NCBI RefSeq assembly: GCF_009905605.1
Contig: NZ_JAAAKZ010000004.1
Location: forward strand, 248,001 to 312,000
Source of the DNA: Runella sp. CRIBMP
Lineage (GTDB): Bacteria > Bacteroidota > Bacteroidia > Cytophagales > Spirosomataceae
Reading direction: 5' to 3'
Length of the DNA stretch: 64,000 bases
This document shows positions 1 to 64,000 of this stretch, piece by piece. The translations under genes and the position numbers were made by a program. Under the pieces are notes generated by a model that was given only the letters and a program-made list of their open reading frames with translations, was not told the DNA's origin and did not search any database. Within the stretch, counting starts at the first letter, position 1. Every line of letters begins with the position of its first letter.

Positions 1-185
1 ATGGTCGTAGTGGCGGTGTTTCGTTCCGAAATCAGCATCCATTGACCTTTGCTGTCTACGCTCACCGTTGGGGTAGGTGGAGCGGTAATCAAATCGGCCA
101 GGGGTTTGGGGGGCGTCTGGTAGCCGTCTTGCGCAAACGTAGCGTAGGCACAAAGGCACCAGATAAATAGGAGTGGTTTTCTCAT
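1..185 (-). CDS. S9-type (prolyl oligopeptidase-like) peptidase, N-terminal fragment
   Basis: Only the first 61 residues are in the window; the gene continues beyond base 1. The reading frame opens with ATG at 185 and shows a signal peptide (MRKPLLFIWCLCAYATFAQ) followed by a YQTPPKPLADL segment and a PTPTVSVDSKGQWML stretch. That start is typical of secreted or periplasmic S9-family peptidases of Bacteroidota, where it leads into the beta-propeller. The catalytic Ser/Asp/His domain is outside the window, so the family call rests on the N-terminus alone. Confidence 0.6.
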   Translation of the reverse strand, partial: MRKPLLFIWCLCAYATFAQDGYQTPPKPLADLITAPPTPTVSVDSKGQWMLISERNTATTT

Positions 186-220
186 TGATTTTAGTTGGTT
201 AGAAGTGTGAAATAGAGTGG

Positions 221-664
221 TTATTCAATGTTTTTGGATTTTGTCCGCCCAAAAAAGCCAAATTGCTTGCCGAGTTGTTCTTCCATGTCGCTTAGTTCGA
301 TTTTCAGTGCGTGGATAGACAGCGAAATCTCCCAGATTGACAAACTCAGCGCGCCGATTTGTAACAATAACGCCACGAAAAATAATACCTGCGCCACAGA
401 TTGATACTGTAAATAGATGAAAAGCATCGAAATTGCGCTCAAAAGCAGGCTCGTAACGATGATAAATTGAATGTTTCGGATAATGTGTACGCGCCTATGA
501 AGGTGTTTGATTTGCTCGACGTAGTTCTCATCGGGTCTTATCCGAAATTTATCGTGCAATTCACGAATCAAACTGGCGATGGCCAAGTAGCGGTTGGTGA
601 AGGCAATCATCATCAACGAAACGGTCGAAAATAAAATAGCGGGGGTACTGATAGCGAGTTCCAT
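221..664 (-). CDS. DUF2721 family membrane protein
   Basis: A 147-residue integral membrane protein of unknown function. The N-terminus (ELAISTPAILFSTVSLMM, with the RYLAIASLIRELHD segment after it) is the conserved opening of DUF2721 proteins. Hydrophobic spans lie at about residues 7-23, 66-86 and 89-112, and the C-terminus ends in a charged tail. It is transcribed towards the S9 peptidase gene, 35 bases away, so the two could share a message. I see nothing that shows what it acts on. Confidence 0.75.
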   Translation of the reverse strand: MELAISTPAILFSTVSLMMIAFTNRYLAIASLIRELHDKFRIRPDENYVEQIKHLHRRVHIIRNIQFIIVTSLLLSAISMLFIYLQYQSVAQVLFFVALLLQIGALSLSIWEISLSIHALKIELSDMEEQLGKQFGFFGRTKSKNIE

Positions 665-704
665 ACCGAAAATGGGAGTTAATAAAGCACGATAATAACG
701 ACTT

Positions 705-737
705 TTTGCGGATAGTGTGCCTTCTTTGTGTACTTTG
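705..737 (+). promoter_or_regulatory. Possible promoter of the NUDIX gene
   Basis: TTTG at 705-708 is followed 22 bases later by TACTTTG at 731-737. This resembles the Bacteroidota TTTG/TAnnTTTG pair but has one base fewer in the -7 box. It lies about 40 bases before the ATG chosen for the NUDIX gene, and the longer reading frame starting at 728 would have to begin inside it. Confidence 0.35.
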
Positions 738-775
738 CACTAAAAAAATACCCACTGTTAGCTTATGCAATTGTT

Positions 776-1447
776 ATGCTCGAAAACGTCTTTGATTCTC
801 ACAAATTTAACCTTTGGAAAGCCAATTTGTTAAAAAATGGCCTTGAAATTCACCAGATTGAGGAAAAATTTACCCGCCATAACGGTCACGGCGATGCGCT
901 TTTTTCGCTGTTGATGCTCGACGCTACCACGCCCGAAGGCGACAAAATTCCCCCTATTTGCTTCTTGAAGGGCGAGGTATTGTGCGTGTTGGTGTGTTTG
1001 ATTGATGAAGAAACCCGCGAGAAATACCTGCTGCTGGTTCGTCAACGCCGCATTTGCGACGGCTCTCTGACCTACGAGCATCCTGCTGGAATGCTTGATA
1101 GTGAGTCGGATGCGGTCAAAGTGGCTGCCAAAGAGGTGTTTGAAGAAACGGGGATGACGGTCGAAAAAAATCAATTAATTCGCCTGTTAGATTACCCCGT
1201 CTATCCTTCTACTGGCACGAGCGACGAAACCATGTACTATTTCTATTGCGAGCTCACACTTCCCAAAGAAAAAATCATGAGCTACGATGATTTGTTTATG
1301 GGAGAAGCTTCTGAACATGAGCGCATTGTAACTGTGGTGTTGCCTTTTGCCGAAGGACATCGCCTCATCAACAATGCCAACGGTATTTTACTCAATTTTC
1401 TCTATCTCAAAGCCGTTGGAGATTGGGATTTGTTGAAAAAACTGTAG
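776..1447 (+). CDS. NUDIX hydrolase (ADP-sugar diphosphatase-like)
   Basis: Predicted to hydrolyse a nucleoside diphosphate linked to another group, probably an ADP-sugar or similar. From the ATG at 776 the protein has 223 residues. The NUDIX box is visible as GMLDSES...AAKEVFEETGM, with Lys in place of the usual Arg, and the PAGMLD lead-in is common in ADP-sugar diphosphatases of the NUDT14 type. The frame is open back to a GTG at 728, but that stretch overlaps a likely promoter, so the ATG at 776 is preferred. It stands alone between divergent and unrelated genes. Substrate is not determined by the sequence. Confidence 0.8.
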   Translation: MLENVFDSHKFNLWKANLLKNGLEIHQIEEKFTRHNGHGDALFSLLMLDATTPEGDKIPPICFLKGEVLCVLVCLIDEETREKYLLLVRQRRICDGSLTYEHPAGMLDSESDAVKVAAKEVFEETGMTVEKNQLIRLLDYPVYPSTGTSDETMYYFYCELTLPKEKIMSYDDLFMGEASEHERIVTVVLPFAEGHRLINNANGILLNFLYLKAVGDWDLLKKL

Positions 1448-1541
1448 CTTATGGCATGATTATTTAGGGATAATTTGTAAATTGTTATGTCCTTTTGGGC
1501 GAGTCAACACCATTTGGCAGTTAGAAACAAAAAAAAGAAAC

Positions 1542-2072
1542 ATGAAAAAGATTAAAGAAATAGCCTCAAAATACAACGTAAGTGAAGAAACCGTTTCTTC
1601 ATTACTGGCAGGACTCAAACTGTCGGGCGGCCGTCAGGTACAATTCAATATCCCCGAATTGGGCGGTATGGGCCAATGGCAGGGGGGGATGGTCATGATT
1701 GGCGATATGTTTAACAATTCCTTGAAGGCCAAAGTGGCCGAGTTGTGTGCCGAGCTGGTGCCGCTCTCGCAGACGATGGCCGAAGAAGAGAAGGCCGCCG
1801 CTCCCAAGAAAAGCAAGACCGATAAAAAAGCCGAACAGGAATATTCGTCGCCTGCGTTTAGTGGTAGCCAAAATGGGAGTAAATACGCCTACTTCGCGGC
1901 TGAAAATGTGCTCGTTGTCGAATTGGAGCAGGACGGCAAAATCACCAAATACAGCACCAAAGGATTTCCGCTCACGGGCGTGCAGCAATCGCAAGACAAC
2001 GGCGGTCGTAGCCTCAGTTTTACCTATCCTGGTGGAACCGTTACGGTAAAAGATTTGAAGAAAATCAAGTAA
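1542..2072 (+). CDS. Conserved hypothetical protein with HTH-like N-terminus
   Basis: A 176-residue cytoplasmic protein whose function I do not recognise. Residues 1-25 (KIKEIASKYNVSEETVSSLL) look like a short helix-turn-helix or winged segment. A conserved-looking block follows (FNIPELGGMGQWQGGM, VMIGDMFN), then a Lys/Ala-rich linker at about 85-105 and a C-terminal half with repeated beta-strand character ending in GGTVTVKDLKKIK. Proteins with this N-terminus in Bacteroidota are, as I recall, often labelled SHOCT-domain proteins. The ATG at 1542 is chosen over the TTG at 1482 because an A/G-rich stretch precedes it. A strong hairpin follows the stop codon. Confidence 0.6.
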   Translation: MKKIKEIASKYNVSEETVSSLLAGLKLSGGRQVQFNIPELGGMGQWQGGMVMIGDMFNNSLKAKVAELCAELVPLSQTMAEEEKAAAPKKSKTDKKAEQEYSSPAFSGSQNGSKYAYFAAENVLVVELEQDGKITKYSTKGFPLTGVQQSQDNGGRSLSFTYPGGTVTVKDLKKIK

Positions 2073-2086
2073 AAAAACACTAAGTC

Positions 2087-2133
2087 AACCGCCCCGAGGA
2101 TTGGAATTTTGCCCAACTTCTCGGGGCGGTTTT
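2087..2133 (+). terminator. Rho-independent terminator
   Basis: AACCGCCCCGAG (2087-2098) pairs perfectly with CTCGGGGCGGTT (2120-2131) across a 21-base loop, followed by a short T run. It closes the 1542-2072 gene and separates it from the regulator gene that follows. That regulator's frame is open back through the right arm, which argues against a start upstream of about 2140. Confidence 0.8.
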
Positions 2134-2163
2134 GCATAAACCAAGGTGGATTTGCTATACTTG
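2131..2163 (+). promoter_or_regulatory. Promoter of the BTAD regulator
   Basis: TTTG at 2131-2134 and TATACTTG at 2156-2163 are 21 bases apart. The second box matches TAnnTTTG at all fixed positions but one. Transcription would start just upstream of the ATGs at 2178 and 2199. Confidence 0.5.
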
Positions 2164-2198
2164 CATTCGGTTGCTCCATGCGGCAGCCCAACGACACA

Positions 2199-3680
2199 AT
2201 GGCAGCAAAATATCCGGGGCTTTTCTTTAGCGATTATTCCCTTCTTTGGCAACAAATCAAACGAATCATCGGCGTTCATAAACATTGGCTGTACGTGGCT
2301 GATGAACAAAGTGTGACCAACGTGAAAGAATTTTTCGAGGTTGAATTGGTTGATAATGAAGGAGATGTTGTTTCGTCGGGAGAGTTTTTTTTGCGGGAAC
2401 AAGTTGTGCGGGCAAAACCCGTGATGAAAGCATTACAGGCCCATATCAGCGCCATTCCTGCTGAAATGCAAGCAGATTCGGTCTTCTTTTTTGAAATGAC
2501 GTGGGCGGTCAGAACGCCCTCGGGCGATATTTATCTGCGCGAACTGCACGAAGCGTTTCAGGAACTGTTGGTTTCGTACCCTGTCACCATCGTGTGCGTC
2601 TACAACGAGTCGGTGTTGTTGGACGAACAACTGCTTTTGGGCTTGTTTTCTCACCCCGAAATTTACACCCACGAGGGGCTGAAAGCGAATCCGTATTATT
2701 TGCCGCCCCGTATTATTAAAAAAAATCAACTAAAACCGCGCTTCAACTACTGGCTTTCCACCATTGATACGCATCAGGTGGTGGATGAAGTACAGGTGGC
2801 GGTAGAGACAAACGACGAAAAACAGGCGTACCCTTTGGAGCGGCCTTTTCAAACCATGACCGCCCAAACCAACGAAGGGCGCTGGAAAATCAGGTGTTTG
2901 GGAGAAGTTCGGATTTACCGCGAAAATGGCCAATTGATTGACTGGAACACCAAAGCAGGTGCTACGCGCAAATTAAAAACCCTGTTTGCTTTTTTGTTGA
3001 TTCGCGGGGAAAAAGGAGCTAATACGGAAGAATTAGCCGATTTGCTCTGGTCGGAAGCCGACAGCATCGAGCAGTCCCTGAATCGTTTGTACCACGCTAT
3101 CCGTTTTTTGCGGCTCGTGCTCAACGGCCATGATGATGCCTCAAAACAATCTTCTTTTATCGTGCATCAAGGCTCAATATATTATTTACGACTGCCGTAC
3201 GACAGTTGGATTGACCTGCCGATGTTTCAGGAGTTGTGTTTCAAAGGCAACCAGCACCTGAAAGAGGGCAATTTGGAGCAATGTAAGATTTGCTACGAGT
3301 CGGCGGAGCGGCTTTACACGGGCGACCTTTTTATGGACATTCCGCTCAAATACGTAGAGAACAATGAAAATGATTGGTGCTGGAGCAAACGCACGTGGTA
3401 CCGAGAAATGTACTACAAACTTCTATACAGTTTAGCAAAAATTCACCGGCAAATGGGGAATCTCTCGCTGGCGATAAACTACTGCGACAAAGCCCTCGGC
3501 GAAAATCCCAATTTGGAAGAAGCCCACAAGGAAAAATTGCTGGCATTGGCCGAATCAAAGCGATTTGACGCCCTGCACCGACAGTACCGAATCTATACTG
3601 AATCGCTCAAAAAATTCAATATCGGAGCACCTTCGGAGGAAATCAGACAATTATATTTGAATCTTTCTAAAAAGAATTAA
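2199..3680 (+). CDS. SARP/BTAD-type transcriptional regulator
   Basis: Likely DNA-binding activator. About 493 residues from the ATG at 2199; an in-frame ATG at 2178 is an alternative start. The first ~230 residues match nothing I can name. At about 234-330 there is an OmpR-like winged-helix segment (LGEVRIYRENG, TRKLKTLFAFLLIRGEKGANTEELADLLW, SLNRLYHAIRFLRLVL), and from about 335 to the end a helical BTAD/TPR region (GDLFMDIPLKYVENNE, LAINYCDKALGENPNLEEAHKEKLLAL). In classical SARPs the DNA-binding domain is at the N-terminus; here it sits in the middle behind an unknown domain that could be a sensor. It lies directly upstream of the P450 operon on the same strand, so control of the Cre-like genes is the natural inference. 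Confidence 0.75.
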   Translation: MAAKYPGLFFSDYSLLWQQIKRIIGVHKHWLYVADEQSVTNVKEFFEVELVDNEGDVVSSGEFFLREQVVRAKPVMKALQAHISAIPAEMQADSVFFFEMTWAVRTPSGDIYLRELHEAFQELLVSYPVTIVCVYNESVLLDEQLLLGLFSHPEIYTHEGLKANPYYLPPRIIKKNQLKPRFNYWLSTIDTHQVVDEVQVAVETNDEKQAYPLERPFQTMTAQTNEGRWKIRCLGEVRIYRENGQLIDWNTKAGATRKLKTLFAFLLIRGEKGANTEELADLLWSEADSIEQSLNRLYHAIRFLRLVLNGHDDASKQSSFIVHQGSIYYLRLPYDSWIDLPMFQELCFKGNQHLKEGNLEQCKICYESAERLYTGDLFMDIPLKYVENNENDWCWSKRTWYREMYYKLLYSLAKIHRQMGNLSLAINYCDKALGENPNLEEAHKEKLLALAESKRFDALHRQYRIYTESLKKFNIGAPSEEIRQLYLNLSKKN

Positions 3681-3723
3681 AATACTACTAAAAAAACCAA
3701 AGAAAAACCAAAGGATTGTTTTC

Positions 3724-3731
3724 TACATTTG
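3724..3731 (+). promoter_or_regulatory. -7 promoter box of the Cre-like operon
   Basis: TACATTTG is a perfect TAnnTTTG match, 39 bases before the P450 ATG. No good TTTG partner is visible at the expected upstream distance (the stretch is A-rich), which would fit a promoter that needs an activator, perhaps the regulator encoded just upstream. Confidence 0.6.
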
Positions 3732-3769
3732 GGTATGTTTTGAAAGTCAACTCAAAAAAACAGTTCCCA

Positions 3770-4996
3770 ATGAGCACCTGTCCCTATCACAAAATAAGCG
3801 AAGAATTCAAGCCTTTTGATCTCACAAATCCTTTTCCATTTTACAAAAAATCGAGGGACGAGCAGCCTGTATTTTACAGCCAAGAATTAGGGTATTACGT
3901 CGTGACCCGCTACGAAGATATTAAGGCGGTGTTTAGCAATTGGAAAACCTACACCTCCGAAAATGCCCAATCGCCGTTTAAACCGATTGCGCCGAAAGCC
4001 AAAAAATTAATGGAAGACCAAGGCATGATTGGTCTGTCGGGCCTGTCGGGACGCATCCCACCCGACCACACACGTATACGCCGTATCGTTAGCATGGCCT
4101 TCAACTTGAGTCGCTTCAAAAAGCTCGAACCAGGCATCAGGGCGTTGGCCATTGAGATGATCGAAAAGTTTGAAAACGAAGGCCACGCCGAAATCGTGAA
4201 GCAGTTGGCGTATGATTTGCCCGCCTTGGTGATATTTATGTTGTTGGGGGTGCCCAACGAAGATGTGCAGCAGGTAAAAAGCTGGGCCGAAAGCCGCTTG
4301 CTGATTACTTGGGGCGATTTGACGGAAGAAGAGCAGTTGGTTCACGCCCAAAATATGGTGAGGTATTGGGAATATTGCCAAAACTTGGTAGCGCTGCGCA
4401 AAGAAAATCCCACCGACGATTTGCCGGGAGATTTGGTGCGGTTGCAGGCCGAAGGTCACGAAATCAGCGACCGCGAGATTGCGGCGATTTGTTACAGTCA
4501 GCTGTTTGCAGGCCACGAAACCACCACTTCGTTGATGGGCAACGGCATCCGCGAGTTGTTGCTCCATCCTGAAAGTTGGAACGCCATCTGCGAGAATCCT
4601 AGCCTGATTCCCAACGCGATTGAAGAAATCCTTCGGTTTTCACCGTCGATTGTATCTTGGCGCCGTAAAGCACTGGAAGACAGCGAAATCGGAGGTGTGA
4701 CCATTCCAGCGGGTTCTAATTTATTGTTGGTGATGGGTTCGGCAAATCGGGATGAAGCCAATTTTGAAAATGGAGAAACCTTTGATATTCAACGGCCCAA
4801 CGCCAAAGAGCACCTGTCGTTTGGCTACGGCATCCATTTTTGTTTGGGTTCGTCCTTGGCAAAACTAGAATTTAAGATTGTGCTTGAAGAACTGACCCGC
4901 AAGATTCCACACCTCACCATTAAAGAAAATCAAGTCTTTCAATTTGCCCTAAATACCTCATTCAGAGCGCCCGTGGCCTTGGAAGTGGAGTGGTAA
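3770..4996 (+). CDS. creJ: Cytochrome P450, CreJ-like aryl-phosphate methyl hydroxylase
   Basis: A soluble class I bacterial P450 of 408 residues. Seen directly: I-helix oxygen-binding motif AGHETTT at 247-253, the ExxR motif in EEILRF, and the haem-binding loop FGYGIHFCLG at 351-360 with Cys358 as the iron ligand. The start at MSTCPYHK is supported by the TAnnTTTG box 39 bases upstream; the longer TTG-initiated frame would begin upstream of that box. The set of neighbours (two-part phosphotransferase, HD phosphohydrolases, ferredoxin and reductase in the same run) matches the Cre pathway, where CreJ oxidises the methyl group of 4-methylphenyl phosphate. Substrate is inferred from context only; P450 fold and electron-transfer type are firm. 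Confidence 0.85.
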   Translation: MSTCPYHKISEEFKPFDLTNPFPFYKKSRDEQPVFYSQELGYYVVTRYEDIKAVFSNWKTYTSENAQSPFKPIAPKAKKLMEDQGMIGLSGLSGRIPPDHTRIRRIVSMAFNLSRFKKLEPGIRALAIEMIEKFENEGHAEIVKQLAYDLPALVIFMLLGVPNEDVQQVKSWAESRLLITWGDLTEEEQLVHAQNMVRYWEYCQNLVALRKENPTDDLPGDLVRLQAEGHEISDREIAAICYSQLFAGHETTTSLMGNGIRELLLHPESWNAICENPSLIPNAIEEILRFSPSIVSWRRKALEDSEIGGVTIPAGSNLLLVMGSANRDEANFENGETFDIQRPNAKEHLSFGYGIHFCLGSSLAKLEFKIVLEELTRKIPHLTIKENQVFQFALNTSFRAPVALEVEW

Positions 4997-5023
4997 AAAA
5001 GCAGTCAAAACCCTTTTCGTAAA

Positions 5024-6097
5024 ATGAAATACACGTTGTTTTTTAAAGAAGCTTTGCCCGAAGAATATTATTTGTTGGGCGGCAAAGGGGCAAGTTTGGC
5101 CAGCATGAGTGCTGCTGATTTGCCAGTTCCCGTTGGTTTTTGCATTACTACCCACGCTTACGCCGACTTCTTGCAAGGTTCTGCGCTTGCTGAGGCTATT
5201 TACGAAAAAGTAAACGGCATTGATTGCGCCAACGTGGCTGAATTGGATAAGGTATCGGAAGAAGTGCGCGGTTTATTATTGGTAAGTCCGTTGCCTTCCG
5301 AAGTAGAGCATAGCATCAAAGCTTCGTATCACCAACTTTGTGCCCTCGCAGGAGCCACCAATGACCTGCCCGTGGCGGTGCGGTCGAGTGCCACCGCCGA
5401 AGACCTGCCAGATGCGAGTTTTGCGGGACAACAAGACACCTATCTGTGGGTGGTGGGAGAGGAGGAGGTCATCGAACACGTACGCCGTTGCTGGGCGAGT
5501 TTGTACACCTCGCGGGCCATCAATTATCGTCGCAACCAGCAAATCAAAGAAGACGAAGTGCTGATGAGTGTGGTGATTCAAAAAATGGTCAATGCCCGCA
5601 CCGCTGGCGTTGCCATGACGCTCAATCCGACCAACGGCGACCGCTCCAAAATCGTCATTGACGCTTCTTGGGGGCTGGGTGAGGCGGTGGTGTCGGGAGA
5701 AGTTACGCCAGATAACTTCTTGGTAGACAAGGTAATGATGGAAATTCTTGAGTCAAATATTCAAAACAAACACATCGAACACGTACCCGATAAAATAAAC
5801 CGTCGGGTGCTAACGCGCGAGATTGTGGACGAGCGGGCCACGCAGTCCAGCCTGAGCGAAGAGGAAGTGAAAATCGTGTGTCGGATGGCAAAAATTATCG
5901 AGAAACATTACCGATGTCCGCAGGACATTGAGTGGGCGATTGATGCCGATTTGCCCGCTGGTCAGAATTTTACGCTTCTTCAAAGCCGCCCCGAAACCGT
6001 CTGGTCGCAGAAAAAAGCCCCCGCCGCTTCTTCCATCAAAACGGGTATGGAAGGCATTTTGAATACCCTTATGAACCCTTTAGCAAGTAAAAAATAA
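5024..6097 (+). CDS. creH: Phosphotransferase ATP-grasp subunit (CreH-like; PEP-synthase N-domain)
   Basis: Predicted ATP-binding half of a two-subunit enzyme that phosphorylates p-cresol using a phosphohistidine relay. At 357 residues it corresponds to the N-terminal domain of PEP synthase or pyruvate phosphate dikinase and to the small subunit of phenylphosphate synthase. Visible motifs are GGKGASLASM near residue 20, VAVRSSATAEDLPDASFAGQ at about 117-136, the AGVAMTLNP segment, ASWGLGEAVVSGEVTPD, and the C-terminal DIEWAID and LLQSRPETVW. There is no swivelling His domain in this chain; it is in the next gene. It starts 27 bases after the P450 stop codon, in one operon. Confidence 0.82.
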   Translation: MKYTLFFKEALPEEYYLLGGKGASLASMSAADLPVPVGFCITTHAYADFLQGSALAEAIYEKVNGIDCANVAELDKVSEEVRGLLLVSPLPSEVEHSIKASYHQLCALAGATNDLPVAVRSSATAEDLPDASFAGQQDTYLWVVGEEEVIEHVRRCWASLYTSRAINYRRNQQIKEDEVLMSVVIQKMVNARTAGVAMTLNPTNGDRSKIVIDASWGLGEAVVSGEVTPDNFLVDKVMMEILESNIQNKHIEHVPDKINRRVLTREIVDERATQSSLSEEEVKIVCRMAKIIEKHYRCPQDIEWAIDADLPAGQNFTLLQSRPETVWSQKKAPAASSIKTGMEGILNTLMNPLASKK

Positions 6098-6169
6098 ACC
6101 GCGCTGACGAATCGAGCCGTTGGAAATTCGTCTGTAACTGTTCACTTTAACCTTTAATCAATCGTAATT

Positions 6170-7984
6170 ATGTCTTCTCAAAAATTCATCAGTCCTTACG
6201 ACCACAAAGCGCCCGAAGGAGCCGAAGGTTGGAAGGAATTGTACCCCTACTACATGGTATTTCAGGATAACCTGAAACAAAACGAGGAAGCTAAATTTTT
6301 CTTTTGCGATTCGCAACACTGGCCCAATGTGTTTAAGCCTTTTGATGCCATTACCGTCGAATTTGCCGTAAAATGCCTGAGTCAATACAACACGCGCCAG
6401 TGGTTGATACCGCCCGCCAACGGAATTGACTTTAAAATTCACAATGGATACTGTTACATGAGCCCCGTGGGGGTAGCGCCCGAATTAATCGGCGACCGCG
6501 TGCCGCAATTTTTAGAACGCGCAGGGTATTATTTCATGAATTGGAATGATTTGCTCCAAAATTGGCATAAAAAAGTAAAGGGTGTCATTGATGAAATGGA
6601 AGCCGTAAAATTTGAGACCCTTCCAGAAGTGATTGATATGGAGTGGGTTAAGGGCGGTGTGGGGCTTGACCCAACCTACTATTTGATTCAGAATTATGAT
6701 AGAATGATTGATTTGTGTTACAAAACATGGATGTATCACTTTGAATTTCTGAACTTAGGCTACGCAGCTTACCTCGATTTTTTCGGTTTTTGTAAAGAAA
6801 CTTTTCCGGGCATTCCCGATTTGTCGATTGCTAAAATGGTGCAGGGTGTGGAAGTTGATTTGTTCCGTCCCGACGAAGAATTGCGCAAATTAGCCAAATT
6901 GGCGCTTGAATTAGGCGTGGATGAGGTGGTCGCAAATCAAGAATTGACGGCGGCGTTGGAAGCGTTGAAAGCAACCGAAAACGGCCAAAAATGGCTGGAT
7001 GCTTGGGAGTTGGCCAAATATCCGTGGTTTAATTTTACAACGGGTAACGGGTTTTACTCAACCGATAAATACTGGATTGAACACCTTGAGATTCCTTTTG
7101 GCTACATTCAAGATTATCTGAAACGTTTGCAAAAAGGCGAAAATATTGACCGTCCGACGGAGGCAATCGCGGCCGAAAGAGACCGAATCACGGAAGAATA
7201 CCGCGATTCAATCCCCGACGAAGAAGGCCAAGCGGCGTTTGATGCCAAAATTGGCTTGGCACGGGTGGTATTTCCGTACGTTGAAAACCACAATTTCTAC
7301 ATTGAGCACTGGGCAATGTGCGTTTTCTGGCGCAAAATGCGCGAACTAAGTGCGGTGTTTGTGCAAGCAGGATTTTTCAGCGATATCAACGACATGTTCT
7401 ATTTCCGTCGCGAAGAAATTCACCAACTTCTGTTTGACTACGGTCGTGGTTGGGCCATGGGCGTGCCTTCCATCGGTCCCGATTATATTCCGACCGAAGT
7501 GGCGCGTCGTAAAAAAATCATTGACGCCCTTTCGACTGCCGCACCCAAGCCAGCATTCAATGAGCCGCCCGCTCTGGTGACCGAACCCTTCACGATTATG
7601 CTTTGGGGAATCACGTCCGAAAGTGTGCAGGGATGGTTGCAAAGTGGCGAAACCACCAATCGCCTCAAAGGAATGGCGGCTTCGGCGGGCAAAGTGGAAG
7701 GCATTGCGCGGGTCATCAACAGCCCCGACGAACTGGGCCTTTTGGAGCAGGATGAAATCTTGGTGACGCGCGTAACGGCGCCGAGTTGGGCCCCCGTTTT
7801 TGGCAAAATCAAAGCTACCGTCACCGATATCGGGGGCATGATGTCGCATGCGGCCATCGTTTGTCGTGAGTATGCCCTGCCCGCCGTAACGGGTACAGGC
7901 TCGGCCACTACCACCATCAAAACGGGCGACCGAATCATGGTCAATGGCTCAACGGGTGAAGTAATCATCCTCGAAGCTGCCTGA
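6170..7984 (+). CDS. creI: Phosphotransferase substrate/phosphohistidine subunit (CreI-like)
   Basis: Second half of the predicted aryl-phosphate synthase. The 604 residues consist of about 490 residues of a mostly helical, Trp/Tyr/Phe-rich domain likely to bind the phenol, followed by the PEP-utiliser mobile domain at about 520-604. That domain carries GGMMSHAAIVCREYALPAV with the phosphate-carrying His560. The order substrate domain then His domain recalls rifampin phosphotransferase, and the ~70 plus ~40 kDa split matches phenylphosphate synthase. The two subunits together supply ATP-grasp, acceptor site and His carrier. It lies 72 bases after creH. Phenol-type acceptor is inferred from the gene set. 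Confidence 0.8.
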   Translation: MSSQKFISPYDHKAPEGAEGWKELYPYYMVFQDNLKQNEEAKFFFCDSQHWPNVFKPFDAITVEFAVKCLSQYNTRQWLIPPANGIDFKIHNGYCYMSPVGVAPELIGDRVPQFLERAGYYFMNWNDLLQNWHKKVKGVIDEMEAVKFETLPEVIDMEWVKGGVGLDPTYYLIQNYDRMIDLCYKTWMYHFEFLNLGYAAYLDFFGFCKETFPGIPDLSIAKMVQGVEVDLFRPDEELRKLAKLALELGVDEVVANQELTAALEALKATENGQKWLDAWELAKYPWFNFTTGNGFYSTDKYWIEHLEIPFGYIQDYLKRLQKGENIDRPTEAIAAERDRITEEYRDSIPDEEGQAAFDAKIGLARVVFPYVENHNFYIEHWAMCVFWRKMRELSAVFVQAGFFSDINDMFYFRREEIHQLLFDYGRGWAMGVPSIGPDYIPTEVARRKKIIDALSTAAPKPAFNEPPALVTEPFTIMLWGITSESVQGWLQSGETTNRLKGMAASAGKVEGIARVINSPDELGLLEQDEILVTRVTAPSWAPVFGKIKATVTDIGGMMSHAAIVCREYALPAVTGTGSATTTIKTGDRIMVNGSTGEVIILEAA

Positions 7985-8013
7985 TTTTAATCTTAAATAT
8001 ATTTTATAATTAT

Positions 8014-8068
8014 GTTGATTGTGAAGGTGTTAGGTGATAGAAAATGCATAATATCCAACACAGTCAAC
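8014..8068 (+). other. Hairpin in the creI-creD gap
   Basis: GTTGATTGTG (8014-8023) can pair with CACAGTCAAC (8059-8068) with one G-T pair. An alternative inner pairing, GTGTTAGG (8027-8034) with CCAACAC (8055-8061), competes for the same bases. No T run follows, so this is not an ordinary terminator; it might be a processing or attenuating structure in the operon message. Confidence 0.35.
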
Positions 8069-8106
8069 ATTCTATTTTTACCGCTATTTCTTATCTTAAC
8101 GTATTA

Positions 8107-8694
8107 ATGAACAACTACGCACATATTCTCAAAGCGTCCGAAAAGTACATGCGGGTACGAAAAAACGACGTTCATATCCCGATTTCTTTTCACTACGCGA
8201 TGAAACTGGCCGAAAACTACCCAAACGCCGACCGTGATGTGGTGGCGGCAGGAATCATTTTGCACGATATTGGCTGGTTTTCGATTGACGAAGATGATAT
8301 TTTTAAAAAAGGCTTTCAGACCGAAAATTATCTCCAAAGCGACGTGCGGTATTTGCATGAATCGGAAGGCGTGCGGCTGTCGGCAGAAGTGCTAAGGCCC
8401 TTGGGTTATTCGGAAGACTTTATTAAAAAAGTGCAAACCATCATCGACGGTCACGACACGCGAGGGTTTGCGCGGTCGGCCGAAGATGAGATTGTGCGAG
8501 ATGCCGATAAGCTGTGGCGTTTTACGGTCACGGGCGTGAGTATTGCCTCCGATTGGTTCAAACAGACCCCTAGTCAATACTGTGCGCGTTTGCTCACCGA
8601 TGTGGTGCCGCAGTTGCACCTGCCCGAGTCGATTGAAATGGCGAAGACCGACTTGGTCGAAACCGAAAAAATGCTTTGTTGCGACGTAATCTAA
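8107..8694 (+). CDS. creD: HD-domain phosphohydrolase, CreD-like (first copy)
   Basis: Predicted to remove the phosphate from 4-hydroxymethylphenyl phosphate after P450 oxidation. It has 195 residues from the ATG at 8107. Metal-binding HD signature ILHDIGW at about residues 55-61, then IIDGHDT and RDADKLWRF further on. The ATG at 8107 is chosen over 8044 because it aligns with the start of the second HD protein of the operon (10127-10726), with which it shares the DVV...HD.GW, DGHDT and DADKLWR blocks. Its stop codon is 4 bases before the aldehyde dehydrogenase start. HD family is firm; the exact ester is inferred from context. Confidence 0.75.
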   Translation: MNNYAHILKASEKYMRVRKNDVHIPISFHYAMKLAENYPNADRDVVAAGIILHDIGWFSIDEDDIFKKGFQTENYLQSDVRYLHESEGVRLSAEVLRPLGYSEDFIKKVQTIIDGHDTRGFARSAEDEIVRDADKLWRFTVTGVSIASDWFKQTPSQYCARLLTDVVPQLHLPESIEMAKTDLVETEKMLCCDVI

Positions 8695-8698
8695 ACGA

Positions 8699-10126
8699 AT
8701 GGAAAATTATATAAATGGGAAATGGGTAAAACCACATTCGGCCCAATACGCCGATGTGCTCAATCCCAGCACGGGTGCAGTTCTTGAAAGGTTTGCGTGC
8801 AGCAATCCAGAAGATGTCAATGCGGCACTGGAATCGGCAAAAGTGGCGTTTAAATCTTGGAAAAAGACGCCCGTTGCTCACCGGGCCAAGTTGCAGCACC
8901 AAGCCGCGCAATTGATGCGCAAACACGCCGACGACCTCGCCCGAACCATTGCCAACGAACTCGGCAGGCCGCTGGCGGGCTGCCTGACCGAAATCAGTCG
9001 AAGTGCCGATTTGTTCGATTTTTACGCCGAAGAGGGCCTTCGTTTGAAAGGAGAAGTGCCATTGCATAACCTCGAAGGCGAAAAAGCGCTAATTGTGCGC
9101 GAGCCCGTTGGCGTAGTGGTGGCCATTACGCCGTTCAATTACCCGATTACGCTGCTGACCATGAAATTGGGCGCGGCGCTGATGGCAGGTTGTACGGTGG
9201 TGTCCAAACCGTCGGAAGATACGCCGCTTTCGACACTGAAACTGGCCGAAATTTTTACCGAAGCGGGCTATCCCGAAGGGGTTTTTAATGTCATTACGGG
9301 CTATGGCTATGACATTGGCAATGCGCTCATTGAGCACTCAATAACGGCCAAAATCGCCTTTACGGGCGGCACGGGCACGGGGATGCGCATCGGGGCATTG
9401 GCGGCGGCACATAATAAACGTGTCACGCTTGAATTGGGCGGTCAGTCGCCCGCGATTGTGTGTGCCGATGCAGATTTGGCCGTGGCTATCCCCGCCATTG
9501 TTCGTCATGCGTTTGCCAACAGTGGTCAGTTTTGCTACCGCGTCAATCGTCTGTACGTGCATGAGGCCATTTATGTCGATTTTCTGGACCGAATGGTGGC
9601 GTTGACCGAAAAACTAACCGTGGGGCATCCGTTTTCAGGCTGCGACATGGGGCCGATGGTGAATCAAAAGATTTACCAAAACAGCGAAAATCAGGTGCAA
9701 GACGCCTTGCATAAAGGAGCACTTTTGAAAACAGGCGGCCACCGATTGACGGGTGAACTGTATGACAAAGGCTGGTTTTTCCCGCCCACGATTTTGGCTG
9801 ATACCAACCATTCAATGCACATCATGACCCAAGAAACCTTTGGGCCCGTGGTGGGAGTGATGCCTTTTCAAACCAACGAACAGGCCGTAGCATGGGCCAA
9901 CGATTCGGATTTTGGATTGGCCGCCTATGTGTTTTCGGAACAACTCGGCACGGGACTGCGCATTGCGGAGTCGCTAGAAGCAGGCTCGGTTTGGATCAAC
10001 AACATTCACCGTTCGTACCACGATGTGCCGTTTGGTGGGGTAAAACAAAGCGGAATCGGGCGTGAAAAAGGCCACTACGGCATCGAGGCGTATACCGAAT
10101 TAAAAACCATTTACCTGAATTACTAG
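8699..10126 (+). CDS. creC: NAD(P)-dependent aldehyde dehydrogenase (4-hydroxybenzaldehyde, CreC-like)
   Basis: Predicted to oxidise 4-hydroxybenzaldehyde to 4-hydroxybenzoate. A complete 475-residue ALDH-superfamily protein: nucleotide-binding FTGGTGTGMRIG, general base Glu245 in LELGG, and catalytic Cys279 in SGQFCYR, with the usual ETFGPVVGVMPF block near the end. It sits tightly between two HD phosphohydrolase genes (4 bases upstream, 0 bases downstream), so dephosphorylation and aldehyde oxidation are translated together. The succinic-semialdehyde or benzaldehyde type of ALDH cannot be told apart by eye; the substrate rests on the pathway. Confidence 0.83.
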   Translation: MENYINGKWVKPHSAQYADVLNPSTGAVLERFACSNPEDVNAALESAKVAFKSWKKTPVAHRAKLQHQAAQLMRKHADDLARTIANELGRPLAGCLTEISRSADLFDFYAEEGLRLKGEVPLHNLEGEKALIVREPVGVVVAITPFNYPITLLTMKLGAALMAGCTVVSKPSEDTPLSTLKLAEIFTEAGYPEGVFNVITGYGYDIGNALIEHSITAKIAFTGGTGTGMRIGALAAAHNKRVTLELGGQSPAIVCADADLAVAIPAIVRHAFANSGQFCYRVNRLYVHEAIYVDFLDRMVALTEKLTVGHPFSGCDMGPMVNQKIYQNSENQVQDALHKGALLKTGGHRLTGELYDKGWFFPPTILADTNHSMHIMTQETFGPVVGVMPFQTNEQAVAWANDSDFGLAAYVFSEQLGTGLRIAESLEAGSVWINNIHRSYHDVPFGGVKQSGIGREKGHYGIEAYTELKTIYLNY

Positions 10127-10726
10127 ATGTTGCGTACCCAAGACATCCCGCTTTGGGAAGTAGCCAAAATCCATTTGAACGTTCGTAACAACAACGAACA
10201 TACGCTGTTTGCTTACTTGCTGGTGACCCAATTGCTTGAAAAATACCCAGAAGCCAACCCAGATGTGGTGTTGCCAGCCATTCTTTTTCATGATACAGGC
10301 TGGTCTAAAATACCGAAAGACAAGATTTTGCACGCCTTTGGCCCCAATAATAAATATCCCGAATTGACGCGCCAACATGAATTGGAAAGTGTCGCAATTG
10401 CACAAAAAGAACTGCCCGTTTTAGGGTTTCATCAACCACAAATTAACGAAATCATCGCGGTCATTGACGGGCACGATACCACCAAACAGGCGCGCTCGGT
10501 CAACGATGCGGTGCACAAAGACGCTGATAAGCTCTGGAGGTATACGCCGCATGGCAACCGCATCATTGGCGAGTGGTTTGGCATTGGACAGGCTGAAGTT
10601 CTGGAGATTTTGGAAAATTTCGTTTGGCCAACGTTTTTGACCGACGAAGGAAAAAGGCTTTCTGGTCTGCTGTTGGAGTTGGCGAAATTGGACTTGAACT
10701 TAAAAAAATACGTAGCCCATGTTTGA
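10127..10726 (+). CDS. HD-domain phosphohydrolase, second CreD-like paralogue
   Basis: A 199-residue HD protein with LFHDTGW, VIDGHDTT and KDADKLWRY, clearly a paralogue of the 8107-8694 product. Its ATG follows the aldehyde dehydrogenase stop with no gap and its end overlaps the SDR gene by 8 bases, so it is translationally coupled on both sides. Two hydrolases in one operon could handle different phosphate esters (alcohol, aldehyde or acid forms of the aryl phosphate) or form a heteromer. Which of the two is the true CreD equivalent cannot be decided from the sequence, so no symbol is given here. Confidence 0.75.
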   Translation: MLRTQDIPLWEVAKIHLNVRNNNEHTLFAYLLVTQLLEKYPEANPDVVLPAILFHDTGWSKIPKDKILHAFGPNNKYPELTRQHELESVAIAQKELPVLGFHQPQINEIIAVIDGHDTTKQARSVNDAVHKDADKLWRYTPHGNRIIGEWFGIGQAEVLEILENFVWPTFLTDEGKRLSGLLLELAKLDLNLKKYVAHV

Positions 10727-11459
10727 GCTAAAAGATAAAATCGTTGTGATTACGGGTGCGGCGGGTGGACTCGGCCGGGCCTTTGCGCAGGCCTTTGTTG
10801 CTCAGGGAGCCAAGGTCGTTGTTTGTGATAAAAACTACGCAGGAGCGCAAGAAACGGCACAAATGCTAGGCGGAATGGCCCTTGAAGTGGACGTGACCAG
10901 TGAGCAATCCGTGGAAAAAATGGCGAATGAAGTGCTGGCTACCTTCGGTAAAATTGACATTTTGGTCAACAACGCCGCCATCTATGCGACTATTCAACGC
11001 AAGCCTTTTTATGAACTTACAGAAGCCGAATGGGACTTGGTGCTTGACGTCAATTTGAAAGGCGTCTGGTTGGTGTCAAAAGTCGTTTGTCGGTCGATGC
11101 GCGCCAATAATTACGGCAAAATCATCAACATTTCTTCGGCAACCGTCATGAGTGGGTCGCCCAATTGGTCGCATTATGTGGCCTCCAAGGGGGGCGTCAT
11201 CGGCCTGACGCGCTCCATGGCCAAAGAACTGGGTGATTTCAACATCAATGTCAACGCCATTGCGCCGGGCTTTACACTCACCGAAGCCAGTTTGGGCCTG
11301 ATGGAAAATGCTGCCAAATACGGCGTAGACCGAGGGGCCATCAAACGCCCGTCAACGATGGAAGATATTGTGGGCACGGCCCTCTATTTGGCTTCCTCTG
11401 CCGCTGATTTCGTAACGGGCCAAACCATCGTGGTGGACGGCGGTAAGCAGTTTATTTAG
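10719..11459 (+). CDS. creG: SDR-family alcohol dehydrogenase (CreG-like)
   Basis: Predicted to oxidise 4-hydroxybenzyl alcohol to 4-hydroxybenzaldehyde. It is a classical 246-residue short-chain dehydrogenase: TGAAGGLG cofactor loop near residue 12, NNAA in the core, and the catalytic Tyr153-x3-Lys157 in HYVASKGG, with an N-terminal DK after the second strand that points to NAD rather than NADP. It overlaps the upstream HD gene by 8 bases. The CreG role is assigned by position and by being the only alcohol-dehydrogenase type gene in the run; I cannot confirm that it is orthologous to the Corynebacterium protein. Confidence 0.72.
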   Translation: MFELKDKIVVITGAAGGLGRAFAQAFVAQGAKVVVCDKNYAGAQETAQMLGGMALEVDVTSEQSVEKMANEVLATFGKIDILVNNAAIYATIQRKPFYELTEAEWDLVLDVNLKGVWLVSKVVCRSMRANNYGKIINISSATVMSGSPNWSHYVASKGGVIGLTRSMAKELGDFNINVNAIAPGFTLTEASLGLMENAAKYGVDRGAIKRPSTMEDIVGTALYLASSAADFVTGQTIVVDGGKQFI

Positions 11460-11524
11460 CCAACGGATCGGTCCATAAAACATTCTTAAAAAGAAAATTA
11501 TTTACTGTAACTATCTGTAATACA

Positions 11525-11845
11525 ATGCCAAAGGTAATTTATATCGAAAACAACGGAACAGAGCACCAAGTGGATTTGCCGTTGGGGGCTACCTTAATGG
11601 AAGGAGCCGTTCAGAACGACATCAAAGGAATTGTGGCCGAATGTGGCGGCTCATGCATGTGCGCCACCTGCCATATTTACGTGGATGAACAATTTATGGG
11701 GCTTTTGCCCGAAATGGAAGAAGAAGAAAACGAAATGCTCGAAGGTGCGACCGCCGAGCGCATGTCCAACAGTCGTTTGGGGTGTCAAGTACGTATTTCC
11801 AACAAATTGGACGGAGTCATTGTCCGTATTCCTGAAAAACAATGA
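11525..11845 (+). CDS. creF: [2Fe-2S] ferredoxin, putidaredoxin/adrenodoxin type (CreF-like)
   Basis: Electron carrier from the reductase to the P450. The 106 residues contain the vertebrate/putidaredoxin-type cluster ligands Cys40, Cys46, Cys49 and Cys87 in ECGGSCMCATC and RLGCQV, plus a spare Cys44. The acidic helix EEEENEML after the cluster loop is the usual docking surface for reductase and P450. A 65-base gap without a clear promoter box precedes it, and its stop overlaps the reductase start in an ATGA. The E/F letters for ferredoxin and reductase follow my memory of the Cre naming. Confidence 0.85.
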   Translation: MPKVIYIENNGTEHQVDLPLGATLMEGAVQNDIKGIVAECGGSCMCATCHIYVDEQFMGLLPEMEEEENEMLEGATAERMSNSRLGCQVRISNKLDGVIVRIPEKQ

Positions 11846-13041
11846 GTGTAAAAGTCGTCATCATCGGTGCCGGGCACGGGGGGGTGCAGGCGGCCGCGTC
11901 GTTGCGAGAAGAAGGATTTGAGGGTGAAATGGTGTTGATTTCGGAAGAAAATGACCTGCCTTACCAGAAACCGCCATTGTCTAAGGGCTATTTGCAGGGA
12001 AAGCAGTCGGAGGAGGCCATTTTGTTTCGTTCCCCGCATTTTTTTCAAAACCACCAGATTGACCTTCGGTTGGGGGTCAATATCGCTCAACTTGATACCG
12101 AGGGGCAGTTGGTGATTACGAAAGAAGGCGAGACTATCGACTACACGCATTTGATCTTAGCGACGGGGGCTACCAACCGCAAATTAACGATGGAAGGGGC
12201 CGCCGACGTGCTTTACCTGCGTACTTTAGCCGATGCCAAAGCCATTGCACACCGACTGGATACTGCTCGTAAAATAGCCATCATTGGCGGTGGGTTTATC
12301 GGCCTCGAATTGGCCGCGTTAGCGCAGGAAAAATGCAAAGAAGTAAGTGTTATTGAGGCGCAGTCGCGGTTGATGGAACGGGTGCTACCCGCGGTTATCT
12401 CGGATGTTTTTCAAAAAACGCACGAGGAATGCGGGGTTCAAGTACACCTGAATGCCCTGACAAAGTCCATTGAGAATCATTGTATTATAACTAAAGAGGG
12501 CAAAAAAATCGAAGCAGATTTGATACTGGCGGGCATTGGGGTTATTCCCGAAACGTCGTTGGCGGAGGAGGCGGGAATTGCCTGCGAAAATGGTATTTTG
12601 GTGAACGAATTCCAACAAACTTCGGTCGCCAACATTTACGCCATCGGCGATTGTGCTAATCATTACAATGCTTTTGCCCAAAAAAGAATACGGTTGGAAT
12701 CGGTTCAAAATGCCGTTGACCAAGCCAAAACGGCCGTAAATCACGTATTGGGCAAAACCCAACCTTACCATGCAGTGCCGTGGTTTTGGACTAATCAATA
12801 CCATTTGAAACTCCAAATGGCGGGAATTTCGGCGGGCTTTGACCGCTATGTACTGAGAGGCGATGTCGACGCCGATAAGTTTTCGGTCTATTATTTCCAA
12901 GAAAATCGGTTGATTGCCGTTGATTCGCTCAATCGTCCCGCCGACCACCTCAATGCGCGTAAATTGTTGGCTGCCCAGATAAGTCCTACCGACGCTCAAA
13001 TCGGCGACTTGAATGTGAACTTGAATCAATTGTTGGGTTAA
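11842..13041 (+). CDS. creE: FAD-dependent ferredoxin reductase (CreE-like)
   Basis: NAD(P)H-ferredoxin reductase of the putidaredoxin reductase family that feeds the P450. It has 399 residues, with FAD-binding GAGHGG near residue 9, the LPYQKPPLSKGYLQGK segment of this family, the NAD-binding GGGFIGLE at about residue 152 and YAIGDCAN near 270. It starts inside the ferredoxin stop codon (4-base ATGA overlap). It is the last gene of the first transcription block; the next gene downstream is on the other strand. Confidence 0.85.
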   Translation: MSVKVVIIGAGHGGVQAAASLREEGFEGEMVLISEENDLPYQKPPLSKGYLQGKQSEEAILFRSPHFFQNHQIDLRLGVNIAQLDTEGQLVITKEGETIDYTHLILATGATNRKLTMEGAADVLYLRTLADAKAIAHRLDTARKIAIIGGGFIGLELAALAQEKCKEVSVIEAQSRLMERVLPAVISDVFQKTHEECGVQVHLNALTKSIENHCIITKEGKKIEADLILAGIGVIPETSLAEEAGIACENGILVNEFQQTSVANIYAIGDCANHYNAFAQKRIRLESVQNAVDQAKTAVNHVLGKTQPYHAVPWFWTNQYHLKLQMAGISAGFDRYVLRGDVDADKFSVYYFQENRLIAVDSLNRPADHLNARKLLAAQISPTDAQIGDLNVNLNQLLG

Positions 13042-13073
13042 ATCCGCCCGCAAATTATGTAGTATAAACCGAG

Positions 13074-13949
13074 TTAGTTCTTCCTAAACTCGCTCGGAGC
13101 CACCCCCGTGTATTTTTTAAACAAACGTGTAAAATAGGCGGGGTCTTTGAAGTTTAGAAAGTAAGAAACCTCTGATATTGAGTAGGTTGTATTGAGTAAA
13201 TATTTTTTTGCTTCGTTGATTAAGTATTCGTGCACCACTTGCAGGGCAGATTTTTGGACTAAGTTTTGACAAATTCGATTGAGATGAACGGCCGTAATGT
13301 TCAACTCTTTGGCGTATTGATTGATGGATTTTGACTCTTGCAACGACTGTTTGATGCTCTTCTGAAACCCCTGAAAATACTGCAACGTTCGATTGTCAGA
13401 AGTGGTCACGGGGCTGCTTTGGGTGAGGGCCTGTCGGTAAATCGTCAGGAATAATAATTGAAAAAGGGATTGCAAAACCGCCTGTTTTTCGGGGTTTTCT
13501 TCGAGCAATTCCTTCATAATCTCCGTTTTAAGGAATAAAATTCGGTAAAATACCAAATCGTCATCGGCAAAAGATAGCTGTTTTAAGCGACTAATTTCGA
13601 GGGCGATTTTGGGGGAGTTTTTGAAAAGACTCTCCAAAAATGACTCCGAAAACGTGATGACCTCGCCCACAATTGCTGGCTGAAACATAAACCCGTGCAG
13701 CGTATTGGCGGGAATGGTAATCAGACAAGGGCTTGCAATCGCAAATTCTTTGTTTTCAGACCTCAGCACCCCGCTTCCCGATTGAATGATAAATACCTGA
13801 TACAAATCGGTATGCAGGTGCTCGTGAATTTCCCAATCATAGATTTTACTCCTGGTTTCCAATAATTCATGGTGGATGAAATTGGGTACCAGCGGCGAGC
13901 GATTATCACCGTATAAGCCTTTGAAATTAACAAGCCCTTTTGGATTCAT
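13074..13949 (-). CDS. AraC-family transcriptional regulator (PobR-like position)
   Basis: Likely activator of the neighbouring aromatic genes. It has 291 residues: an N-terminal cupin-like sensing half with HEHLHTDLYQVFIIQSGSG and IPANTLHGFMF, and a C-terminal AraC double helix-turn-helix at about 195-291 ending in ISEVSYFLNFKDPAYFTRLFKKYTGVAPSEFRKN. It is transcribed away from pcaH across a 254-base gap that holds a promoter box and a dyad. AraC-type regulators of pobA respond to 4-hydroxybenzoate in other bacteria; the same effector here is an inference. Confidence 0.85.
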   Translation of the reverse strand: MNPKGLVNFKGLYGDNRSPLVPNFIHHELLETRSKIYDWEIHEHLHTDLYQVFIIQSGSGVLRSENKEFAIASPCLITIPANTLHGFMFQPAIVGEVITFSESFLESLFKNSPKIALEISRLKQLSFADDDLVFYRILFLKTEIMKELLEENPEKQAVLQSLFQLLFLTIYRQALTQSSPVTTSDNRTLQYFQGFQKSIKQSLQESKSINQYAKELNITAVHLNRICQNLVQKSALQVVHEYLINEAKKYLLNTTYSISEVSYFLNFKDPAYFTRLFKKYTGVAPSEFRKN

Positions 13950-14077
13950 GATATGTTCTGAAAATACAAGAATAAATATAGACTATTTCTGTAATGAATC
14001 CATCAAATGAATGTAAATAAGTCACTAAATGCTTGTTTTAAAGGTGTTTAAAATAATAATTTCTCTTTTGTTAAATA

Positions 14078-14100
14078 AAACATGTCTAAGCAAAATGTTT
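14078..14100. promoter_or_regulatory. Dyad in the araC-pcaH intergenic region
   Basis: AAACAT (14078-14083) and ATGTTT (14095-14100) form an inverted repeat with an 11-base spacer, centred 110-120 bases upstream of pcaH. It could bind a dimer, for example the divergent AraC-type regulator, but it is short and in AT-rich sequence. Confidence 0.3.
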
Positions 14101-14153
14101 ATTTTATACAAGTAATATTTTAATTAATCCAAGAATTTATTTAACACGTCCCA

Positions 14154-14161
14154 TACCTTTG
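14154..14161 (+). promoter_or_regulatory. -7 promoter box of the pca-pob operon
   Basis: TACCTTTG is a perfect TAnnTTTG match, 42 bases before the pcaH ATG. As at the P450 operon, the matching upstream TTTG box is not evident, which fits activator-dependent expression. The rest of the 13950-14203 gap is AT-rich without another clear element. Confidence 0.6.
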
Positions 14162-14203
14162 TTGGACTGAAAAAAGAAACTTCCTCCTCAAAATTGTACC
14201 GCA

Positions 14204-14911
14204 ATGAGCCAACTCATTTATAATACTTTCGATTATGAAGTCCAGCCGCCTCGGCTTGCTCCCGATTATAAATCGACCGTACTGCGTGCACCTAGCAAGC
14301 CGTTAGTCGTCGTAAAACAGTCGCTATCGGAGTTGACAGGGCCTGTTTTCGGGGATTTTAACTTGGGCGAATTTGACCATGACCTGACCAAGAATTCCAT
14401 TAAAAACGGCGAGCCAATGGGCGAACGCATCGTGGTGCATGGCAAAGTGATGAATGAAAACGGGCGGCCGATTCCTAATACGCTGATTGAGATTTGGCAA
14501 GCCAACGCGGCGGGCCGGTACGTCCATAAAGTAGACCAACACGATGCGCCGCTCGACCCTAATTTTCTGGGCGCGGGGCGCTGTATGACGGATTCGGAAG
14601 GAAACTATCGGTTTTATACCATCAAACCGGGGGCGTATCCTTGGGGCAACCATCCCAACGCGTGGCGGCCCAACCACATCCATTTTTCGTTGTTTGGGGC
14701 CAATATCACCAACCGGTTGGTGACCCAAATGTACTTTCCTGGCGACCCATTGTTGCAGTATGACCCCATTTTTCTGGGCGTGCCGCCCAAAGGACGTGAG
14801 TTGCTGATTTCAACCTTTGATTTGAGCATCACCGAGCCCAATTTTGCGCTTGGCTACCGTTTTGACTTTGTTTTAAGGGGGCATCAGGCTACTCCGTTTG
14901 AAAATGTATAA
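14204..14911 (+). CDS. pcaH: Protocatechuate 3,4-dioxygenase beta subunit
   Basis: Iron-carrying subunit of the ring-cleaving enzyme that converts protocatechuate to 3-carboxy-cis,cis-muconate. It has 235 residues. The Fe(III) ligands are visible as Tyr106 (GRYVHK), Tyr145 (GAYPW), His158 and His160 (NHIHFS), with the same spacing as Tyr108, Tyr147, His160 and His162 of the Pseudomonas enzyme. First gene of the pca-pob operon; its stop codon shares a base with the pcaG start (TAATG). Confidence 0.95.
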   Translation: MSQLIYNTFDYEVQPPRLAPDYKSTVLRAPSKPLVVVKQSLSELTGPVFGDFNLGEFDHDLTKNSIKNGEPMGERIVVHGKVMNENGRPIPNTLIEIWQANAAGRYVHKVDQHDAPLDPNFLGAGRCMTDSEGNYRFYTIKPGAYPWGNHPNAWRPNHIHFSLFGANITNRLVTQMYFPGDPLLQYDPIFLGVPPKGRELLISTFDLSITEPNFALGYRFDFVLRGHQATPFENV

Positions 14912-15453
14912 TGAATTTTAACACAACAATTGCCATGTTACAAACGCCTTCCCAAACCGTCGGGCCCTATTTCGCGTACGGACTCACGCCCGAACAATAT
15001 TTATATGATTTTAAAAGCCTGTCCAATAATGAATTAGCCAAGCCTCTCGACGAAGCCAACGTCGTTATGGTGGTGGGTAAAGTTTTTGATGGCAACGGCG
15101 ACGTTATTCCAGATGCGATGATTGAGATTTGGGATACGCAGCACCAACGTTTTGGGCGTTTCGGGACGGGTACCGACCCCCAAAATCGGTTTATTTTTCA
15201 TACATTTAAACCCACGTCGGTCGATGGGCAGGCACCGCACCTGAGCGTGATTGTGTTCATGCGTGGGCAGCTAATCCATTCTTATACGCGTATTTACTTT
15301 GAAGATGAAGCGGAACTTAATGCACAGGACGAAATTTTAAACGCCGTGCCGACCGACCGACGCAATACGCTCATCGCCTCAAAAAATGCGGCGGGTTATG
15401 AATTCAATATTTACATGCAGGGCGAAAACGAAACGGTATTTTTTGAGATTTAA
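14911..15453 (+). CDS. pcaG: Protocatechuate 3,4-dioxygenase alpha subunit
   Basis: Non-catalytic partner subunit of PcaH; the two form the (alpha-beta)n dioxygenase. The 180 residues show the LQTPSQTVGPYFAYGLTPEQ opening and the IEIWDTQHQRFGRFGT and HLSVIVFMRGQ blocks of the alpha chain, lacking the second Tyr and both His ligands. The ATG at 14911 overlaps the pcaH stop; an internal ATG at 14938 would remove nine residues, but the overlap argues for coupling at 14911. Confidence 0.93.
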   Translation: MNFNTTIAMLQTPSQTVGPYFAYGLTPEQYLYDFKSLSNNELAKPLDEANVVMVVGKVFDGNGDVIPDAMIEIWDTQHQRFGRFGTGTDPQNRFIFHTFKPTSVDGQAPHLSVIVFMRGQLIHSYTRIYFEDEAELNAQDEILNAVPTDRRNTLIASKNAAGYEFNIYMQGENETVFFEI

Positions 15454-15464
15454 CCACCCCTAAA

Positions 15465-16784
15465 ATGGGCTTATACAGCGAATTGTTTTATTCGGACCAC
15501 ATCAATGAGCTTTTTTCGGAGAGGAATACCATTGGGCAAATGCTACGCGTAGAGGCCGAATTGGCGCGGGCGCAGGAAGCGGCAGGGGTGATTCCTGCGG
15601 GAGTGGCCGACCTCATTGCACTATGTTGTCAGCCCGATTTGATTGATATGCCCCGCCTTAAATCTGAAATAAAATTGGGGGGCAATGCCGCGATTCCGTT
15701 GGTAAAACAATTGACCCGTATTGTAAAAAACAATGACGTAGAAGCCTCAAAATACGTGCACTTAGGCGCTACTAGTCAGGATATTGTGGATACAGCCACC
15801 GTTTTGCAGGTGCAGGAGTTTGGTCAATGGTTAGCACAAAAATTAAAGGTGCTCGTCCTTCATTTAGTAGAAAAAACGAGCAGCTATCGAAATACGCCCA
15901 TGATTGGCCGGACGCTGCTCCAACAGGCGCGACCGATTACGTTTGGCCTGAAAACGGCGGGTTGGCTGGAGAGCATCGGCCGAACACAGGAGCGCATTGA
16001 CGACGTGAAAAAACGTCTTTTGGTGGTTCAGTTGGCGGGCGCGGTAGGGAGTGGTAATGCGCAGATTTCGAGCGAGGTACAGCAACTTTTTGCCCAGAAT
16101 TTAGGAATAAAATCCGCGTTTTCGTGGCAGTCAAACCGCGACACTTTCGCCGAATGGGCGAGCGTATTGGGGATTTTGACGGGCACTTTGGGTAAAATCG
16201 CCAAAGATGTTTCGCTGCTGATGCAAACCGAAGTGGGAGAGGTGTATGAAGGTGCAGCGGAAGGGAAAGGTGGGTCGAGTACCATGCCGCACAAGCGCAA
16301 CCCCGTTACCTGCGCGGCCATGCTGGCCAACGCCGCCCGGATGCCGCACTTGGTGGCTACGATGCTTACTGCCATGCCGCAGGAGCACGAGCGTTCGGCA
16401 GGGCTTTGGCATTCAGAATGGGAAGTGTTGACCCAAATCATGACCATGACGGCGGGCACGCTAGAACGAGCCATTGAATTGCTAGAAGGATTGGAAGTGG
16501 ATGAAAAGCGTATGTTGGCCAATCTGGAACTGACCCAAGGGTTGATTTATGCAGAAAACGTATCGCTGGCCTTGGCGCCCAAAATGGGCAAAAATCAGGC
16601 CCACGAATGGGTCGAAAAAGCCTGTAAAATCGCCATTGCGCAGCAAAAACACTTAAAAGAAGTACTGCTAGAATCGAAAATAGATGTACCCTCAGTGGAC
16701 GAACTGTTTAAGCCCGAAAACGCCCTGGGGCTGAGTTTAGAAATGATTGATAAGGTATTGAAGAAATTTGGACATATAAGATGA
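15465..16784 (+). CDS. pcaB: 3-carboxy-cis,cis-muconate cycloisomerase
   Basis: Second step of the protocatechuate branch: lactonises 3-carboxy-cis,cis-muconate to 4-carboxymuconolactone. The 439 residues belong to the fumarase/aspartase superfamily. The signature loop GSSTMPHKRNP lies at about 270-280, and the HLGATSQDIVDTA block near residue 101 is typical of PcaB. It lies 11 bases after pcaG and overlaps the next gene by 4 bases. Confidence 0.93.
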   Translation: MGLYSELFYSDHINELFSERNTIGQMLRVEAELARAQEAAGVIPAGVADLIALCCQPDLIDMPRLKSEIKLGGNAAIPLVKQLTRIVKNNDVEASKYVHLGATSQDIVDTATVLQVQEFGQWLAQKLKVLVLHLVEKTSSYRNTPMIGRTLLQQARPITFGLKTAGWLESIGRTQERIDDVKKRLLVVQLAGAVGSGNAQISSEVQQLFAQNLGIKSAFSWQSNRDTFAEWASVLGILTGTLGKIAKDVSLLMQTEVGEVYEGAAEGKGGSSTMPHKRNPVTCAAMLANAARMPHLVATMLTAMPQEHERSAGLWHSEWEVLTQIMTMTAGTLERAIELLEGLEVDEKRMLANLELTQGLIYAENVSLALAPKMGKNQAHEWVEKACKIAIAQQKHLKEVLLESKIDVPSVDELFKPENALGLSLEMIDKVLKKFGHIR

Positions 16785-17920
16785 AAACCAACTATAAACT
16801 TCAGGGAACCCCCAACAGCCCCGTGCTGATTTTTTCTAACTCGCTGGGGTCAGAAATGATGATGTGGGATGAACTCGTTCCGTATCTCTTGCCCTATTTT
16901 CGCGTGTTGCAATACGATACCCGAGGCCACGGCGGCAGCCATGTAGAATCGTCTTCGGCCGCATCATACACCATTGGCCAATTGGGCCAAGACGTCATTG
17001 ATTTGATGGACGGCCTCGGCATCGATACCGCCTGTTACTGCGGTCTTTCGATGGGTGGATTGATTGGGCAATGGCTGGGGATTCATTACCCAAATCGTTT
17101 CAAAAAGATTGTTTTGAGCAATACAGGTGCTAAAATCGGGAATGATGAGCGTTGGAATTCACGCATCGAAACCATCACCCAACAAGGAATGCAGGCCATC
17201 GTGGACGATACCATGGAGCGGTGGTTTACAGAATCGTTTCGGCAGCAAAATCCCCAACGCGTGGCCGAGACCAAAGCCATGTTTTTGCGTAGTCACGTGG
17301 AGGGATACGCCGCTTGTTGCGGTGCCATCCGCGATGCTGATTTTAGAGAAACGCTGACGCAGTTATCCGTTGAAACACTGGTGATTACGGGGGATGAAGA
17401 CCCAGTCACGAACGTTGAGCAGGCGGAGTTTTTGGCAAAGCATATCCCTCATGCCACTTTGGAAGTGCTACATGCCCGGCATCTAGCAAGTACCGAATTG
17501 CCCCAGGAATACGCCCAAACACTCATTGATTTTCTGGTTGGCGACACGGCCTTTAAGAAGGGAATGCACGTTCGGCGGTCGGTGTTGGGTGAAGAACACG
17601 TTGACAAAGCAAATGCTAATATCAATCCCTTTAATGCTGATTTTCAGTATTTTATTACCAACTACGCTTGGGGTGAAATCTGGACGCGCCCTGATTTGTC
17701 GAAGCACAACCGCAGTCTTATCACCTTGGCGATGTTGATTGCGCTCAACCGAAAAGCGGAATTTAAAATGCACGTTAGGGCGGCCTTTAATAACGGCGTA
17801 ACGGTGGCTGAAATCAAAGAAATTATCATGCATTCGGCCCTTTACTGCGGCTTGCCAGCGGCCAATGAAGCCTTTCATACGGCGCAGGAGGTCATCAATG
17901 AACTGAACATAACTACCTAA
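16781..17920 (+). CDS. pcaL: 3-oxoadipate enol-lactonase / 4-carboxymuconolactone decarboxylase fusion
   Basis: Two consecutive enzymes of the pathway in one 379-residue chain. Residues 1-255 are an alpha/beta hydrolase with nucleophile Ser90 in GLSMGG and the HARHLAS His near the end (enol-lactonase, PcaD). Residues about 265-375 are the carboxymuconolactone decarboxylase domain with HVRAAFNNGVTVAEIKE and HSALYCGLPAANEAF (PcaC). The D-C fusion, called PcaL, is known from actinobacteria. In chain order the second reaction comes first. It overlaps pcaB by 4 bases and is followed by pobA after 3 bases. Confidence 0.92.
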   Translation: MKTNYKLQGTPNSPVLIFSNSLGSEMMMWDELVPYLLPYFRVLQYDTRGHGGSHVESSSAASYTIGQLGQDVIDLMDGLGIDTACYCGLSMGGLIGQWLGIHYPNRFKKIVLSNTGAKIGNDERWNSRIETITQQGMQAIVDDTMERWFTESFRQQNPQRVAETKAMFLRSHVEGYAACCGAIRDADFRETLTQLSVETLVITGDEDPVTNVEQAEFLAKHIPHATLEVLHARHLASTELPQEYAQTLIDFLVGDTAFKKGMHVRRSVLGEEHVDKANANINPFNADFQYFITNYAWGEIWTRPDLSKHNRSLITLAMLIALNRKAEFKMHVRAAFNNGVTVAEIKEIIMHSALYCGLPAANEAFHTAQEVINELNITT

Positions 17921-17923
17921 AAA

Positions 17924-19123
17924 ATGAAAACAATAAAAACACAAGTTGGCATCATTGGAGCGGGGCCAGCTGGCTTGACCCTTGCCCATTGGCTCAAAAA
18001 ATACGGCATAGAAGCGGTCATCATTGAGCACCGTAGCCGAGAATATATCCAAGGACGGGTCCGAGCGGGTCTTTTGGAACAAAATACAGTCGATATACTC
18101 AAAGAATTGGGCTTGGCCGACCGCTTGGTCCAAGAAGGACAGGAGCACCACGGAGTCTATTTGAATTTTGACGGAAAGCGCGTTCGAGTGCCTTTCGGAC
18201 AACTTACGGGCGGACGAAACATCACGATTTATGGTCAGCAGGAAGTTGTCAAAGACCTGACGGAGGCTTGGTTGGCGAAGGGTGGTCAATTGTTGTTTGA
18301 AGCCCCCGCCCTTGAACTGGAAGGCATCGAAACCGACAGTCCCAAAATACATTTTGAACACAAGGGCGAAAAAGGCATCATTGAATGCGACTTTATTGCC
18401 GCCTGCGACGGTTTTCATGGTTTGGGCCGTAAATCAATGCCCAAAGACGCCTATAAAGAATATTCGGTCACGTATCCGTTTAGTTGGTTGGGGATTTTGG
18501 CCCACGTGGCGCCCTCTTCCGAAGAACTAATTTATGCCTATCACGAGCGTGGATTTGCCCTGCATAGTTTGCGCTCAGAAAAAGTAAGTCGATTGTACAT
18601 CCAAGTAGAAAACGACGACCACGTTGATAACTGGTCGGACGAGCAAATTTGGGAGGAGCTTTCGGTACGTTTGGGTACCAAAGGTTGGAAGCTGAATTCG
18701 GGGCCGATTTTTGAAAAAAGTATTACGCCCATGCGGAGTTATTTTATTGATAATATGCAACATGGGCGTTTGTTTTTGGCAGGTGACGCCGCCCATATTG
18801 TGCCTCCTACGGGCGGAAAAGGACTGAATCTGGCCGTGGCGGACGTGAAACATTTGGTGGATGGATTCAGAGATTTCTACGAAAAAGCGTCGATGCAAGC
18901 ACTGGATAATTATTCAACCGTTGCCCTGAAACGCATTTGGCGCGCGCAGGATTTCTCCAATTTTATGACTACTCTGTTTCACAAACAATACGAACACGGG
19001 TCGTTTCATTATCAATTGCAAAAGGCAAAATTTGATTATATCCAATTGTCGGAAGCGTACGCAACGACCATCGCCGAAAACTACGTGGGCCTACCTTTTG
19101 AGTCCTTTGAGGCGTTGGATTAG
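17924..19123 (+). CDS. pobA: 4-hydroxybenzoate 3-monooxygenase
   Basis: FAD-dependent hydroxylase converting 4-hydroxybenzoate to protocatechuate; it joins the Cre-like block to the pca genes. The 399 residues, close to the usual ~390, carry GAGPAGLTLAHWL at the N-terminus, the DG motif in ACDGFHGLGRKSMP, and the second FAD motif GDAAHIVPPTGGKGLN near residue 285. It lies inside the pca operon rather than apart with its own regulator, as in many proteobacteria. Confidence 0.93.
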   Translation: MKTIKTQVGIIGAGPAGLTLAHWLKKYGIEAVIIEHRSREYIQGRVRAGLLEQNTVDILKELGLADRLVQEGQEHHGVYLNFDGKRVRVPFGQLTGGRNITIYGQQEVVKDLTEAWLAKGGQLLFEAPALELEGIETDSPKIHFEHKGEKGIIECDFIAACDGFHGLGRKSMPKDAYKEYSVTYPFSWLGILAHVAPSSEELIYAYHERGFALHSLRSEKVSRLYIQVENDDHVDNWSDEQIWEELSVRLGTKGWKLNSGPIFEKSITPMRSYFIDNMQHGRLFLAGDAAHIVPPTGGKGLNLAVADVKHLVDGFRDFYEKASMQALDNYSTVALKRIWRAQDFSNFMTTLFHKQYEHGSFHYQLQKAKFDYIQLSEAYATTIAENYVGLPFESFEALD

Positions 19124-19175
19124 TGTTTTTTTATTGATTTTTACCCATTCTTTTTGAATACTTTATTGATCAAAA

Positions 19176-20522
19176 ATGAAAGAAGTTCCAATTATAGATG
19201 TAGCGACCGCTGCTCAAATGGTCAAAGACGGCGATACGATTTTGCAGGGTGGCTTTGGCATGACGGGAAATCCCGTCCACCTCATGCACGCCTTGGCCGA
19301 AACGGGCACCAAAAACCTTACTTTTATCGGTAACAACGTGGGAGAAGTGGGCATTGGCGGGGGGCGTTTGCTCCGTAATGGGCAGATTAAAAAGATGATT
19401 GGCTCGTTTTTTACGTCCAATCCCGATGCGGTCAAAGCCGCTCAAAGCGGTCAGGTCGCCTATGAACTGTTGCCCCAGGGTACGTTGGCCGAGGCCATTC
19501 GGGCGGGTGGTGCGGGTATTGGAGGTTTTTATACGCCAACGTCGGCGGGGACGCTCATTGCACAAGGCCGTGAAACTAAAATCATTGACGGAACCGAGCA
19601 GGTATTCATCAAAGGAATTCGTGGAAATGTGGCCTTTATTCGGGCGTGGCGGGCCGATACCGCGGGCAATTTACAGTACCGGATGACCGAACAAAACTTT
19701 AACAAAGCCATGGCCACGGCCGCCGATTTGGTCATTGCCGAAGTCGAAGAAATTGTACCTGTGGGAGAAATTGCCCCTGAGCACGTACATACCCCGGGCT
19801 GCTTTGTAAATTATCTGGTACAGGCCACGTTGACCTTGGAAGATTTGGGTTCGTCGGCGTCGGTTTCGTCTTCCAAAAAAGTGGATGAAAGCCGCATGAA
19901 TATGGCCAAACGGGCGTTGGCAGAGCTAAAAAAAGGCGATGTTGTGAATCTTGGCATCGGCATACCTACCCTCGTGGCTGATTTGATTACGGAAGAGCAC
20001 GGCATCATTTTGCACACCGAAAACGGAATGCTGGGCGTAGGCCCCGTGCCTACGGATGGGGGTGGTGCCATGAATTATCCCGTAAATGCGGGTAAAATTC
20101 CCGTAACCGCACTCAAAGGAAGCAGTTATTTCGACAGTGCCGATTCGTTTGCTATGATTCGCGGTCGGCACATCGATGCCGCCATTATGGGTGGTTTGGA
20201 AGTGGACGAAGCCGCCAACTTAGCCAACTGGGCCGTGCCCGGAAAGCCACTCTTGGGCGTGGGTGGAGCGATGGATTTAGCCAAGGGTGCCAAACGCCTC
20301 ATTATCACCATGACGCATACAAACCCCGATGGCTCGTCCAAGATTGTTCCTGCCTGTACGTTGCCGCTGACGGCTTCGGGTGTGGTAGATTTGGTGATTA
20401 CCGATTTGGCCGTGTTTGCTTTTCCAGAAAATAAATTGACGCTTATCGAACTGATGCCTGGCGCGACGTTGGAAGAAGTAAAAGCCAAAACAAGTGCTTC
20501 CTTTGTGGAGCAAATTGCCTGA
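19176..20522 (+). CDS. pcaIJ: 3-oxoadipate CoA-transferase, fused alpha and beta subunits
   Basis: Transfers CoA from succinyl-CoA to 3-oxoadipate. Most bacteria use two chains, PcaI and PcaJ; here residues 1 to about 215 are the alpha part ([27 protein letters not shown]) and about 230 to 448 the beta part with catalytic Glu282 in [11 protein letters not shown] and the [10 protein letters not shown] block. The family cannot be separated by eye from 3-oxoacid CoA-transferases, so the assignment rests on its place between pobA and pcaF. The 52-base gap upstream holds no clear promoter. Confidence 0.87.
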
Positions 20523-20551
20523 AATTGAATCCATTCTATTGAATATATACC

Positions 20552-21760
20552 ATGAAACAAGCCTATATCATTGATGCCGTCCGGACGCCGATTGGAAGTT
20601 TTGGCGGCAGTTTGTCCAACGTCCGCGCTGATGACTTGGCGGCTATTCCGATTCGGGAACTCATCAAACGTACGCCTTCCATTCCGTTGGATGCCATCGA
20701 AGATGTGATTTTGGGCTGTCATAATCAGGCAGGAGAAGACAACCGCAACGTAGCGCGGATGGCGCTGCTGTTGGCGGGTTTGCCATACACCGTACCCGGC
20801 GAAACCGTCAATCGGTTGTGCTCTTCGGGCATGTCGGCGGTTATTCAGGCCAGCCGCGCCATCAAAGCCGACGACGGTGATGTATTTATCGCGGGTGGAA
20901 TGGAACACATGACGCGCGGTCCGTGGGTGATTTCCAAAACGTCCAAACCTTTCGGAAACGACGCCCAAATGTTCGATTCTAGCTTCGGATGGCGATTTAT
21001 TAATCCCCAGATGCACAAACTTTACGGCACCGACGCCATGGGTGTAACAGCCGAAAACCTCGCTGATATGTACCAAATCAGTCGCGAAGACCAAGACTTA
21101 TTTGCGTATAATTCACAGAAAAAAGCCTTTGCGGCCCAGAAAAGCGGAATTTTGAATGAAGAAATTGTGGCGGTAGAATGGGCTGACAAAAAAGGGAATG
21201 TGACGGTTTTTGACAAAGATGAGTTCATCAAAGGAAACTCAACCCTTGAAAAATTAGCTCAACTGAAACCCGCATTCAAGAAAGAGAACGGAACCGTGAC
21301 CGCAGGTAACTCGTCGGGACTCAACGACGGGGCGGCGGCCATGTTTATTGCTTCAGAAGAGGCAATAAATCGTTTTGATTTAACGCCTAAGGCCCGTATT
21401 GTCAGCTCGGCGGTGGTGGGAGTAGAGCCGCGTATCATGGGCATTGGCCCGCTGCCTGCTTCGCAAAAAGCCCTTCTAAAGGCGGGCTTAACTCTTGCCG
21501 AAATGGATGTGATTGAGTTTAACGAAGCTTTTGCGGCCCAGTGTTTGGCCGTTACCCGGAATCTAGGACTCGCCGACGATGACCCAAGAATCAACCCCAA
21601 CGGCGGAGCCATTGCTTTGGGCCACCCGCTGGGTATGTCGGGCACGCGAATCATCCAAGCGGCGGTCAATCAATTAATAAGAACCCAAAAACGCTACGCG
21701 CTCGTGTCGATGTGCGTAGGCGTAGGCATGGGCTACGCCGTGATTGTAGAGCGTGTATAA
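20552..21760 (+). CDS. pcaF: 3-oxoadipyl-CoA thiolase
   Basis: Last step of the pathway: cleaves 3-oxoadipyl-CoA to succinyl-CoA and acetyl-CoA. The 402-residue thiolase has the nucleophile Cys90 in NRLCSSGM, NEAFAAQ, GHPLGMSGTR with the catalytic His, and the second Cys in SMCVGVGMG. The DQD segment with SQKKAFAAQ and the overall length fit the PcaF/PaaJ group. It ends 6 bases before a strong terminator. Confidence 0.9.
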   Translation: MKQAYIIDAVRTPIGSFGGSLSNVRADDLAAIPIRELIKRTPSIPLDAIEDVILGCHNQAGEDNRNVARMALLLAGLPYTVPGETVNRLCSSGMSAVIQASRAIKADDGDVFIAGGMEHMTRGPWVISKTSKPFGNDAQMFDSSFGWRFINPQMHKLYGTDAMGVTAENLADMYQISREDQDLFAYNSQKKAFAAQKSGILNEEIVAVEWADKKGNVTVFDKDEFIKGNSTLEKLAQLKPAFKKENGTVTAGNSSGLNDGAAAMFIASEEAINRFDLTPKARIVSSAVVGVEPRIMGIGPLPASQKALLKAGLTLAEMDVIEFNEAFAAQCLAVTRNLGLADDDPRINPNGGAIALGHPLGMSGTRIIQAAVNQLIRTQKRYALVSMCVGVGMGYAVIVERV

Positions 21761-21765
21761 TTTTT

Positions 21766-21801
21766 ACGTCGGCGAGGTTCTAGTCCTCGCCGACGTTATT
21801 T
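21766..21801. terminator. Bidirectional terminator between pcaF and the HxlR gene
   Basis: ACGTCGGCGAGG (21766-21777) and CCTCGCCGACGT (21785-21796) form a perfect 12-bp stem with a 7-base loop, flanked by A/T tracts on both sides. It ends the pca operon and also the convergent HxlR gene, whose stop codon begins in the last base of the stem. Confidence 0.9.
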
Positions 21802-22179
21802 AACCTTCACAACTTCCAATTCCTCTGTCTCAATTCGCGTATCGGTCGTCATGATTCTTTTGCGGTGTTGCGCTCCCCATTCTTTCATCTCCATCAACAC
21901 TTTCTTCAACGAATGGCCGTAGGGGGCCATTTCGTACTCAACGGTTACGGGGACGGTATCATACACCGTCCGTTTTACCAATTGATTGATTTCCAGCTCC
22001 CTCAATTCTTTGGATAACATTCGGGGCGTGATATTGGGAATTGAACGTTCGAGTTCCTTAAATCGCTTTTTACCTTCCATCAAAGCGCCTAAAATTGGCA
22101 GCTTCCATTTACCGCTGAGGATGTCCAAACAATCCCGGATAGGTATTACAAAGGCTGAACATTCTGTTTTGTTTTGCAT
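21796..22179 (-). CDS. HxlR-family transcriptional regulator
   Basis: Winged-helix regulator of 127 residues. The family pattern is visible: a Cys near the N-terminus (ECSAF), IRDCLDILSGKWKLPILGALMEGKKRFKEL, then IPNITPRMLSKELRELE and the wing ending in YEMAPYGHSLKKVL. Members often sense reactive carbonyls or quinones by a conserved Cys. It is divergent from the NmrA-type reductase gene and shares with it a gap that contains a perfect palindrome, so it very likely represses both directions. Confidence 0.9.
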   Translation of the reverse strand: MQNKTECSAFVIPIRDCLDILSGKWKLPILGALMEGKKRFKELERSIPNITPRMLSKELRELEINQLVKRTVYDTVPVTVEYEMAPYGHSLKKVLMEMKEWGAQHRKRIMTTDTRIETEELEVVKVK

Positions 22180-22206
22180 ACTTTTTATTGGATTGATAAA
22201 GAGTTG

Positions 22207-22240
22207 CTATACCAAAGTATATCGGTATACTTTGGTATAG
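22207..22240. promoter_or_regulatory. Operator: perfect 15-bp inverted repeat
   Basis: CTATACCAAAGTATA (22207-22221) and TATACTTTGGTATAG (22226-22240) are exact inverse copies around TCGG. It lies between the divergent HxlR and NmrA-type genes, 4 bases before the -7 box at 22245, so a bound repressor dimer would cover the -33 region of that promoter and the opposite promoter as well. Confidence 0.8.
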
Positions 22241-22244
22241 TGGT

Positions 22245-22252
22245 TACTTTTG
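22245..22252 (+). promoter_or_regulatory. -7 promoter box of the NmrA-DoxX operon
   Basis: TACTTTTG is a perfect TAnnTTTG match about 60 bases before the NmrA-type ATG, directly downstream of the palindromic operator. Confidence 0.6.
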
Positions 22253-22313
22253 TATAGCAAAGGTAGCTACCTTTGACCAATCAAAAAACAGTTTTAATCA
22301 AAAATATAGTAGC

Positions 22314-23174
22314 ATGATTTTAGTAACAGCAGCGACTGGACATTTAGGAAAAGGGGTGATTGATTTTCTTCTCAAAGCCGTACCAGCGCACCAAATTGTG
22401 GCGTTGGTGCGTGACTCCGCCAAAGCAGAAGAACTGACAGCCAAAGGAATAGCGATTCGTAAGGGGGATTATTTTGATGCCGCATCGCTTGTAAAAGCAT
22501 TCGACGGTATTGATACATTATTGCTGATTTCGTCGGGCTCATTGGAAAATAGGGTAGGGCAGCATGTCAATGCCATCAACGCGGCTAAGGAAGCGGGGGT
22601 TAAACACTTAGTTTACACCAGTGCACTGAAAACTTCTTATCAAACCAAATTCATTCCGAGCGTCGACCACATCAAAACGGAAGAATACCTCAAATCGTCG
22701 GGAATTTCCTACACGATTTTTAGAAATACTTTTTACGCCGAAGTAGTACCGATGTTGGTGGGGAATGCGCTAGAAACAGGTCAATGGCCTTATCCCGCTG
22801 GTGAATCAAAAGCAAACTTTGTACTGCGCGCCGATATTGCCGAAGCATTGGCCAATGTGCTTATGGCTCCCGAAAAGCACCTTAACCAGACTTACGAAAT
22901 TACCTCCGCTAAATCGTATTCATTTGCTGAGCTGGCGGAGCAATTAAGCGACGTAACGGGTAAAACCATTACATATACTGCTATTTCGACCGAATCTTTC
23001 AAGGCGGGATTGGTGAAGGCGGGTGTTCCGGAAGCGTTTATTCCGATGTCAGTGAGTATCAGTGAAGCACTGAAAGACGGAGAAATGGACGTAACTGATT
23101 CCGCGTTGGAACAGCTTCTTGGACGTAAGCCAACCGCTTTGAGTTTGTTTTTTCAAGCTAATTATTCCGCTTGA
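22314..23174 (+). CDS. NmrA-type NAD(P)H-binding oxidoreductase (quinone reductase 2-like)
   Basis: An atypical short-chain dehydrogenase of 286 residues. The N-terminal ILVTAATGHLGKGV is the dinucleotide-binding loop, and the sequence runs like E. coli QorB (YtfG): ALVRDSAKAEEL, IDTLLLISSG, SALKTSYQTKFI and the FRNTFYAEVVPMLVGNALETG block. No YxxxK catalytic pair is evident, as is usual for the NmrA group. Control by an HxlR repressor through the palindrome at 22207-22240, together with DoxX downstream, suggests a quinone or electrophile stress response. Confidence 0.8.
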   Translation: MILVTAATGHLGKGVIDFLLKAVPAHQIVALVRDSAKAEELTAKGIAIRKGDYFDAASLVKAFDGIDTLLLISSGSLENRVGQHVNAINAAKEAGVKHLVYTSALKTSYQTKFIPSVDHIKTEEYLKSSGISYTIFRNTFYAEVVPMLVGNALETGQWPYPAGESKANFVLRADIAEALANVLMAPEKHLNQTYEITSAKSYSFAELAEQLSDVTGKTITYTAISTESFKAGLVKAGVPEAFIPMSVSISEALKDGEMDVTDSALEQLLGRKPTALSLFFQANYSA

Positions 23175-23232
23175 TTTGTCGTTTGGAAACTAAATCAATC
23201 TTTTTTTTCATTCTATAAAACCCTCATACACA

Positions 23233-23613
23233 ATGAAAATAGCTCTCTGGATTGTTCAGGGATTACTTGCCCTGATGTTTGCCTTTGCTGGATTTACCAA
23301 AATGACGACCCCCATTAGCGAACTGGCGCCCCAAATGCCTTGGGTGAATGATTTTTCAGAAATCATGGTGCGGTTTGTGGGGGCAGTGGAGCTTTTAGGA
23401 GCCATTGGCTTATTGCTCCCCGCGCTTTTAAGAATAAAACCAATCCTGACGCCTCTGGCCGCGCTGGGATTGGCCGTTACGATGCTTTTTGCGGGGGTTT
23501 ATCACCTAACCAAAGCCGAATATTCAGGCATAGGGATCAACGCAGTTTTGGGCGGTTTAGCGTTGTTTGTGGCGTGGGGAAGGTATAAAAAAGAACCCAT
23601 TTTGGCGAAATAA
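23233..23613 (+). CDS. DoxX family membrane protein
   Basis: A 126-residue protein with four membrane spans at about 4-21, 46-67, 73-90 and 97-114. The FAFAGFTKMTTP segment and FVGAVELLGAIGLLLPALL are DoxX hallmarks. It follows the reductase by 58 bases on the same strand and is closed by a terminator, so the two form one small operon under the HxlR operator. Many DoxX proteins accompany redox or quinone defence genes; the molecular role is unknown. Confidence 0.83.
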   Translation: MKIALWIVQGLLALMFAFAGFTKMTTPISELAPQMPWVNDFSEIMVRFVGAVELLGAIGLLLPALLRIKPILTPLAALGLAVTMLFAGVYHLTKAEYSGIGINAVLGGLALFVAWGRYKKEPILAK

Positions 23614-23652
23614 TGTCCTTTGATTTCCTCATGTTGGGTGTTTTAAGCAAAT

Positions 23653-23689
23653 GCCAGACCGAGAACTGTTACTCGGCCTGGCGTTTTTT
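23653..23689 (+). terminator. Rho-independent terminator after doxX
   Basis: GCCAGACCGAG (23653-23663) and CTCGGCCTGGC (23672-23682) form a stem with one mismatch and an 8-base loop, followed by GTTTTTTG. Confidence 0.85.
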
Positions 23690-23756
23690 GATATACTAAA
23701 GTGTTTTTTCGATAGAGTATCAGGAACATAATTGTGAGTGTCGGTGTTTTTTTTTC

Positions 23757-25514
23757 ATGGATATACTCTACCGTTACCTTCGGCCTCACTGGAAACTCAT
23801 TTTTGTAGCCCTCTCGCTGGCAGCAGTCAATCAAATTTTTTCACTGCTCGACCCCTACATTTACCGCTTGGTCATTGACCGTTATGCCACCAACTTCAAG
23901 CGCTTTACCGAAAATGAATACATTTTAGGTACGCTAAAATTTGTTGGACTGGCCATTGGCGCGGCAATGGTGTCGCGTATTGCCAAAAACTTTCAGGATT
24001 ATTTTATCAGCGTCATCACCCAGCGCGTCGGTACTAAAATATACACCGATGGTATCAAACACTCGTTGGCGTTGCCGTATCAGGTTTTTGAAGATCAACG
24101 CAGCGGACAGACCCTCGGCGTGCTTCAAAAAGTAAAAACGGACACCGAGCGCATGATTACGTCGGTGGTCAACGTGGTGTTTCAATCCTTGATTGGGATT
24201 ACGTTTGTGATTATTTATGCTTGGACCATTTATTGGCCCATAGCTCCCGTTTACTTCCTAACCATCCCCGTGATTGCGTGGTTGAGTTCGGTGTTGAGCA
24301 AAAGAATCAAAAAGATTCAGACCAAAATCGTGGCCGAAACCACCGCATTGGCGGGCAGTACCACCGAGTCGCTGCGTAACATTGAATTGGTCAAAAGCCT
24401 CGGATTGACCGATCAGGAAATCAAACGCTTGAACGGAAATACCGAGAAGATACTGGGCTTAGAGTTGCGTAAAGTGAAGTTTGTCAGAACCTTAGGTTTT
24501 GTGCAAGGTACTACAATCAACTTCCTGCGGAGTTGTATCGTGGCGCTCATGCTGTGGCTTATTTTTAAGGAAGTGCTGACCATCGGCCAATATTTCTCGC
24601 TGTTGCTTTACTCCTTTTTTATCTTTGGCCCGTTGCAGGAGCTTGGCAATGTCATACAGTTATACCGCGAGGCTGAGGTTTCTCTCAACAACTTTCGGGA
24701 TATTATGAGCAAACCCAAGGAGGCCAAACCCGCTAATCCCGTGGCGTTGACTCGGATTGAAAATGTCGTTTTCAAAAATGTTGTTTTCAAACACCTGACC
24801 GCCGCGCGCGCAGCTTTATTAAACGTCAATTTTGAGGTGAAAAAGGGGGAAACCATTGCTTTTGCGGGGCCGTCGGGGAGTGGAAAAACGACCCTGATTA
24901 AGTTATTAGTGGGTTTGTATGACCCCGAAGAAGGAAGTATTGCCTACAACGGCATTGATAGCCGACAGATAGACAAGGATGAACTGCGGGAGCAAATCGG
25001 TTTTGTGGCACAAGATGCACAGTTGTTTTCGGGAACCATCCGCGAAAATCTCCTCTTTGTAAAACCCACCGCCACCGACGAAGAATGCCTCGACGTACTC
25101 AAAAAAGCGGCGGCTTACTCGTTGATTAATCGGGCCGACAATGGCTTGGATACGGTCATTGGAGAAGGAGGAATGAAAGTGTCGGGGGGAGAAAAACAAC
25201 GTTTATCCATTGCCCGTGCGCTGCTGCGAACCCCAAATCTGCTGATATTCGACGAAGCCACTTCAGCTCTTGATTCATTGACAGAAGAAGAAATTACGCA
25301 AACCATTCGCGAGATTTCTAACAACGAGCAACACATTACGGTGCTGATTGCGCACCGACTGAGCACCATTATGCACGCCGATCGGATTGTTGTATTGGAG
25401 AAGGGTAAAATAGTTGAGTCAGGAAACCACGAGGATTTACTGACTCAAAAGGGCTTGTATTACGCCATGTGGCGGCAGCAGGTTGGTGAAAGTGAAACTG
25501 TTACCAATGCGTAA
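23757..25514 (+). CDS. ABC exporter, fused permease-ATPase
   Basis: Homodimeric type IV ABC transporter half of 585 residues. A six-helix membrane domain occupies about 1-310 and the ATPase domain about 340-575, with Walker A GPSGSGKTTL, Q-loop FVAQDAQLFSGTIREN, signature VSGGEKQRLSIARAL, Walker B LLIFDEATSALDS and the switch His in IAHRLSTI. The substrate cannot be told from the sequence; lipid or drug export is common for this type. It ends 2 bases before the convergent lipoprotein gene. Confidence 0.88.
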   Translation: MDILYRYLRPHWKLIFVALSLAAVNQIFSLLDPYIYRLVIDRYATNFKRFTENEYILGTLKFVGLAIGAAMVSRIAKNFQDYFISVITQRVGTKIYTDGIKHSLALPYQVFEDQRSGQTLGVLQKVKTDTERMITSVVNVVFQSLIGITFVIIYAWTIYWPIAPVYFLTIPVIAWLSSVLSKRIKKIQTKIVAETTALAGSTTESLRNIELVKSLGLTDQEIKRLNGNTEKILGLELRKVKFVRTLGFVQGTTINFLRSCIVALMLWLIFKEVLTIGQYFSLLLYSFFIFGPLQELGNVIQLYREAEVSLNNFRDIMSKPKEAKPANPVALTRIENVVFKNVVFKHLTAARAALLNVNFEVKKGETIAFAGPSGSGKTTLIKLLVGLYDPEEGSIAYNGIDSRQIDKDELREQIGFVAQDAQLFSGTIRENLLFVKPTATDEECLDVLKKAAAYSLINRADNGLDTVIGEGGMKVSGGEKQRLSIARALLRTPNLLIFDEATSALDSLTEEEITQTIREISNNEQHITVLIAHRLSTIMHADRIVVLEKGKIVESGNHEDLLTQKGLYYAMWRQQVGESETVTNA

Positions 25515-25516
25515 AA

Positions 25517-25969
25517 TTATTTCTTGCCAGTAATGGTAACGAGCAACTTGCTGTCAGGGTCAACAAAAGAAAGACTTAATACGCTGTTGCTATAGGTGCC
25601 AATTTTGGTTGTTCCGCTGTAGGCTTCGATTTCGCCAGTGGCAGCTTTCTTTAGGGTAGCTTCGCCGAGGCTGGTTTTATCCTCGGTGACTTTGCCCGCT
25701 TTATCAGTATCAATGAAAGTGATGGAAGCGGTTGCTTTGTCATCGGCTACCTTGGCGATTTCAATTTTGCCAGAAGACTTAATCCCCGTGCTTGGGTCTG
25801 TGTATGGATAATCAATACCCAACGGGCCTAATGATACTTTGGTAAGTGTATAAGTTCCAGCTACTTGGTCGCCCATTGCAGGTTCGGGTTCTTCTTTTTT
25901 GCTGCATGATATAATCACAAAAGCCATCAAAATGACTAGCAGAGCGGATGAAAAACGAGGGTGTTTCAT
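25517..25969 (-). CDS. Small lipoprotein
   Basis: A 150-residue secreted protein. A hydrophobic signal peptide ends in the lipobox IISC, followed by SKKEEPEP, a charged spacer often seen in surface-exposed lipoproteins of Bacteroidota. The rest is beta-rich (VAGTYTLTKVSLG, KIEIAKVADDKATASITF, VLSLSFVDPDSKLLVTITGKK) and resembles lipocalin-like domains, but I cannot assign a family. It has its own promoter box. Confidence 0.7.
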   Translation of the reverse strand: MKHPRFSSALLVILMAFVIISCSKKEEPEPAMGDQVAGTYTLTKVSLGPLGIDYPYTDPSTGIKSSGKIEIAKVADDKATASITFIDTDKAGKVTEDKTSLGEATLKKAATGEIEAYSGTTKIGTYSNSVLSLSFVDPDSKLLVTITGKK

Positions 25970-26027
25970 GTGTGAAGGAGAAAATTAAGTTGGATAATAA
26001 GTTTGGAGGATATGTACCAATCCGATG

Positions 26028-26035
26028 CAAATGTA
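26028..26035 (-). promoter_or_regulatory. -7 promoter box of the lipoprotein gene
   Basis: On the minus strand TACATTTG, a perfect TAnnTTTG match, lies 59 bases upstream of the lipoprotein ATG. Confidence 0.5.
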
Positions 26036-26173
26036 ATTAAAGGATAAATATTAAATGGGTAAAAGGGGATAAAATGACACCCCTGTTTTATTAAACGGTT
26101 CAGGATTTGATTTTTTGAAAGCCTCTTTGTAGTATTGTATGGCCGCATCACCAAATCAAATAATTCCTAAACA

Positions 26174-27478
26174 ATGTTTAACCGACGCCAATTTCTAGGG
26201 TCGCTCGGCACTGCTGCTGGTGCCTTGACCCTTCCACCCTTTTTAGCCCCTGCCGAAGCCCAAAACTTTGAAACGCTCAACCGTCAGGTATCGCATCTTT
26301 CACCGTTGGAAGCTGCTCAAAATGAAGACTTTTGGGCTTTTGTAAAGACCGAATATACCGTTTCACCCAATTTGTTGAATCTCAACAACGGGGGCGTGTG
26401 TCCGCAGCCGCGCTCAGTGCAGGATGCCCACATTCGTTTTTATCAATACTGCAATGAAGCCCCTAGCTACTATATGTGGCGAATTTTGGATCAAGGTCGC
26501 GAGTCGCTGCGGAGCAAATTGGCCGATTTGGCGGGCTGCTCGGCCGAAGAAGTAGCCATCAACCGCAACGCCACCGAAGGACTGAATACGGTGATTTTTG
26601 GCTTGGATTTAAAGCCTGGCGACGAGGTGGTGTTGACCAAACAAGATTATCCGAACATGATAAATGCCTGGAAACAGCGCGAAAAACGAGATGGTATCAA
26701 GCTGGTTTGGATAAATCTCGACCTGCCGCAGGAAAACGATGCGTATTTTGTGGACAAATACGTCAGTGCGTTTACGTCACGTACCAAAGTTGTACACGTG
26801 ACGCACATGATTAACTGGATTGGTCAGACCGTTCCTGTTCGTAAAATTGCAGATGAAGCCCACAAACGCGGCATTGAAGTCATTGCCGATGGCGCCCATA
26901 CGTTTGCCTTATTGGATTTTAAAATTCCTGATTTAGGCTGCGATTACTACGCCACCAGTCTCCACAAATGGCTGGGTGCGCCGTTTGGCAGTGGGTTGAT
27001 GTACGTCAAAAAAGACAAAATTTCGAAAGTATGGGCGCTATTGTCCAACAATGAACCCGATGGACCCGATATCCGCAAATTTGAAAGTTTAGGAACGCGC
27101 TCGTTTGCCTCCGAAATGGCGATTGGCACGGCGGTTGACTTTCAATTATCACTCGGTGCGGCCCGTAAGCAGGCCCGGGCGCATTATCTTCAGCGGTACT
27201 GGACAGATAAAGCCCGTCAAATTCCCGGGGTGAAAATCCATACATCGCCCAATCCCAATTATGCCTGTGCCATCGCGTTGGTTTCGGTTGAGGGCTTAAA
27301 AACCTCCGAAGTGGATAGCCAGTTGTACAATAAATTCAAAATTCACACTACGGGTATTGAATGGGAAAACATCAAAGGGGTACGCGTCACTCCTCACGTA
27401 TATCATACTCCGAAAGACCTTGACCGTTTGGTGAATGGATTGGACGAGATTGCTTCCGCGTCCAGAAGGAAGAGTTAA
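26174..27478 (+). CDS. Tat-exported class V aminotransferase-like PLP enzyme
   Basis: A fold-type I PLP enzyme of the class V group (isopenicillin N epimerase / cysteine desulfurase relatives), 434 residues. The N-terminus has a twin-arginine signal, NRRQFLGSLGTAAGALTLPP, so it probably acts outside the cytoplasm. PLP features: NRNATEGLNTV, the Asp of DGAHTFALLDF, and the Schiff-base Lys in SLHKWLGAPFG. Class V enzymes with Tat signals recur in Bacteroidota, where their substrates are mostly unknown. It stands alone, with a hairpin terminator behind it. Confidence 0.82.
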   Translation: MFNRRQFLGSLGTAAGALTLPPFLAPAEAQNFETLNRQVSHLSPLEAAQNEDFWAFVKTEYTVSPNLLNLNNGGVCPQPRSVQDAHIRFYQYCNEAPSYYMWRILDQGRESLRSKLADLAGCSAEEVAINRNATEGLNTVIFGLDLKPGDEVVLTKQDYPNMINAWKQREKRDGIKLVWINLDLPQENDAYFVDKYVSAFTSRTKVVHVTHMINWIGQTVPVRKIADEAHKRGIEVIADGAHTFALLDFKIPDLGCDYYATSLHKWLGAPFGSGLMYVKKDKISKVWALLSNNEPDGPDIRKFESLGTRSFASEMAIGTAVDFQLSLGAARKQARAHYLQRYWTDKARQIPGVKIHTSPNPNYACAIALVSVEGLKTSEVDSQLYNKFKIHTTGIEWENIKGVRVTPHVYHTPKDLDRLVNGLDEIASASRRKS

Positions 27479-27512
27479 TTAATTTGTCAAACAAATAGTG
27501 CTACTATTGCGT

Positions 27513-27550
27513 GGGTAAGTCTCAAAAAAAATGGGGCTTATCCTTTTTTT
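27513..27550 (+). terminator. Rho-independent terminator after the PLP enzyme gene
   Basis: GGGTAAGTC (27513-27521) pairs with GGCTTATCC (27535-27543) with two G-T pairs, followed by seven T. The rest of the gap to 27841 is AT-rich; I see no gene or clear promoter in it. Confidence 0.6.
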
Positions 27551-27841
27551 GTGGGATAAATTTTTGATGGATTGAATTATCAGCTTTCGATTCACCAATT
27601 GGCTAAAATTTGTATATTAGGAATATTTTTCAGTTGCTTAAATTTGATTAATTGTTTGAGGCTTTTTCAATTGATTCACAACGATTAAACGCCCCTTTTC
27701 TACGTTTGAATATATACTTCCTACGCTTCCCTTTGTTTCATTTTTTCGTTGGGCTTTCAGGGAGAATCTTTGTGATAATGCTCACCCAATCCAATTTAAA
27801 TTCATTTCGTTCCTCTTTTGATAACTTAACGCTAAAAAAAC

Positions 27842-28402
27842 ATGAATCCATTTTACATCATTTTGTCGGTTGCCGCACTTCTGCTGATTGGGGGCATTGC
27901 CATCTACAACGGCCTTGTCAGTGGACGGGCCTTGGTCGATGAGGCCTGGAGTGGAATATCGGTGCAGTTGAAGCGCCGTTTTGACTTGATTCCTAACTTG
28001 GTGACCACCGTAAAAGGCTACGCCAAACACGAAAGTGAAACCCTCGAAAAAGTGATTCAGTTGCGAAATGCGGCCGTTTATGCCTCTCCGCTCGACGTAA
28101 GCGCTCAGGCACAGGCCAGTGCGGCCCTCTCGCAAGGGCTGAGGTCGGTATTTGCCCTTGCCGAAAACTATCCCGATTTGAAAGCAAACCAAAATTTTGC
28201 CGATTTACAAGCCGCCGTAGAAAAAATAGAGGATGATTTGCAAAACAGCCGGCGCTATTACAATGCCACCGTGCGCGATTACAACACAAAATGCGATTCA
28301 TTTCCGTCTAATCTGGTGGCGGGACTTTTTCATTTTACCAAAAAAACGTTCTTTGAACTAACGAATCCTGAAGAGTCGCAAAATGTAAAAATCTCCTTTT
28401 AA
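27842..28402 (+). CDS. lemA: LemA family protein
   Basis: A 186-residue membrane-anchored helical protein: one N-terminal span (residues 2-22) followed by the LemA signature LVDEAWSGISVQLKRRFDLIPNL, then long helices ending in the RRYYNATVRDYNTKCDSFPSNLVAGLF block. Its function is not well established. It lies 16 bases upstream of the DUF2207 gene, a pairing that is common in bacteria and implies a shared role at the membrane. Confidence 0.92.
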   Translation: MNPFYIILSVAALLLIGGIAIYNGLVSGRALVDEAWSGISVQLKRRFDLIPNLVTTVKGYAKHESETLEKVIQLRNAAVYASPLDVSAQAQASAALSQGLRSVFALAENYPDLKANQNFADLQAAVEKIEDDLQNSRRYYNATVRDYNTKCDSFPSNLVAGLFHFTKKTFFELTNPEESQNVKISF

Positions 28403-28418
28403 TCAGCGTTGTTCAATC

Positions 28419-30785
28419 ATGTTATCCTTTAAAAAAAGATATTTTTACTTTCTGGTTTTGTGGAGCGTTTGCTTTCAGGTGTGCGGGCAGGGTTTTGCGA
28501 TTAAGCACTTCGGCATTGATTTGACCGTTCGGGCAAACGGAGCGCTTAACATCAAAGAAACCATCGACGTATTTTTTACCGAAGCCAAACACGGAATCTA
28601 TAAGGACATTCCGACGCGTTATAACATTGAATTTCAGGCGGGCCTTGAAAGTGCAACTTACAAATTGCTGCACAACAACATGCTTGTCATGCCAATTCGC
28701 AATATACGGGTACAGCCGGCTACATATTTGCTTGAACCAGAAGAGAATTATTTAAGGATAAAAATCGGCGATGAAAATAAAAAAGTAGAAGGTTCTCAGC
28801 GCTATATAATTGAATATGAAGTTGATAATATTGCAGCCTATTATAGTGACCACGTAGAAATTAACTGGAATTTGATTGGGGATCAGTGGAATGCACGCAT
28901 TGAAAAAGCAACCTATACCGTGCATTTGCCCCAGCCCCAATCTACGTACAATCCCGTTTTGTTTGCCACTTTTACGGGCGCTTCGGGGAGTACCTCCAAC
29001 GCGTCCCAATCACAATGGGTTGATAACCAAACGCTCAAGGGTACGATTTCTCAACCCCTCGAATTGAATCAAGCATGGACCCTGAACTTGAGGTTTCCGA
29101 AAGACAACATTCGCTACGAAGCGGGTGACGTGTCCTTTCTCGCCAAAAAATTCTTTCTCAAACATTACGATACACATTATACGATTCAGAAGGATGGTTC
29201 GACCGAAGTAAGCATCAAAGCCGACCTGAAATTTGTCAATACCGTCAATAGTTTGTGGATTCCGATTGATAATTTTGTTGCGGAAAGAGCCTTTGGAATG
29301 TCGGGGCGGTGGCTACACAATCATACGTACTATACGATTGAAAATGTGCGGTGGCAAGGGGCAGTTCAGGATAAAGAGGAGCCTTTCAAAATACATTTTA
29401 ACGATGTGAAAGCGGGAGAGGAGCGAAGGGTTGAATTGCGCTACACCCTTAAGGGCAACGTGGCTGATGATGCCCAAAATGCAGGGTATTCTCGGGTCTT
29501 TTTCAGGCACAAAAATTACTTTTTGAACGAACCAATTCTTGCTTGCAAAACGCTGATTACGTTGCCCGTTTCGGCGGTAGAAGCCAAGTGGCTGGCCAAC
29601 GAGTCGTCGGATTTCAATTCGGAGTGGCTCACTTCTCGTACCGATGGCCACAACATCATTATTGAATCTACTAAGCCTATTTCTTCCGATGATTATTTTT
29701 ATCAGCCTGCCGTGAGTGTTCCTTTTGGGGCATTAGCGTTTTCGTCAAACGTGGCTTGGAAGCGTGGTTGGACTAATAACCAATGGATTTTTTATTCTCT
29801 CCTTCCGCTCATTTTTGTGTTTTGGTTTTGGTATAATAAAGGCCGCGACAAGCCCATTACAATTGTACCGCAGTTCTATCCACCCCTAAACATGACCCCT
29901 GCCGAAGCGGGTGTTCTGATTGATGATAAGTTGCACGACCACGATATTATTTCCTTGATTCCCTACTGGGCATCGCAGGGGTTGATTAAAATTGAAGAAA
30001 TAGAAACGGTTGTGCTGCTTGGCTTATTGAAAAATACAGACTATAAATTGACCCGTCTAAACTTCCTGCCTGAGACGGCCACTCCTTACGAAAAGCGCTT
30101 GTTTGACGGACTTTTCAGCGGACAAAATTCGGTCTTGCTTTCTTCGTTGCGGCTTACTTTTTACAAAACAATGGAGAAAGTCACCGAATTGCTCAAGAAT
30201 AAAATTGAGGCAAATCGCCACTACGAAGGCAGCGGAATTGACGCGGGCAAAGCCATGAAAATTGGAGGCTATGTGTTGTTTGGGCTTTGTGTGTTGTTTA
30301 CTTTTTCGTTTGAAGGAATACCAGAGATTGGGTTTGTATCCGTAGAAACTGGCGCTGGAGCGCTGGTTCTTGGGCTGGTGATGGTGGTGCTCAGCCGAAA
30401 AATGCCTAAAAAATCGCTTTTAGGGGTGGAGATGTACCGCCAATTGGCAGGGTATCGAATGTTTATGCAGACCGTAGAACTGCCTCGCCTTCAGCAACTC
30501 ATCCGCGATGACCCGCATTATTTTGATAAGACCTTGCCTTACGCGATGGTGTTTAATTTGACCGATAATTGGTCCCAAAAATTTGAGGCGCTCAATGTTC
30601 CCCCGCCCAGTTGGTATTCCTCCAACGTCAACGGATTTACGACCTCACAGTTTGCTCGTCGTTTTCAGGATGCTTCCCAAACCATGAGCAATACCCTCAC
30701 GAGCGCTCCTTCCAAGAGTGGTAGTAGCGGTGGTGGTGGCAGTAGCGGTGGTGGTTTTGGCGGTGGTGGCGGCGGCAGTTGGTAA
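28419..30785 (+). CDS. DUF2207 family membrane protein with Gly-rich tail
   Basis: A 788-residue protein partnered with LemA. A signal peptide (about 1-24) precedes a long extracytoplasmic beta-rich DUF2207 region (FAIKHFGIDLTVRANGALNIKETIDV and so on). Membrane spans lie at about 452-468 (IFYSLLPLIFVFWFWY) and as a pair at about 613-660. A cytoplasmic domain follows, and the end is a Gly/Ser-only tail of about 25 residues closing with GGGGGGSW. That tail is typical of the family. The biochemical role is unknown. Confidence 0.85.
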   Translation: MLSFKKRYFYFLVLWSVCFQVCGQGFAIKHFGIDLTVRANGALNIKETIDVFFTEAKHGIYKDIPTRYNIEFQAGLESATYKLLHNNMLVMPIRNIRVQPATYLLEPEENYLRIKIGDENKKVEGSQRYIIEYEVDNIAAYYSDHVEINWNLIGDQWNARIEKATYTVHLPQPQSTYNPVLFATFTGASGSTSNASQSQWVDNQTLKGTISQPLELNQAWTLNLRFPKDNIRYEAGDVSFLAKKFFLKHYDTHYTIQKDGSTEVSIKADLKFVNTVNSLWIPIDNFVAERAFGMSGRWLHNHTYYTIENVRWQGAVQDKEEPFKIHFNDVKAGEERRVELRYTLKGNVADDAQNAGYSRVFFRHKNYFLNEPILACKTLITLPVSAVEAKWLANESSDFNSEWLTSRTDGHNIIIESTKPISSDDYFYQPAVSVPFGALAFSSNVAWKRGWTNNQWIFYSLLPLIFVFWFWYNKGRDKPITIVPQFYPPLNMTPAEAGVLIDDKLHDHDIISLIPYWASQGLIKIEEIETVVLLGLLKNTDYKLTRLNFLPETATPYEKRLFDGLFSGQNSVLLSSLRLTFYKTMEKVTELLKNKIEANRHYEGSGIDAGKAMKIGGYVLFGLCVLFTFSFEGIPEIGFVSVETGAGALVLGLVMVVLSRKMPKKSLLGVEMYRQLAGYRMFMQTVELPRLQQLIRDDPHYFDKTLPYAMVFNLTDNWSQKFEALNVPPPSWYSSNVNGFTTSQFARRFQDASQTMSNTLTSAPSKSGSSGGGGSSGGGFGGGGGGSW

Positions 30786-30908
30786 TTTATTTATTCTTCT
30801 ATCTTTACCGAAAAAAAATCGGTGGTCGTTCAGTTAATAGACTTCTCGTAACATTTAGTGGTAAAGGCGCGTTTAAAGGGAATCTAAGCAACCCATATAT
30901 TAATAACC

Positions 30909-31757
30909 ATGAAAACAATTCAGCTTCTCGTATTTTGTTTTTTTATCCAGTGGAGTCATGCCCAAGAAAAATCCCTTTTGTGGGAGGTGTCGGGCAATGG
31001 CCTGACGAAGCCGTCGTACGTTTACGGAACCATCCACATGATTTGTCCCAATGACTATTTTATGACCGATTCGACCAAAGCGGCTTTCAAGAAAACCGAG
31101 CAGGTTTACCTCGAACTTGATATGGATGATCCAACCCTGATGTCGAAGATGATGCAGCTGATGATGCTCACCAACGGCAAGAAAATGAAAGACTATCTCA
31201 AGCCCGAGGAGTATACGCTATTGAGCGACTATTTTAAAGCCAAAATGGGGGCAAACCTTGACCAAATGGGTGGAATGAAGCCATTTGCGCTTATGTCGAT
31301 GCTGTACACAACCCTGCTGAGTTGCCAGCCCCAATCCTACGAATTGGTGTTTACCCAGATGGCTTCCAGTGCCAAAAAAGAGGTGCTGGGACTTGAAACG
31401 GTGGAACTTCAGATGGGGGTTTTTGATCAAATTCCCTATGAAAAACAGGCGGGATTGTTGGCGGATATGGTTCGAAAAAAAGATGAATCCACCAAAGAAT
31501 TTGGCGAAATGGTGACGCTCTACAAAAAGCAGGATTTGGAAGGGCTTCTAAAATTGATGGACAACAGCGAATGGGATTTTAATGGTTACGAAGATATTTT
31601 ATTGGCCAACCGAAATACGGCTTGGGTACCCATCATGGAAAAGGCCATGAAGTCAAAATCCACTTTTTTTGCGGTAGGTGCAGGACATTTGGGAGGAGCA
31701 AAAGGCGTATTGCAACTGCTTAAAAAACAGGGGTATACCGTGAAAGCCGTGCTGTAA
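30909..31757 (+). CDS. TraB/GumN family protein
   Basis: A 282-residue secreted protein with a signal peptide ending near SHAQ. The family hallmarks are the LWEVSGNGLTKPSYVYGTIHM opening with the GTIH motif, a mid-protein helical region rich in Met and Lys, and the C-terminal AVGAGHLGGAKGVLQLLKKQGYTVK with the second conserved His. The TraB/GumN group is thought to be metalloprotease-like. A 123-base gap after the DUF2207 gene holds no clear promoter. Confidence 0.88.
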   Translation: MKTIQLLVFCFFIQWSHAQEKSLLWEVSGNGLTKPSYVYGTIHMICPNDYFMTDSTKAAFKKTEQVYLELDMDDPTLMSKMMQLMMLTNGKKMKDYLKPEEYTLLSDYFKAKMGANLDQMGGMKPFALMSMLYTTLLSCQPQSYELVFTQMASSAKKEVLGLETVELQMGVFDQIPYEKQAGLLADMVRKKDESTKEFGEMVTLYKKQDLEGLLKLMDNSEWDFNGYEDILLANRNTAWVPIMEKAMKSKSTFFAVGAGHLGGAKGVLQLLKKQGYTVKAVL

Positions 31758-31913
31758 TTTTAGGTTTATCAATGGTTGAAATGTGTTTTTTTAACCTGAG
31801 CAGATATACCTCTAGCGGTGAAAATGCGTTTTATTTATCGTTAAGTAGCACTGCGTAACTAGGCGTTTTCGCACCTATTTATTATTAATATATCGCAAAT
31901 AAACGAAAGAAGA

Positions 31914-32669
31914 ATGAACACAATCAAATCAATGGTGCTTGTTGCGTTGGGGGTAATGACAGTGGTGGTAAGGGCGCAAACTCCCGATGAAGTTGTGAAT
32001 AGTTATTTAAATCAAACGGGTGGCAAAGACAAATTATCGACCATTAAATCTCTTCGAATGGAAGGGAAAATCAAAATGCAGTCGGTGGAAATTCCTGTAA
32101 CAATACTTCAGGAAAAAAGTGGAAAACTAAAAATGGTGACGGTTGTCAACGGAGTCGAGTTTGTTCAGATGGCGTATGATGGAAAAATCGCGTGGTCGAC
32201 CAATGCCGTAACCAAACTTCCCGAAATCATGTCGGAGGAGGATGCTTATAATATCCAGCAAGAAACGGATGTCGATTTCCCCAATCCCTTTCTAGATTAT
32301 AAGTCCAAAGGCTATACCGCAGAGGTGCAAGGGCGAGAAAAAGTGGGTAACGTAGATTGTATCAAGCTCAAACTAACCAAAAAGGCGCTCAAACGAAATA
32401 AGAAAGTAGAAGAAAACAGTATGATTTATTACTTTGACGCCCAAAATTCCAACCTTTTAATGTCGCGGGGTTTGATAAATAATGGACCCGTAAGGGGAAT
32501 TTCGCAGGAAATCATGTACAACAACTTCCAAAAAGTAGATGGAATGATGTTTCCTTTTGAAATGCGTTATCGAATAAGTGGACAAGAAGGGCAGACGATT
32601 ATCATCGAGAAAATAACCATCAATCCCGTGTTGGATAACAAAGTGTTTGTTTTTCCAGAAGGGAAATAA
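31914..32669 (+). CDS. LolA-like outer-membrane lipoprotein carrier homologue
   Basis: A 251-residue periplasmic protein with a signal peptide (about 1-21, ending VVVRAQ). The body, starting DEVVNSYLNQTGGKDKLSTIKSLRMEGKI and alternating strands to the end, matches the half-barrel LolA/LolB type seen in many Bacteroidota proteins that share the opening VVNSYLNxTGGxxKL. Actual lipoprotein transport is not shown; these proteins may bind other lipids. Confidence 0.7.
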   Translation: MNTIKSMVLVALGVMTVVVRAQTPDEVVNSYLNQTGGKDKLSTIKSLRMEGKIKMQSVEIPVTILQEKSGKLKMVTVVNGVEFVQMAYDGKIAWSTNAVTKLPEIMSEEDAYNIQQETDVDFPNPFLDYKSKGYTAEVQGREKVGNVDCIKLKLTKKALKRNKKVEENSMIYYFDAQNSNLLMSRGLINNGPVRGISQEIMYNNFQKVDGMMFPFEMRYRISGQEGQTIIIEKITINPVLDNKVFVFPEGK

Positions 32670-32677
32670 ATAAGGAG

Positions 32678-32700
32678 ATGGCTACAATTTTTGTAGCCAT
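32678..32700. terminator. Hairpin between convergent genes
   Basis: ATGGCTACAA (32678-32687) and TTGTAGCCAT (32691-32700) form a perfect 10-bp stem with a 3-base loop, 8 bases after the LolA-like stop and over the end of the CPBP gene. There is no long T run, so a terminator role is plausible but not certain. Confidence 0.45.
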
Positions 32701-33611
32701 GCCGCCAAATCCATCATCCACGCCACGCCCACGTGTACGATGATACCGCCCCAAATACTGCGTGATTCCAGCGCAATCACGCCCAAGATATAACCGCCAA
32801 AAATGGAGCCGATGGTTTCGCCGAGGGGCTTGCCAAAATGCAGCGAAGCATAACAAACTACCATCGGAATGATGGCACCTCTGCCCAATAAATGGGCCAT
32901 TCCGATGACCATAAATCCCCTGAACATCAGCTCTGTAGATACAAAGTCAAACGCATACAATAGCTCATAAAGCAAGGTCGTAATCCAGCGCGACACCCCA
33001 AAATATTCGTCGGCGTTGGAGTCAAAATAGGTGGGATAGGAGCGTAAAAAATCGGGTTGAAAAGAGGCCCACGCAATCAGTGGAAGCATCAACGAAACCA
33101 GTATAAAGTAAGGCTTTAACTTGGTCCATTTGGGTTGAAGCCCGTAAAAATGATGGCGTTGATTATCGACAAAATAGTAAAATAGAACCAATGGTAAAAA
33201 AACGGTCAACGCCGAAGATACATTGGTGAAGCAATGAAACAAATAGCTGTATACCGCGCCATCAAAGAGCGTTCGACTCAGGGAATTGTACCCGTAAAAA
33301 CCGCCGTCAAGCCCCAAAACGGCCAAAATAAATACGCTATAGATCCAGAATCGGGGGTTTTTGACGCGCCACCATTCTTTGGTAAAACCCAAATAAATCA
33401 ATAAACCACCGTAATAGGCAAAACAGTAGAGCAAAAAATACCAGACAATACGTAGTGGATTGCCCCGGTAGCTATCAATGATGCCGCGTTCGAGATTGAC
33501 CGAATAATTGAACGTAATAAACAATACTAAAAACAAGGCAAGGGTTCCGTAAAGATTCCAACGAAAGTCTTGCCGCAGGTGTTTGCGAAGCGCGTCCCAA
33601 ATTGGTCTCAT
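32682..33611 (-). CDS. CPBP-family intramembrane metalloprotease
   Basis: A 309-residue polytopic membrane protein with about eight hydrophobic spans. The CPBP (Abi/CAAX protease) motifs are recognisable near the C-terminus: TELMFRGF (one Glu where many members have two), YASLHFGKP with the first His, and HVGVAWMMD with the second. Function is unknown. It is the last gene of a minus-strand run after psd and murQ, 2 bases behind murQ. Confidence 0.78.
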   Translation of the reverse strand: MRPIWDALRKHLRQDFRWNLYGTLALFLVLFITFNYSVNLERGIIDSYRGNPLRIVWYFLLYCFAYYGGLLIYLGFTKEWWRVKNPRFWIYSVFILAVLGLDGGFYGYNSLSRTLFDGAVYSYLFHCFTNVSSALTVFLPLVLFYYFVDNQRHHFYGLQPKWTKLKPYFILVSLMLPLIAWASFQPDFLRSYPTYFDSNADEYFGVSRWITTLLYELLYAFDFVSTELMFRGFMVIGMAHLLGRGAIIPMVVCYASLHFGKPLGETIGSIFGGYILGVIALESRSIWGGIIVHVGVAWMMDLAAWLQKL

Positions 33612-33613
33612 TT

Positions 33614-34432
33614 TTAGCTCTTTCTGCCCGCTTCTACGGCATTGCGTACGCTTCCGTGGGCTTCTAGCAGCGCCTGAGCTTCTTCTGAAGTAAGGTGAGG
33701 TAGCTCTTCTCTAACCATCCGGATGGCCCGTTGCACCAACTTATAGTTGGTCATTTGCATATCGACCATTTTATTGCCTTTTACGCGCCCCAGTTGAATC
33801 ATCACCGAGGTTGAAATCATGTTCAACGCTAATTTTTGGGCGGTTCCTGATTTCATGCGTGTACTGCCCGTGACAAACTCTGGGCCTACGACAATTTCAA
33901 CTGGATACTCAGCGGCGGCGGCTACCGCCGAACCAGTGTTGCAGACAATACAACCCGTCAGAATACCAGATTCGCGGGCTTTCTGCAATCCTCCAATCAC
34001 GTAAGGGGTTCGACCTGAGGCCGCAATGCCTACCAGTGAGTCCAATTTATCAATTTCGTAAGCTTTAAGGTCAGTCCATGCCTGTTCGGGGTCATCCTCG
34101 GCGTTTTCAACCGCCCGCCGAATGGCTTGGTCGCCCCCGGCCATCAGTCCGATGACCAAATCAAAAGGAACACCGTAAGTTGGCGGACATTCAGATGCAT
34201 CTACTACCCCTAATCTACCGCTTGTGCCTGCCCCAATGTAGAAGAGACGCCCTCCCTGTTTCATCCGAATCACTATTTGTTCGACCAAAGCCTCTATCTG
34301 CGGAATGGCCTTTTCGACGGCGTAGGGGACGGTTTTGTCTTCATTATTGATGTTGATGAGCAGTTCCCGAACACCCATTTGGTCAAGATTTTCGTATCGG
34401 GAAGTAGATTCAGTCGTAGAAGTTGGTAGCAT
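33614..34432 (-). CDS. murQ: N-acetylmuramic acid 6-phosphate etherase
   Basis: Cleaves the lactyl ether of MurNAc-6-phosphate to GlcNAc-6-phosphate and lactate in peptidoglycan recycling. The 272-residue SIS-domain protein shows GRLFYIGAGTSGRLGVVDASECPPTYG, GGDQAIRRAVENAEDD, IAASGRTPYV and the FVTGSTRMKSGTAQKLALNM block diagnostic for MurQ. It is about 25 residues shorter than the E. coli protein, mostly at the ends. It sits between psd and the CPBP protease gene on the same strand. Confidence 0.95.
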   Translation of the reverse strand: MLPTSTTESTSRYENLDQMGVRELLININNEDKTVPYAVEKAIPQIEALVEQIVIRMKQGGRLFYIGAGTSGRLGVVDASECPPTYGVPFDLVIGLMAGGDQAIRRAVENAEDDPEQAWTDLKAYEIDKLDSLVGIAASGRTPYVIGGLQKARESGILTGCIVCNTGSAVAAAAEYPVEIVVGPEFVTGSTRMKSGTAQKLALNMISTSVMIQLGRVKGNKMVDMQMTNYKLVQRAIRMVREELPHLTSEEAQALLEAHGSVRNAVEAGRKS

Positions 34433-34478
34433 AGTCTGTTTAGGTAATTCGTAGGATGAAATAAAGGCAACAACACAC

Positions 34479-35138
34479 TTATTCTAATTCGGCCAATACG
34501 GTAATTCCGCCCTTCGTTTTATCTTCTAAATTAACAAGGATTTTGGCGTCTAAGGGTAAGTAAAGGTCTACCCGTGAGCCAAATTTGATAAAGCCCATTT
34601 CGGAGCCTTGGGTTACTTGTTGCCCTTCTTTTACGTACCACACTATTCGTTTGGCCAATGCGCCGGCAATTTGCCTGAAAAGTACTTCTACGCCGTTGGG
34701 AGCTTTGATAACGGTAGTAGTGCGCTCGTTTTCGGTACTGGATTTTGGGTGCCAAGCCACTAAGTATTTGCCAGGATGGTACTTAAAATAACTGACAACC
34801 CCCGCAATGGGATTCCAATTGATGTGTACATTGATGGGTGACATAAAAATCGACACCTGACGGCGTGGTCCTTTGAAATATTCGGTTTCAATTACCTCTT
34901 CAATGACGACCACTTTTCCATCACACGGCGCAATGACGTGTTTAGAGTTGATAGAAAAAACGCGGGCTGGTTTTCGAAAAAACTGAAGGATGATAAAGAA
35001 AAAGATAAGGGAAGCGACCAGCCAAGCCGTGGTCAACCAATCCAACTCTCCCCAGAAATAGCGAACCAATCCGTTGGTTATCAATACAAAAAGAGCCGCT
35101 AATCCGATGCTGGCTGTGCCTTCTTTATGAATAGTCAT
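34479..35138 (-). CDS. psd: Phosphatidylserine decarboxylase, short proenzyme type
   Basis: Makes phosphatidylethanolamine from phosphatidylserine. The 219-residue proenzyme has two N-terminal membrane spans (about 9-27 and 33-53), CDGKVVVIEE, HINWNPIAGVV, and the self-cleavage site in MGFIKFGSRVDLYLP, where the Gly-Ser bond is cut to give the pyruvoyl group. The short form is the usual one in Bacteroidota. First gene of the psd-murQ-CPBP run. Confidence 0.93.
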   Translation of the reverse strand: MTIHKEGTASIGLAALFVLITNGLVRYFWGELDWLTTAWLVASLIFFFIILQFFRKPARVFSINSKHVIAPCDGKVVVIEEVIETEYFKGPRRQVSIFMSPINVHINWNPIAGVVSYFKYHPGKYLVAWHPKSSTENERTTTVIKAPNGVEVLFRQIAGALAKRIVWYVKEGQQVTQGSEMGFIKFGSRVDLYLPLDAKILVNLEDKTKGGITVLAELE

Positions 35139-35151
35139 GTTTAAGTATAGG

Positions 35152-35195
35152 TAAAATAAAAAATGCGAGGGATAGGTTTAAGCCTTTCACCTCGC
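35152..35195 (-). terminator. Terminator of the Glu/Leu dehydrogenase gene
   Basis: Read on the minus strand, GCGAGG (35195-35190) pairs with CCTCGC (35170-35165), with GGCTTAAACC as an inner partial stem, followed by ATTTTTTATTTTA. It lies between the dehydrogenase stop and the psd start and overlaps the likely psd leader. Confidence 0.65.
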
Positions 35196-35243
35196 AAAAA
35201 TAACAATCTTCTCACTACTCGCTACTCACAGTGCATTACTTTA

Positions 35244-36554
35244 TTAGTAACCACCACGGAATTTGTAAGTGCTGGCCACTTTGTCGATGGCTACAATGTA
35301 AGCCGCCAAGCGCATATTTACTTTGTATTTTTGAGAGGTAGCGTATACATTTTCAAAGGCATCCTTCATGATACGGTCTGAGCGGCGGTTGATGCGTTCC
35401 AAATTCCATTTGTAGCCGATGCGGTTTTGAACCCATTCAAAGTACGAAACCGTTACCCCGCCCGCGTTGGCCAGAATGTCGGGCACAACCATGATTCCCT
35501 TGCTGTTGATGATGGCGTCGGCGCTGGCTGAAGTGGGGCCGTTGGCACCTTCCACAATCATTTTTGCCTGAATATCGGCGGCATTCTCGTGGGTAATCAC
35601 ATCTTCTTTGGCCGCAGGAACGAGCACATCCACGGGGAGAGAAAGTAACTCTTCGTTGGTGATTTTTTCGGCTCCGGTGTATCCTTCCAACATTCCTCCG
35701 TTGGCATTTCGGTAAGCCATAGCGGCTTCAATGTCGATTCCGTTGGAATTATAATACCCTCCCGAAATATCACTGATGGCCTGCACGCTTACGCCGCGTT
35801 CGTGGAGTAGAGCTGCCGCGTACATACCCACGTTGCCGAATCCCTGAATGGCGGCAGTAGCACGGTACGGATTGATACGCATTTTTTCCATGGCCGAAAG
35901 GGCCGAAACGGTTACGCCGCGTCCGGTAGCTTCAGTTCGGCCGAGCGAGCCGCCCAATACCAGCGGTTTGCCCGTTACGACTCCCTGCACGGTCATGCCT
36001 TTGGCTTTGGAGTATTCGTCCATCAACCAAGCCATTTCGCGCGGGCCAGTGCCCATGTCGGGGGCGGGAATGTCTTCGTCGGGACCGAATACGTTGAGCA
36101 TAGCGGTGGTATAAGCGCGCATCAGCCGCTCAATCTCTCCCGCCGACATTTCGCGTGGGTTGCAGGCAATTCCGCCTTTTGCTCCCCCGTAGGGAATGTC
36201 AACCACGGCGCATTTCCACGTCATCCAAGCGGCTAAAGCCCTGATTTCGTCAATGTTTACCCCCATGTCGAAGCGAATTCCGCCTTTAGAAGGCCCCAGA
36301 ATGGTCGAGTGAATAACGCGATACCCTTCAAAAACCTTGATTTGCCCGTTGTCCATCGTCACGGGTAGGCCCACAACAACTTGCTTTCGAGGCATTTTAA
36401 GGATATGGTACATTTCGTCGCTGATACCCAATAATTCGGCTGCTTTGTCAAAGCGCGACATCATAGACTCCAGTGGATTCTCCTTATCTTTTATCGGAGC
36501 TGGCTCAATGTAAGTCATCATTGTTTGTAAATTCTGATTGTTTGGAATATTCAT
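35244..36554 (-). CDS. gdhA: Glu/Leu/Phe/Val-type dehydrogenase (glutamate dehydrogenase)
   Basis: Oxidative deamination or amination between glutamate and 2-oxoglutarate. The protein has 436 residues from the ATG at 36554 (the frame opens with a GTG at 36572). Visible: PRKQVVVGLPVTMDNG, the GPSKGGIRF substrate loop, the KCAVVDIPYGGAKGGI catalytic Lys region, GRTEATGRGV and the dinucleotide loop IQGFGNVGMYAA. GLFV members cannot be fully separated by eye, but length and the PxGGxKGGI context favour glutamate. Confidence 0.87.
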   Translation of the reverse strand: MNIPNNQNLQTMMTYIEPAPIKDKENPLESMMSRFDKAAELLGISDEMYHILKMPRKQVVVGLPVTMDNGQIKVFEGYRVIHSTILGPSKGGIRFDMGVNIDEIRALAAWMTWKCAVVDIPYGGAKGGIACNPREMSAGEIERLMRAYTTAMLNVFGPDEDIPAPDMGTGPREMAWLMDEYSKAKGMTVQGVVTGKPLVLGGSLGRTEATGRGVTVSALSAMEKMRINPYRATAAIQGFGNVGMYAAALLHERGVSVQAISDISGGYYNSNGIDIEAAMAYRNANGGMLEGYTGAEKITNEELLSLPVDVLVPAAKEDVITHENAADIQAKMIVEGANGPTSASADAIINSKGIMVVPDILANAGGVTVSYFEWVQNRIGYKWNLERINRRSDRIMKDAFENVYATSQKYKVNMRLAAYIVAIDKVASTYKFRGGY

Positions 36555-36610
36555 TTGTTGATAAAAAAACACTCCCTGTTGGCTGCGCTAAGAGGGGGAG
36601 TTTTCAGTTG

Positions 36611-36618
36611 CAAACTTA
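36611..36618 (-). promoter_or_regulatory. -7 promoter box of gdhA
   Basis: Minus-strand TAAGTTTG, a perfect TAnnTTTG match, 57 bases upstream of the gdhA ATG. Apart from this and the opposite promoter at 36822-36851 I see nothing in the 36573-36903 gap. Confidence 0.5.
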
Positions 36619-36821
36619 ACAGGATTAAAACGAAAAAGGTAGAAATATAGTTTTGTCTTGGTATTGTGCAATTTGTAAGAGAAGAAGGTTGTATTAACTA
36701 TCTAACTGTGTGGCGAATAGTGTAGGGGGAAGGCCACTATTTTCCAAATAATCCATGGTATTTAGCAGGATTTGTAGAATCAAAAAAAAATACCTTTTTA
36801 TTAAACGGTAACATTAAATGG

Positions 36822-36851
36822 TTTGTAGGAAAAGAATAAAACGTATTTTTG
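36822..36851 (+). promoter_or_regulatory. Promoter of the DksA-like gene
   Basis: TTTG at 36822-36825 and TATTTTTG at 36844-36851, 18 bases apart, both boxes matching the Bacteroidota consensus. The gene starts 52 bases downstream. Confidence 0.75.
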
Positions 36852-36903
36852 CGCCTTAATCAACTTCCGCCGTTAAGTTTTTACCCCAAACCGGAATTTT
36901 TAT

Positions 36904-37287
36904 ATGACTGTACAGGAAGACAAAAAACGTTACTCTGAAGAAGAGCTGAAAGAGTTCGAAGGTATCATCAACCAAAAACTAGAAGCAGCGCGCAATGAAT
37001 TGGCGTACATCAAAGACACATTGAGCCGTAAAAATGACAGCGGAACCGACAACACAGGTGCCGCGACCAAATTGATGGAAGATGTGGATACGAGCGAACG
37101 CGAACAAATGAGCCAATCGGCGGCGCGCCTGCAAAAATTCATTACTCAACTTGAAAATGCCCTTGTGCGTATCAAAAATGGCACTTACGGTATTTGTATT
37201 GACACAGGTAAGTTGATTCCAAAAGAGCGTTTGCGGGCGGTACCACATACCCAGCAGACGATTGAAGCAAAACTGCGTCGTAAGTAG
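36904..37287 (+). CDS. TraR/DksA-family protein lacking the zinc finger
   Basis: A 127-residue relative of DksA, which binds RNA polymerase through its secondary channel and adjusts transcription with ppGpp. The N-terminal coiled coil (about 10-95) and the C-terminal YGICIDTGKLIPKERLRAVPHTQQTIEAK block are recognisable. Only one Cys of the usual four-Cys zinc site remains, a state common in the Bacteroidota members. Strong promoter upstream and a terminator downstream make it a single-gene unit. Confidence 0.85.
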   Translation: MTVQEDKKRYSEEELKEFEGIINQKLEAARNELAYIKDTLSRKNDSGTDNTGAATKLMEDVDTSEREQMSQSAARLQKFITQLENALVRIKNGTYGICIDTGKLIPKERLRAVPHTQQTIEAKLRRK

Positions 37288-37300
37288 GTATACATCTACT

Positions 37301-37366
37301 AAAAGGCGGCAAAATCCATTTTCTTGTTTCTAAAAAGCAAGAATGTGGTTTTGTCGCCTTTTTATT
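37301..37366 (+). terminator. Terminator after the DksA-like gene
   Basis: AAAAGGCGGCAAAATCCA...TTCTTG (37301-37326) pairs imperfectly with CAAGAATGTGG...GTCGCCTTTTT (37338-37363), a long hairpin with mismatches ending in a T tract. The A tract on the other side lets it act also for the convergent SDR gene. Confidence 0.75.
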
Positions 37367-37382
37367 TTCGATTTATAGCTTT

Positions 37383-38285
37383 TTAGGACTCTTTTTTACC
37401 CTCCTGCTTGCTGGCTCGGTTGGCATTTTTAATTTGTGCTTCTAGCACATCCCACATCTCGGGCGTGACTTCGTTCAGAAAATTAAATTGGCCGCCGTTG
37501 AGCACTTCACCACCGTCGAGCGTTATCACCTCACCCGTCATGTAGGCCGAAAAGTCAGACATCAGATAAGCGGCCAAATTAGCCAATTCCTGATGCTCTC
37601 CCGTGCGATGCAACGGAATACGGTTTTCAAAGGCAAATTTTTCAGCCAATTCTTTCGGGAACAAACGGTCCCAAGCGCCTTTGGTCGGAAACGGCCCCGG
37701 GGCGATGGCATTGAGACGAATACCGTATTTGCCCCACTCATAGGCCAGGGATTTGGTCATGGCAAGGGCACCCGCTTTGGCCATTGCGGAAGGAACTACC
37801 CAGCCCGAACCCGTCCAAGCGTAGGTAGTGGAGATGTTGAGGATTGTTCCTTTAATTTGATTATCAATCCAATACTTACCGATGGCGAGGGTAAAATAAT
37901 ACGTGCCGCGTAGTACAATATCAACGACCGTATCGATGGCTTTGTAAGAAAGGCGCTCGGTAGGGCTGATAAAATTTCCAGCCGAGTTATTGACCAAACC
38001 ATGCACCGCGCCAAAACGAGCGATGGCCGCTTCAATGACGGCTTCTATTTGTTCGGGTTTGCGCACGTCGCACTCGGCAGGTAGCACTTGTCCGCCCGTG
38101 GCTTCGGTTAGCTCTTGGGCAGTTGCCTCCAAAACGGCCAAACGGCGGCTACATATTACGACGTTTGCCCCCAATTCGAGAAAATATTTGGCCATGGATT
38201 TACCAAGGCCTGTGCCGCCGCCCGTTACGATGATGGTTTTGCCCGCAAGCGACCCGTCGCGCAGCATGGGTTGAGAAAAATTCAT
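37383..38285 (-). CDS. 2,4-dienoyl-CoA reductase-type SDR
   Basis: Removes the 2,4-double bond system arising in beta-oxidation of unsaturated fatty acids. The 300-residue SDR has TGGGTGLGKSMA, NNSAGNFISP and the GSGWVVPSAMAKAGALAMTKSLAYEWGKYGIR region. As in mitochondrial DECR, the usual catalytic Tyr of YxxxK is Ser in the SxxxK arrangement (SAMAK), and the PGPFPTKGAWDRL block is the same as in that group. The next gene upstream encodes a matching dienoyl-CoA isomerase, which supports the role. Confidence 0.87.
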   Translation of the reverse strand: MNFSQPMLRDGSLAGKTIIVTGGGTGLGKSMAKYFLELGANVVICSRRLAVLEATAQELTEATGGQVLPAECDVRKPEQIEAVIEAAIARFGAVHGLVNNSAGNFISPTERLSYKAIDTVVDIVLRGTYYFTLAIGKYWIDNQIKGTILNISTTYAWTGSGWVVPSAMAKAGALAMTKSLAYEWGKYGIRLNAIAPGPFPTKGAWDRLFPKELAEKFAFENRIPLHRTGEHQELANLAAYLMSDFSAYMTGEVITLDGGEVLNGGQFNFLNEVTPEMWDVLEAQIKNANRASKQEGKKES

Positions 38286-38389
38286 TGGTTCAGGAGTTTT
38301 GAATGACGATTTTATAAAATTTGAAGTGCTGATTTCTTAATTTCCTACCTCATACTTCCTACTGCTGGTTTCTTATCTTCTGGCGCCTT

Positions 38390-39196
38390 TCACCGAAACG
38401 CGGCATCGCGTTTTTGCATTTTGGCTTGAAAGGCTTCCGTGAGGTCGTCAGAGAGGAGCATGGCGGCGTTCCAAGTGGCCATGTACTCCAATCCATCGGC
38501 CACGGAGTGGTCGCGGCTATGGTTCATGATGGCTTTGGTACCCCGAATAGAAAGCGGAGATTTGGCGGCAATGACCTGAGCGATGTTCATGACTTCGGCC
38601 AACATGCTGTCTGCATCCACAAAACTACGATTTGCCAGGCCGATGCGCTCGGCTTCTTGGCCCGATACATTTCGTCCTGTGTAGGCCATTTCGCGCGCAA
38701 TACCTGACGGGATAATTTTGGGCAGTCGCTGCAAAGTTCCCAAATCGGCTACCATGCCCATGTCGATTTCTTTGATGGTAAAAAAAGCGTCATGGGTGCA
38801 GTAGCGCATATCGCACGCACTGACAATGTCTACTCCGCCGCCGATGCACCCACCGTGGATGACCGCCAAAACGGGCTTGCTGCACTGCTCAATGGCATTG
38901 ATGGGAGCTTGTAAATCAAGTACTTGTCTGCGAAGCTTCTCGCGCTTCCGCCCTTCGCATTTTTGCGCTGATTGGGCCACTTGCATCAATAATTCCAAAT
39001 CAATGCCCGCGCAAAAATGTCGGCCGTTGCCCCTTAAAATGATTACTCTAACGTCCTCATTTTCGTCTAGTTCCTCAAAAATAGCCTTCATTTCTTGCCA
39101 GGCTTTTTGGTTGAGGGCATTGGCGCGTTCGGGGCGGTTAAAAACCACTTGTGCAACGTAATTTTCGATGGCCAGGGAAAATGTTTCAAAAGACAT
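38390..39196 (-). CDS. Enoyl-CoA hydratase/isomerase, dienoyl-CoA isomerase (ECH1) type
   Basis: Crotonase-fold protein of 268 residues. The oxyanion-hole segments HFCAGIDLELL and HGGCIGGGVDIVSACDMRY are present, and the run AFFTIKEIDMGMVADLGTLQRLPK closely follows the eukaryotic delta3,5-delta2,4-dienoyl-CoA isomerase, including the acidic residue in KEID and the Asp of VADLG. Together with the DECR-type SDR it forms an auxiliary module for degradation of unsaturated fatty acids. The 267-base gap upstream (39197-39463) holds no gene or clear riboswitch. Confidence 0.88.
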   Translation of the reverse strand: MSFETFSLAIENYVAQVVFNRPERANALNQKAWQEMKAIFEELDENEDVRVIILRGNGRHFCAGIDLELLMQVAQSAQKCEGRKREKLRRQVLDLQAPINAIEQCSKPVLAVIHGGCIGGGVDIVSACDMRYCTHDAFFTIKEIDMGMVADLGTLQRLPKIIPSGIAREMAYTGRNVSGQEAERIGLANRSFVDADSMLAEVMNIAQVIAAKSPLSIRGTKAIMNHSRDHSVADGLEYMATWNAAMLLSDDLTEAFQAKMQKRDAAFR

Positions 39197-39463
39197 GAAT
39201 CGGTTTTTTATTACGTTCTGAAAATAAAATTGCTGATGGTTGTGAAATATATTCTGCTTGCATACTAATTACAAACCTACACAACTAATTTTTGTTTCAA
39301 AAAGAATTGGTGTAAAATTGTGTTTAACCAATGAAAATAGAAATTTTTTTGAGAAAACGGGCCGATGGAAAACGGATAAACGAAAAAAGGAGTTACGAAT
39401 AACAAAGGTACTGACCAGATGCACGGTACTTGCTGGACTTAACATATTAATGCCCAAAAATCT

Positions 39464-40582
39464 ATGAATTTCGAAACACTTGCCATTCAGAGTACGCAAT
39501 TTCATGACGCCAACGCGAGCGCGGTCGTGCCCCCCATTTATCTTTCCACAACCTTTGAGCGGGAGCCTGATAGCAGTATTGCGCACGGACATATTTATAC
39601 CCGGGCTAGCAATCCCAACCGGAATGCCTTGGAAAAGGCCTACGCGGCGCTGGAAGGTGGACAGGTAGGAATGGCATTTGCGTCGGGACAGGCTGCGACG
39701 ACCACCTTGTTTCAATGCTTGCTTCCAGGCGACCACGTCATCATTCCCGACGATGCGTATTATGGAACGCCCGCGTTGTTGCAGGATGTGCTGAGTTTGT
39801 GGGGGCTTCAATTTTCGAAGGTCGATATGAGCGACTTAGCGGCGGTAGAAGGGGCATTTCAGCCCAATACGAAGTTGGTTTGGATGGAGACGCCCTCCAA
39901 TCCTTTATTAAAAATTACGGATATAAAGGCAGTAGCTGAACTGGCACGGGCCAAAGGGGCCTATTCTGCCTGCGACAATACATGGGCTACTTCGGTGTTG
40001 CAACGCCCGCTTGATTTGGGGTGTGATGTGTCGATGCATTCGGCCACGAAGTATTTTGGTGGCCATAGCGATTTGCTGAGTGGGGCCTTGATTTTTAAGG
40101 ACAATGGTGCGTTGGCCGAAAAAGCCCGGATGATTCAGGCCTTGGGTGGGGCGGTACCGTCGCCTTTTGATTGTTGGCTGATTGTCCGGGGCATTAAAAC
40201 CTTGGCACTTCGGGTGCGGCAGCAATCAGAAAATGCTGCTAAACTGGCTCATTATTTGAGCTCCCATCCAAAATTAGAAGCCGTTCATTATCCTTTTTTG
40301 AAAAGCCACGCTGGATACGAAGTAGCCAAGCGTCAGATGGCATCGGGTGGGGGGATGTTGTCGATTCAGGTAAAAGGGGGCGCAGAAGAAGCCTTGGCCG
40401 TTAAGAGCAAAGTAAAGGTATTTATTCGGGCCACGAGCTTGGGAGGCGTAGAAAGTTTGATTGAACACCGGGCCACGGCCGAGGGTGTTCATTCGGTCAG
40501 TCCGAAGAATTTACTGCGTATTTCGGTCGGATTAGAGCATATTGATGATTTAATTGCAGATTTAGCCCAGGCACTTGGGTGA
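39464..40582 (+). CDS. Trans-sulfuration PLP enzyme (cystathionine gamma-synthase/lyase family)
   Basis: A 372-residue member of the Cys/Met metabolism PLP family. Visible are VVPPIYLSTTFER, YTRASNPNRNALEKAYAALEGG, the Schiff-base Lys in SMHSATKYFGGHSDLLSG and the SLGGVESLIEHRA substrate loop. Synthase (metB) and lyase (mccB/metC) cannot be told apart safely by eye, so no symbol is given. It stands alone between the fatty-acid genes and the tRNA. Confidence 0.87.
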   Translation: MNFETLAIQSTQFHDANASAVVPPIYLSTTFEREPDSSIAHGHIYTRASNPNRNALEKAYAALEGGQVGMAFASGQAATTTLFQCLLPGDHVIIPDDAYYGTPALLQDVLSLWGLQFSKVDMSDLAAVEGAFQPNTKLVWMETPSNPLLKITDIKAVAELARAKGAYSACDNTWATSVLQRPLDLGCDVSMHSATKYFGGHSDLLSGALIFKDNGALAEKARMIQALGGAVPSPFDCWLIVRGIKTLALRVRQQSENAAKLAHYLSSHPKLEAVHYPFLKSHAGYEVAKRQMASGGGMLSIQVKGGAEEALAVKSKVKVFIRATSLGGVESLIEHRATAEGVHSVSPKNLLRISVGLEHIDDLIADLAQALG

Positions 40583-40675
40583 ATATAAGTATTTGAAAAT
40601 CACAATATTGCTGTTTTTGTAGTCTTTCAGCGAAGTTTTTTTACAATATTTTGTTAATTTTTTTGGTAAAAAGAC

Positions 40676-40705
40676 TTGACAAGCCACGGAAAACAGCTAC
40701 CTTTG
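40676..40705 (+). promoter_or_regulatory. Promoter of tRNA-Ser
   Basis: TTG at 40676-40678 and TACCTTTG at 40698-40705, 19 bases apart: a textbook Bacteroidota promoter, 31 bases upstream of the tRNA. It serves as the reference for the other promoter boxes called in this window. Confidence 0.85.
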
Positions 40706-40736
40706 CAGTCCCAAAACAATGGTTCTGGGAAGTTTT

Positions 40737-40821
40737 AGAGAGATGGCAGAGTGGTCGAATGCGGCGGTCTTGAAAACCGTTGACTGTAACAGGTCCGGGG
40801 GTTCGAATCCCTCTCTCTCTG
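40737..40821 (+). tRNA. tRNA-Ser(TGA)
   Basis: The 7-bp acceptor stem AGAGAGA (40737-40743) pairs with TCTCTCT (40814-40820). D arm with GCA/TGC, anticodon stem GCGGT/ACCGT around loop CTTGAAA, giving anticodon TGA at 40771-40773, a long variable arm as in class II tRNAs, and T arm GGGGG-TTCGAAT-CCCTC. The discriminator base is G at 40821; CCA is not encoded. Confidence 0.97.
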
Positions 40822-40823
40822 CG

Positions 40824-40860
40824 AAAAGGCTGTAAATCCCTGATTTACAGCCTTTTAATT
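40824..40860 (+). terminator. Terminator of tRNA-Ser
   Basis: AAAAGGCTGTAAATC (40824-40838) and GATTTACAGCCTTTT (40842-40856) form a perfect 15-bp stem with a 3-base loop, starting 3 bases after the tRNA and followed by AATTTTT. Confidence 0.9.
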
Positions 40861-40936
40861 TTTCAAATCTGCTCTTATTTCTGCGCTTGCGCAGGTTTTT
40901 TCGATTCTTCATTTTTGCTCGTTTTTTCCTTCTCTT

Positions 40937-41644
40937 ATGACAACTGAATACGACCGACTTTTTAGAGAAAATCTATTAGCCTTTACGAAGGCGATACACA
41001 ATCCTGAAAAAGAATACACGGCTTTTTATCCCATGATCGGGAAGGAATACAATCAAGGGAAGAATTTATTGGTGGTAGGACAGGCCGTAAACGAATGGCT
41101 GCCTTCCGGATTTACCATCGGAGATGATGAGAAAACGTTGGATGCTCATATCAAATTGGCGATGGAGGAGTCGCAGGCGGAAGGAGAGGAGTGTGCGTTG
41201 AATTGGGTCAATACGAACTGGACAAAATCGGGCCTTTTTCGTTCCTTCTTTTAGAATGTTACCTACAAACTGGTCAAACAAAAATACGGGAAGACCGACA
41301 AGGATTGGAATGAGGTGATTGCCTGGAGCAATTTGATGAAAATTGCACCGCAAAATGGCTGGAACCCGGATGGAGAGGAGATAAAAGCGCAGGAATATGC
41401 CGCTGCACTATTTGTTGAAGAGCTTAACTGCCTTCAACATCAAAATGTCATCCTGTTTACCAATCTAGAGACGTGGGCTAAGCCAATTTTTGAAAAAGCG
41501 GGGATTCACTATGAAGAGCGTTCTTCGGACTTTATTTTGGCTACTGCTACCTATGGCAATTCAAAAATCATTGTTACGAAACGCACAAAGATGGGGCTTA
41601 ATCATCAACACTGTATTGATGAATTGATGCAGGAAATGGTATAG
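40937..41644 (+). pseudogene. Hypothetical gene broken by one in-frame TAG
   Basis: Two reading frames, 40937-41251 and 41255-41644, are in the same phase and separated only by TAG at 41252-41254, so they are one 235-codon gene with a nonsense codon. The N-terminal part shows IGKEYNQGKNLLVVGQAVNEW and the C-terminal part NVILFTNLETWAKPIFEKAG, with continuous coding sequence (NVTYKLVKQKYGKTDKDWNEV) between the stop and the next possible start. I do not recognise the family. No tRNA for TAG is seen; the simplest reading is a recent nonsense mutation or a sequencing error. Confidence 0.75.
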
Positions 41645-41661
41645 GGCGAGTAGTGATCACA

Positions 41662-41696
41662 ACAAAAAACGCTCGGTAAGGCCGAGCGTTTTTTGT
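41662..41696. terminator. Bidirectional terminator
   Basis: ACAAAAAACGCTCGG (41662-41676) and CCGAGCGTTTTTTGT (41682-41696) form a perfect 15-bp stem with a 5-base loop and T/A tracts inside the arms on both sides. It separates the broken + strand gene from the convergent PIN-domain pseudogene. Confidence 0.85.
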
Positions 41697-41710
41697 CAAG
41701 CAGATAAAAT

Positions 41711-42092
41711 TTATTGGGTTTTTCTATTGCTTAACAGTACAATATCTACCAAAGACGCGCTCTTAAATTTAGTTTCGCTGCTTACCAACGGCAGATTTAT
41801 CCATTGAGCCGTAGCAACGATGATTGAATCCATCAGTTTTAAAGAAGTTGACAGCCTTGTTTTAATAGCAAGGTTTTTAATTTGCTCATTTATTTCAAAA
41901 ATAACCAACTGATCTAATAATTGCTTCAAAAGTTGACGTTCGGAAGAATTCTTGTTGGGCTTATATTGTATCTCCATTTCGGTAATGATGGAGATACAGG
42001 GCCTTTTATTACCAAGATTTTACCAACGGGTCGCCTTCCAATAGGCGAATCAGAGCGTTTGTGTCAAATAAAATATAATCTTCTCTATTCAC
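41711..42092 (-). pseudogene. PIN-domain (VapC-like) toxin gene with a frameshift
   Basis: The gene starts with GTG at 42092 overlapping the antitoxin stop and reads NREDYILFDTNALIRLLEGDPLVK, the normal PIN opening with the first catalytic Asp. It then hits TAA at 42011-42009 as codon 28. The rest of the domain continues in another frame: GNKRPCISIITEMEIQYKPN through LKLMDSIIVATAQWINLPLVSSETKF to the stop at 41711. A shift of one base inserted or two lost near 42013-42022 explains it. The product is inactive unless frames are rejoined. Confidence 0.8.
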
Positions 42093-42246
42093 CTCTCAAG
42101 TCCCGTTGAAATTTCAGAGGGCCTTGCCCCCATTGCATCTTTCCGAAAAAGGCATCAACATCAAACTTTTTCGATGCTTTGTTAAGCTTTTCCAATGCAG
42201 CCTCTATTTGCTTTTCAGTGGCGTTAGACGGAATAATGACAGTCAT
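42085..42246 (-). CDS. Small antitoxin upstream of the broken PIN gene
   Basis: A 53-residue frame starting at ATG 42246: MTVIIPSNATEKQIEAALEK followed by LNKASKKFDVDAFFGKMQWG and ending QRDLRGE. It overlaps the toxin GTG by 8 bases, the usual antitoxin-toxin coupling. The charged helical body and the FGKMQW motif are like short antitoxins paired with PIN toxins in Bacteroidota. The frame is intact although its partner is broken. Confidence 0.65.
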   Translation of the reverse strand: MTVIIPSNATEKQIEAALEKLNKASKKFDVDAFFGKMQWGQGPLKFQRDLRGE

Positions 42247-42310
42247 TGTTGTTGAGAGTTGATTTTTACATCATAAATACATTTCATTTCCCAAATAGTC
42301 TATCAGCCAC

Positions 42311-42450
42311 GAAAAACCCGGATAAATTCCTCAGGTATGAAAGCATCATAAAGCCATCTCTGCCGAAGTTCGCTCAATATCTTCTGCCGTAATGCCTTTT
42401 CTTTGTATTTCACTTTCTACTGTGATCTCCAACGCTTTGCTTGAATCAGA
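42311..42450 (-). repeat. Decayed copy of the 44.0-44.25 kb toxin-antitoxin pair
   Basis: Bases 42323-42359 repeat 44011-44047 with one mismatch in 37 (inside the PIN toxin). Bases from about 42356 to 42445 repeat 44156-44246 with more mismatches (inside the antitoxin). The intervening 112 bases of the parent are missing, and the junction falls on a shared ATCT. It is a deleted, non-coding remnant of a duplicated module. Confidence 0.8.
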
Positions 42451-43005
42451 TTTCTACAGATTTTCCCAAAAGTGGCTTTAACTGTGAGGCAATGGCAGCC
42501 TCTACTTCGTAGGTTTGTGCGGCATCTTCAAGGGGTATGTAGTAAAATCGTATCGTAGGGCATTCGCCTACCCAATGTTTGAGATGCATGGCGTACGTTT
42601 TTTGAGGGCCTACTCCCAAATGCTGTTTGATACGGGAAAGAATGTCTTTTTTGACACTGCCCACATATAGGGCGATTGAGTCTTTGTCAAACTCTTTTTT
42701 ACTTCTTGATAAAGCAAAGACCTTTGATTCAGGCCTTGCTTTGTATTCCCTAAGTCGATTGAAAAGAGTTTCGCCGTTTTCTTTATGATTTTCAAGTACA
42801 TTACGTACACCACGGGCTTTTGATTCAGCCTTGTTTCTTGGTCAATTTGTGCTATTTGTCCCAAAAATGCCTGATGGTCATTGACGGTAAACTCAATGGG
42901 GCCATTCACTTCAAGAGACGTAAAGGCTGATTGAACCAATTCAATCTGTGAGGTAAGTTTTTGTATGCGCTCTTCGGCGGCCTTATTCAGATCTAAGGAT
43001 AACAT
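42446..43005 (-). pseudogene. GIY-YIG-like gene with a frameshift
   Basis: From ATG 43005 the frame reads a helical N-terminus (LNKAAEERIQKLTSQIELVQSAF) and then loses sense near 42835. In the next frame the coding sequence continues as AESKARGVRNVLENHKENG, REYKARPESKVFALSRSKKEF and the GIY-YIG-like core IALYVGSVKKDILSRIKQHLG, ending LLGKSVEI at 42446. One single-base shift at about 42833-42836 joins both halves into a ~186-residue protein. Without it the nuclease-like domain is not made. Confidence 0.7.
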
Positions 43006-43008
43006 GGA

Positions 43009-43071
43009 TTATTTTTTTAACGCCTCCACAGCAGCTGTCCGAACCTGCGGCAAAAGAAGTTGGTTTTGACT
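43009..43071 (-). repeat. Diverged copy of the hsdS 3' end
   Basis: On the minus strand this codes SQNQLLLPQVRTAAVEALKK followed by TAA, matching the last residues of HsdS (QNQQLLQQVLREALKR). It begins just after the stop codon of the RelE-like toxin and ends just before the GIY-YIG-like ATG. No open frame leads into it. Confidence 0.65.
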
Positions 43072-43083
43072 CCCTGTTGAAGA

Positions 43084-43350
43084 TTAAGGGAAAAATTTGT
43101 AGATGTCTTTGCGATGAACTACGCGGGCAAACTCGACCGTTTTGCCTTCGATATAAAGACCAATTCGATATTCGCCGATTTTGATACGATAGGCAATTTT
43201 TGCCCCTTTAAGCTTTTTAATGTTTTGGATATCAGCTATTTTTTGAGCTTGTTCTACATTTTAAATGGCGGAGATAATATCATCTTTTACGCGCTGACTT
43301 GTCAATTTGTCAAGGTCTTTGTCGAATTTGGCCAAGAACTCTACTTTCAT
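43084..43350 (-). pseudogene. RelE/ParE-type toxin gene with an internal stop
   Basis: An 88-codon frame with TAA as codon 30 (43263-43261). It reads MKVEFLAKFDKDLDKL, SQRVKDDIISAI, stop, then NVEQAQKIADIQNIKKLKGA and AYRIKIGEYRIGLYIEGKTV to a normal end at HRKDIYKFFP. The KLKG...YRIKIGEYRIG core is the RelE/ParE mRNA-interferase pattern. The ATG overlaps the antitoxin stop (TGATG). Confidence 0.85.
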
Positions 43351-43547
43351 CAGCCTCTCAGTTTGCTCATGATGGTTTCCTTAGAGACTTTCTTGGTACG
43401 GTCGGCTTCTTTTAATAAAGTGGCCATGCCCAAGTCTTCTTTGGCTTCATCGGTCAGTACGGCCACTTTTACGTTCATTTTGGCCAAAAGGTCGGATAAC
43501 AGCTTCTGTTCGACCTTGTTTTTGGGGGTGATGATGAGCGATTCCAT
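43350..43547 (-). CDS. Antitoxin of the broken RelE-type toxin
   Basis: A 65-residue frame with MESLIITPKNKVEQKLLSDL, a VAVLTDEAKEDLGMATLL middle and a Lys-rich end. Its stop shares a base with the toxin start. Short antitoxins of this kind with the ESLIITPKNK opening are common beside RelE-type toxins in Bacteroidota. Intact, but its toxin is interrupted. Confidence 0.7.
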   Translation of the reverse strand: MESLIITPKNKVEQKLLSDLLAKMNVKVAVLTDEAKEDLGMATLLKEADRTKKVSKETIMSKLRG

Positions 43548-43600
43548 TGTTTGATGATTGGTTATTCAAAAATACTTTTTTTGAGATGATTCTCAAAGTC

Positions 43601-43674
43601 TCACTTCCTCAACGCCTCCCTTAAAACCTGCTGCAAAAGCTGTTGGTTTTGTACCTGAATGCTTTGATTTGTGC
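43601..43674 (-). repeat. Near-exact copy of the hsdS 3' end
   Basis: On the minus strand it reads TNQSIQVQNQQLLQQVLREA and LRK then TGA. Thirty-eight bases of it differ from the true hsdS tail at only two positions. It starts directly after the stop codon of the frameshifted PIN toxin, which lies in a different frame. Confidence 0.8.
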
Positions 43675-44110
43675 TTATTGTCTGCCTAAAATTTCCTTAA
43701 ACTCCTCAAAAGTAATTATCGGAACAGGTGGAAAAAGGTCGGTAATTTTGAGAAGATTACGAATGTGCCTGTCGTTGGTGACTAAATAATCTACATTGGC
43801 ACCGATGGCGCAATCTACGAATTTGCGGTTCGCCGCTGCGATTATCATCAGGGTCAGTAGTGACCAACTGCCACTTATAAGAGGGTTCGTAACGTTGAGT
43901 ATTTATAGAAGTTAGAAGGATAGAGAATACAATTTCCATTGCCTGTGCGTCAAACTCACGGTTGATGGTCTCGGCATACTCCGAAATGATTTCATTACTG
44001 AAAACCCAAATAAATTCCTCACGTATGAAAGCATCATAAAGCCATCTGTAAGAACCGCTTTTAGGAATTGAATTTAACAGACCATGGGTATCAATAACGG
44101 CTTTAATCAT
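43675..44110 (-). pseudogene. PIN-domain toxin gene (PIN_3 type) with a 16-base insertion
   Basis: Opens MIKAVIDTHGLLNSIPKSGS and runs well to WQLVTTDPDDN, the conserved acidic stretch of this toxin group. The expected continuation KFVDCAIGANVDYLVTNDRH is present but in another frame and is followed by a normal C-terminus (PIITFEEFKEILGRQ). Sixteen extra bases at 43825-43840, which include GCGGTTCGCCGC, a small perfect hairpin, separate the two parts and shift the frame. The ATG overlaps the antitoxin stop by 4 bases. Confidence 0.78.
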
Positions 44111-44370
44111 TGCTGACTTCTGATTTTTTTTAGGTAATTGCCTCGATGTTCGTTTATCTCTGCCGAAGCCCGTTCAATGTCTTCCACTGTAATGCCTTTT
44201 TCTTTCATTGCTCTTTCTACTACAATGTCCAACTCTTTGCTTAAATGCTGAACCAATGTACGGCGTAATGCTGTCAACTCTTCCTCATTCATGTGCCGAT
44301 GTTGGAAGAGCTGAAGTATCAGCATTTGCGCCTCGTTGAGCTTCAATGGTGATGTTTGCGTAGTTGCCAT
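44107..44370 (-). CDS. Antitoxin of the PIN_3-type toxin
   Basis: An 87-residue, mostly helical protein: LKLNEAQMLILQLFQHRHMN, ELTALRRTLVQHLSKELDIV and VERAMKEKGITVEDIERASA. Its stop overlaps the toxin start in an ATGA. I recognise the gene pattern rather than the domain. A damaged second copy of part of this gene lies at 42361-42445. Confidence 0.7.
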   Translation of the reverse strand: MATTQTSPLKLNEAQMLILQLFQHRHMNEEELTALRRTLVQHLSKELDIVVERAMKEKGITVEDIERASAEINEHRGNYLKKIRSQQ

Positions 44371-44433
44371 TTTCGTAAAGATTTAATATTCACTACAAAA
44401 CTAACAAATATATTGACAGTGGGCCCTAATCCT

Positions 44434-45744
44434 TCACCTCTTCAAAGCCTCCCTCAAAACCTGCTGTAAAAGCTGTTGGTTTTGCAGCTGACTGTTTTTG
44501 ATGCTTGCCTCCAACGCATCGCAGGTTTGCATCAATGACTCCAATTTTTCTACAATGCGCCGCTGCTCGGAGAGGGGAGGGAGTGGGATTGTTAATAAAT
44601 TTAATGACTTACCAGTAAAATGTTGTATTCCAGATCCAGTAAAGTAATCTTGAATTTTCTTAGATACACATAAAAATTCGAGGTAAAATAAGTAAAATTT
44701 GGCTGGAACATTAGCGAGGAACCGCACTCTATGTAATGCTTTTTGAAATTTAAAGGACTCGTCATTGGATTCCCAAATTGCAGCGCGTCCAGGCTCTCCA
44801 CCTTCACAAATCAGCAAATCCCCTTTTTTTACAGAATACTCTTCTAATTCGTGTTCTTCAAATTTCATCTGTAAAATATCATTAAGTATAAATGAATGCC
44901 ATTGGACATTCAAATTTCTTAAATAAGGATAATATAGCCCTTTGTTTTTTGTAGCATCAAGCATCTTACCTAAGCGATTTATGCTTGTTTCCCCCAACCG
45001 ACACCAAGTCCAATGCTTGGGAATGGCAAAAGGAATGTCCTCCGCTTTAATCGGCGGCAGGTCTTTTTCTTTTTTGAGTTTTTTGTCGGCAATGAGTTGG
45101 GCTTTCTCGGCTTTGATTTGAGCTAAAAGTTGTTGGCCGGTTTCTCCATCGTGGGTTGGTGCAACGAGTTTGCCCTGCATGGCTTCGCGCAGGAAGGATT
45201 GTCGAAGTTGTTTGACCAAGTCGAGTTGGTGCGTGAGTTCGGTGGAGAGTTCAGAGTTCTTTAATTCAAGGGTTTTAAATTTAGAGGTAAGAAGTTTTTG
45301 CTCTTCGAGTGTTGGTAAATCTATCTGAAAGTTAAAGAATTTGTCCTTTTGAAGTCTGATTCTTTGCGTTGTTCCGTCGCTGCTTTGCTTGCAGATATGG
45401 TCAAAAAAGTCAGTACTGGTCAGAAACAGTAAAAACTCTTTTTCAATCAAAGACTCATCCGGGTCTAAACACCAAAAGTCATTGGTAATGATTGCTCCTT
45501 CTAACTCATCGGGTACTATTCCAAATGCGCCATTACGTGCATCAATTCCTGATAAAATAAAATCACCGGCCTTTATAGAAGACATAGGTGACTTTATTTC
45601 AGAACCTTTTGAAATGTTTCTAAGTACAACGCCTTTATGGTAAAGTTTTATCGTTACAAGTTTGTATTCTTGGTCCGGAAGAACCTTAATGGTCTCTCTT
45701 CTTCGTTTTAAAATATCTCCAAGCTTTACTGTTTTCCAACTCAT
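44434..45744 (-). CDS. hsdS: Type I restriction-modification specificity subunit
   Basis: DNA-recognition subunit of a type I system. The 436 residues form two target-recognition domains (about 1-150 and 225-385) separated by conserved helices (LTSKFKTLELKNSELSTELT, QLDLVKQLRQSFLREAMQGK) and closed by a second helical region (PLPPLSEQRRIVEKLESLMQ ending QNQQLLQQVLREALKR). The frame is complete. It is separated from hsdM by an inserted vapBC-like pair on the opposite strand. Two extra copies of its 3' end lie downstream. Confidence 0.9.
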   Translation of the reverse strand: MSWKTVKLGDILKRRRETIKVLPDQEYKLVTIKLYHKGVVLRNISKGSEIKSPMSSIKAGDFILSGIDARNGAFGIVPDELEGAIITNDFWCLDPDESLIEKEFLLFLTSTDFFDHICKQSSDGTTQRIRLQKDKFFNFQIDLPTLEEQKLLTSKFKTLELKNSELSTELTHQLDLVKQLRQSFLREAMQGKLVAPTHDGETGQQLLAQIKAEKAQLIADKKLKKEKDLPPIKAEDIPFAIPKHWTWCRLGETSINRLGKMLDATKNKGLYYPYLRNLNVQWHSFILNDILQMKFEEHELEEYSVKKGDLLICEGGEPGRAAIWESNDESFKFQKALHRVRFLANVPAKFYLFYLEFLCVSKKIQDYFTGSGIQHFTGKSLNLLTIPLPPLSEQRRIVEKLESLMQTCDALEASIKNSQLQNQQLLQQVLREALKR

Positions 45745-45804
45745 GTGTTAATTATTTATCGCTTCGGATTAATTTATTAGCTGTTTTTAATTTGGTGAGC
45801 CCTT

Positions 45805-45830
45805 ACTTTTCTTGCTTGCCCAAGAAAAGT
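45805..45830. repeat. Perfect hairpin upstream of vapBC
   Basis: ACTTTTCTTG (45805-45814) and CAAGAAAAGT (45821-45830) are exact inverse copies with a 6-base loop. Similar CTTTTCTTG/CAAGAAAAG sequences recur in Bacteroidota genomes as short interspersed elements. The 45745-46068 gap holds only this and the promoter at 46034; the 77-codon frame at 45792-46025 is not convincing. Confidence 0.5.
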
Positions 45831-46033
45831 AACAAAAGAAGGGCACTTTTGCCAAAGCTTCCCCGCGCAATCCTTACTCACACCACGCTGGCAAAAGATT
45901 CCTCACGCGCAAGGACTTTTTTGTTTATGATTTTAGTAAAAAAGGCAATTTTTCTACTCATGTTGGTTTTGTGTCAATCTGCTTGTTTCAGGTGGTTTAT
46001 GCCTTTGTCTGTGAGGCTAAACTAATTTTTTTT

Positions 46034-46041
46034 TATCTTTG
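46034..46041 (+). promoter_or_regulatory. -7 promoter box of the vapBC-like pair
   Basis: TATCTTTG is a perfect TAnnTTTG match, 28 bases before the antitoxin ATG. No clear TTTG partner upstream. Confidence 0.6.
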
Positions 46042-46068
46042 TTGAAAGGCTATATAACTCAGGTACCA

Positions 46069-46221
46069 ATGAAAACCATAACGCCCAAAATCAAAACGAA
46101 CGAAGGAAACAGCAAATCTCCCAAGAAAAACACCCAACACCCAAAAATAACATTGGGAGCAGGCAGGTATTTGGCCGAGATTGACTACGATGCCGTTTTT
46201 GATAACGCTTTGAGAAAATGA
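46069..46221 (+). CDS. Small antitoxin (VapB-like)
   Basis: A 50-residue basic protein: MKTITPKIKTNEGNSKSPKK, a Lys/Asn-rich disordered start, then ITLGAGRYLAEIDYDAVFDN, whose acidic end could occupy the toxin active site. The ATG at 46069 is chosen over a TTG-initiated start at 46039 because the promoter box ends at 46041. Its stop overlaps the toxin start in ATGA. Role inferred from the pairing. Confidence 0.7.
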   Translation: MKTITPKIKTNEGNSKSPKKNTQHPKITLGAGRYLAEIDYDAVFDNALRK

Positions 46222-46625
46222 GAAACTACTTGCTTGATACTCAAGTATTTATTAAAGCATTTCAACAGCCGGAACTTCTACCTAAAAAGATTGTCAGACT
46301 TTTGGAAGACCCTCGTTCCATCAAGTATGTCAGTTCGGTTTCTTTTTGGGAAATGGCTTATTTGTTGGATACTAAACCGCACATTTTTAAAATAAAAGTC
46401 CCTCTCTCTACTTTTATCAACGAAGCGGTACAAAGTTTACAGGTAATCGTTTTGAATTTAACGGCCGAACATTCCCAACGTTTTTATGAAATTCAACCTG
46501 TTAAAGACCACAAAGATATCTATGACAGGATGTTGATAGCCCAAGCGGCAAGTACGGGCTTTACGATGGTGTCAACTGATAGATACTTCCCTGATTATCC
46601 CATTCGTTTGTTTGAATACGAATAG
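46218..46625 (+). CDS. PIN-domain ribonuclease toxin (VapC-like), intact
   Basis: The only undamaged toxin of the island, 135 residues. The four acidic PIN positions are visible as Asp7 (LLDTQVF), Glu45 (FWEMA), Asp103 (IYDRMLIAQA) and Asp121 (VSTDRYF). It cleaves RNA in the known family. It lies on the + strand inside the minus-strand hsd locus, ending 7 bases from the hsdM stop, so it splits hsdM from hsdS. Confidence 0.88.
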   Translation: MRNYLLDTQVFIKAFQQPELLPKKIVRLLEDPRSIKYVSSVSFWEMAYLLDTKPHIFKIKVPLSTFINEAVQSLQVIVLNLTAEHSQRFYEIQPVKDHKDIYDRMLIAQAASTGFTMVSTDRYFPDYPIRLFEYE

Positions 46626-46632
46626 CCCTCAT

Positions 46633-48072
46633 TTAGCCCTGCACCGCTTCCTTCAATTGCCCCAACAATGCGTGGCTTTTAGAAAATGAACTTTCCAACA
46701 TGGCCATCAGTTCGGCACTGCTGTAGTCGTGGCTTTCTTCCTGCTTTATGGGGTTTTTGATGTCCAAATCGTAGTTGCGGTCGATAATGGTTTGGATGTC
46801 AACCTTCCAGCACACCTCGCTTTCGGCGCGATTGTCCCACCATTCTTTGATGGGCTCAAACTCCTTGGCTTGGATGGTTTTGGTTTTAGAATACGATTTT
46901 TGGCCTTCGGGCAGGCGGTGTTCGTAGTACCAAACTTCCTTGGTCGGCGTGCCTTTCGTGAAAAAAAGCAGGTTGGTCGCTACTGTGGCGTAGGGTTGAA
47001 ACACGCTGTTGGGCAACCGGATAATGGTGTGCAGGTTGCACTCCTCCAACAGGCGTTGACGTACGCGCAGCTTCACGCCCTCGCCCGTGAGGCTGCCGTC
47101 GGGCAACACGATTCCCGCGCGGCCCCCCTGTTTGAGCAGGTGAATCATCAGGACCAAAAACAAGTCGGCGCTTTCTTTGGTGCGGTAATTTTGGGGAAAG
47201 TTGTTTTCGTTGTTGTTGGCCACAATCCCGCCAAAAGGAGGATTGGCTAAAATAACGTGGACGCGGTCTTTCTCGGTAAAATTGCTCAGCGGTTGGTCGA
47301 GTGCATCGCCAAAACGGATGTTGGGCACTTCGATGTCGTGCAAAATCAGGTTGGTGGTGGCCAACAGAAACGGCAGCGGTTTGTACTCCCAGCCGCGTAC
47401 GTTTTCGGCAATGCTTTGGCGGTCTTCCACGCTGTTGGCCTGTGCTTTGAGGTGCTCAATGGCGCAGGTGAGGTAGCCGCCCGTGCCGCAGGCGGGGTCG
47501 AGAATCTTCTCGCCGATTTTGGGGTCAATGATGTCGGTGATAAACTGCGTAATGGCGCGGGGCGTGTAAAACTCGCCGCTTTTGCCCGCACTTTGGAGTT
47601 CTTTGAGGATGCCCTCGTACAACTCGCCAAAGGCGTGGCGGTCTTTGGCCACGTTAAAATCGATCTCGTTGAGTTTGTTCAGCACCTTCCGGATGTTGAT
47701 GCCGCTTTTCATGTAGTTGTTGTTGCCCTCAAACACCTCCCGCACAATGAGCGCCCGGCGGTTGCCCATACTGACGTCGAGGTTGCGCAGGGCCGGGAAG
47801 AGTTGACGGTCCACAAACTCCAGCAGCTCGTCGCCCGTGATGCCTTCGTCGTCGCCCGCCCAATTGCCCTTTTCCTGTATCCAATGATACTCCGCCGGTA
47901 TGGGCGAGGTGTAGGTGTCGTCCAGCAATTCCAGCTCTAAGTCCTTGTCGGAGAATATTTTAAGAAAAAGCATCCAGCCGAGCTGCTCCACGCGTTGGGC
48001 ATCTCCGTTGAGGCCCGTATCCTGCCACATGATGTCGCGGATGCTTTTGATTACGCCACTTATGTTACTCAT
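46633..48072 (-). CDS. hsdM: Type I restriction-modification DNA methyltransferase subunit
   Basis: N6-adenine methyltransferase of the type I system, 479 residues. An HsdM N-terminal helical domain (about 5-140) precedes the catalytic domain with the AdoMet loop DPACGTGGY at 192-200 and the catalytic NPPFGG near 281. The frame is complete. hsdS follows on the same strand only after the vapBC-like insertion of about 880 bases; hsdR lies upstream behind a GxxExxY gene. Confidence 0.93.
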   Translation of the reverse strand: MSNISGVIKSIRDIMWQDTGLNGDAQRVEQLGWMLFLKIFSDKDLELELLDDTYTSPIPAEYHWIQEKGNWAGDDEGITGDELLEFVDRQLFPALRNLDVSMGNRRALIVREVFEGNNNYMKSGINIRKVLNKLNEIDFNVAKDRHAFGELYEGILKELQSAGKSGEFYTPRAITQFITDIIDPKIGEKILDPACGTGGYLTCAIEHLKAQANSVEDRQSIAENVRGWEYKPLPFLLATTNLILHDIEVPNIRFGDALDQPLSNFTEKDRVHVILANPPFGGIVANNNENNFPQNYRTKESADLFLVLMIHLLKQGGRAGIVLPDGSLTGEGVKLRVRQRLLEECNLHTIIRLPNSVFQPYATVATNLLFFTKGTPTKEVWYYEHRLPEGQKSYSKTKTIQAKEFEPIKEWWDNRAESEVCWKVDIQTIIDRNYDLDIKNPIKQEESHDYSSAELMAMLESSFSKSHALLGQLKEAVQG

Positions 48073-48160
48073 ATTGTCTGTACTTGGATTTATGGGATTT
48101 TAGGATTAATTAAAATGATTTGATGGAATTTTAGAGACTTTTCAGGGGAGGGTTGAAAGA

Positions 48161-48253
48161 AATCCTACAATCCTTAAATCCTATTAATCTTAGATTTTGT
48201 ATTTAGGGATTAAGGTTTTTAAGCAAATAATCCTACAATCCTTAAATCCTATT
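48161..48253. repeat. Direct repeat pair upstream of hsdM
   Basis: The 25-base sequence that begins AATCCTACAATCCTTAAATC occurs at 48161-48185 and again at 48229-48253. A related copy lies at 48731-48757 on the other side of the GxxExxY gene. Confidence 0.75.
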
Positions 48254-48262
48254 CGTCTTAGG

Positions 48263-48649
48263 TTATCGTTTGTTTTCGGGATGTTTAGTGTTGAATACCC
48301 GTTTAAAATCAAGGCTTTTACTGCCAAAATTAATGAGCAAACCAATGGGTAATTTATAGGCTTCGCAATAATTAATGGCTTGGGCAAGGTGAGCATCATC
48401 AAGCACCGATACGGCTTTTAGTTCTACCATAATTTTGTTTTCTACAAAAAAATCAACGCGGCGCGTGCCGATGTGTATGCCATCATAATAAATAGACATT
48501 TCCATTTCGCGAGCAAAACCCAAACCCTGTTTTTCCATTTCAATAGCCAACGCCCGTTGATAAATAACCTCTTGAAAACCAGAGCCTAATATCGAATGTA
48601 CTTTCATGGCACAACCAATGATTTTATGCGTCAACTCTTCGTGCTTCAT
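48263..48649 (-). CDS. GxxExxY family protein
   Basis: A 128-residue protein of the GxxExxY group, with the naming motif as GFQEVIY in GSGFQEVIYQRAL. The IGTRRVDFFVENKIMVELKAV segment has the D...E-x-K pattern of PD-(D/E)XK nucleases. Function is unproven; the genes occur as scattered single insertions in many Bacteroidota and other genomes. Here it sits between hsdR and hsdM on their strand, flanked by AATCCTACAATCC-type repeats, and has probably entered an existing operon. Confidence 0.88.
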   Translation of the reverse strand: MKHEELTHKIIGCAMKVHSILGSGFQEVIYQRALAIEMEKQGLGFAREMEMSIYYDGIHIGTRRVDFFVENKIMVELKAVSVLDDAHLAQAINYCEAYKLPIGLLINFGSKSLDFKRVFNTKHPENKR

Positions 48650-48730
48650 TGTATTTTTTGTCGAATATGCACATTAAAAAAATCCTGCAATTCAAATCAT
48701 CAGGAATTTGCCGATTAGGCAAATAAAAAA

Positions 48731-48757
48731 AATCCTACAATCCTAAAATCCGCCTAA
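48731..48757. repeat. Third copy of the AATCCTACAATCC repeat
   Basis: AATCCTACAATCCTAAAATC begins at 48731, in the gap between the GxxExxY gene and hsdR; it shares its first 14 bases and the TAAATCC-like end with the repeats at 48161 and 48229. A weaker version (AATCCTGCAATTC) lies near 48680. Confidence 0.6.
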
Positions 48758-48764
48758 TCCCAGT

Positions 48765-51164
48765 TTAGGCTGTTTTGTATAGTTCATTTTCCAATTCCTT
48801 AATCGCCTTCAAATAATTAGGTTTCCCGCCAAACTCCTTCAAAATCTCCACGGGCGAGCCGAAGTCGGTCAACGGTTTTACTTTGAGTACGTCCATGCTT
48901 TCGATGTTGGTAATGCCCTCGTCGGCGTATTTGTCGAGCAGGGCTTCCAGCACTTTCTTGGATTGGGGACCGTACTTGGTGAAGTAGTTGCGCTTCTTCA
49001 CGTTGTTGGCCCGTTCCTTCCGACTCAGCGGCGGTTGGTCGTAGGCGACGTGGCAAATTAAGTCAAATAAATCAACTTCTTTATCCACCGCTTCATACAA
49101 CGCCTCCACCATAACGCCCTGTTCGAGCAGTTCGGCCACGATAGCGTCCTTACGTTCAGTGGTATTCCAACGATTTAAAAAATCATCCAACGAAGCAAAT
49201 TTTCCCTGAATAATGCCCTTCGTATGGTCTTTCAGGCTCGTAGTAATGGGTTTGCCATGATTATCAAAATACAACTCCCGACTCACCAGCACCGACACAT
49301 CCACGCCGTTGACGTACACTTTTTGGCGCGGTTCCTGCAATGTATCGCCGCTGCTGGGAAGGGTTGGATACCGAATCACGGGCGGTTGGGGCGTCATCTC
49401 AATTTCCTCCCCTGTTACTTCATCAATAATGGGTTCGGTATTGTTGGCGTCCTCTTCGACGATGCCGCTCAGGTCTTCTTCTTCGCCTACTGGCTTTACC
49501 CGAATCGGGTCACCGTCAAAGGCCGTATCGGCAAACAGGTCGGTGGCATTTCTGAAGTCGAGAATGGTAAAGTACCGTTTGCCGTATTCCTCGTTGATTC
49601 GGGTGCCGCGTCCGATGATCTGTTTGAACTTGGTCATGGAATTGATGTTGGCATCCAATACAATCACTTTGCAGGTTTGTGCATCTACGCCCGTGGTCAT
49701 CAATTCAGAAGTGGTTGCAATCACGGGATAGCGTTCTTCGGGGGCAATGAAGTTGTCGAGCTCGCGTTTGCCTTCGTCGTTATCGCCCGTAATCTGCATC
49801 ACGTACTTGTAGTTTTCGGCCACCAAATCGGCATTGTGGCGGGCTATGGCCGAGCGCATTCGTTCGGCATGGTCAATGTCCACGCAAAAAATAATGGTTT
49901 TGGCAAAGCGGTCGTAGCCTTTCAGAAATTCCGTAACTTTTTGGGCCACGGTATCTGTACGCTCGTCAATCGCCAATTTTCGGTCATAGTCCGAGCGATT
50001 ATACACGCGGTCTTCCACCAAGTTACCCGCTTTGTCGGTTTTGCCTTGCTCGGGTCGCCAGCCTTCGGCATCCACGTTGAGTGCTACCCGTACTACTTGA
50101 TACGGAGCCAAAAAGCCGTCGTCAATGCCTTGTTTGAGGGTATAGGTATAAACCGGTTCGCCAAAATATTCGCTGTTGCTGGTTTCTTCGGTTTCTTTGG
50201 GCGTGGCGGTCAAGCCGACGTGTGTGGCATTTTTGAAATAACTCAAAATTTCGCGCCAAGCGCTGTCTTCATTGGCGCTGCCCCGGTGGCACTCATCAAT
50301 GACAATGAGGTCAAAGAAATCGGGAGAAAATTGTTTATAAACGTTGGCCGCTTCATCTGAACCCGAAAGCCCTTGGTACAAAGCCAGATAGATTTCGTAG
50401 CTCTTGTCAATTTGGCGGTGTTTGACCACCGTCATTTTATCCTTAAAATGCTTGAAGTCACCCCGTCGGGTTTGGTCAATCAGCGCGTTTCGGTCGGCCA
50501 GAAAGAGAATCCGTTTTTTTGCCCCGCTTTTCCAAAGTCGGTGAATGATTTGAAAGGCCGTGTAGGTTTTCCCCGTTCCGGTAGCCATCACCAACAGGAT
50601 TCGATTTTGACCTTTGGCAATAGCTTCCACGGTACGATTGACCGCGATTTGTTGATAGTAGCGTGGGTTGCGTCCACTGCCGTCGGCGTAATATGGCTGC
50701 GCGGCAATCTTCTCCGCGTCGGGCGTAGTGATGCCCTTGTATTTTTTATATTTCTCCCAAAGCTGTTGCGGCGTAGGAAAGTTATCCAAACCTAATTCTT
50801 CTTCTATCTGCGCATCGGTGGCGGTGCGGTCATGGAAAAGAAAGCCGTCGCCGTTGCTGCTGAAAACGCAGGGAATGTCCAAAATGCGGGCATAGTTGAG
50901 CGCCTGTTGCATCCCAGCCCGCACGGAATGTTTGTTGTCTTTGGCCTCAATGATGGCAATGGGAATATTGGGCTTGTAATAAAGCACGTAGTCGGCACGT
51001 TTGCGTTCGCCCCGGGCGGTCATTTTGCCACGCACGTAGATTTTGCCGTCGGTAAACGAAACCTCCTCCAAAAACTGAGTCAATTTATTCCAGCCTGCTT
51101 TTTCGAGTGCGGGCGTAATAAACTTGGTGCAGATGTCTCTTTCGGACAGGCTTTTTTTTTCCAT
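48765..51164 (-). CDS. hsdR: Type I restriction endonuclease/translocase subunit
   Basis: Motor and nuclease of the type I system, about 799 residues from the ATG at 51164 (the frame extends to a TTG at 51200). The nuclease domain near the N-terminus shows RADYVLYYKPNIPIAIIEAKD, the D...E-x-K site. The helicase part has motif I VMATGTGKTYTAF, motif II VIDECHRGS, motif III VGLTATP and the late GRGTRI. Its size and layout fit the EcoAI-like branch. The frame is intact, so the system may be functional if hsdS is expressed. Confidence 0.93.
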   Translation of the reverse strand: MEKKSLSERDICTKFITPALEKAGWNKLTQFLEEVSFTDGKIYVRGKMTARGERKRADYVLYYKPNIPIAIIEAKDNKHSVRAGMQQALNYARILDIPCVFSSNGDGFLFHDRTATDAQIEEELGLDNFPTPQQLWEKYKKYKGITTPDAEKIAAQPYYADGSGRNPRYYQQIAVNRTVEAIAKGQNRILLVMATGTGKTYTAFQIIHRLWKSGAKKRILFLADRNALIDQTRRGDFKHFKDKMTVVKHRQIDKSYEIYLALYQGLSGSDEAANVYKQFSPDFFDLIVIDECHRGSANEDSAWREILSYFKNATHVGLTATPKETEETSNSEYFGEPVYTYTLKQGIDDGFLAPYQVVRVALNVDAEGWRPEQGKTDKAGNLVEDRVYNRSDYDRKLAIDERTDTVAQKVTEFLKGYDRFAKTIIFCVDIDHAERMRSAIARHNADLVAENYKYVMQITGDNDEGKRELDNFIAPEERYPVIATTSELMTTGVDAQTCKVIVLDANINSMTKFKQIIGRGTRINEEYGKRYFTILDFRNATDLFADTAFDGDPIRVKPVGEEEDLSGIVEEDANNTEPIIDEVTGEEIEMTPQPPVIRYPTLPSSGDTLQEPRQKVYVNGVDVSVLVSRELYFDNHGKPITTSLKDHTKGIIQGKFASLDDFLNRWNTTERKDAIVAELLEQGVMVEALYEAVDKEVDLFDLICHVAYDQPPLSRKERANNVKKRNYFTKYGPQSKKVLEALLDKYADEGITNIESMDVLKVKPLTDFGSPVEILKEFGGKPNYLKAIKELENELYKTA

Positions 51165-51309
51165 TGATTTAGGGGGTGGAATAGCAAGGGAGTCCGTCAA
51201 CGTTGAATGACGACTACCCTATGATTTTTATGGTACAGGTATTCTCACAAAATAATGCAAGCCCATGGGCTTTTACTAATTTCGAGCCCTAAAACTGTCG
51301 GATTAGTTA

Positions 51310-52836
51310 TCAAAACTTTTCAATTCGGGCTACCACAAAACCGTCATTGCCGGCAGAGGTCACGGTCTGATTTCCATAAACGGCCTTGTTTTCAAAATTT
51401 CCGACAACAAAAATATTGCCTGAAGTATCAATCGCTATGCCTTGTCCATAATCCTTAATCAGCCCCCCCGCCGACCTTACCCACTGAAAATCTCCGTTTG
51501 TATTATATTTTACGGCGTATAAATCATCATATCCTATTGAAAAAAGCGTTGTACCTCCAAACATCGCAGAAGTATGGAAAGCGCCCGTTAGGTAGACATT
51601 GCCGTCAGTATCAACCTTTATATCTTCACAGCTCTCATAATTTGTCCCCCCGGCACTTCTCAGCCATTGAATACTTCCGTTTGATGTATACTTTGCGATA
51701 AAAATATCAAAAACGCCTGAGGAGGTAGCGTACTTATTTTCAAAGCGTGCTGTTTCCGTAAAAGTACCGCTGATATAGACATTACCGTTGCCGTCTACGG
51801 CAACGGCCTGTCCCCTCTCAATGCTTGATCCTCCGGCCGAACGTACCCACTCTTTTCCGCCATTGGTATTGTATTTTGCCAAAAACACATCATTGGTACC
51901 TTCAGAGGTGAGCGGAGTGCCATCAAAAAATGCAGTTCCCGAATAAGTACCTGTCACGTATACATTTCCACCGGAATCGGCCGCGATGTCAAAACCGAAA
52001 TCACCGCTGGTCCCCCCGGCAGATTTTACCCATTGAAAGTTACCGTCGGTGGTATACTTTGCAATAAGTATATCGTCAAACGGTAACGGTGTAGAAGTAA
52101 CGGTCGTTGTTCCAAAAGTGGCTGTTCCCTGAAAATGCCCGGTGATATACGCATTTCCGGCAGCATCTAGGGCAATACTGTTTCCCCAGTCATTGTTTGG
52201 CCCTCCTGCCGATCTCACCCATTGTATGATACCGTTGGTGTTGTATTTAGCGATAAACAAATCACTGTTTCCAGCGGAAGTAAAGGTGATATTTTCAAAT
52301 GCTATCGTATCGGTATAATGCCCTGTTATATATACATTTCCACTCGCATCTACTGCAATCTCCTGCCCCCATTCTGTGCCCATTCCTCCTGCTGATTTCA
52401 CCCATTGGACCTGCCCATTGCGATTATATTTTGCGATAAATACATCATTAGTGTTTCCAACAGAAGTAATAGAAATATTCCCAAAAACAGAAGTGCCTGA
52501 GTAGTTTCCCGTTACATATAGATTGCCTGCATTATCAACAGCAATACCTTGTCCAATGCCTTCTGCATTGGACAGTGCAGCAATATTAGGAGCAAAGTCA
52601 GAAGCATTGGACTGTGTACATACCCACTTACTTCCATTGTACATTCGAAGGCATTTAAAGGTAAGGTCATACGCTAAATCGCCTTCAATTGGCCCAGATA
52701 GGGCCAAAATAGCATCATACGTGAGGCGTGGGTAGTTAAAGGAGGGCGTAACCCCAGTGGGAGTGATGGTAACATTCTGGGCATTAAGTCTTAAAATGAC
52801 CGCCATAAAGGCAAGAGAAAGAAAAAGTAATTGCAT
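51310..52836 (-). CDS. Secreted SBBP-repeat beta-propeller protein
   Basis: A 508-residue secreted protein, start chosen at MQLLFLSLAF, which gives a signal peptide ending near LNAQN. After an ~85-residue head there are seven repeats of about 60 residues, each with a G.xIAVDxxGNxYVTGxY core, an FIAKYNxNGxxQWVRSAGG end and a short linker; the last is partial. This is the SBBP pattern and should fold as a propeller. No C-terminal sorting domain is seen. Function unknown; a surface or secreted adhesion role is possible. The C9 tract at 52941 lies upstream. Confidence 0.85.
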   Translation of the reverse strand: MQLLFLSLAFMAVILRLNAQNVTITPTGVTPSFNYPRLTYDAILALSGPIEGDLAYDLTFKCLRMYNGSKWVCTQSNASDFAPNIAALSNAEGIGQGIAVDNAGNLYVTGNYSGTSVFGNISITSVGNTNDVFIAKYNRNGQVQWVKSAGGMGTEWGQEIAVDASGNVYITGHYTDTIAFENITFTSAGNSDLFIAKYNTNGIIQWVRSAGGPNNDWGNSIALDAAGNAYITGHFQGTATFGTTTVTSTPLPFDDILIAKYTTDGNFQWVKSAGGTSGDFGFDIAADSGGNVYVTGTYSGTAFFDGTPLTSEGTNDVFLAKYNTNGGKEWVRSAGGSSIERGQAVAVDGNGNVYISGTFTETARFENKYATSSGVFDIFIAKYTSNGSIQWLRSAGGTNYESCEDIKVDTDGNVYLTGAFHTSAMFGGTTLFSIGYDDLYAVKYNTNGDFQWVRSAGGLIKDYGQGIAIDTSGNIFVVGNFENKAVYGNQTVTSAGNDGFVVARIEKF

Positions 52837-52940
52837 TCTTAACGTTGGTATGAAGACAGTAATAAATATAGTGATGCTTTTCAAAGGGAAAAAAGAGGTG
52901 TAAGCATTATTTTACTTCAACTTACACTCTTATTTTTTTA

Positions 52941-52949
52941 CCCCCCCCC
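52941..52949. other. C9 homopolymer upstream of the SBBP gene
   Basis: Nine C on the + strand (nine G on the coding strand), preceded by T7A, about 105 bases before the SBBP start, in the gap between two minus-strand genes. Tracts of this length can slip during replication. Confidence 0.7.
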
Positions 52950-53035
52950 AGAAAGGAGTTTAAAGACCCCTTTTGAAGCCTTAATTGAGCTTAAATAACA
53001 TTTCCTAGAAGACTCTTAACCCCATAACTACAATC

Positions 53036-54184
53036 TCAGAATGCCTCACCCGTAAACAGATAAAAGTTGGGGCCGTCTTCGGAGAACCCAACGTCTAATC
53101 GGACATAAATATCCCGCCTTGGGAAAAGCAAATAACGCAGTCCTACGCCAGCAGTAGGGCGGATGTATTGGGTAGAAAATTTGCTGATTTTGGGGGCTAC
53201 AACGGCCGCTCCCGCAAAAGCAGCGGCCCCAAATCGCTTGCTAAAACCGAAGGGCAACCAGCGATGTTCTACCTGGGCGGCTATCATGTTTTTGTCGCGG
53301 TAACGGCCTGAATAATACCCCCGCATAATCATTTCCCCACCCATCAATGCCAGTTGGTTGAAGGGAATATTGCCCCCGTAAAAATTGCCATATACCTGCC
53401 AAGCCAGCACATTGCGCGGGCTCGTCGGATGATAGGAGCGCACATCCAGATTGACACCGTGAAATGTATATTCGCTGCCAATGCTTGGATGATATTTAAG
53501 ATAGGAGAGTTCACCAAAAAGGCCTTTTCTTACATTCAGCACATTGTGACGGTTATCGTACACCAACGCTACTCCCAGACCCACATTAATGGTTCCGTTG
53601 GTGCCTAGAGGTTTTTCGTAGAGGTGGTCTTTGGGCTGTTCAAACGCCGTGTTGTAGAGCTGCTGGTAGTCGATTTCGGGACCCACAAAAAGATTGGGAA
53701 TGATTTTTCTTAAAACCCGTTGCCGGAACAAAAGATAGTTGGCGTCGATCAATGCGGGCGCTTTAGCTGGGGGTTTTGGCCCAATGCCATAATAGAGAAG
53801 CGGAAACTTCTGGAAGCGCATTCGGCCTAGCAAAAACCAATTGTCTTGGTCTCCATAAATGGCATTATCGACCCATAGGCCATATTGGCCTTTCATCGTG
53901 ACAAAGCCAAACGCTTGCACTTCACTTAGGCGGTTGAGGGTATCATTTTTGGCCTGAAAAAGCAGGAGCGACGATACCCCAAACTCAAAGCTAGTTTCGG
54001 GCGCGTAAGCCAGCGTAGGATAAAACCGGTAACTGGGTTTGCCAGGGGCGGTAGTGTCTGATATTGTTTTTTTTATAAAATTTTTGAACCGACTATCCTG
54101 TCCCAACAAGGGAGCGGCCAATCCAAAAAAGCCCATCAAAAAAAGCAGAAATATCCGCTGCAACATCAACATAGTATCAATCAT
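53036..54184 (-). CDS. BamA/TamA-type outer-membrane beta-barrel protein
   Basis: A 382-residue outer-membrane protein. The signal peptide runs MLQRIFLLFLMGFFGLAAPL to LGQ. The body is a single beta-barrel with the YRFYPTLAYAPETSFEFGV start, alternating strands, and the L6-like motif MRGYYSGRYRDKN, ending in the aromatic terminal FYLFTGEAF. No POTRA domains are visible, so it is a barrel-only member. The frame is open to a TTG at 54208; the ATG at 54184 is used. Function unknown, possibly lipid or solute passage. Confidence 0.82.
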   Translation of the reverse strand: MIDTMLMLQRIFLLFLMGFFGLAAPLLGQDSRFKNFIKKTISDTTAPGKPSYRFYPTLAYAPETSFEFGVSSLLLFQAKNDTLNRLSEVQAFGFVTMKGQYGLWVDNAIYGDQDNWFLLGRMRFQKFPLLYYGIGPKPPAKAPALIDANYLLFRQRVLRKIIPNLFVGPEIDYQQLYNTAFEQPKDHLYEKPLGTNGTINVGLGVALVYDNRHNVLNVRKGLFGELSYLKYHPSIGSEYTFHGVNLDVRSYHPTSPRNVLAWQVYGNFYGGNIPFNQLALMGGEMIMRGYYSGRYRDKNMIAAQVEHRWLPFGFSKRFGAAAFAGAAVVAPKISKFSTQYIRPTAGVGLRYLLFPRRDIYVRLDVGFSEDGPNFYLFTGEAF

Positions 54185-54288
54185 TGTGTAGATATAAACC
54201 CAACTCAAATAAAACCGTTCCTGTAATTTGGCATTTAGTTGAATTAACGTCCACTTTGTCGAAGATGTTTTAATATTTCGGCTTGATA

Positions 54289-55047
54289 TTATACAACGTC
54301 CAATGCCGCAATTTGTGGTTTGTAAGCTTCGGGCAAAATCACATTTTTGAGGTAGTTCTCTACTTTTAGTAATCTTAGAAGCTTGTAGGTGCCAATTGCC
54401 GACGCAAAAATGGGGAATTTGCCGAGCCTAAGTAGCCTGTTTACCCTTGGAGGAACGACCAAAATCTGCGCTTGTTTGAGCAAAAAAAATCGGAATGAAC
54501 CTAAATGTTTTTTGTACTGCTGGTAAAGATCAAGGGTGAATTGGCTTGATAGTAAGTTTTCTTGGATGTGTTCTTCGCGCATTTTTAGCCATTCATCAAA
54601 ATGTACGGGTAAGCCTTTGATGCCCATTCTTGCCCCGACGCGGTAAAATACCTCAAATACTTCCTCTTTTTCCGGATGGGTCAATTTTCGTTCCAGTAAC
54701 TCAAACGAACGGATGGAATAATCGATAAGCATAAAAAGAACGTCGCGGTAGGCCCAATCGGGGATTTGAGCACCTCTTTTCTGCTCAACGCCCTGATGAA
54801 TCGCCGCGATTTTGTCAATGGCAAAAAGGGCCTCGCTATACTCCGAAAAAACGATTTGCCGGGCGTACGAAACGGTTGAAAATAAACGCCCCAGCGGGTC
54901 GGAGGGGAGTTTGCCCGTGAAATAAAGCCAATCTACGGCCTTGTTTAACGCAAACTCGGCGGAGGCGCCCGCAAAGATAAATAGGATTGTGTCGGCTTTG
55001 CCCCATATTTTCCGAACGATGGAATCAGGCGCTGCAAAGTATTTCAT
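54289..55047 (-). CDS. DUF2236 (MpaB-type oxygenase family) protein
   Basis: A 252-residue mostly helical protein. The opening KIWGKADTILFIFAGASAEF, then PSDPLGRLFSTVSYARQIVF and the DWAYRDVLFMLIDYSIRSFELL block resemble DUF2236 proteins, a family that includes MpaB-type oxygenases and latex-clearing relatives. The haem-binding His of characterised members is not obvious to me by eye. It stands alone between the barrel gene and a 458-base gap. Confidence 0.65.
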   Translation of the reverse strand: MKYFAAPDSIVRKIWGKADTILFIFAGASAEFALNKAVDWLYFTGKLPSDPLGRLFSTVSYARQIVFSEYSEALFAIDKIAAIHQGVEQKRGAQIPDWAYRDVLFMLIDYSIRSFELLERKLTHPEKEEVFEVFYRVGARMGIKGLPVHFDEWLKMREEHIQENLLSSQFTLDLYQQYKKHLGSFRFFLLKQAQILVVPPRVNRLLRLGKFPIFASAIGTYKLLRLLKVENYLKNVILPEAYKPQIAALDVV

Positions 55048-55335
55048 TTTATGAATTTAGATTTGTTTTCGTTTTTTCAATCAGAAACAGCAAGGTAAAT
55101 ATAAAAATGTTTCAAAAAGTACTTTTGTTTACAAAGTAAATTAAAAGTATTGATTTTGTCAATAGGGCATAACTTCCGTGCTTATGGGTGGAGTAGTAAA
55201 ACCCGTGATTTATGTAAAAAAAGGCAAAATATACATAACACTTTTTTCTTGGATTATTCCCTAATTGAAGACTAAATGCACGTTATTTTATTGCATAAAT
55301 ACAAAGGATTAAAAAATTGACAATCTGAATGTTAT

Positions 55336-55352
55336 GGCCTAATTATTAGGCC
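55336..55352. promoter_or_regulatory. Perfect 17-base palindrome
   Basis: GGCCTAAT-T-ATTAGGCC in the 458-base gap between the divergent DUF2236 and glycosyltransferase genes. It may be an operator. The rest of 55048-55505 is very AT-rich; I see no gene or terminator in it. Confidence 0.4.
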
Positions 55353-55505
55353 GTAAATAAGTATATATGCATAATTAATTTAAACTTCACAAAGAGACGA
55401 TAAATTACAGATAATCAATCTTTTATGCTCTTCGCGCCACTGCAACTTTTCACGAATAAATTTGCTTAATTACTTGCCCACACTTCCCTAATTTAAACTG
55501 ACTGA

Positions 55506-57305
55506 ATGGTGCACTATGGAATAGGTTGGTTTGTTGATGAATGGCCATTCATCTATTATTCAATCGGATTTGTTTTACTCATTGTTTTGGGACTTGCCTC
55601 GGGCCTTGTGCCTGATTATACCGCTAAAATGTCCGCAAAAAGTCATTTTGGACTGCTCGTGGTGATGATTATATTTCTCCGGATTCCGAGTATTGGGTTC
55701 AATGAAGAACTCAACCCCGACGAAAGCCAGATGATGGCGCAGGCCATTACGCTAAGGCAAAAACCCATATTCTGGGCGTCGGTAGATGGCACTACTTCTG
55801 GCCCGCTCAACAGTTATGCGCTTTTGTTACCCGCCGTTTTGGGTCTTCCCCTCGATTATACGGCGGCCCGCATCACCGCATTGGCATTGATTTTAGTTGC
55901 TTTTTACTTCTTTTATCGCAGTCTACAACGGATGTCTACGCCAATCGTCACTCGTTTGACCGCCCTGGCGGTTGCCGTCTTCTTTGGTTGGACAACTTGG
56001 TCTGATTTTCTGCATTACAGCAGTGAACTGGCTGCCCTGCCCTTATTGACGGCTTGCTTCTACATTGCTTGTCGGTGGATGAGTGGCGCAAAACGCTCAC
56101 CGATTGACTTATACCTGATGGGTTTTATGGCGGGGTTGATTCCGTTTTGCAAGTTGCAGGCTTTGCCAGTTATTGCGGGTCCGTTGTTGGTTCTTGCTTT
56201 TTTTCTGCTTCGAGCCCAGCGACCCAACTACGGGGCACTTTTTATGTTGATGGGCGGCGGAGCGAGCAGTATCGGTATCATTCTTATGGTATGCGCCCAC
56301 TATGGCGTATTAGATGACTTTTATACCTACTATTTGCTGGCAAATTTGATTGGTTATGAAGAATTAAACCAATATTCAACGATGTTGCCCCATACACTTT
56401 GGGAGAGGTTCATTGCCCTGCCAACCTATCTGGGGCATCATCTTGATATTCTTGCGCTCTTCGCTTTGATTGTGCCGTTGTTGTTGCTGCGGTTTTTGAA
56501 GGTCAATCCTTTTGTCAATAAAACGGGAGGCTATCAATGGATTGTGGTCATGGTGGCGGTTACGTTGGGGCTGTCTCTTTTTGCGGTTTTTAAACCCGAA
56601 ACGCAATTTAGTCATTACCTGCTTTTTGCCGTTTTTCCTCTGGGCTGGATGCTCGGCGTTTGTCTTTCGCCGTTGCTAAAAGAGAACGGTTCTCCTGAAA
56701 ACAGGTGGCCAACTTGGGTGTTTATGGCGACGATATTCTTCTTTATTTTTCTACGGTTTACTCTGTACGGCTATTTCAGTACCTACAGTGTGGCTTTAGT
56801 GACCTTTCCGCCAATGAGTAACAATGACGTGGGAAGAGGGGCTTCGGTAGCCTTCAAGATTAATCCTTACCTCGCGGTTTTTCCGCGTTATGCCCGTTTG
56901 CAACAATCAGCCGTTGCCGTATGGATTCAACAAGCTACTAAACCGACAGATTGCATTGCCGTGTGGGGCTGGAACTGCCGTTTATACGTTGAAAGTCAAA
57001 GGCGGCAGGGAACGGCAGAAACGCATTCGCAACGTAGTATTATGAAGAACTCGTTTCAGGCGGTGTACCTTGAAAAATACATTCGGAATCTTCAAGAAAA
57101 CCAACCCGCTTTATTCTTGGATGCGGTAGGACCTAACAATTTGATGTTTACGCTAAAATCGCAGCGGCATGAATCTTACCTAGTATTGAATCGTATGGTA
57201 GCAAGAGACTATTCTTTCGTCAAGGAAATTGACAGTATTCGAATTTATCAACGAAAAGACCTCATTCGTCAAGCACCTACTCAGGTATCGTTGTCGAGGC
57301 ATTGA
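55506..57305 (+). CDS. GT-C-type membrane glycosyltransferase (family 39-like)
   Basis: A 599-residue integral membrane protein with about ten to eleven hydrophobic spans up to residue 420 and a soluble C-terminal domain. The first long loop has NEELNPDESQMMAQAITL, containing the acidic catalytic-type motif of GT-C glycosyltransferases (ArnT/PMT group), followed by ARITALALILVAFYFFYRSL. They move a sugar from a lipid carrier to a periplasmic acceptor. Donor and acceptor are unknown. Alone in its transcription unit. Confidence 0.75.
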   Translation: MVHYGIGWFVDEWPFIYYSIGFVLLIVLGLASGLVPDYTAKMSAKSHFGLLVVMIIFLRIPSIGFNEELNPDESQMMAQAITLRQKPIFWASVDGTTSGPLNSYALLLPAVLGLPLDYTAARITALALILVAFYFFYRSLQRMSTPIVTRLTALAVAVFFGWTTWSDFLHYSSELAALPLLTACFYIACRWMSGAKRSPIDLYLMGFMAGLIPFCKLQALPVIAGPLLVLAFFLLRAQRPNYGALFMLMGGGASSIGIILMVCAHYGVLDDFYTYYLLANLIGYEELNQYSTMLPHTLWERFIALPTYLGHHLDILALFALIVPLLLLRFLKVNPFVNKTGGYQWIVVMVAVTLGLSLFAVFKPETQFSHYLLFAVFPLGWMLGVCLSPLLKENGSPENRWPTWVFMATIFFFIFLRFTLYGYFSTYSVALVTFPPMSNNDVGRGASVAFKINPYLAVFPRYARLQQSAVAVWIQQATKPTDCIAVWGWNCRLYVESQRRQGTAETHSQRSIMKNSFQAVYLEKYIRNLQENQPALFLDAVGPNNLMFTLKSQRHESYLVLNRMVARDYSFVKEIDSIRIYQRKDLIRQAPTQVSLSRH

Positions 57306-57412
57306 AAGTGCCATGCCTGCTTCCAAAAAAGCAGCCGTTTTCTAAAAATTCAAAATTGCGAGTCGTATTTTGAGCGATAAATTCACCCGCCAAAAGGTTA
57401 ATTTCGCAGGCA

Positions 57413-57449
57413 AATAGGTAGGTTTCACCGGTGAATAGGTAGGATTCAC
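57413..57449. repeat. Short tandem-like repeat
   Basis: AATAGGTAGGTTTCAC (57413-57428) and AATAGGTAGGATTCAC (57434-57449) differ by one base and are 21 bases apart, in the gap between the glycosyltransferase and histidine kinase genes. No function is evident. Confidence 0.5.
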
Positions 57450-57483
57450 GGCTTTTAGGGATAAAAATGAATAAAAGTTTATG

Positions 57484-57660
57484 TTACTTTGCTACCGTAG
57501 TCTAAAGAGTTCAGCAACCAGTGTGTTCCTGTATTCTATAGTCAACTCAATGTTATGAAAGATAAAGTGAGCCGTGAAAGCGGTTTTTGAAGATTTATTC
57601 AAGTAGGGTAAAGTTGTTGCATGACCCGTTCTCTTTGAGAGCGGGTCATGTTTTTTTTTG
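57484..57660 (+). ncRNA. Possible small RNA
   Basis: A promoter-like box TTACTTTG (57484-57491) is followed after ~130 bases by a strong rho-independent terminator on the same strand. No convincing reading frame lies between (the longest ATG-initiated one near 57555 has 11 codons). The transcript would be about 160 nt and would run antisense to nothing. No TTTG box is visible upstream, so the promoter is weak evidence. Confidence 0.3.
57620..57659 (+). terminator. Strong rho-independent terminator
   Basis: CATGACCCGTTCTC (57620-57633) pairs with GAGAGCGGGTCATG (57637-57650) with one G-T pair and a 3-base loop, followed by nine T. It lies 315 bases after the glycosyltransferase stop, far for that gene alone. 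Confidence 0.85.
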
Positions 57661-57678
57661 ACACCACTACCAAGCATC

Positions 57679-59046
57679 TTATATTGAAATGGCTGGCAAA
57701 CGGACCGAAACGGTGGTGCCTTCTGTGGGGATAGATTGAATATTTAGCACACCCCGATGAATGGTAACGATTTTTTCGGCCAACGTCAGGCCCAGCCCAA
57801 AGCCTTTTATCGTTCCTACATTCTCGGCCCGCATCATGGGCAAAAATACCTCTGAAAGTCGGGCGTTGGGAATGCCGATTCCTTGGTCAATAATATCAAT
57901 TATGACCCAGAATGGTTGGCAGGTGATCACTGCTTGTACGGGCTTAAAATCAGAGTATTTACAGGCGTTGTCAATAATATTTATCAAAGCCGTGCGCAGC
58001 AAGCTATTGTTGCCGACCACCTTAATGCGCGGGCTGTTTTCGATAAATACTTCGGTCAATTGCAAATCAATTTGTTGATGGGGGTACTTTTCCTGAAAAT
58101 AGCCCACGGTGTCCAAAATCGTATCTACCAAATTGACATCTTCCATGAGTCGATTAGGGTTTAGCCCTTCTACCTCCGTCAGGTGCAGGAGCGAATTGGC
58201 CAACTCAATGGCGTCTTCCAGCCGATGCAGCGCTTTTTCCATGCTCTCGCGGGTGGCTTCGGGGGTTTGGTCGTAGGCGAGGCCCGTTTCCAACATTCCC
58301 TTTACGACCGTCAGCGGCGTTCGGATTTCGTGGGAAGCATACCCAATAAAATGCTCATGGCTGACGGCCAATTTTTGTAGCCGACTCAACAGTTGATTGA
58401 ATGAGCCCGCCAAGTAACTTGCTTCGTCGGGTTCGGCTTTATAAGATAGACGAAATGAAAAATCGTTGACGGTAGCGGTATTTATCTGACTGATTAAGCG
58501 GTCAAACGGCTGCATGGCCCGCCGCGCAAACAAAAAGCCTGCTAATATAATTACCGCCAATGATAAAATGTTGCCGCCCAAAAGGATGGCAAATAAGTTA
58601 GTGCTGGTCTGGTGCCCGTTGAGGTCATAAGCCGTTACGACGACCACATAATTTCGGTTTTGGTAATTGAAAGACAGCGCTACGCCTTCTTTGGGGGAGG
58701 GCCATTCGGGCGTTTTGTAGGTAAAATACATCTCTTTACGGCGCGCTTCCCGGAGCAGGTCTTTGGTTGGTACATAGTCGTGCGGACCTGTGGAGGAATA
58801 AATGAGATTGTTTTCAACGTCAAAAATCATTTCTTTTTGCTCGGGCAAAATGAGAAAGCTGAACCGGTGAAATTCACTGCGATTCAGAAAATAGGTTTGG
58901 GCCGAGAGCGCACGGCGTTGCAGCCGGGTACGCATCATCGAACGGCGGTACGATTCGTAGGCTTCAAAAATAAATAAAGAAAACAGCACGAGTATCGTGG
59001 CTACCAATAACCCAAACGCAATCGTCACTTTTTCTTTGATGCTCAT
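57679..59046 (-). CDS. Sensor histidine kinase
   Basis: Membrane sensor of a two-component system, 455 residues. Spans at about 8-30 and 152-172 enclose a ~120-residue periplasmic domain. HAMP follows (about 173-230), then HisKA with the phospho-acceptor in GYASHEIRTPLTVVKGML, and HATPase with NIIDNACKYSD (N box), DQGIGI (G1) and GFGLGLTLAEKIV (G2). Its ATG overlaps the stop of the response regulator gene. The divergent TolC/RND genes next door suggest efflux control in response to metals or toxic compounds. Confidence 0.93.
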   Translation of the reverse strand: MSIKEKVTIAFGLLVATILVLFSLFIFEAYESYRRSMMRTRLQRRALSAQTYFLNRSEFHRFSFLILPEQKEMIFDVENNLIYSSTGPHDYVPTKDLLREARRKEMYFTYKTPEWPSPKEGVALSFNYQNRNYVVVVTAYDLNGHQTSTNLFAILLGGNILSLAVIILAGFLFARRAMQPFDRLISQINTATVNDFSFRLSYKAEPDEASYLAGSFNQLLSRLQKLAVSHEHFIGYASHEIRTPLTVVKGMLETGLAYDQTPEATRESMEKALHRLEDAIELANSLLHLTEVEGLNPNRLMEDVNLVDTILDTVGYFQEKYPHQQIDLQLTEVFIENSPRIKVVGNNSLLRTALINIIDNACKYSDFKPVQAVITCQPFWVIIDIIDQGIGIPNARLSEVFLPMMRAENVGTIKGFGLGLTLAEKIVTIHRGVLNIQSIPTEGTTVSVRLPAISI

Positions 59047-59720
59047 GGCTCAGCCCCAATCATGTATCCAACCCCAAAAACGGTATGAACGAGTTTTGGC
59101 TCTACGGTGTCTATTTTTCGACGCAAGTAATTGATGTACACGTCTACTACGTTGGTGTTGGTATTAAAATGTACATCCCACACATTTTCCTGAATGCTCA
59201 CTCGACTCACTACGCGCCCCTGATTCACCAACAGGTACTCCAGCAGGGCGTACTCCCGGGCGGTCAGAGTAATGCGCTGACCTGCCCGCCAAACCTGATG
59301 CGATTGCGTGTCTAGTTCCAAGTCCAGCAGGGTCAGGCGTTTGGGTAATAGCGGGCGGGAAGAATGCCGCCTTGCAAGGGCTTTTAGTCTGAATACCAGT
59401 TCTTTGAAAGCAAAAGGTTTGGTGAGATAATCATCGGCTCCCGATTCAAACCCCAGTACTTTGTTGTCAAGACTCCCCAGCGCCGTTAATAATATCACGG
59501 GAATGGCGGGCCAGTTTTGTTTGATAAATCGGCACAAATCATACCCATTTAGGCCTGGAATATTTACATCCAGCACCACCACATCATAGCTGTGCTCATT
59601 GACCAAACTGCGCCCTATGATTCCGTCGTAAGCCATCGAAACGGGAATGCCCTCCGACTGTAAACCCTTCTGAATGAACTGTGCCAGTTCAACGTCATCT
59701 TCTACCAATAATACATTCAT
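59043..59720 (-). CDS. OmpR-family response regulator
   Basis: DNA-binding partner of the kinase, 225 residues. Receiver domain 1-115 with the phospho-Asp in VVVLDVNIPGLNGYDL and the conserved Lys in DDYLTKPFAFKELV; winged-helix DNA-binding domain about 125-222 with LTAREYALLEYLLVNQGRVV and the TNVVDVYINYLRRKI recognition helix. It precedes the kinase gene by overlap and is divergent from the TolC gene across a 174-base gap, which likely holds its target site. Confidence 0.93.
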   Translation of the reverse strand: MNVLLVEDDVELAQFIQKGLQSEGIPVSMAYDGIIGRSLVNEHSYDVVVLDVNIPGLNGYDLCRFIKQNWPAIPVILLTALGSLDNKVLGFESGADDYLTKPFAFKELVFRLKALARRHSSRPLLPKRLTLLDLELDTQSHQVWRAGQRITLTAREYALLEYLLVNQGRVVSRVSIQENVWDVHFNTNTNVVDVYINYLRRKIDTVEPKLVHTVFGVGYMIGAEP

Positions 59721-59894
59721 AACACCCTAAAAACACTTTTGAATGGCTAATTCTACCACTAAAGTAACCATTAAACGGCTTGAAATTGGTTTCTAATCAA
59801 ATTCTAATAAATCACTAATGAGTCTTTAATGAGCGTGGTGGTTATTTTGAAGGGTGAAACGACACCTCCACCCATTTCTTAATTTATTGCACAA

Positions 59895-61274
59895 ATGATG
59901 TTTTTTGCCCGTCGTAATTTTGCATTGGTTGCCTTGATTTTAGTGAGTCATACGGGTTTGTTTTCGCAGGTATTGACGATGGAAAGGGCCATTGAAGCAA
60001 CCTTTTCCCATTATCCGACGCTGGCAGCGCAACGCTCGGCGTTGGAGGCGATTCGGGCAAACGCCCGGGTGGTGCGCGACAACCGCTTGCCCAACGTTCG
60101 TCTTCACGACCAGATTGATGTCGGAACGGCCAACGGCCATTCGGGTTCGTATTTTTCGCTGGGGTTAATTGTGCCTACTTCGGGCGGACGACGGACGGAA
60201 AACCGAATGGATTTGGCTTCGGGCAATATTGCGCTGGCCTCTATGGACTGGGAAGTGTATAATTTCGGGCGTTTTAAGGCCGAAGACCAGCTTGCCCGCA
60301 CCGATATTGCCGTTGGAGAATCTGCGCTAGAACGTGAAAAATTTGGGCTGCGCCAAGTCGTCATTACGACCTATTTGGACTTGCTTCGGCTGCATCAACT
60401 TTTGAAAATTGAGCAGGGAAACATCGCCCGCGTGGATACCGTTCGTCGAATCACCGTTAACTTGGTGCGTAACGGTATCAAACCCGGGCTTGATTCGTCG
60501 CTGGTTTCGGTGCAGTTTTCTAAGGCTAAACTCGGCTATTGGCAGGTGTTGGAAGATTATCGGCAGGCTGCCAATCAGCTCGCCACGCTCACGGGGCGCC
60601 CTGTTGAGCAAATGCAAATCGATACCACTTTTCAGTCGGCATCGGTGGGTTTATCTCCCCTTTATTCGGAGCCTACCAACGACCACCCCTTGCTGAAATA
60701 CCGTGATTATTTGGCGAAATACCGCTCGGCAGAAATTGACGTGATTCGTAAAGCTGCCCTGCCGAGGGTGTCGCTGCTGACGGCGACTTGGGCGCGGGGT
60801 TCTAGCATTAACGTTGAAAATAACTACGGACCTTTGGGCAACGGGCTGCTTTATAGCCGAACCAACGTACTGGTCGGGGCGGCAATGACCGTCAACTTGA
60901 CGGATTTTCGTCGTTCTTCCCATCGTATTCAATTGCAACAGTTTCGGGTAAAAGAAGCGACCAATCAACTGGCGGTGGAGCAACTGCAACTTAAAAATAC
61001 CCTCAATGCTTCGGAGGCGATGCTTTCTGTTTTACAACTCGAACTAAAGGAATTGCCCCTTTCATTGCAGTCGGCTACGGCGGCTTACAACCAACGGCTT
61101 TCGCGTTATAACAATGGGTTGGAAAATATTTTGGGGTTAACGGATGCCCTGCAACTGCTTACCTCGGTGGAGAAAGACGTAGTAACTACCCAAAGCCGCG
61201 TTCTTCGGGTGCAACTCCAAAAAGCCTCCGCCACCAATAATTTCGAGGCATTTTTCGCCCTTTTTCGTCGGTAG
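59895..61274 (+). CDS. TolC-family outer-membrane efflux protein
   Basis: Outer-membrane channel of a tripartite efflux pump, 459 residues. A signal peptide (about 1-24, ending LFSQ) precedes the TolC fold seen in MERAIEATFSHYPTLAAQRSALEAIRANARVVRDNRLP and the second internal repeat from about 270. Long helices rich in Gln and Leu form the coiled barrel. It lies 25 bases upstream of the RND gene. No periplasmic adaptor lies between them; one may follow the RND gene beyond the window. Confidence 0.88.
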   Translation: MMFFARRNFALVALILVSHTGLFSQVLTMERAIEATFSHYPTLAAQRSALEAIRANARVVRDNRLPNVRLHDQIDVGTANGHSGSYFSLGLIVPTSGGRRTENRMDLASGNIALASMDWEVYNFGRFKAEDQLARTDIAVGESALEREKFGLRQVVITTYLDLLRLHQLLKIEQGNIARVDTVRRITVNLVRNGIKPGLDSSLVSVQFSKAKLGYWQVLEDYRQAANQLATLTGRPVEQMQIDTTFQSASVGLSPLYSEPTNDHPLLKYRDYLAKYRSAEIDVIRKAALPRVSLLTATWARGSSINVENNYGPLGNGLLYSRTNVLVGAAMTVNLTDFRRSSHRIQLQQFRVKEATNQLAVEQLQLKNTLNASEAMLSVLQLELKELPLSLQSATAAYNQRLSRYNNGLENILGLTDALQLLTSVEKDVVTTQSRVLRVQLQKASATNNFEAFFALFRR

Positions 61275-61299
61275 TATCCCTTAACCACCCATTGTATTT

Positions 61300-64000
61300 A
61301 TGTCGCTCTTGTCCACATCGTTAAAACGTCCGCTTTCGGCTTTGGTGCTGATTGGTGGGCTTGTCGTGTTCTCAATTTTATCGGCTACGAAGATTCCGAT
61401 TGATATATTTCCCCGGCTAAATTCCCCCGTTATTTATGTCATTGAGCCTTACGGCGGGATGTCGCCCGCGCAGATGGAAGGCTTTTTTGCGACCAGAATG
61501 CAGGATCAATTTCTGTACATTTCGGGTGTCAAAGAAATTCAGAGCCGCAGCGTGCAGGGGCTTACCATCGTAAAACTGGCTTTTTATGAAGGGTCCGACA
61601 TGGCGCAGGCCGCTGCCGAAGTGGCGATTCAGGTCAACCGGGCCATGAAATTTTTTCCGCCGGGGGCGTTACCGCCGCAAGTGGTGCGCTACGATGCCTC
61701 CTCGGTACCCATCGGTGACTTAGTTTTTAGTAGCAAAACGCGGGCTCTCAAGGAGATTCACGAATTGGCCGTTACGCGTATTCGACCGCTGTTTTCGACC
61801 ATTCCGGGCCTGACGGCCCCGCCGCCGATTGGAACCAACTCGCGGACTGTTGTGATTAATCTTGACCCCGACAAAATCAGGAGCCTGAACGTATCGCCCG
61901 ATGAAGTGGTCGAGGCTTTAGCGGCCAATAACGTCATGACGCCCTCGGGGAATATTCGCGTTGAAAACCGGACCTACATTACCACCCTCAATTCCCTCGA
62001 AGAAAAAGTCGAAGATTTTAATCAGATTTCCATCAATACCAAGGGCCATCGCACCATTTTTCTGCGTGATTTGGCGACGGTCTCCGACGGTTCTGACGTA
62101 ACGGCGGGCTACGCCTTGGTCAACGGCAACCGTTCTTCTTATATTCCAGTCGTCAAAACGGCCGACGCTTCAACTTGGGACGTGGTGACGCGACTGAAGG
62201 CGAAATTGCCCGAAATGCGTAGCCTCCTTCCAGATGACATTGAGGTTTCGTACGAGTTTGACCAATCCGTTTTTGTGATTAACGCGGTCAAGAGCCTGAT
62301 TTTTGAAGGGGCCCTCGGAGCTATTTTAACGGGCCTGATGGTGTTGCTTTTTTTGGGCGATTGGCGTAGCTCTTTGATTGTGATCATCACGATTCCGGTC
62401 TCCATTATTGCGGCGGTACTACTGCTGAATTTAGCGGGACAAACCATCAATATCATGACTTTGTCGGGGCTGTCGTTGGCCATCGGTATACTGGTGGACC
62501 AAGCCACGGTGACCATTGAAAATATTCACCAACATTTGGAGATGGGGAAACCCAAAAAACTGGCCGTGTACGATGCCTGTCGGGAGGTTGCCTTGCCGCT
62601 TTTGCTGATTTTATTGTGTATTCTGGCCGTTTTTGCTCCATCCTTTTTGATGTCAGGCGTACCGAAAGCCATGTTTCTGCCGCTTTCGCTTTCCATTGGA
62701 TTTGCCATGACGGTCTCTTATTTTTTGGCCCAAAGTCTGGTGCCAATTCTGGCCAATCACCTCATGAAAAGCCACCCTCATGTTGCCGAACACAAAGTGA
62801 ATATAAAACAAAAGACGTCATATTTTGAATGGATGCGCGATGGATTTGTGCAGCAAACTAGGCGATTGATGCGGCGAAATAGGTTGATTGTCAGTGTTTA
62901 TCTTTTGGTGATTTTCATTTTGGCGGGCGTTGGATTTGTCTACATCGGTAAAGACATCTTACCCCAGATTAATTCTGGTCAGATGGTAATTCGGATGAAA
63001 ACCCCCGACGGAACCCGCCTCGAGCGCACCGAAGAAAAGGTAAAAGAACTGCTAAATTTGGTGGATGAAGTGGCCGAAGGAAATCTGGCCGTTTCGTCGG
63101 CTTACGTGGGTGTGGTACCTACAAACTACGCCACTACCAACCTGTACGTCAGCACGAGCGGCTCCAACGATGCGGTGATTAAAGTAGCGTTGGCAAAAGA
63201 ATACCACGCCAATATGCAGGATTTTAAAGAACGCTTGCGTGAGGCAGTAATAGAACAAATGCCTGGCATCACGCTTTCTTTTGAGCCCGCCGACCTGACC
63301 GAAAAACTCATGAGTCAGGGTGCGTACACGCCCATCGAAGTGCAGGTGGCTGGTCGGGACATGGCCCAAATAGAAAGCTATGCCAATCAACTCGTGGGCG
63401 GTTTGGCGGAGGTGCCTTTTTTGCGGGATGTGCGCATCATTCAGCCCCTCAAGTTTCCCGTCATCAATATCAAACTCGACCGCCAAAAACTTGCCATGAT
63501 GGGACTCAACATTCAGCAGGTAGCCCGGTCTATCACGGCGTCAACGTCTTCGAGTCGATTTACCGAAAAAAATCAGTGGCTTGATCAAAAATCGGCCTAC
63601 ACGTACCAAGTGCAGGTTCAGATTCCTGAATATGCCATGCGGAGCTTGCCCCAATTGCAGGAAATTCCGTTGGTGGCGGGTCAGGTACGCCCAGTGCTGT
63701 CGGATGTGGCAACGTTTTCGATGGATACCCTGCCTGGAGAATACGCTCGTACAGGACCGCGACGGTTTGTGACGGTTTCGGCCAATATTCACCACACCGA
63801 TTTGGGGGCCGCAACCACGGCCGTCGAGAAGGTAGTGGCAGGCATGGGCGAAACGCCCAAGGGCCTTGTTACGCAAATCAAGGGGATGTCGTCGTTGTTG
63901 GTCGAAACCCTCGACAGTTTGCAGGTGGGGTTGGCCATTGCGGTGTTGGTCATTTTTCTGCTTTTAGCCGCCAACTATCAATCGTTTAAGCTATCATTTG
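61300..64000 (+). CDS. RND efflux permease, HAE1-like, 3' truncated by the window
   Basis: Inner-membrane proton-driven exporter; 900 codons are present and the frame is still open at the window end. The first membrane span follows LSTSLKRPLSALVLIGGLVV, then the porter domain start KIPIDIFPRLNSPVIYV, the MEGFFATRMQ block and the FFPPGALPP motif. In span 4 the proton-relay pair reads ILVDQATVTIEN: Asp400 is kept but the second Asp of the usual LVDDA is Gln401. Substrate unknown. Same operon as the TolC gene. Confidence 0.9.
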   Translation, partial: MSLLSTSLKRPLSALVLIGGLVVFSILSATKIPIDIFPRLNSPVIYVIEPYGGMSPAQMEGFFATRMQDQFLYISGVKEIQSRSVQGLTIVKLAFYEGSDMAQAAAEVAIQVNRAMKFFPPGALPPQVVRYDASSVPIGDLVFSSKTRALKEIHELAVTRIRPLFSTIPGLTAPPPIGTNSRTVVINLDPDKIRSLNVSPDEVVEALAANNVMTPSGNIRVENRTYITTLNSLEEKVEDFNQISINTKGHRTIFLRDLATVSDGSDVTAGYALVNGNRSSYIPVVKTADASTWDVVTRLKAKLPEMRSLLPDDIEVSYEFDQSVFVINAVKSLIFEGALGAILTGLMVLLFLGDWRSSLIVIITIPVSIIAAVLLLNLAGQTINIMTLSGLSLAIGILVDQATVTIENIHQHLEMGKPKKLAVYDACREVALPLLLILLCILAVFAPSFLMSGVPKAMFLPLSLSIGFAMTVSYFLAQSLVPILANHLMKSHPHVAEHKVNIKQKTSYFEWMRDGFVQQTRRLMRRNRLIVSVYLLVIFILAGVGFVYIGKDILPQINSGQMVIRMKTPDGTRLERTEEKVKELLNLVDEVAEGNLAVSSAYVGVVPTNYATTNLYVSTSGSNDAVIKVALAKEYHANMQDFKERLREAVIEQMPGITLSFEPADLTEKLMSQGAYTPIEVQVAGRDMAQIESYANQLVGGLAEVPFLRDVRIIQPLKFPVINIKLDRQKLAMMGLNIQQVARSITASTSSSRFTEKNQWLDQKSAYTYQVQVQIPEYAMRSLPQLQEIPLVAGQVRPVLSDVATFSMDTLPGEYARTGPRRFVTVSANIHHTDLGAATTAVEKVVAGMGETPKGLVTQIKGMSSLLVETLDSLQVGLAIAVLVIFLLLAANYQSFKLSF

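Follow-up and report, generated by a model that had tools for sequence, protein, structure and literature searches.

Activators of the SARP type are known from actinobacteria, antibiotic producers among them. According to PMC10936776, SARPs bind direct repeats which are 11 or 22 bp apart and whose 3' repeat is located 8 bp from the -10 element; the site of AfsR, at -40 to -19, is made up of two 11-bp repeats and overlaps the -35 element, the initial 8 bp of a repeat being contacted and the remaining 3 not. As regards the MEDS domain, the sensing of small hydrocarbon derivatives has been proposed, and regulators harbouring it have been described or suggested next to genes for ethylene/epoxide and for the breakdown of dichloromethane (PMC11507031, PMC8784404). 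The breakdown of 4-cresol is begun by CreHI through phosphorylation (PMC9618137, PMC12167813).

In the Runella locus described here, a regulator gene immediately precedes a set of cre genes. We consider it quite probable that its product is a dedicated one-component activator of the SARP type which is gated by a ligand and switches on cre from a promoter of the Bacteroidota kind, a reading which builds on its domains, its co-occurrence with the cre genes, one conserved operator-like site and the missing -33 box of the promoter. The regulator is composed as follows, positions being those of the window, i.e. the whole analysed stretch of 64,000 nucleotides:

2199 to 3680, plus strand: regulator gene (MEDS, winged helix, BTAD), 493 amino acids, with orthologs in 15 further genomes, 14 of them aligned
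2199 to 2717, plus strand: N-terminal sensory domain, residues 1-173, with Pfam MEDS on 29-153 and a predicted RecA/KaiC-like fold without Walker A
2718 to 2861, plus strand: variable linker, residues 174-221, at 23-51% identity once the near-identical Runella are set aside
2862 to 3158, plus strand: winged-helix domain for DNA binding, approximately residues 222-320, from Pfam, NCBIfam, alignment and fold matches
3210 to 3656, plus strand: BTAD/TPR-like activation domain, residues 338-486 (Pfam E 1e-11), with fold matches to AfsR, EmbR and TPR proteins

The gene is genuine, as originally assumed: its frame is open from an ATG at 2199 to a stop codon at 3678-3680, and among the other 15 cre-positive genomes there are 14 in which homology starts within residues 1-7. 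Its host stands near Runella aurantiaca, with 98% identity in the regulator. The regulator of genome G541 is split over two contigs and was left out of the set of 15 sequences (window and 14 orthologs) referred to below. The SARP-like architecture which the original prediction had put forward was supported, the BTAD exceeding its curated Pfam cut-off (45.8 versus 22.1 bits) and being matched in all 15 sequences at E<=1 (best 4.1e-15). The winged helix ahead of it is weak by sequence. Pfam Trans_reg_C aligns to residues 256-312 with an E-value of 0.15 and 12.5 bits (cut-off 26.2) and is matched at E<=1 in 13 of the 15 sequences, while the NCBIfam AfsR model aligns to 223-390 with an E-value of 1.4e-6, yet reaches 26.6 bits, far below its cut-off of 1430. 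The top-ranked fold matches of the full-length model are AfsR transcription initiation complexes with promoter (8k60, 8hvr), and EmbR is found at rank 4; these AfsR and EmbR matches are local, extending over about 250 columns with a TM score on the query of 0.28-0.29 and an rmsd of about 15 Å, and TPR proteins follow close behind. The AlphaFold2 model from which they stem is poor in its middle, the winged-helix part showing a pLDDT mostly below 50. When solved structures were searched with the single regulator sequence, AfsR was found at E 0.02; with a profile of the regulator alignment TPR proteins came first and AfsR reached E 0.19, weaker than with the single sequence. Among 14 genomes compared, identity outside the close Runella group amounts to 42-56% in the MEDS domain, 63-77% in the winged helix and 72-83% in the BTAD. 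No plasmid-borne relative of the whole regulator was found at E<=1e-3, two Deinococcus records matching just residues 219-438 and 230-438.

The original prediction had regarded the N-terminal part as a new domain of unknown fold. This did not hold, as the HMM search assigns residues 29-153 to the Pfam family MEDS (PF14417, DcmR-type sensory domain) with 34.6 bits versus a cut-off of 29.8, and all 15 regulator sequences scanned were matched. The structure prediction proposed at that time was carried out and yielded a RecA/KaiC-like fold. The model of residues 1-190, built from 6 sequences (pLDDT 82.5, pTM 0.83), matches RecA-like ATPases, with 2ekd as the best hit (Z 12.6, rmsd 3.2 over 158 residues) and RAD51, FlaH and KaiC (3k09: Z 11.5, rmsd 3.6 over 154) tied together about one Z unit behind; the best Foldseek E-value is 1.8e-4. 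A Walker A motif, GxxxxGK[ST], is present in none of the 15 orthologs. The natural reading of the model would be an eroded ATPase fold serving as a sensor. Among 28 hand-picked genomes of the family, the MEDS search gave one match in each of the 13 cre-positive genomes and none in the 15 cre-negative ones; all 13 exceed the cut-off, that of G064 only with its neighbours in the frame.

Downstream of the regulator, the following genes are present:

3770 to 4996, plus strand: cytochrome P450, CreJ-like, 408 amino acids from the ATG at 3770, with 5gwe/5xjn as best solved matches
5024 to 6097, plus strand: ATP-grasp (PPDK_N) kinase subunit, CreI-type (Pfam; subunit naming after PMC12167813)
6170 to 7984, plus strand: swivel/phenol-binding kinase subunit, CreH-type (profile matches; naming likewise after PMC12167813)
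8044 to 8694, plus strand: HD-domain phosphohydrolase (Pfam), putatively CreD-like by its position
8699 to 10126, plus strand: aldehyde dehydrogenase (Pfam)
10127 to 10726, plus strand: second HD-domain protein (Pfam)
10719 to 11459, plus strand: SDR dehydrogenase (Pfam)
11525 to 11845, plus strand: 2Fe-2S ferredoxin (Pfam)
11842 to 13041, plus strand: ferredoxin reductase (profile match)

The P450 matches 5gwe/5xjn, which we take to be CreJ, with 491 bits, the next solved structure reaching 294. From regulator to reductase all genes share one orientation and are spaced by -8 to 89 bp, the gap between regulator and P450 amounting to 89 bp, and the cre genes are probably co-transcribed. A CreJ-type P450, a CreHI-type kinase, an HD phosphohydrolase and dehydrogenases in one operon are predicted to break down p-cresol (4-cresol). 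The closest described gene sets are the plasmid-borne cre clusters of Rhodococcus (pRB98; R. ruber Y14) and creHI of Corynebacterium glutamicum. With the Rhodococcus clusters the locus shares the succession of regulator, P450, PEP/pyruvate-binding subunit and PEP-utilizing subunit, and then has SDR, ferredoxin, reductase, HD and ALDH in common. In both annotated Rhodococcus plasmid clusters, however, the regulator at that position is of the IclR type instead of MEDS-BTAD, so that one type of operon is governed by distinct regulators from phylum to phylum. A kinase homolog of Azoarcus was discarded as a cre counterpart since its cluster is that of a phenylphosphate carboxylase, has a regulator of the sigma-54 type and belongs to a different pathway.

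Behind the cre operon, on the other strand, an AraC gene is found at 13074-13949 (HpaA model 157.7 bits, below its cut-off of 274.65), and behind it genes which, read from their translations, we take to be pcaHG, pcaB, pcaDC, pobA, pcaIJ and pcaF, presumably the route from 4-hydroxybenzoate onward. This AraC/HpaA-like regulator and pca/pob-like block (13074-21760) follows the cre operon in 7 of the 12 loci, counting the window, whose flank is long enough. Together with the cre genes it suggests that a route from p-cresol to beta-ketoadipate is gathered at a single location.

In a draw of 222 genomes of the family the regulator is present in 16, and the CreH-type subunit (up to five candidates scored per genome) in the same 16 (Fisher 1e-24, kinship ignored); as these 16 genomes belong to one family and are partly near-identical, the counts do not represent independent events. 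The further draws overlap with this one and with each other. Both genes occur in an identical 12 of 119 relatives, and among 395 genomes of the phylum, with up to three candidates scored per genome, near-full-length regulator and CreH-type subunit are confined to the same two Runella genomes. Five further regulator matches in the phylum (E<=1e-10) were rejected as orthologs, comprising the C-terminal half only at 26-30% identity. The four regulator matches among 217 genomes of the order all belong to the known 16, the CreH-type subunit having been searched in the draws of 119, 395 and 222. Within the genus Runella, 7 of 13 genomes have both regulator and CreH-type subunit and 6 have neither. 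Near-full-length orthologs were thus found in cre-positive genomes only, and the proposed link of the regulator to the Cre operon withstood the search for copies without Cre.

All 16 genomes keep one gene order from regulator to reductase wherever their contigs extend, those of G002, G597, G599 and G541 ending within the locus. The exception is the second HD gene (10127-10726), which is found in 14 of the 16; it was not found in G540, and the contig ends in G597. Of the window genes ahead of the regulator, three were found in the four closest Runella only. Distances between regulators correlate with those between kinases (r 0.94 over 14 of the 16 genomes, a value attained in none of 9999 permutations). 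The regulators of Runella G001, G003 and G008 (L061, L065, L066) share 55-57% identity with that of the window, while the complete copies of other genera share 59-69%; that the Runella proteins are farther away than those of other genera points to horizontal transfer of the whole cassette.

Alternatively, cre might be run by the AraC/HpaA-like regulator (13074-13949), whose gene immediately follows the cre operon and precedes the pca/pob-like genes, with another role left to the MEDS-BTAD protein. The distribution of the AraC gene makes us regard this as very improbable. It is located within 2 kb of the operon end in just 7 of the 12 loci with at least 4.6 kb of flank (window included), close orthologs (65-74%) exist in the cre-negative genomes G004, G007, G011 and G062, and none was found in the cre-positive genome G002, which is 83% complete. 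The AraC gene would be a better fit for the 4-hydroxybenzoate/protocatechuate genes.

Upstream of the P450, the search for a motif ahead of 3724 in related genomes, as proposed originally, revealed two repeats which are invariant in 16 of 16 loci:

3695 to 3702, plus strand: upstream repeat AACCAAAG of the candidate operator, invariant in 16/16 loci
3706 to 3713, plus strand: downstream repeat AACCAAAG of the candidate operator, 11 bp from the first, invariant in 16/16 loci
3724 to 3731, plus strand: -7 box TACATTTG in the promoter of the P450 (cre), separated by 10 bp from the second repeat, without a -33 box

Each gap between regulator and P450 holds AACCAAAG-N3-AACCAAAG-N10-TAnnTTyG, whereby the 8-mers, the 11-bp period and the 10-bp gap are invariant. 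In the repeat region 17 of 19 positions are invariant; of the 40 positions ahead of it (coding end and 14 bp) 19 are invariant as well, and none after the -7 box as far as read. Within the regulator coding sequence (15 sequences), taken as a control, none of 36 four-fold sites at invariant residues is unchanged, 17 third positions are unchanged in 454 gap-free codon columns, and the best 19-nt stretch has 13 invariant positions. No third repeat was seen 11 bp further upstream in the 16 loci. The exact 20-letter operator pattern has a single occurrence per cre genome in all 16 and is missing from the other 206, and its reversed control occurs in none; the pattern being derived from the same 16 loci, its presence there is given by construction and the weight lies on its absence in the 206 and on the lack of second copies. 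We take the conserved AACCAAAG pair as the site most likely gripped by the regulator.

Instead, the repeats might be bound by another, more general factor, or belong to an RNA or leader element, with the regulator acting elsewhere. That they begin at a constant 14 bp past the regulator stop codon in 15 of 16 loci (the frame of G540 being broken) would suit such a reading. A general factor, though, would need many sites, and the exact site is found once per genome and only together with cre. When up to two mismatches are allowed, the 16 genomes hold no more sites than expected from the control, 224 versus 257 for the reversed pattern, with the largest excess in G048 (22 versus 12); among the sites listed, those with one mismatch are few (G599, G048, G049, G001), and we do not propose a regulon beyond cre. 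In addition, the repeats keep a fixed distance from the -7 box but stand at variable distances from the P450 start, which speaks for a DNA and against an RNA element. Hence, we see hardly any room for this explanation and retain the AACCAAAG pair as the putative operator of the regulator.

The perfect -7 box of the P450 promoter, TACATTTG at 3724-3731, and the lack of a -33 box are as originally described: neither TTTG nor TTG is present at a spacer of 15-25 bp in the window, and TTTG is missing in 16 of 16 loci. Three Runella loci show a weaker -7 box, TACCTTCG. With TAnnTTTG placed at -12 to -5, as mapped in Flavobacterium (PMC9723704), the repeats fall at -41 to -34 and -30 to -23 and would lie about 1 bp off the register of the AfsR operator. 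The cre promoter and the targets of AfsR and other SARPs share direct repeats with an 11-bp period next to the -10 or -7 element which replace a good -35 or -33 box, and AfsR and other SARPs of Streptomyces share the BTAD and probably the winged helix with the regulator. Between repeat and promoter box, however, there are 10 bp in the cre promoter where the rule for SARPs in general would give 8, and some 220 residues including the MEDS domain precede the DNA-binding domain. Since this domain is not the first one and the operator gap is 2 bp off, we file the regulator as SARP-like and not as a typical SARP. In contrast to AfsR, its sensor is N-terminal and of the MEDS type, its host belongs to the Bacteroidota and its target is catabolic. 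Repeat sequence and recognition-helix residues differ, too. The putative recognition helix, residues 295-305 (NRLYHxIRxLR), is largely invariant among the orthologs (N295, R296, L297, Y298, H299, R302, L304, R305); in the HMMER alignment from which the equivalence to AfsR was read, the base-contacting T88 and R92 of AfsR correspond to H299 and F/Y303, a difference as expected with another repeat sequence. EmbR of Mycobacterium resembles the regulator in its fold across winged helix and BTAD, but has a C-terminal FHA domain (PMC10936776) and no MEDS domain.

The same protein could occupy the same site as a repressor which blocks sigma at the -33 zone and leaves upon ligand binding. MEDS is named after DcmR, which reportedly is a repressor, and the repeats do span the zone of the -33 box. 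BTAD and the near-AfsR register are, however, features of an activator, and as the -33 box is missing in 16 of 16 loci there would be little promoter to repress, so that repression appears improbable to us.

For the activator which we favour, we infer binding to the AACCAAAG site, activation, a ligand and a dimer. The MEDS domain would sense a small aromatic compound related to the pathway, p-cresol or an early intermediate; a sensor of p-cresol or an early product is its likely role. The phenol or its phosphate, named as ligand in the original prediction, would be candidates. On sensing, two protomers would sit side by side on the two AACCAAAG repeats 11 bp apart, in the place where the -33 box would be. 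From this position the regulator may guide RNA polymerase, together with the primary sigma factor, onto the -7 box that stands alone, by a sigma adaptation like that of AfsR, as geometry and homology suggest. Taken jointly, a degenerate RecA/KaiC-like MEDS phenol sensor would gate a SARP module, sigma adaptation would operate on Bacteroidota -33/-7 promoters with the operator replacing the -33 box, and switch, operator and cre would move between species as a self-regulated cassette; towards this wider reading we lean with some reserve. The regulators DcmR, EtnR2 and that of M. crimeensis are alike in that MEDS stands beside genes for the breakdown of small hydrocarbon derivatives, but serve other substrates, and a BTAD is not mentioned in the accessible parts of PMC11507031 and PMC8784404.

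New is the conserved candidate operator in the gap between regulator and P450. In the open-licence literature searched, neither “MEDS domain” together with BTAD or SARP nor Runella together with cresol was found. MEDS, for which few signals are described, is hereby tied to one operon, one candidate operator and few candidate ligands, which makes the question of what it binds directly testable. The regulator represents a compact candidate sensor of p-cresol, and SARP-type activation is predicted outside actinobacteria, on a very different type of promoter.

Autoregulation was considered and rejected, as the region upstream of the regulator is by eye unlike between species and has no double repeat in the window. 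In locus L056 (G540:C12) the frames of the C-terminal end of the regulator and of both kinase genes are broken, reflecting either sequencing errors or decay, and the operator is intact. Ultimately, a hairpin, CCGCCCCGAG..CTCGGGGCGG followed by TTTT, is located at 2089-2133 between the preceding gene and the regulator and resembles an intrinsic terminator; 3' of it a possible regulator promoter is present, with TATACTTG at 2156 and TTTG 21 bp upstream.
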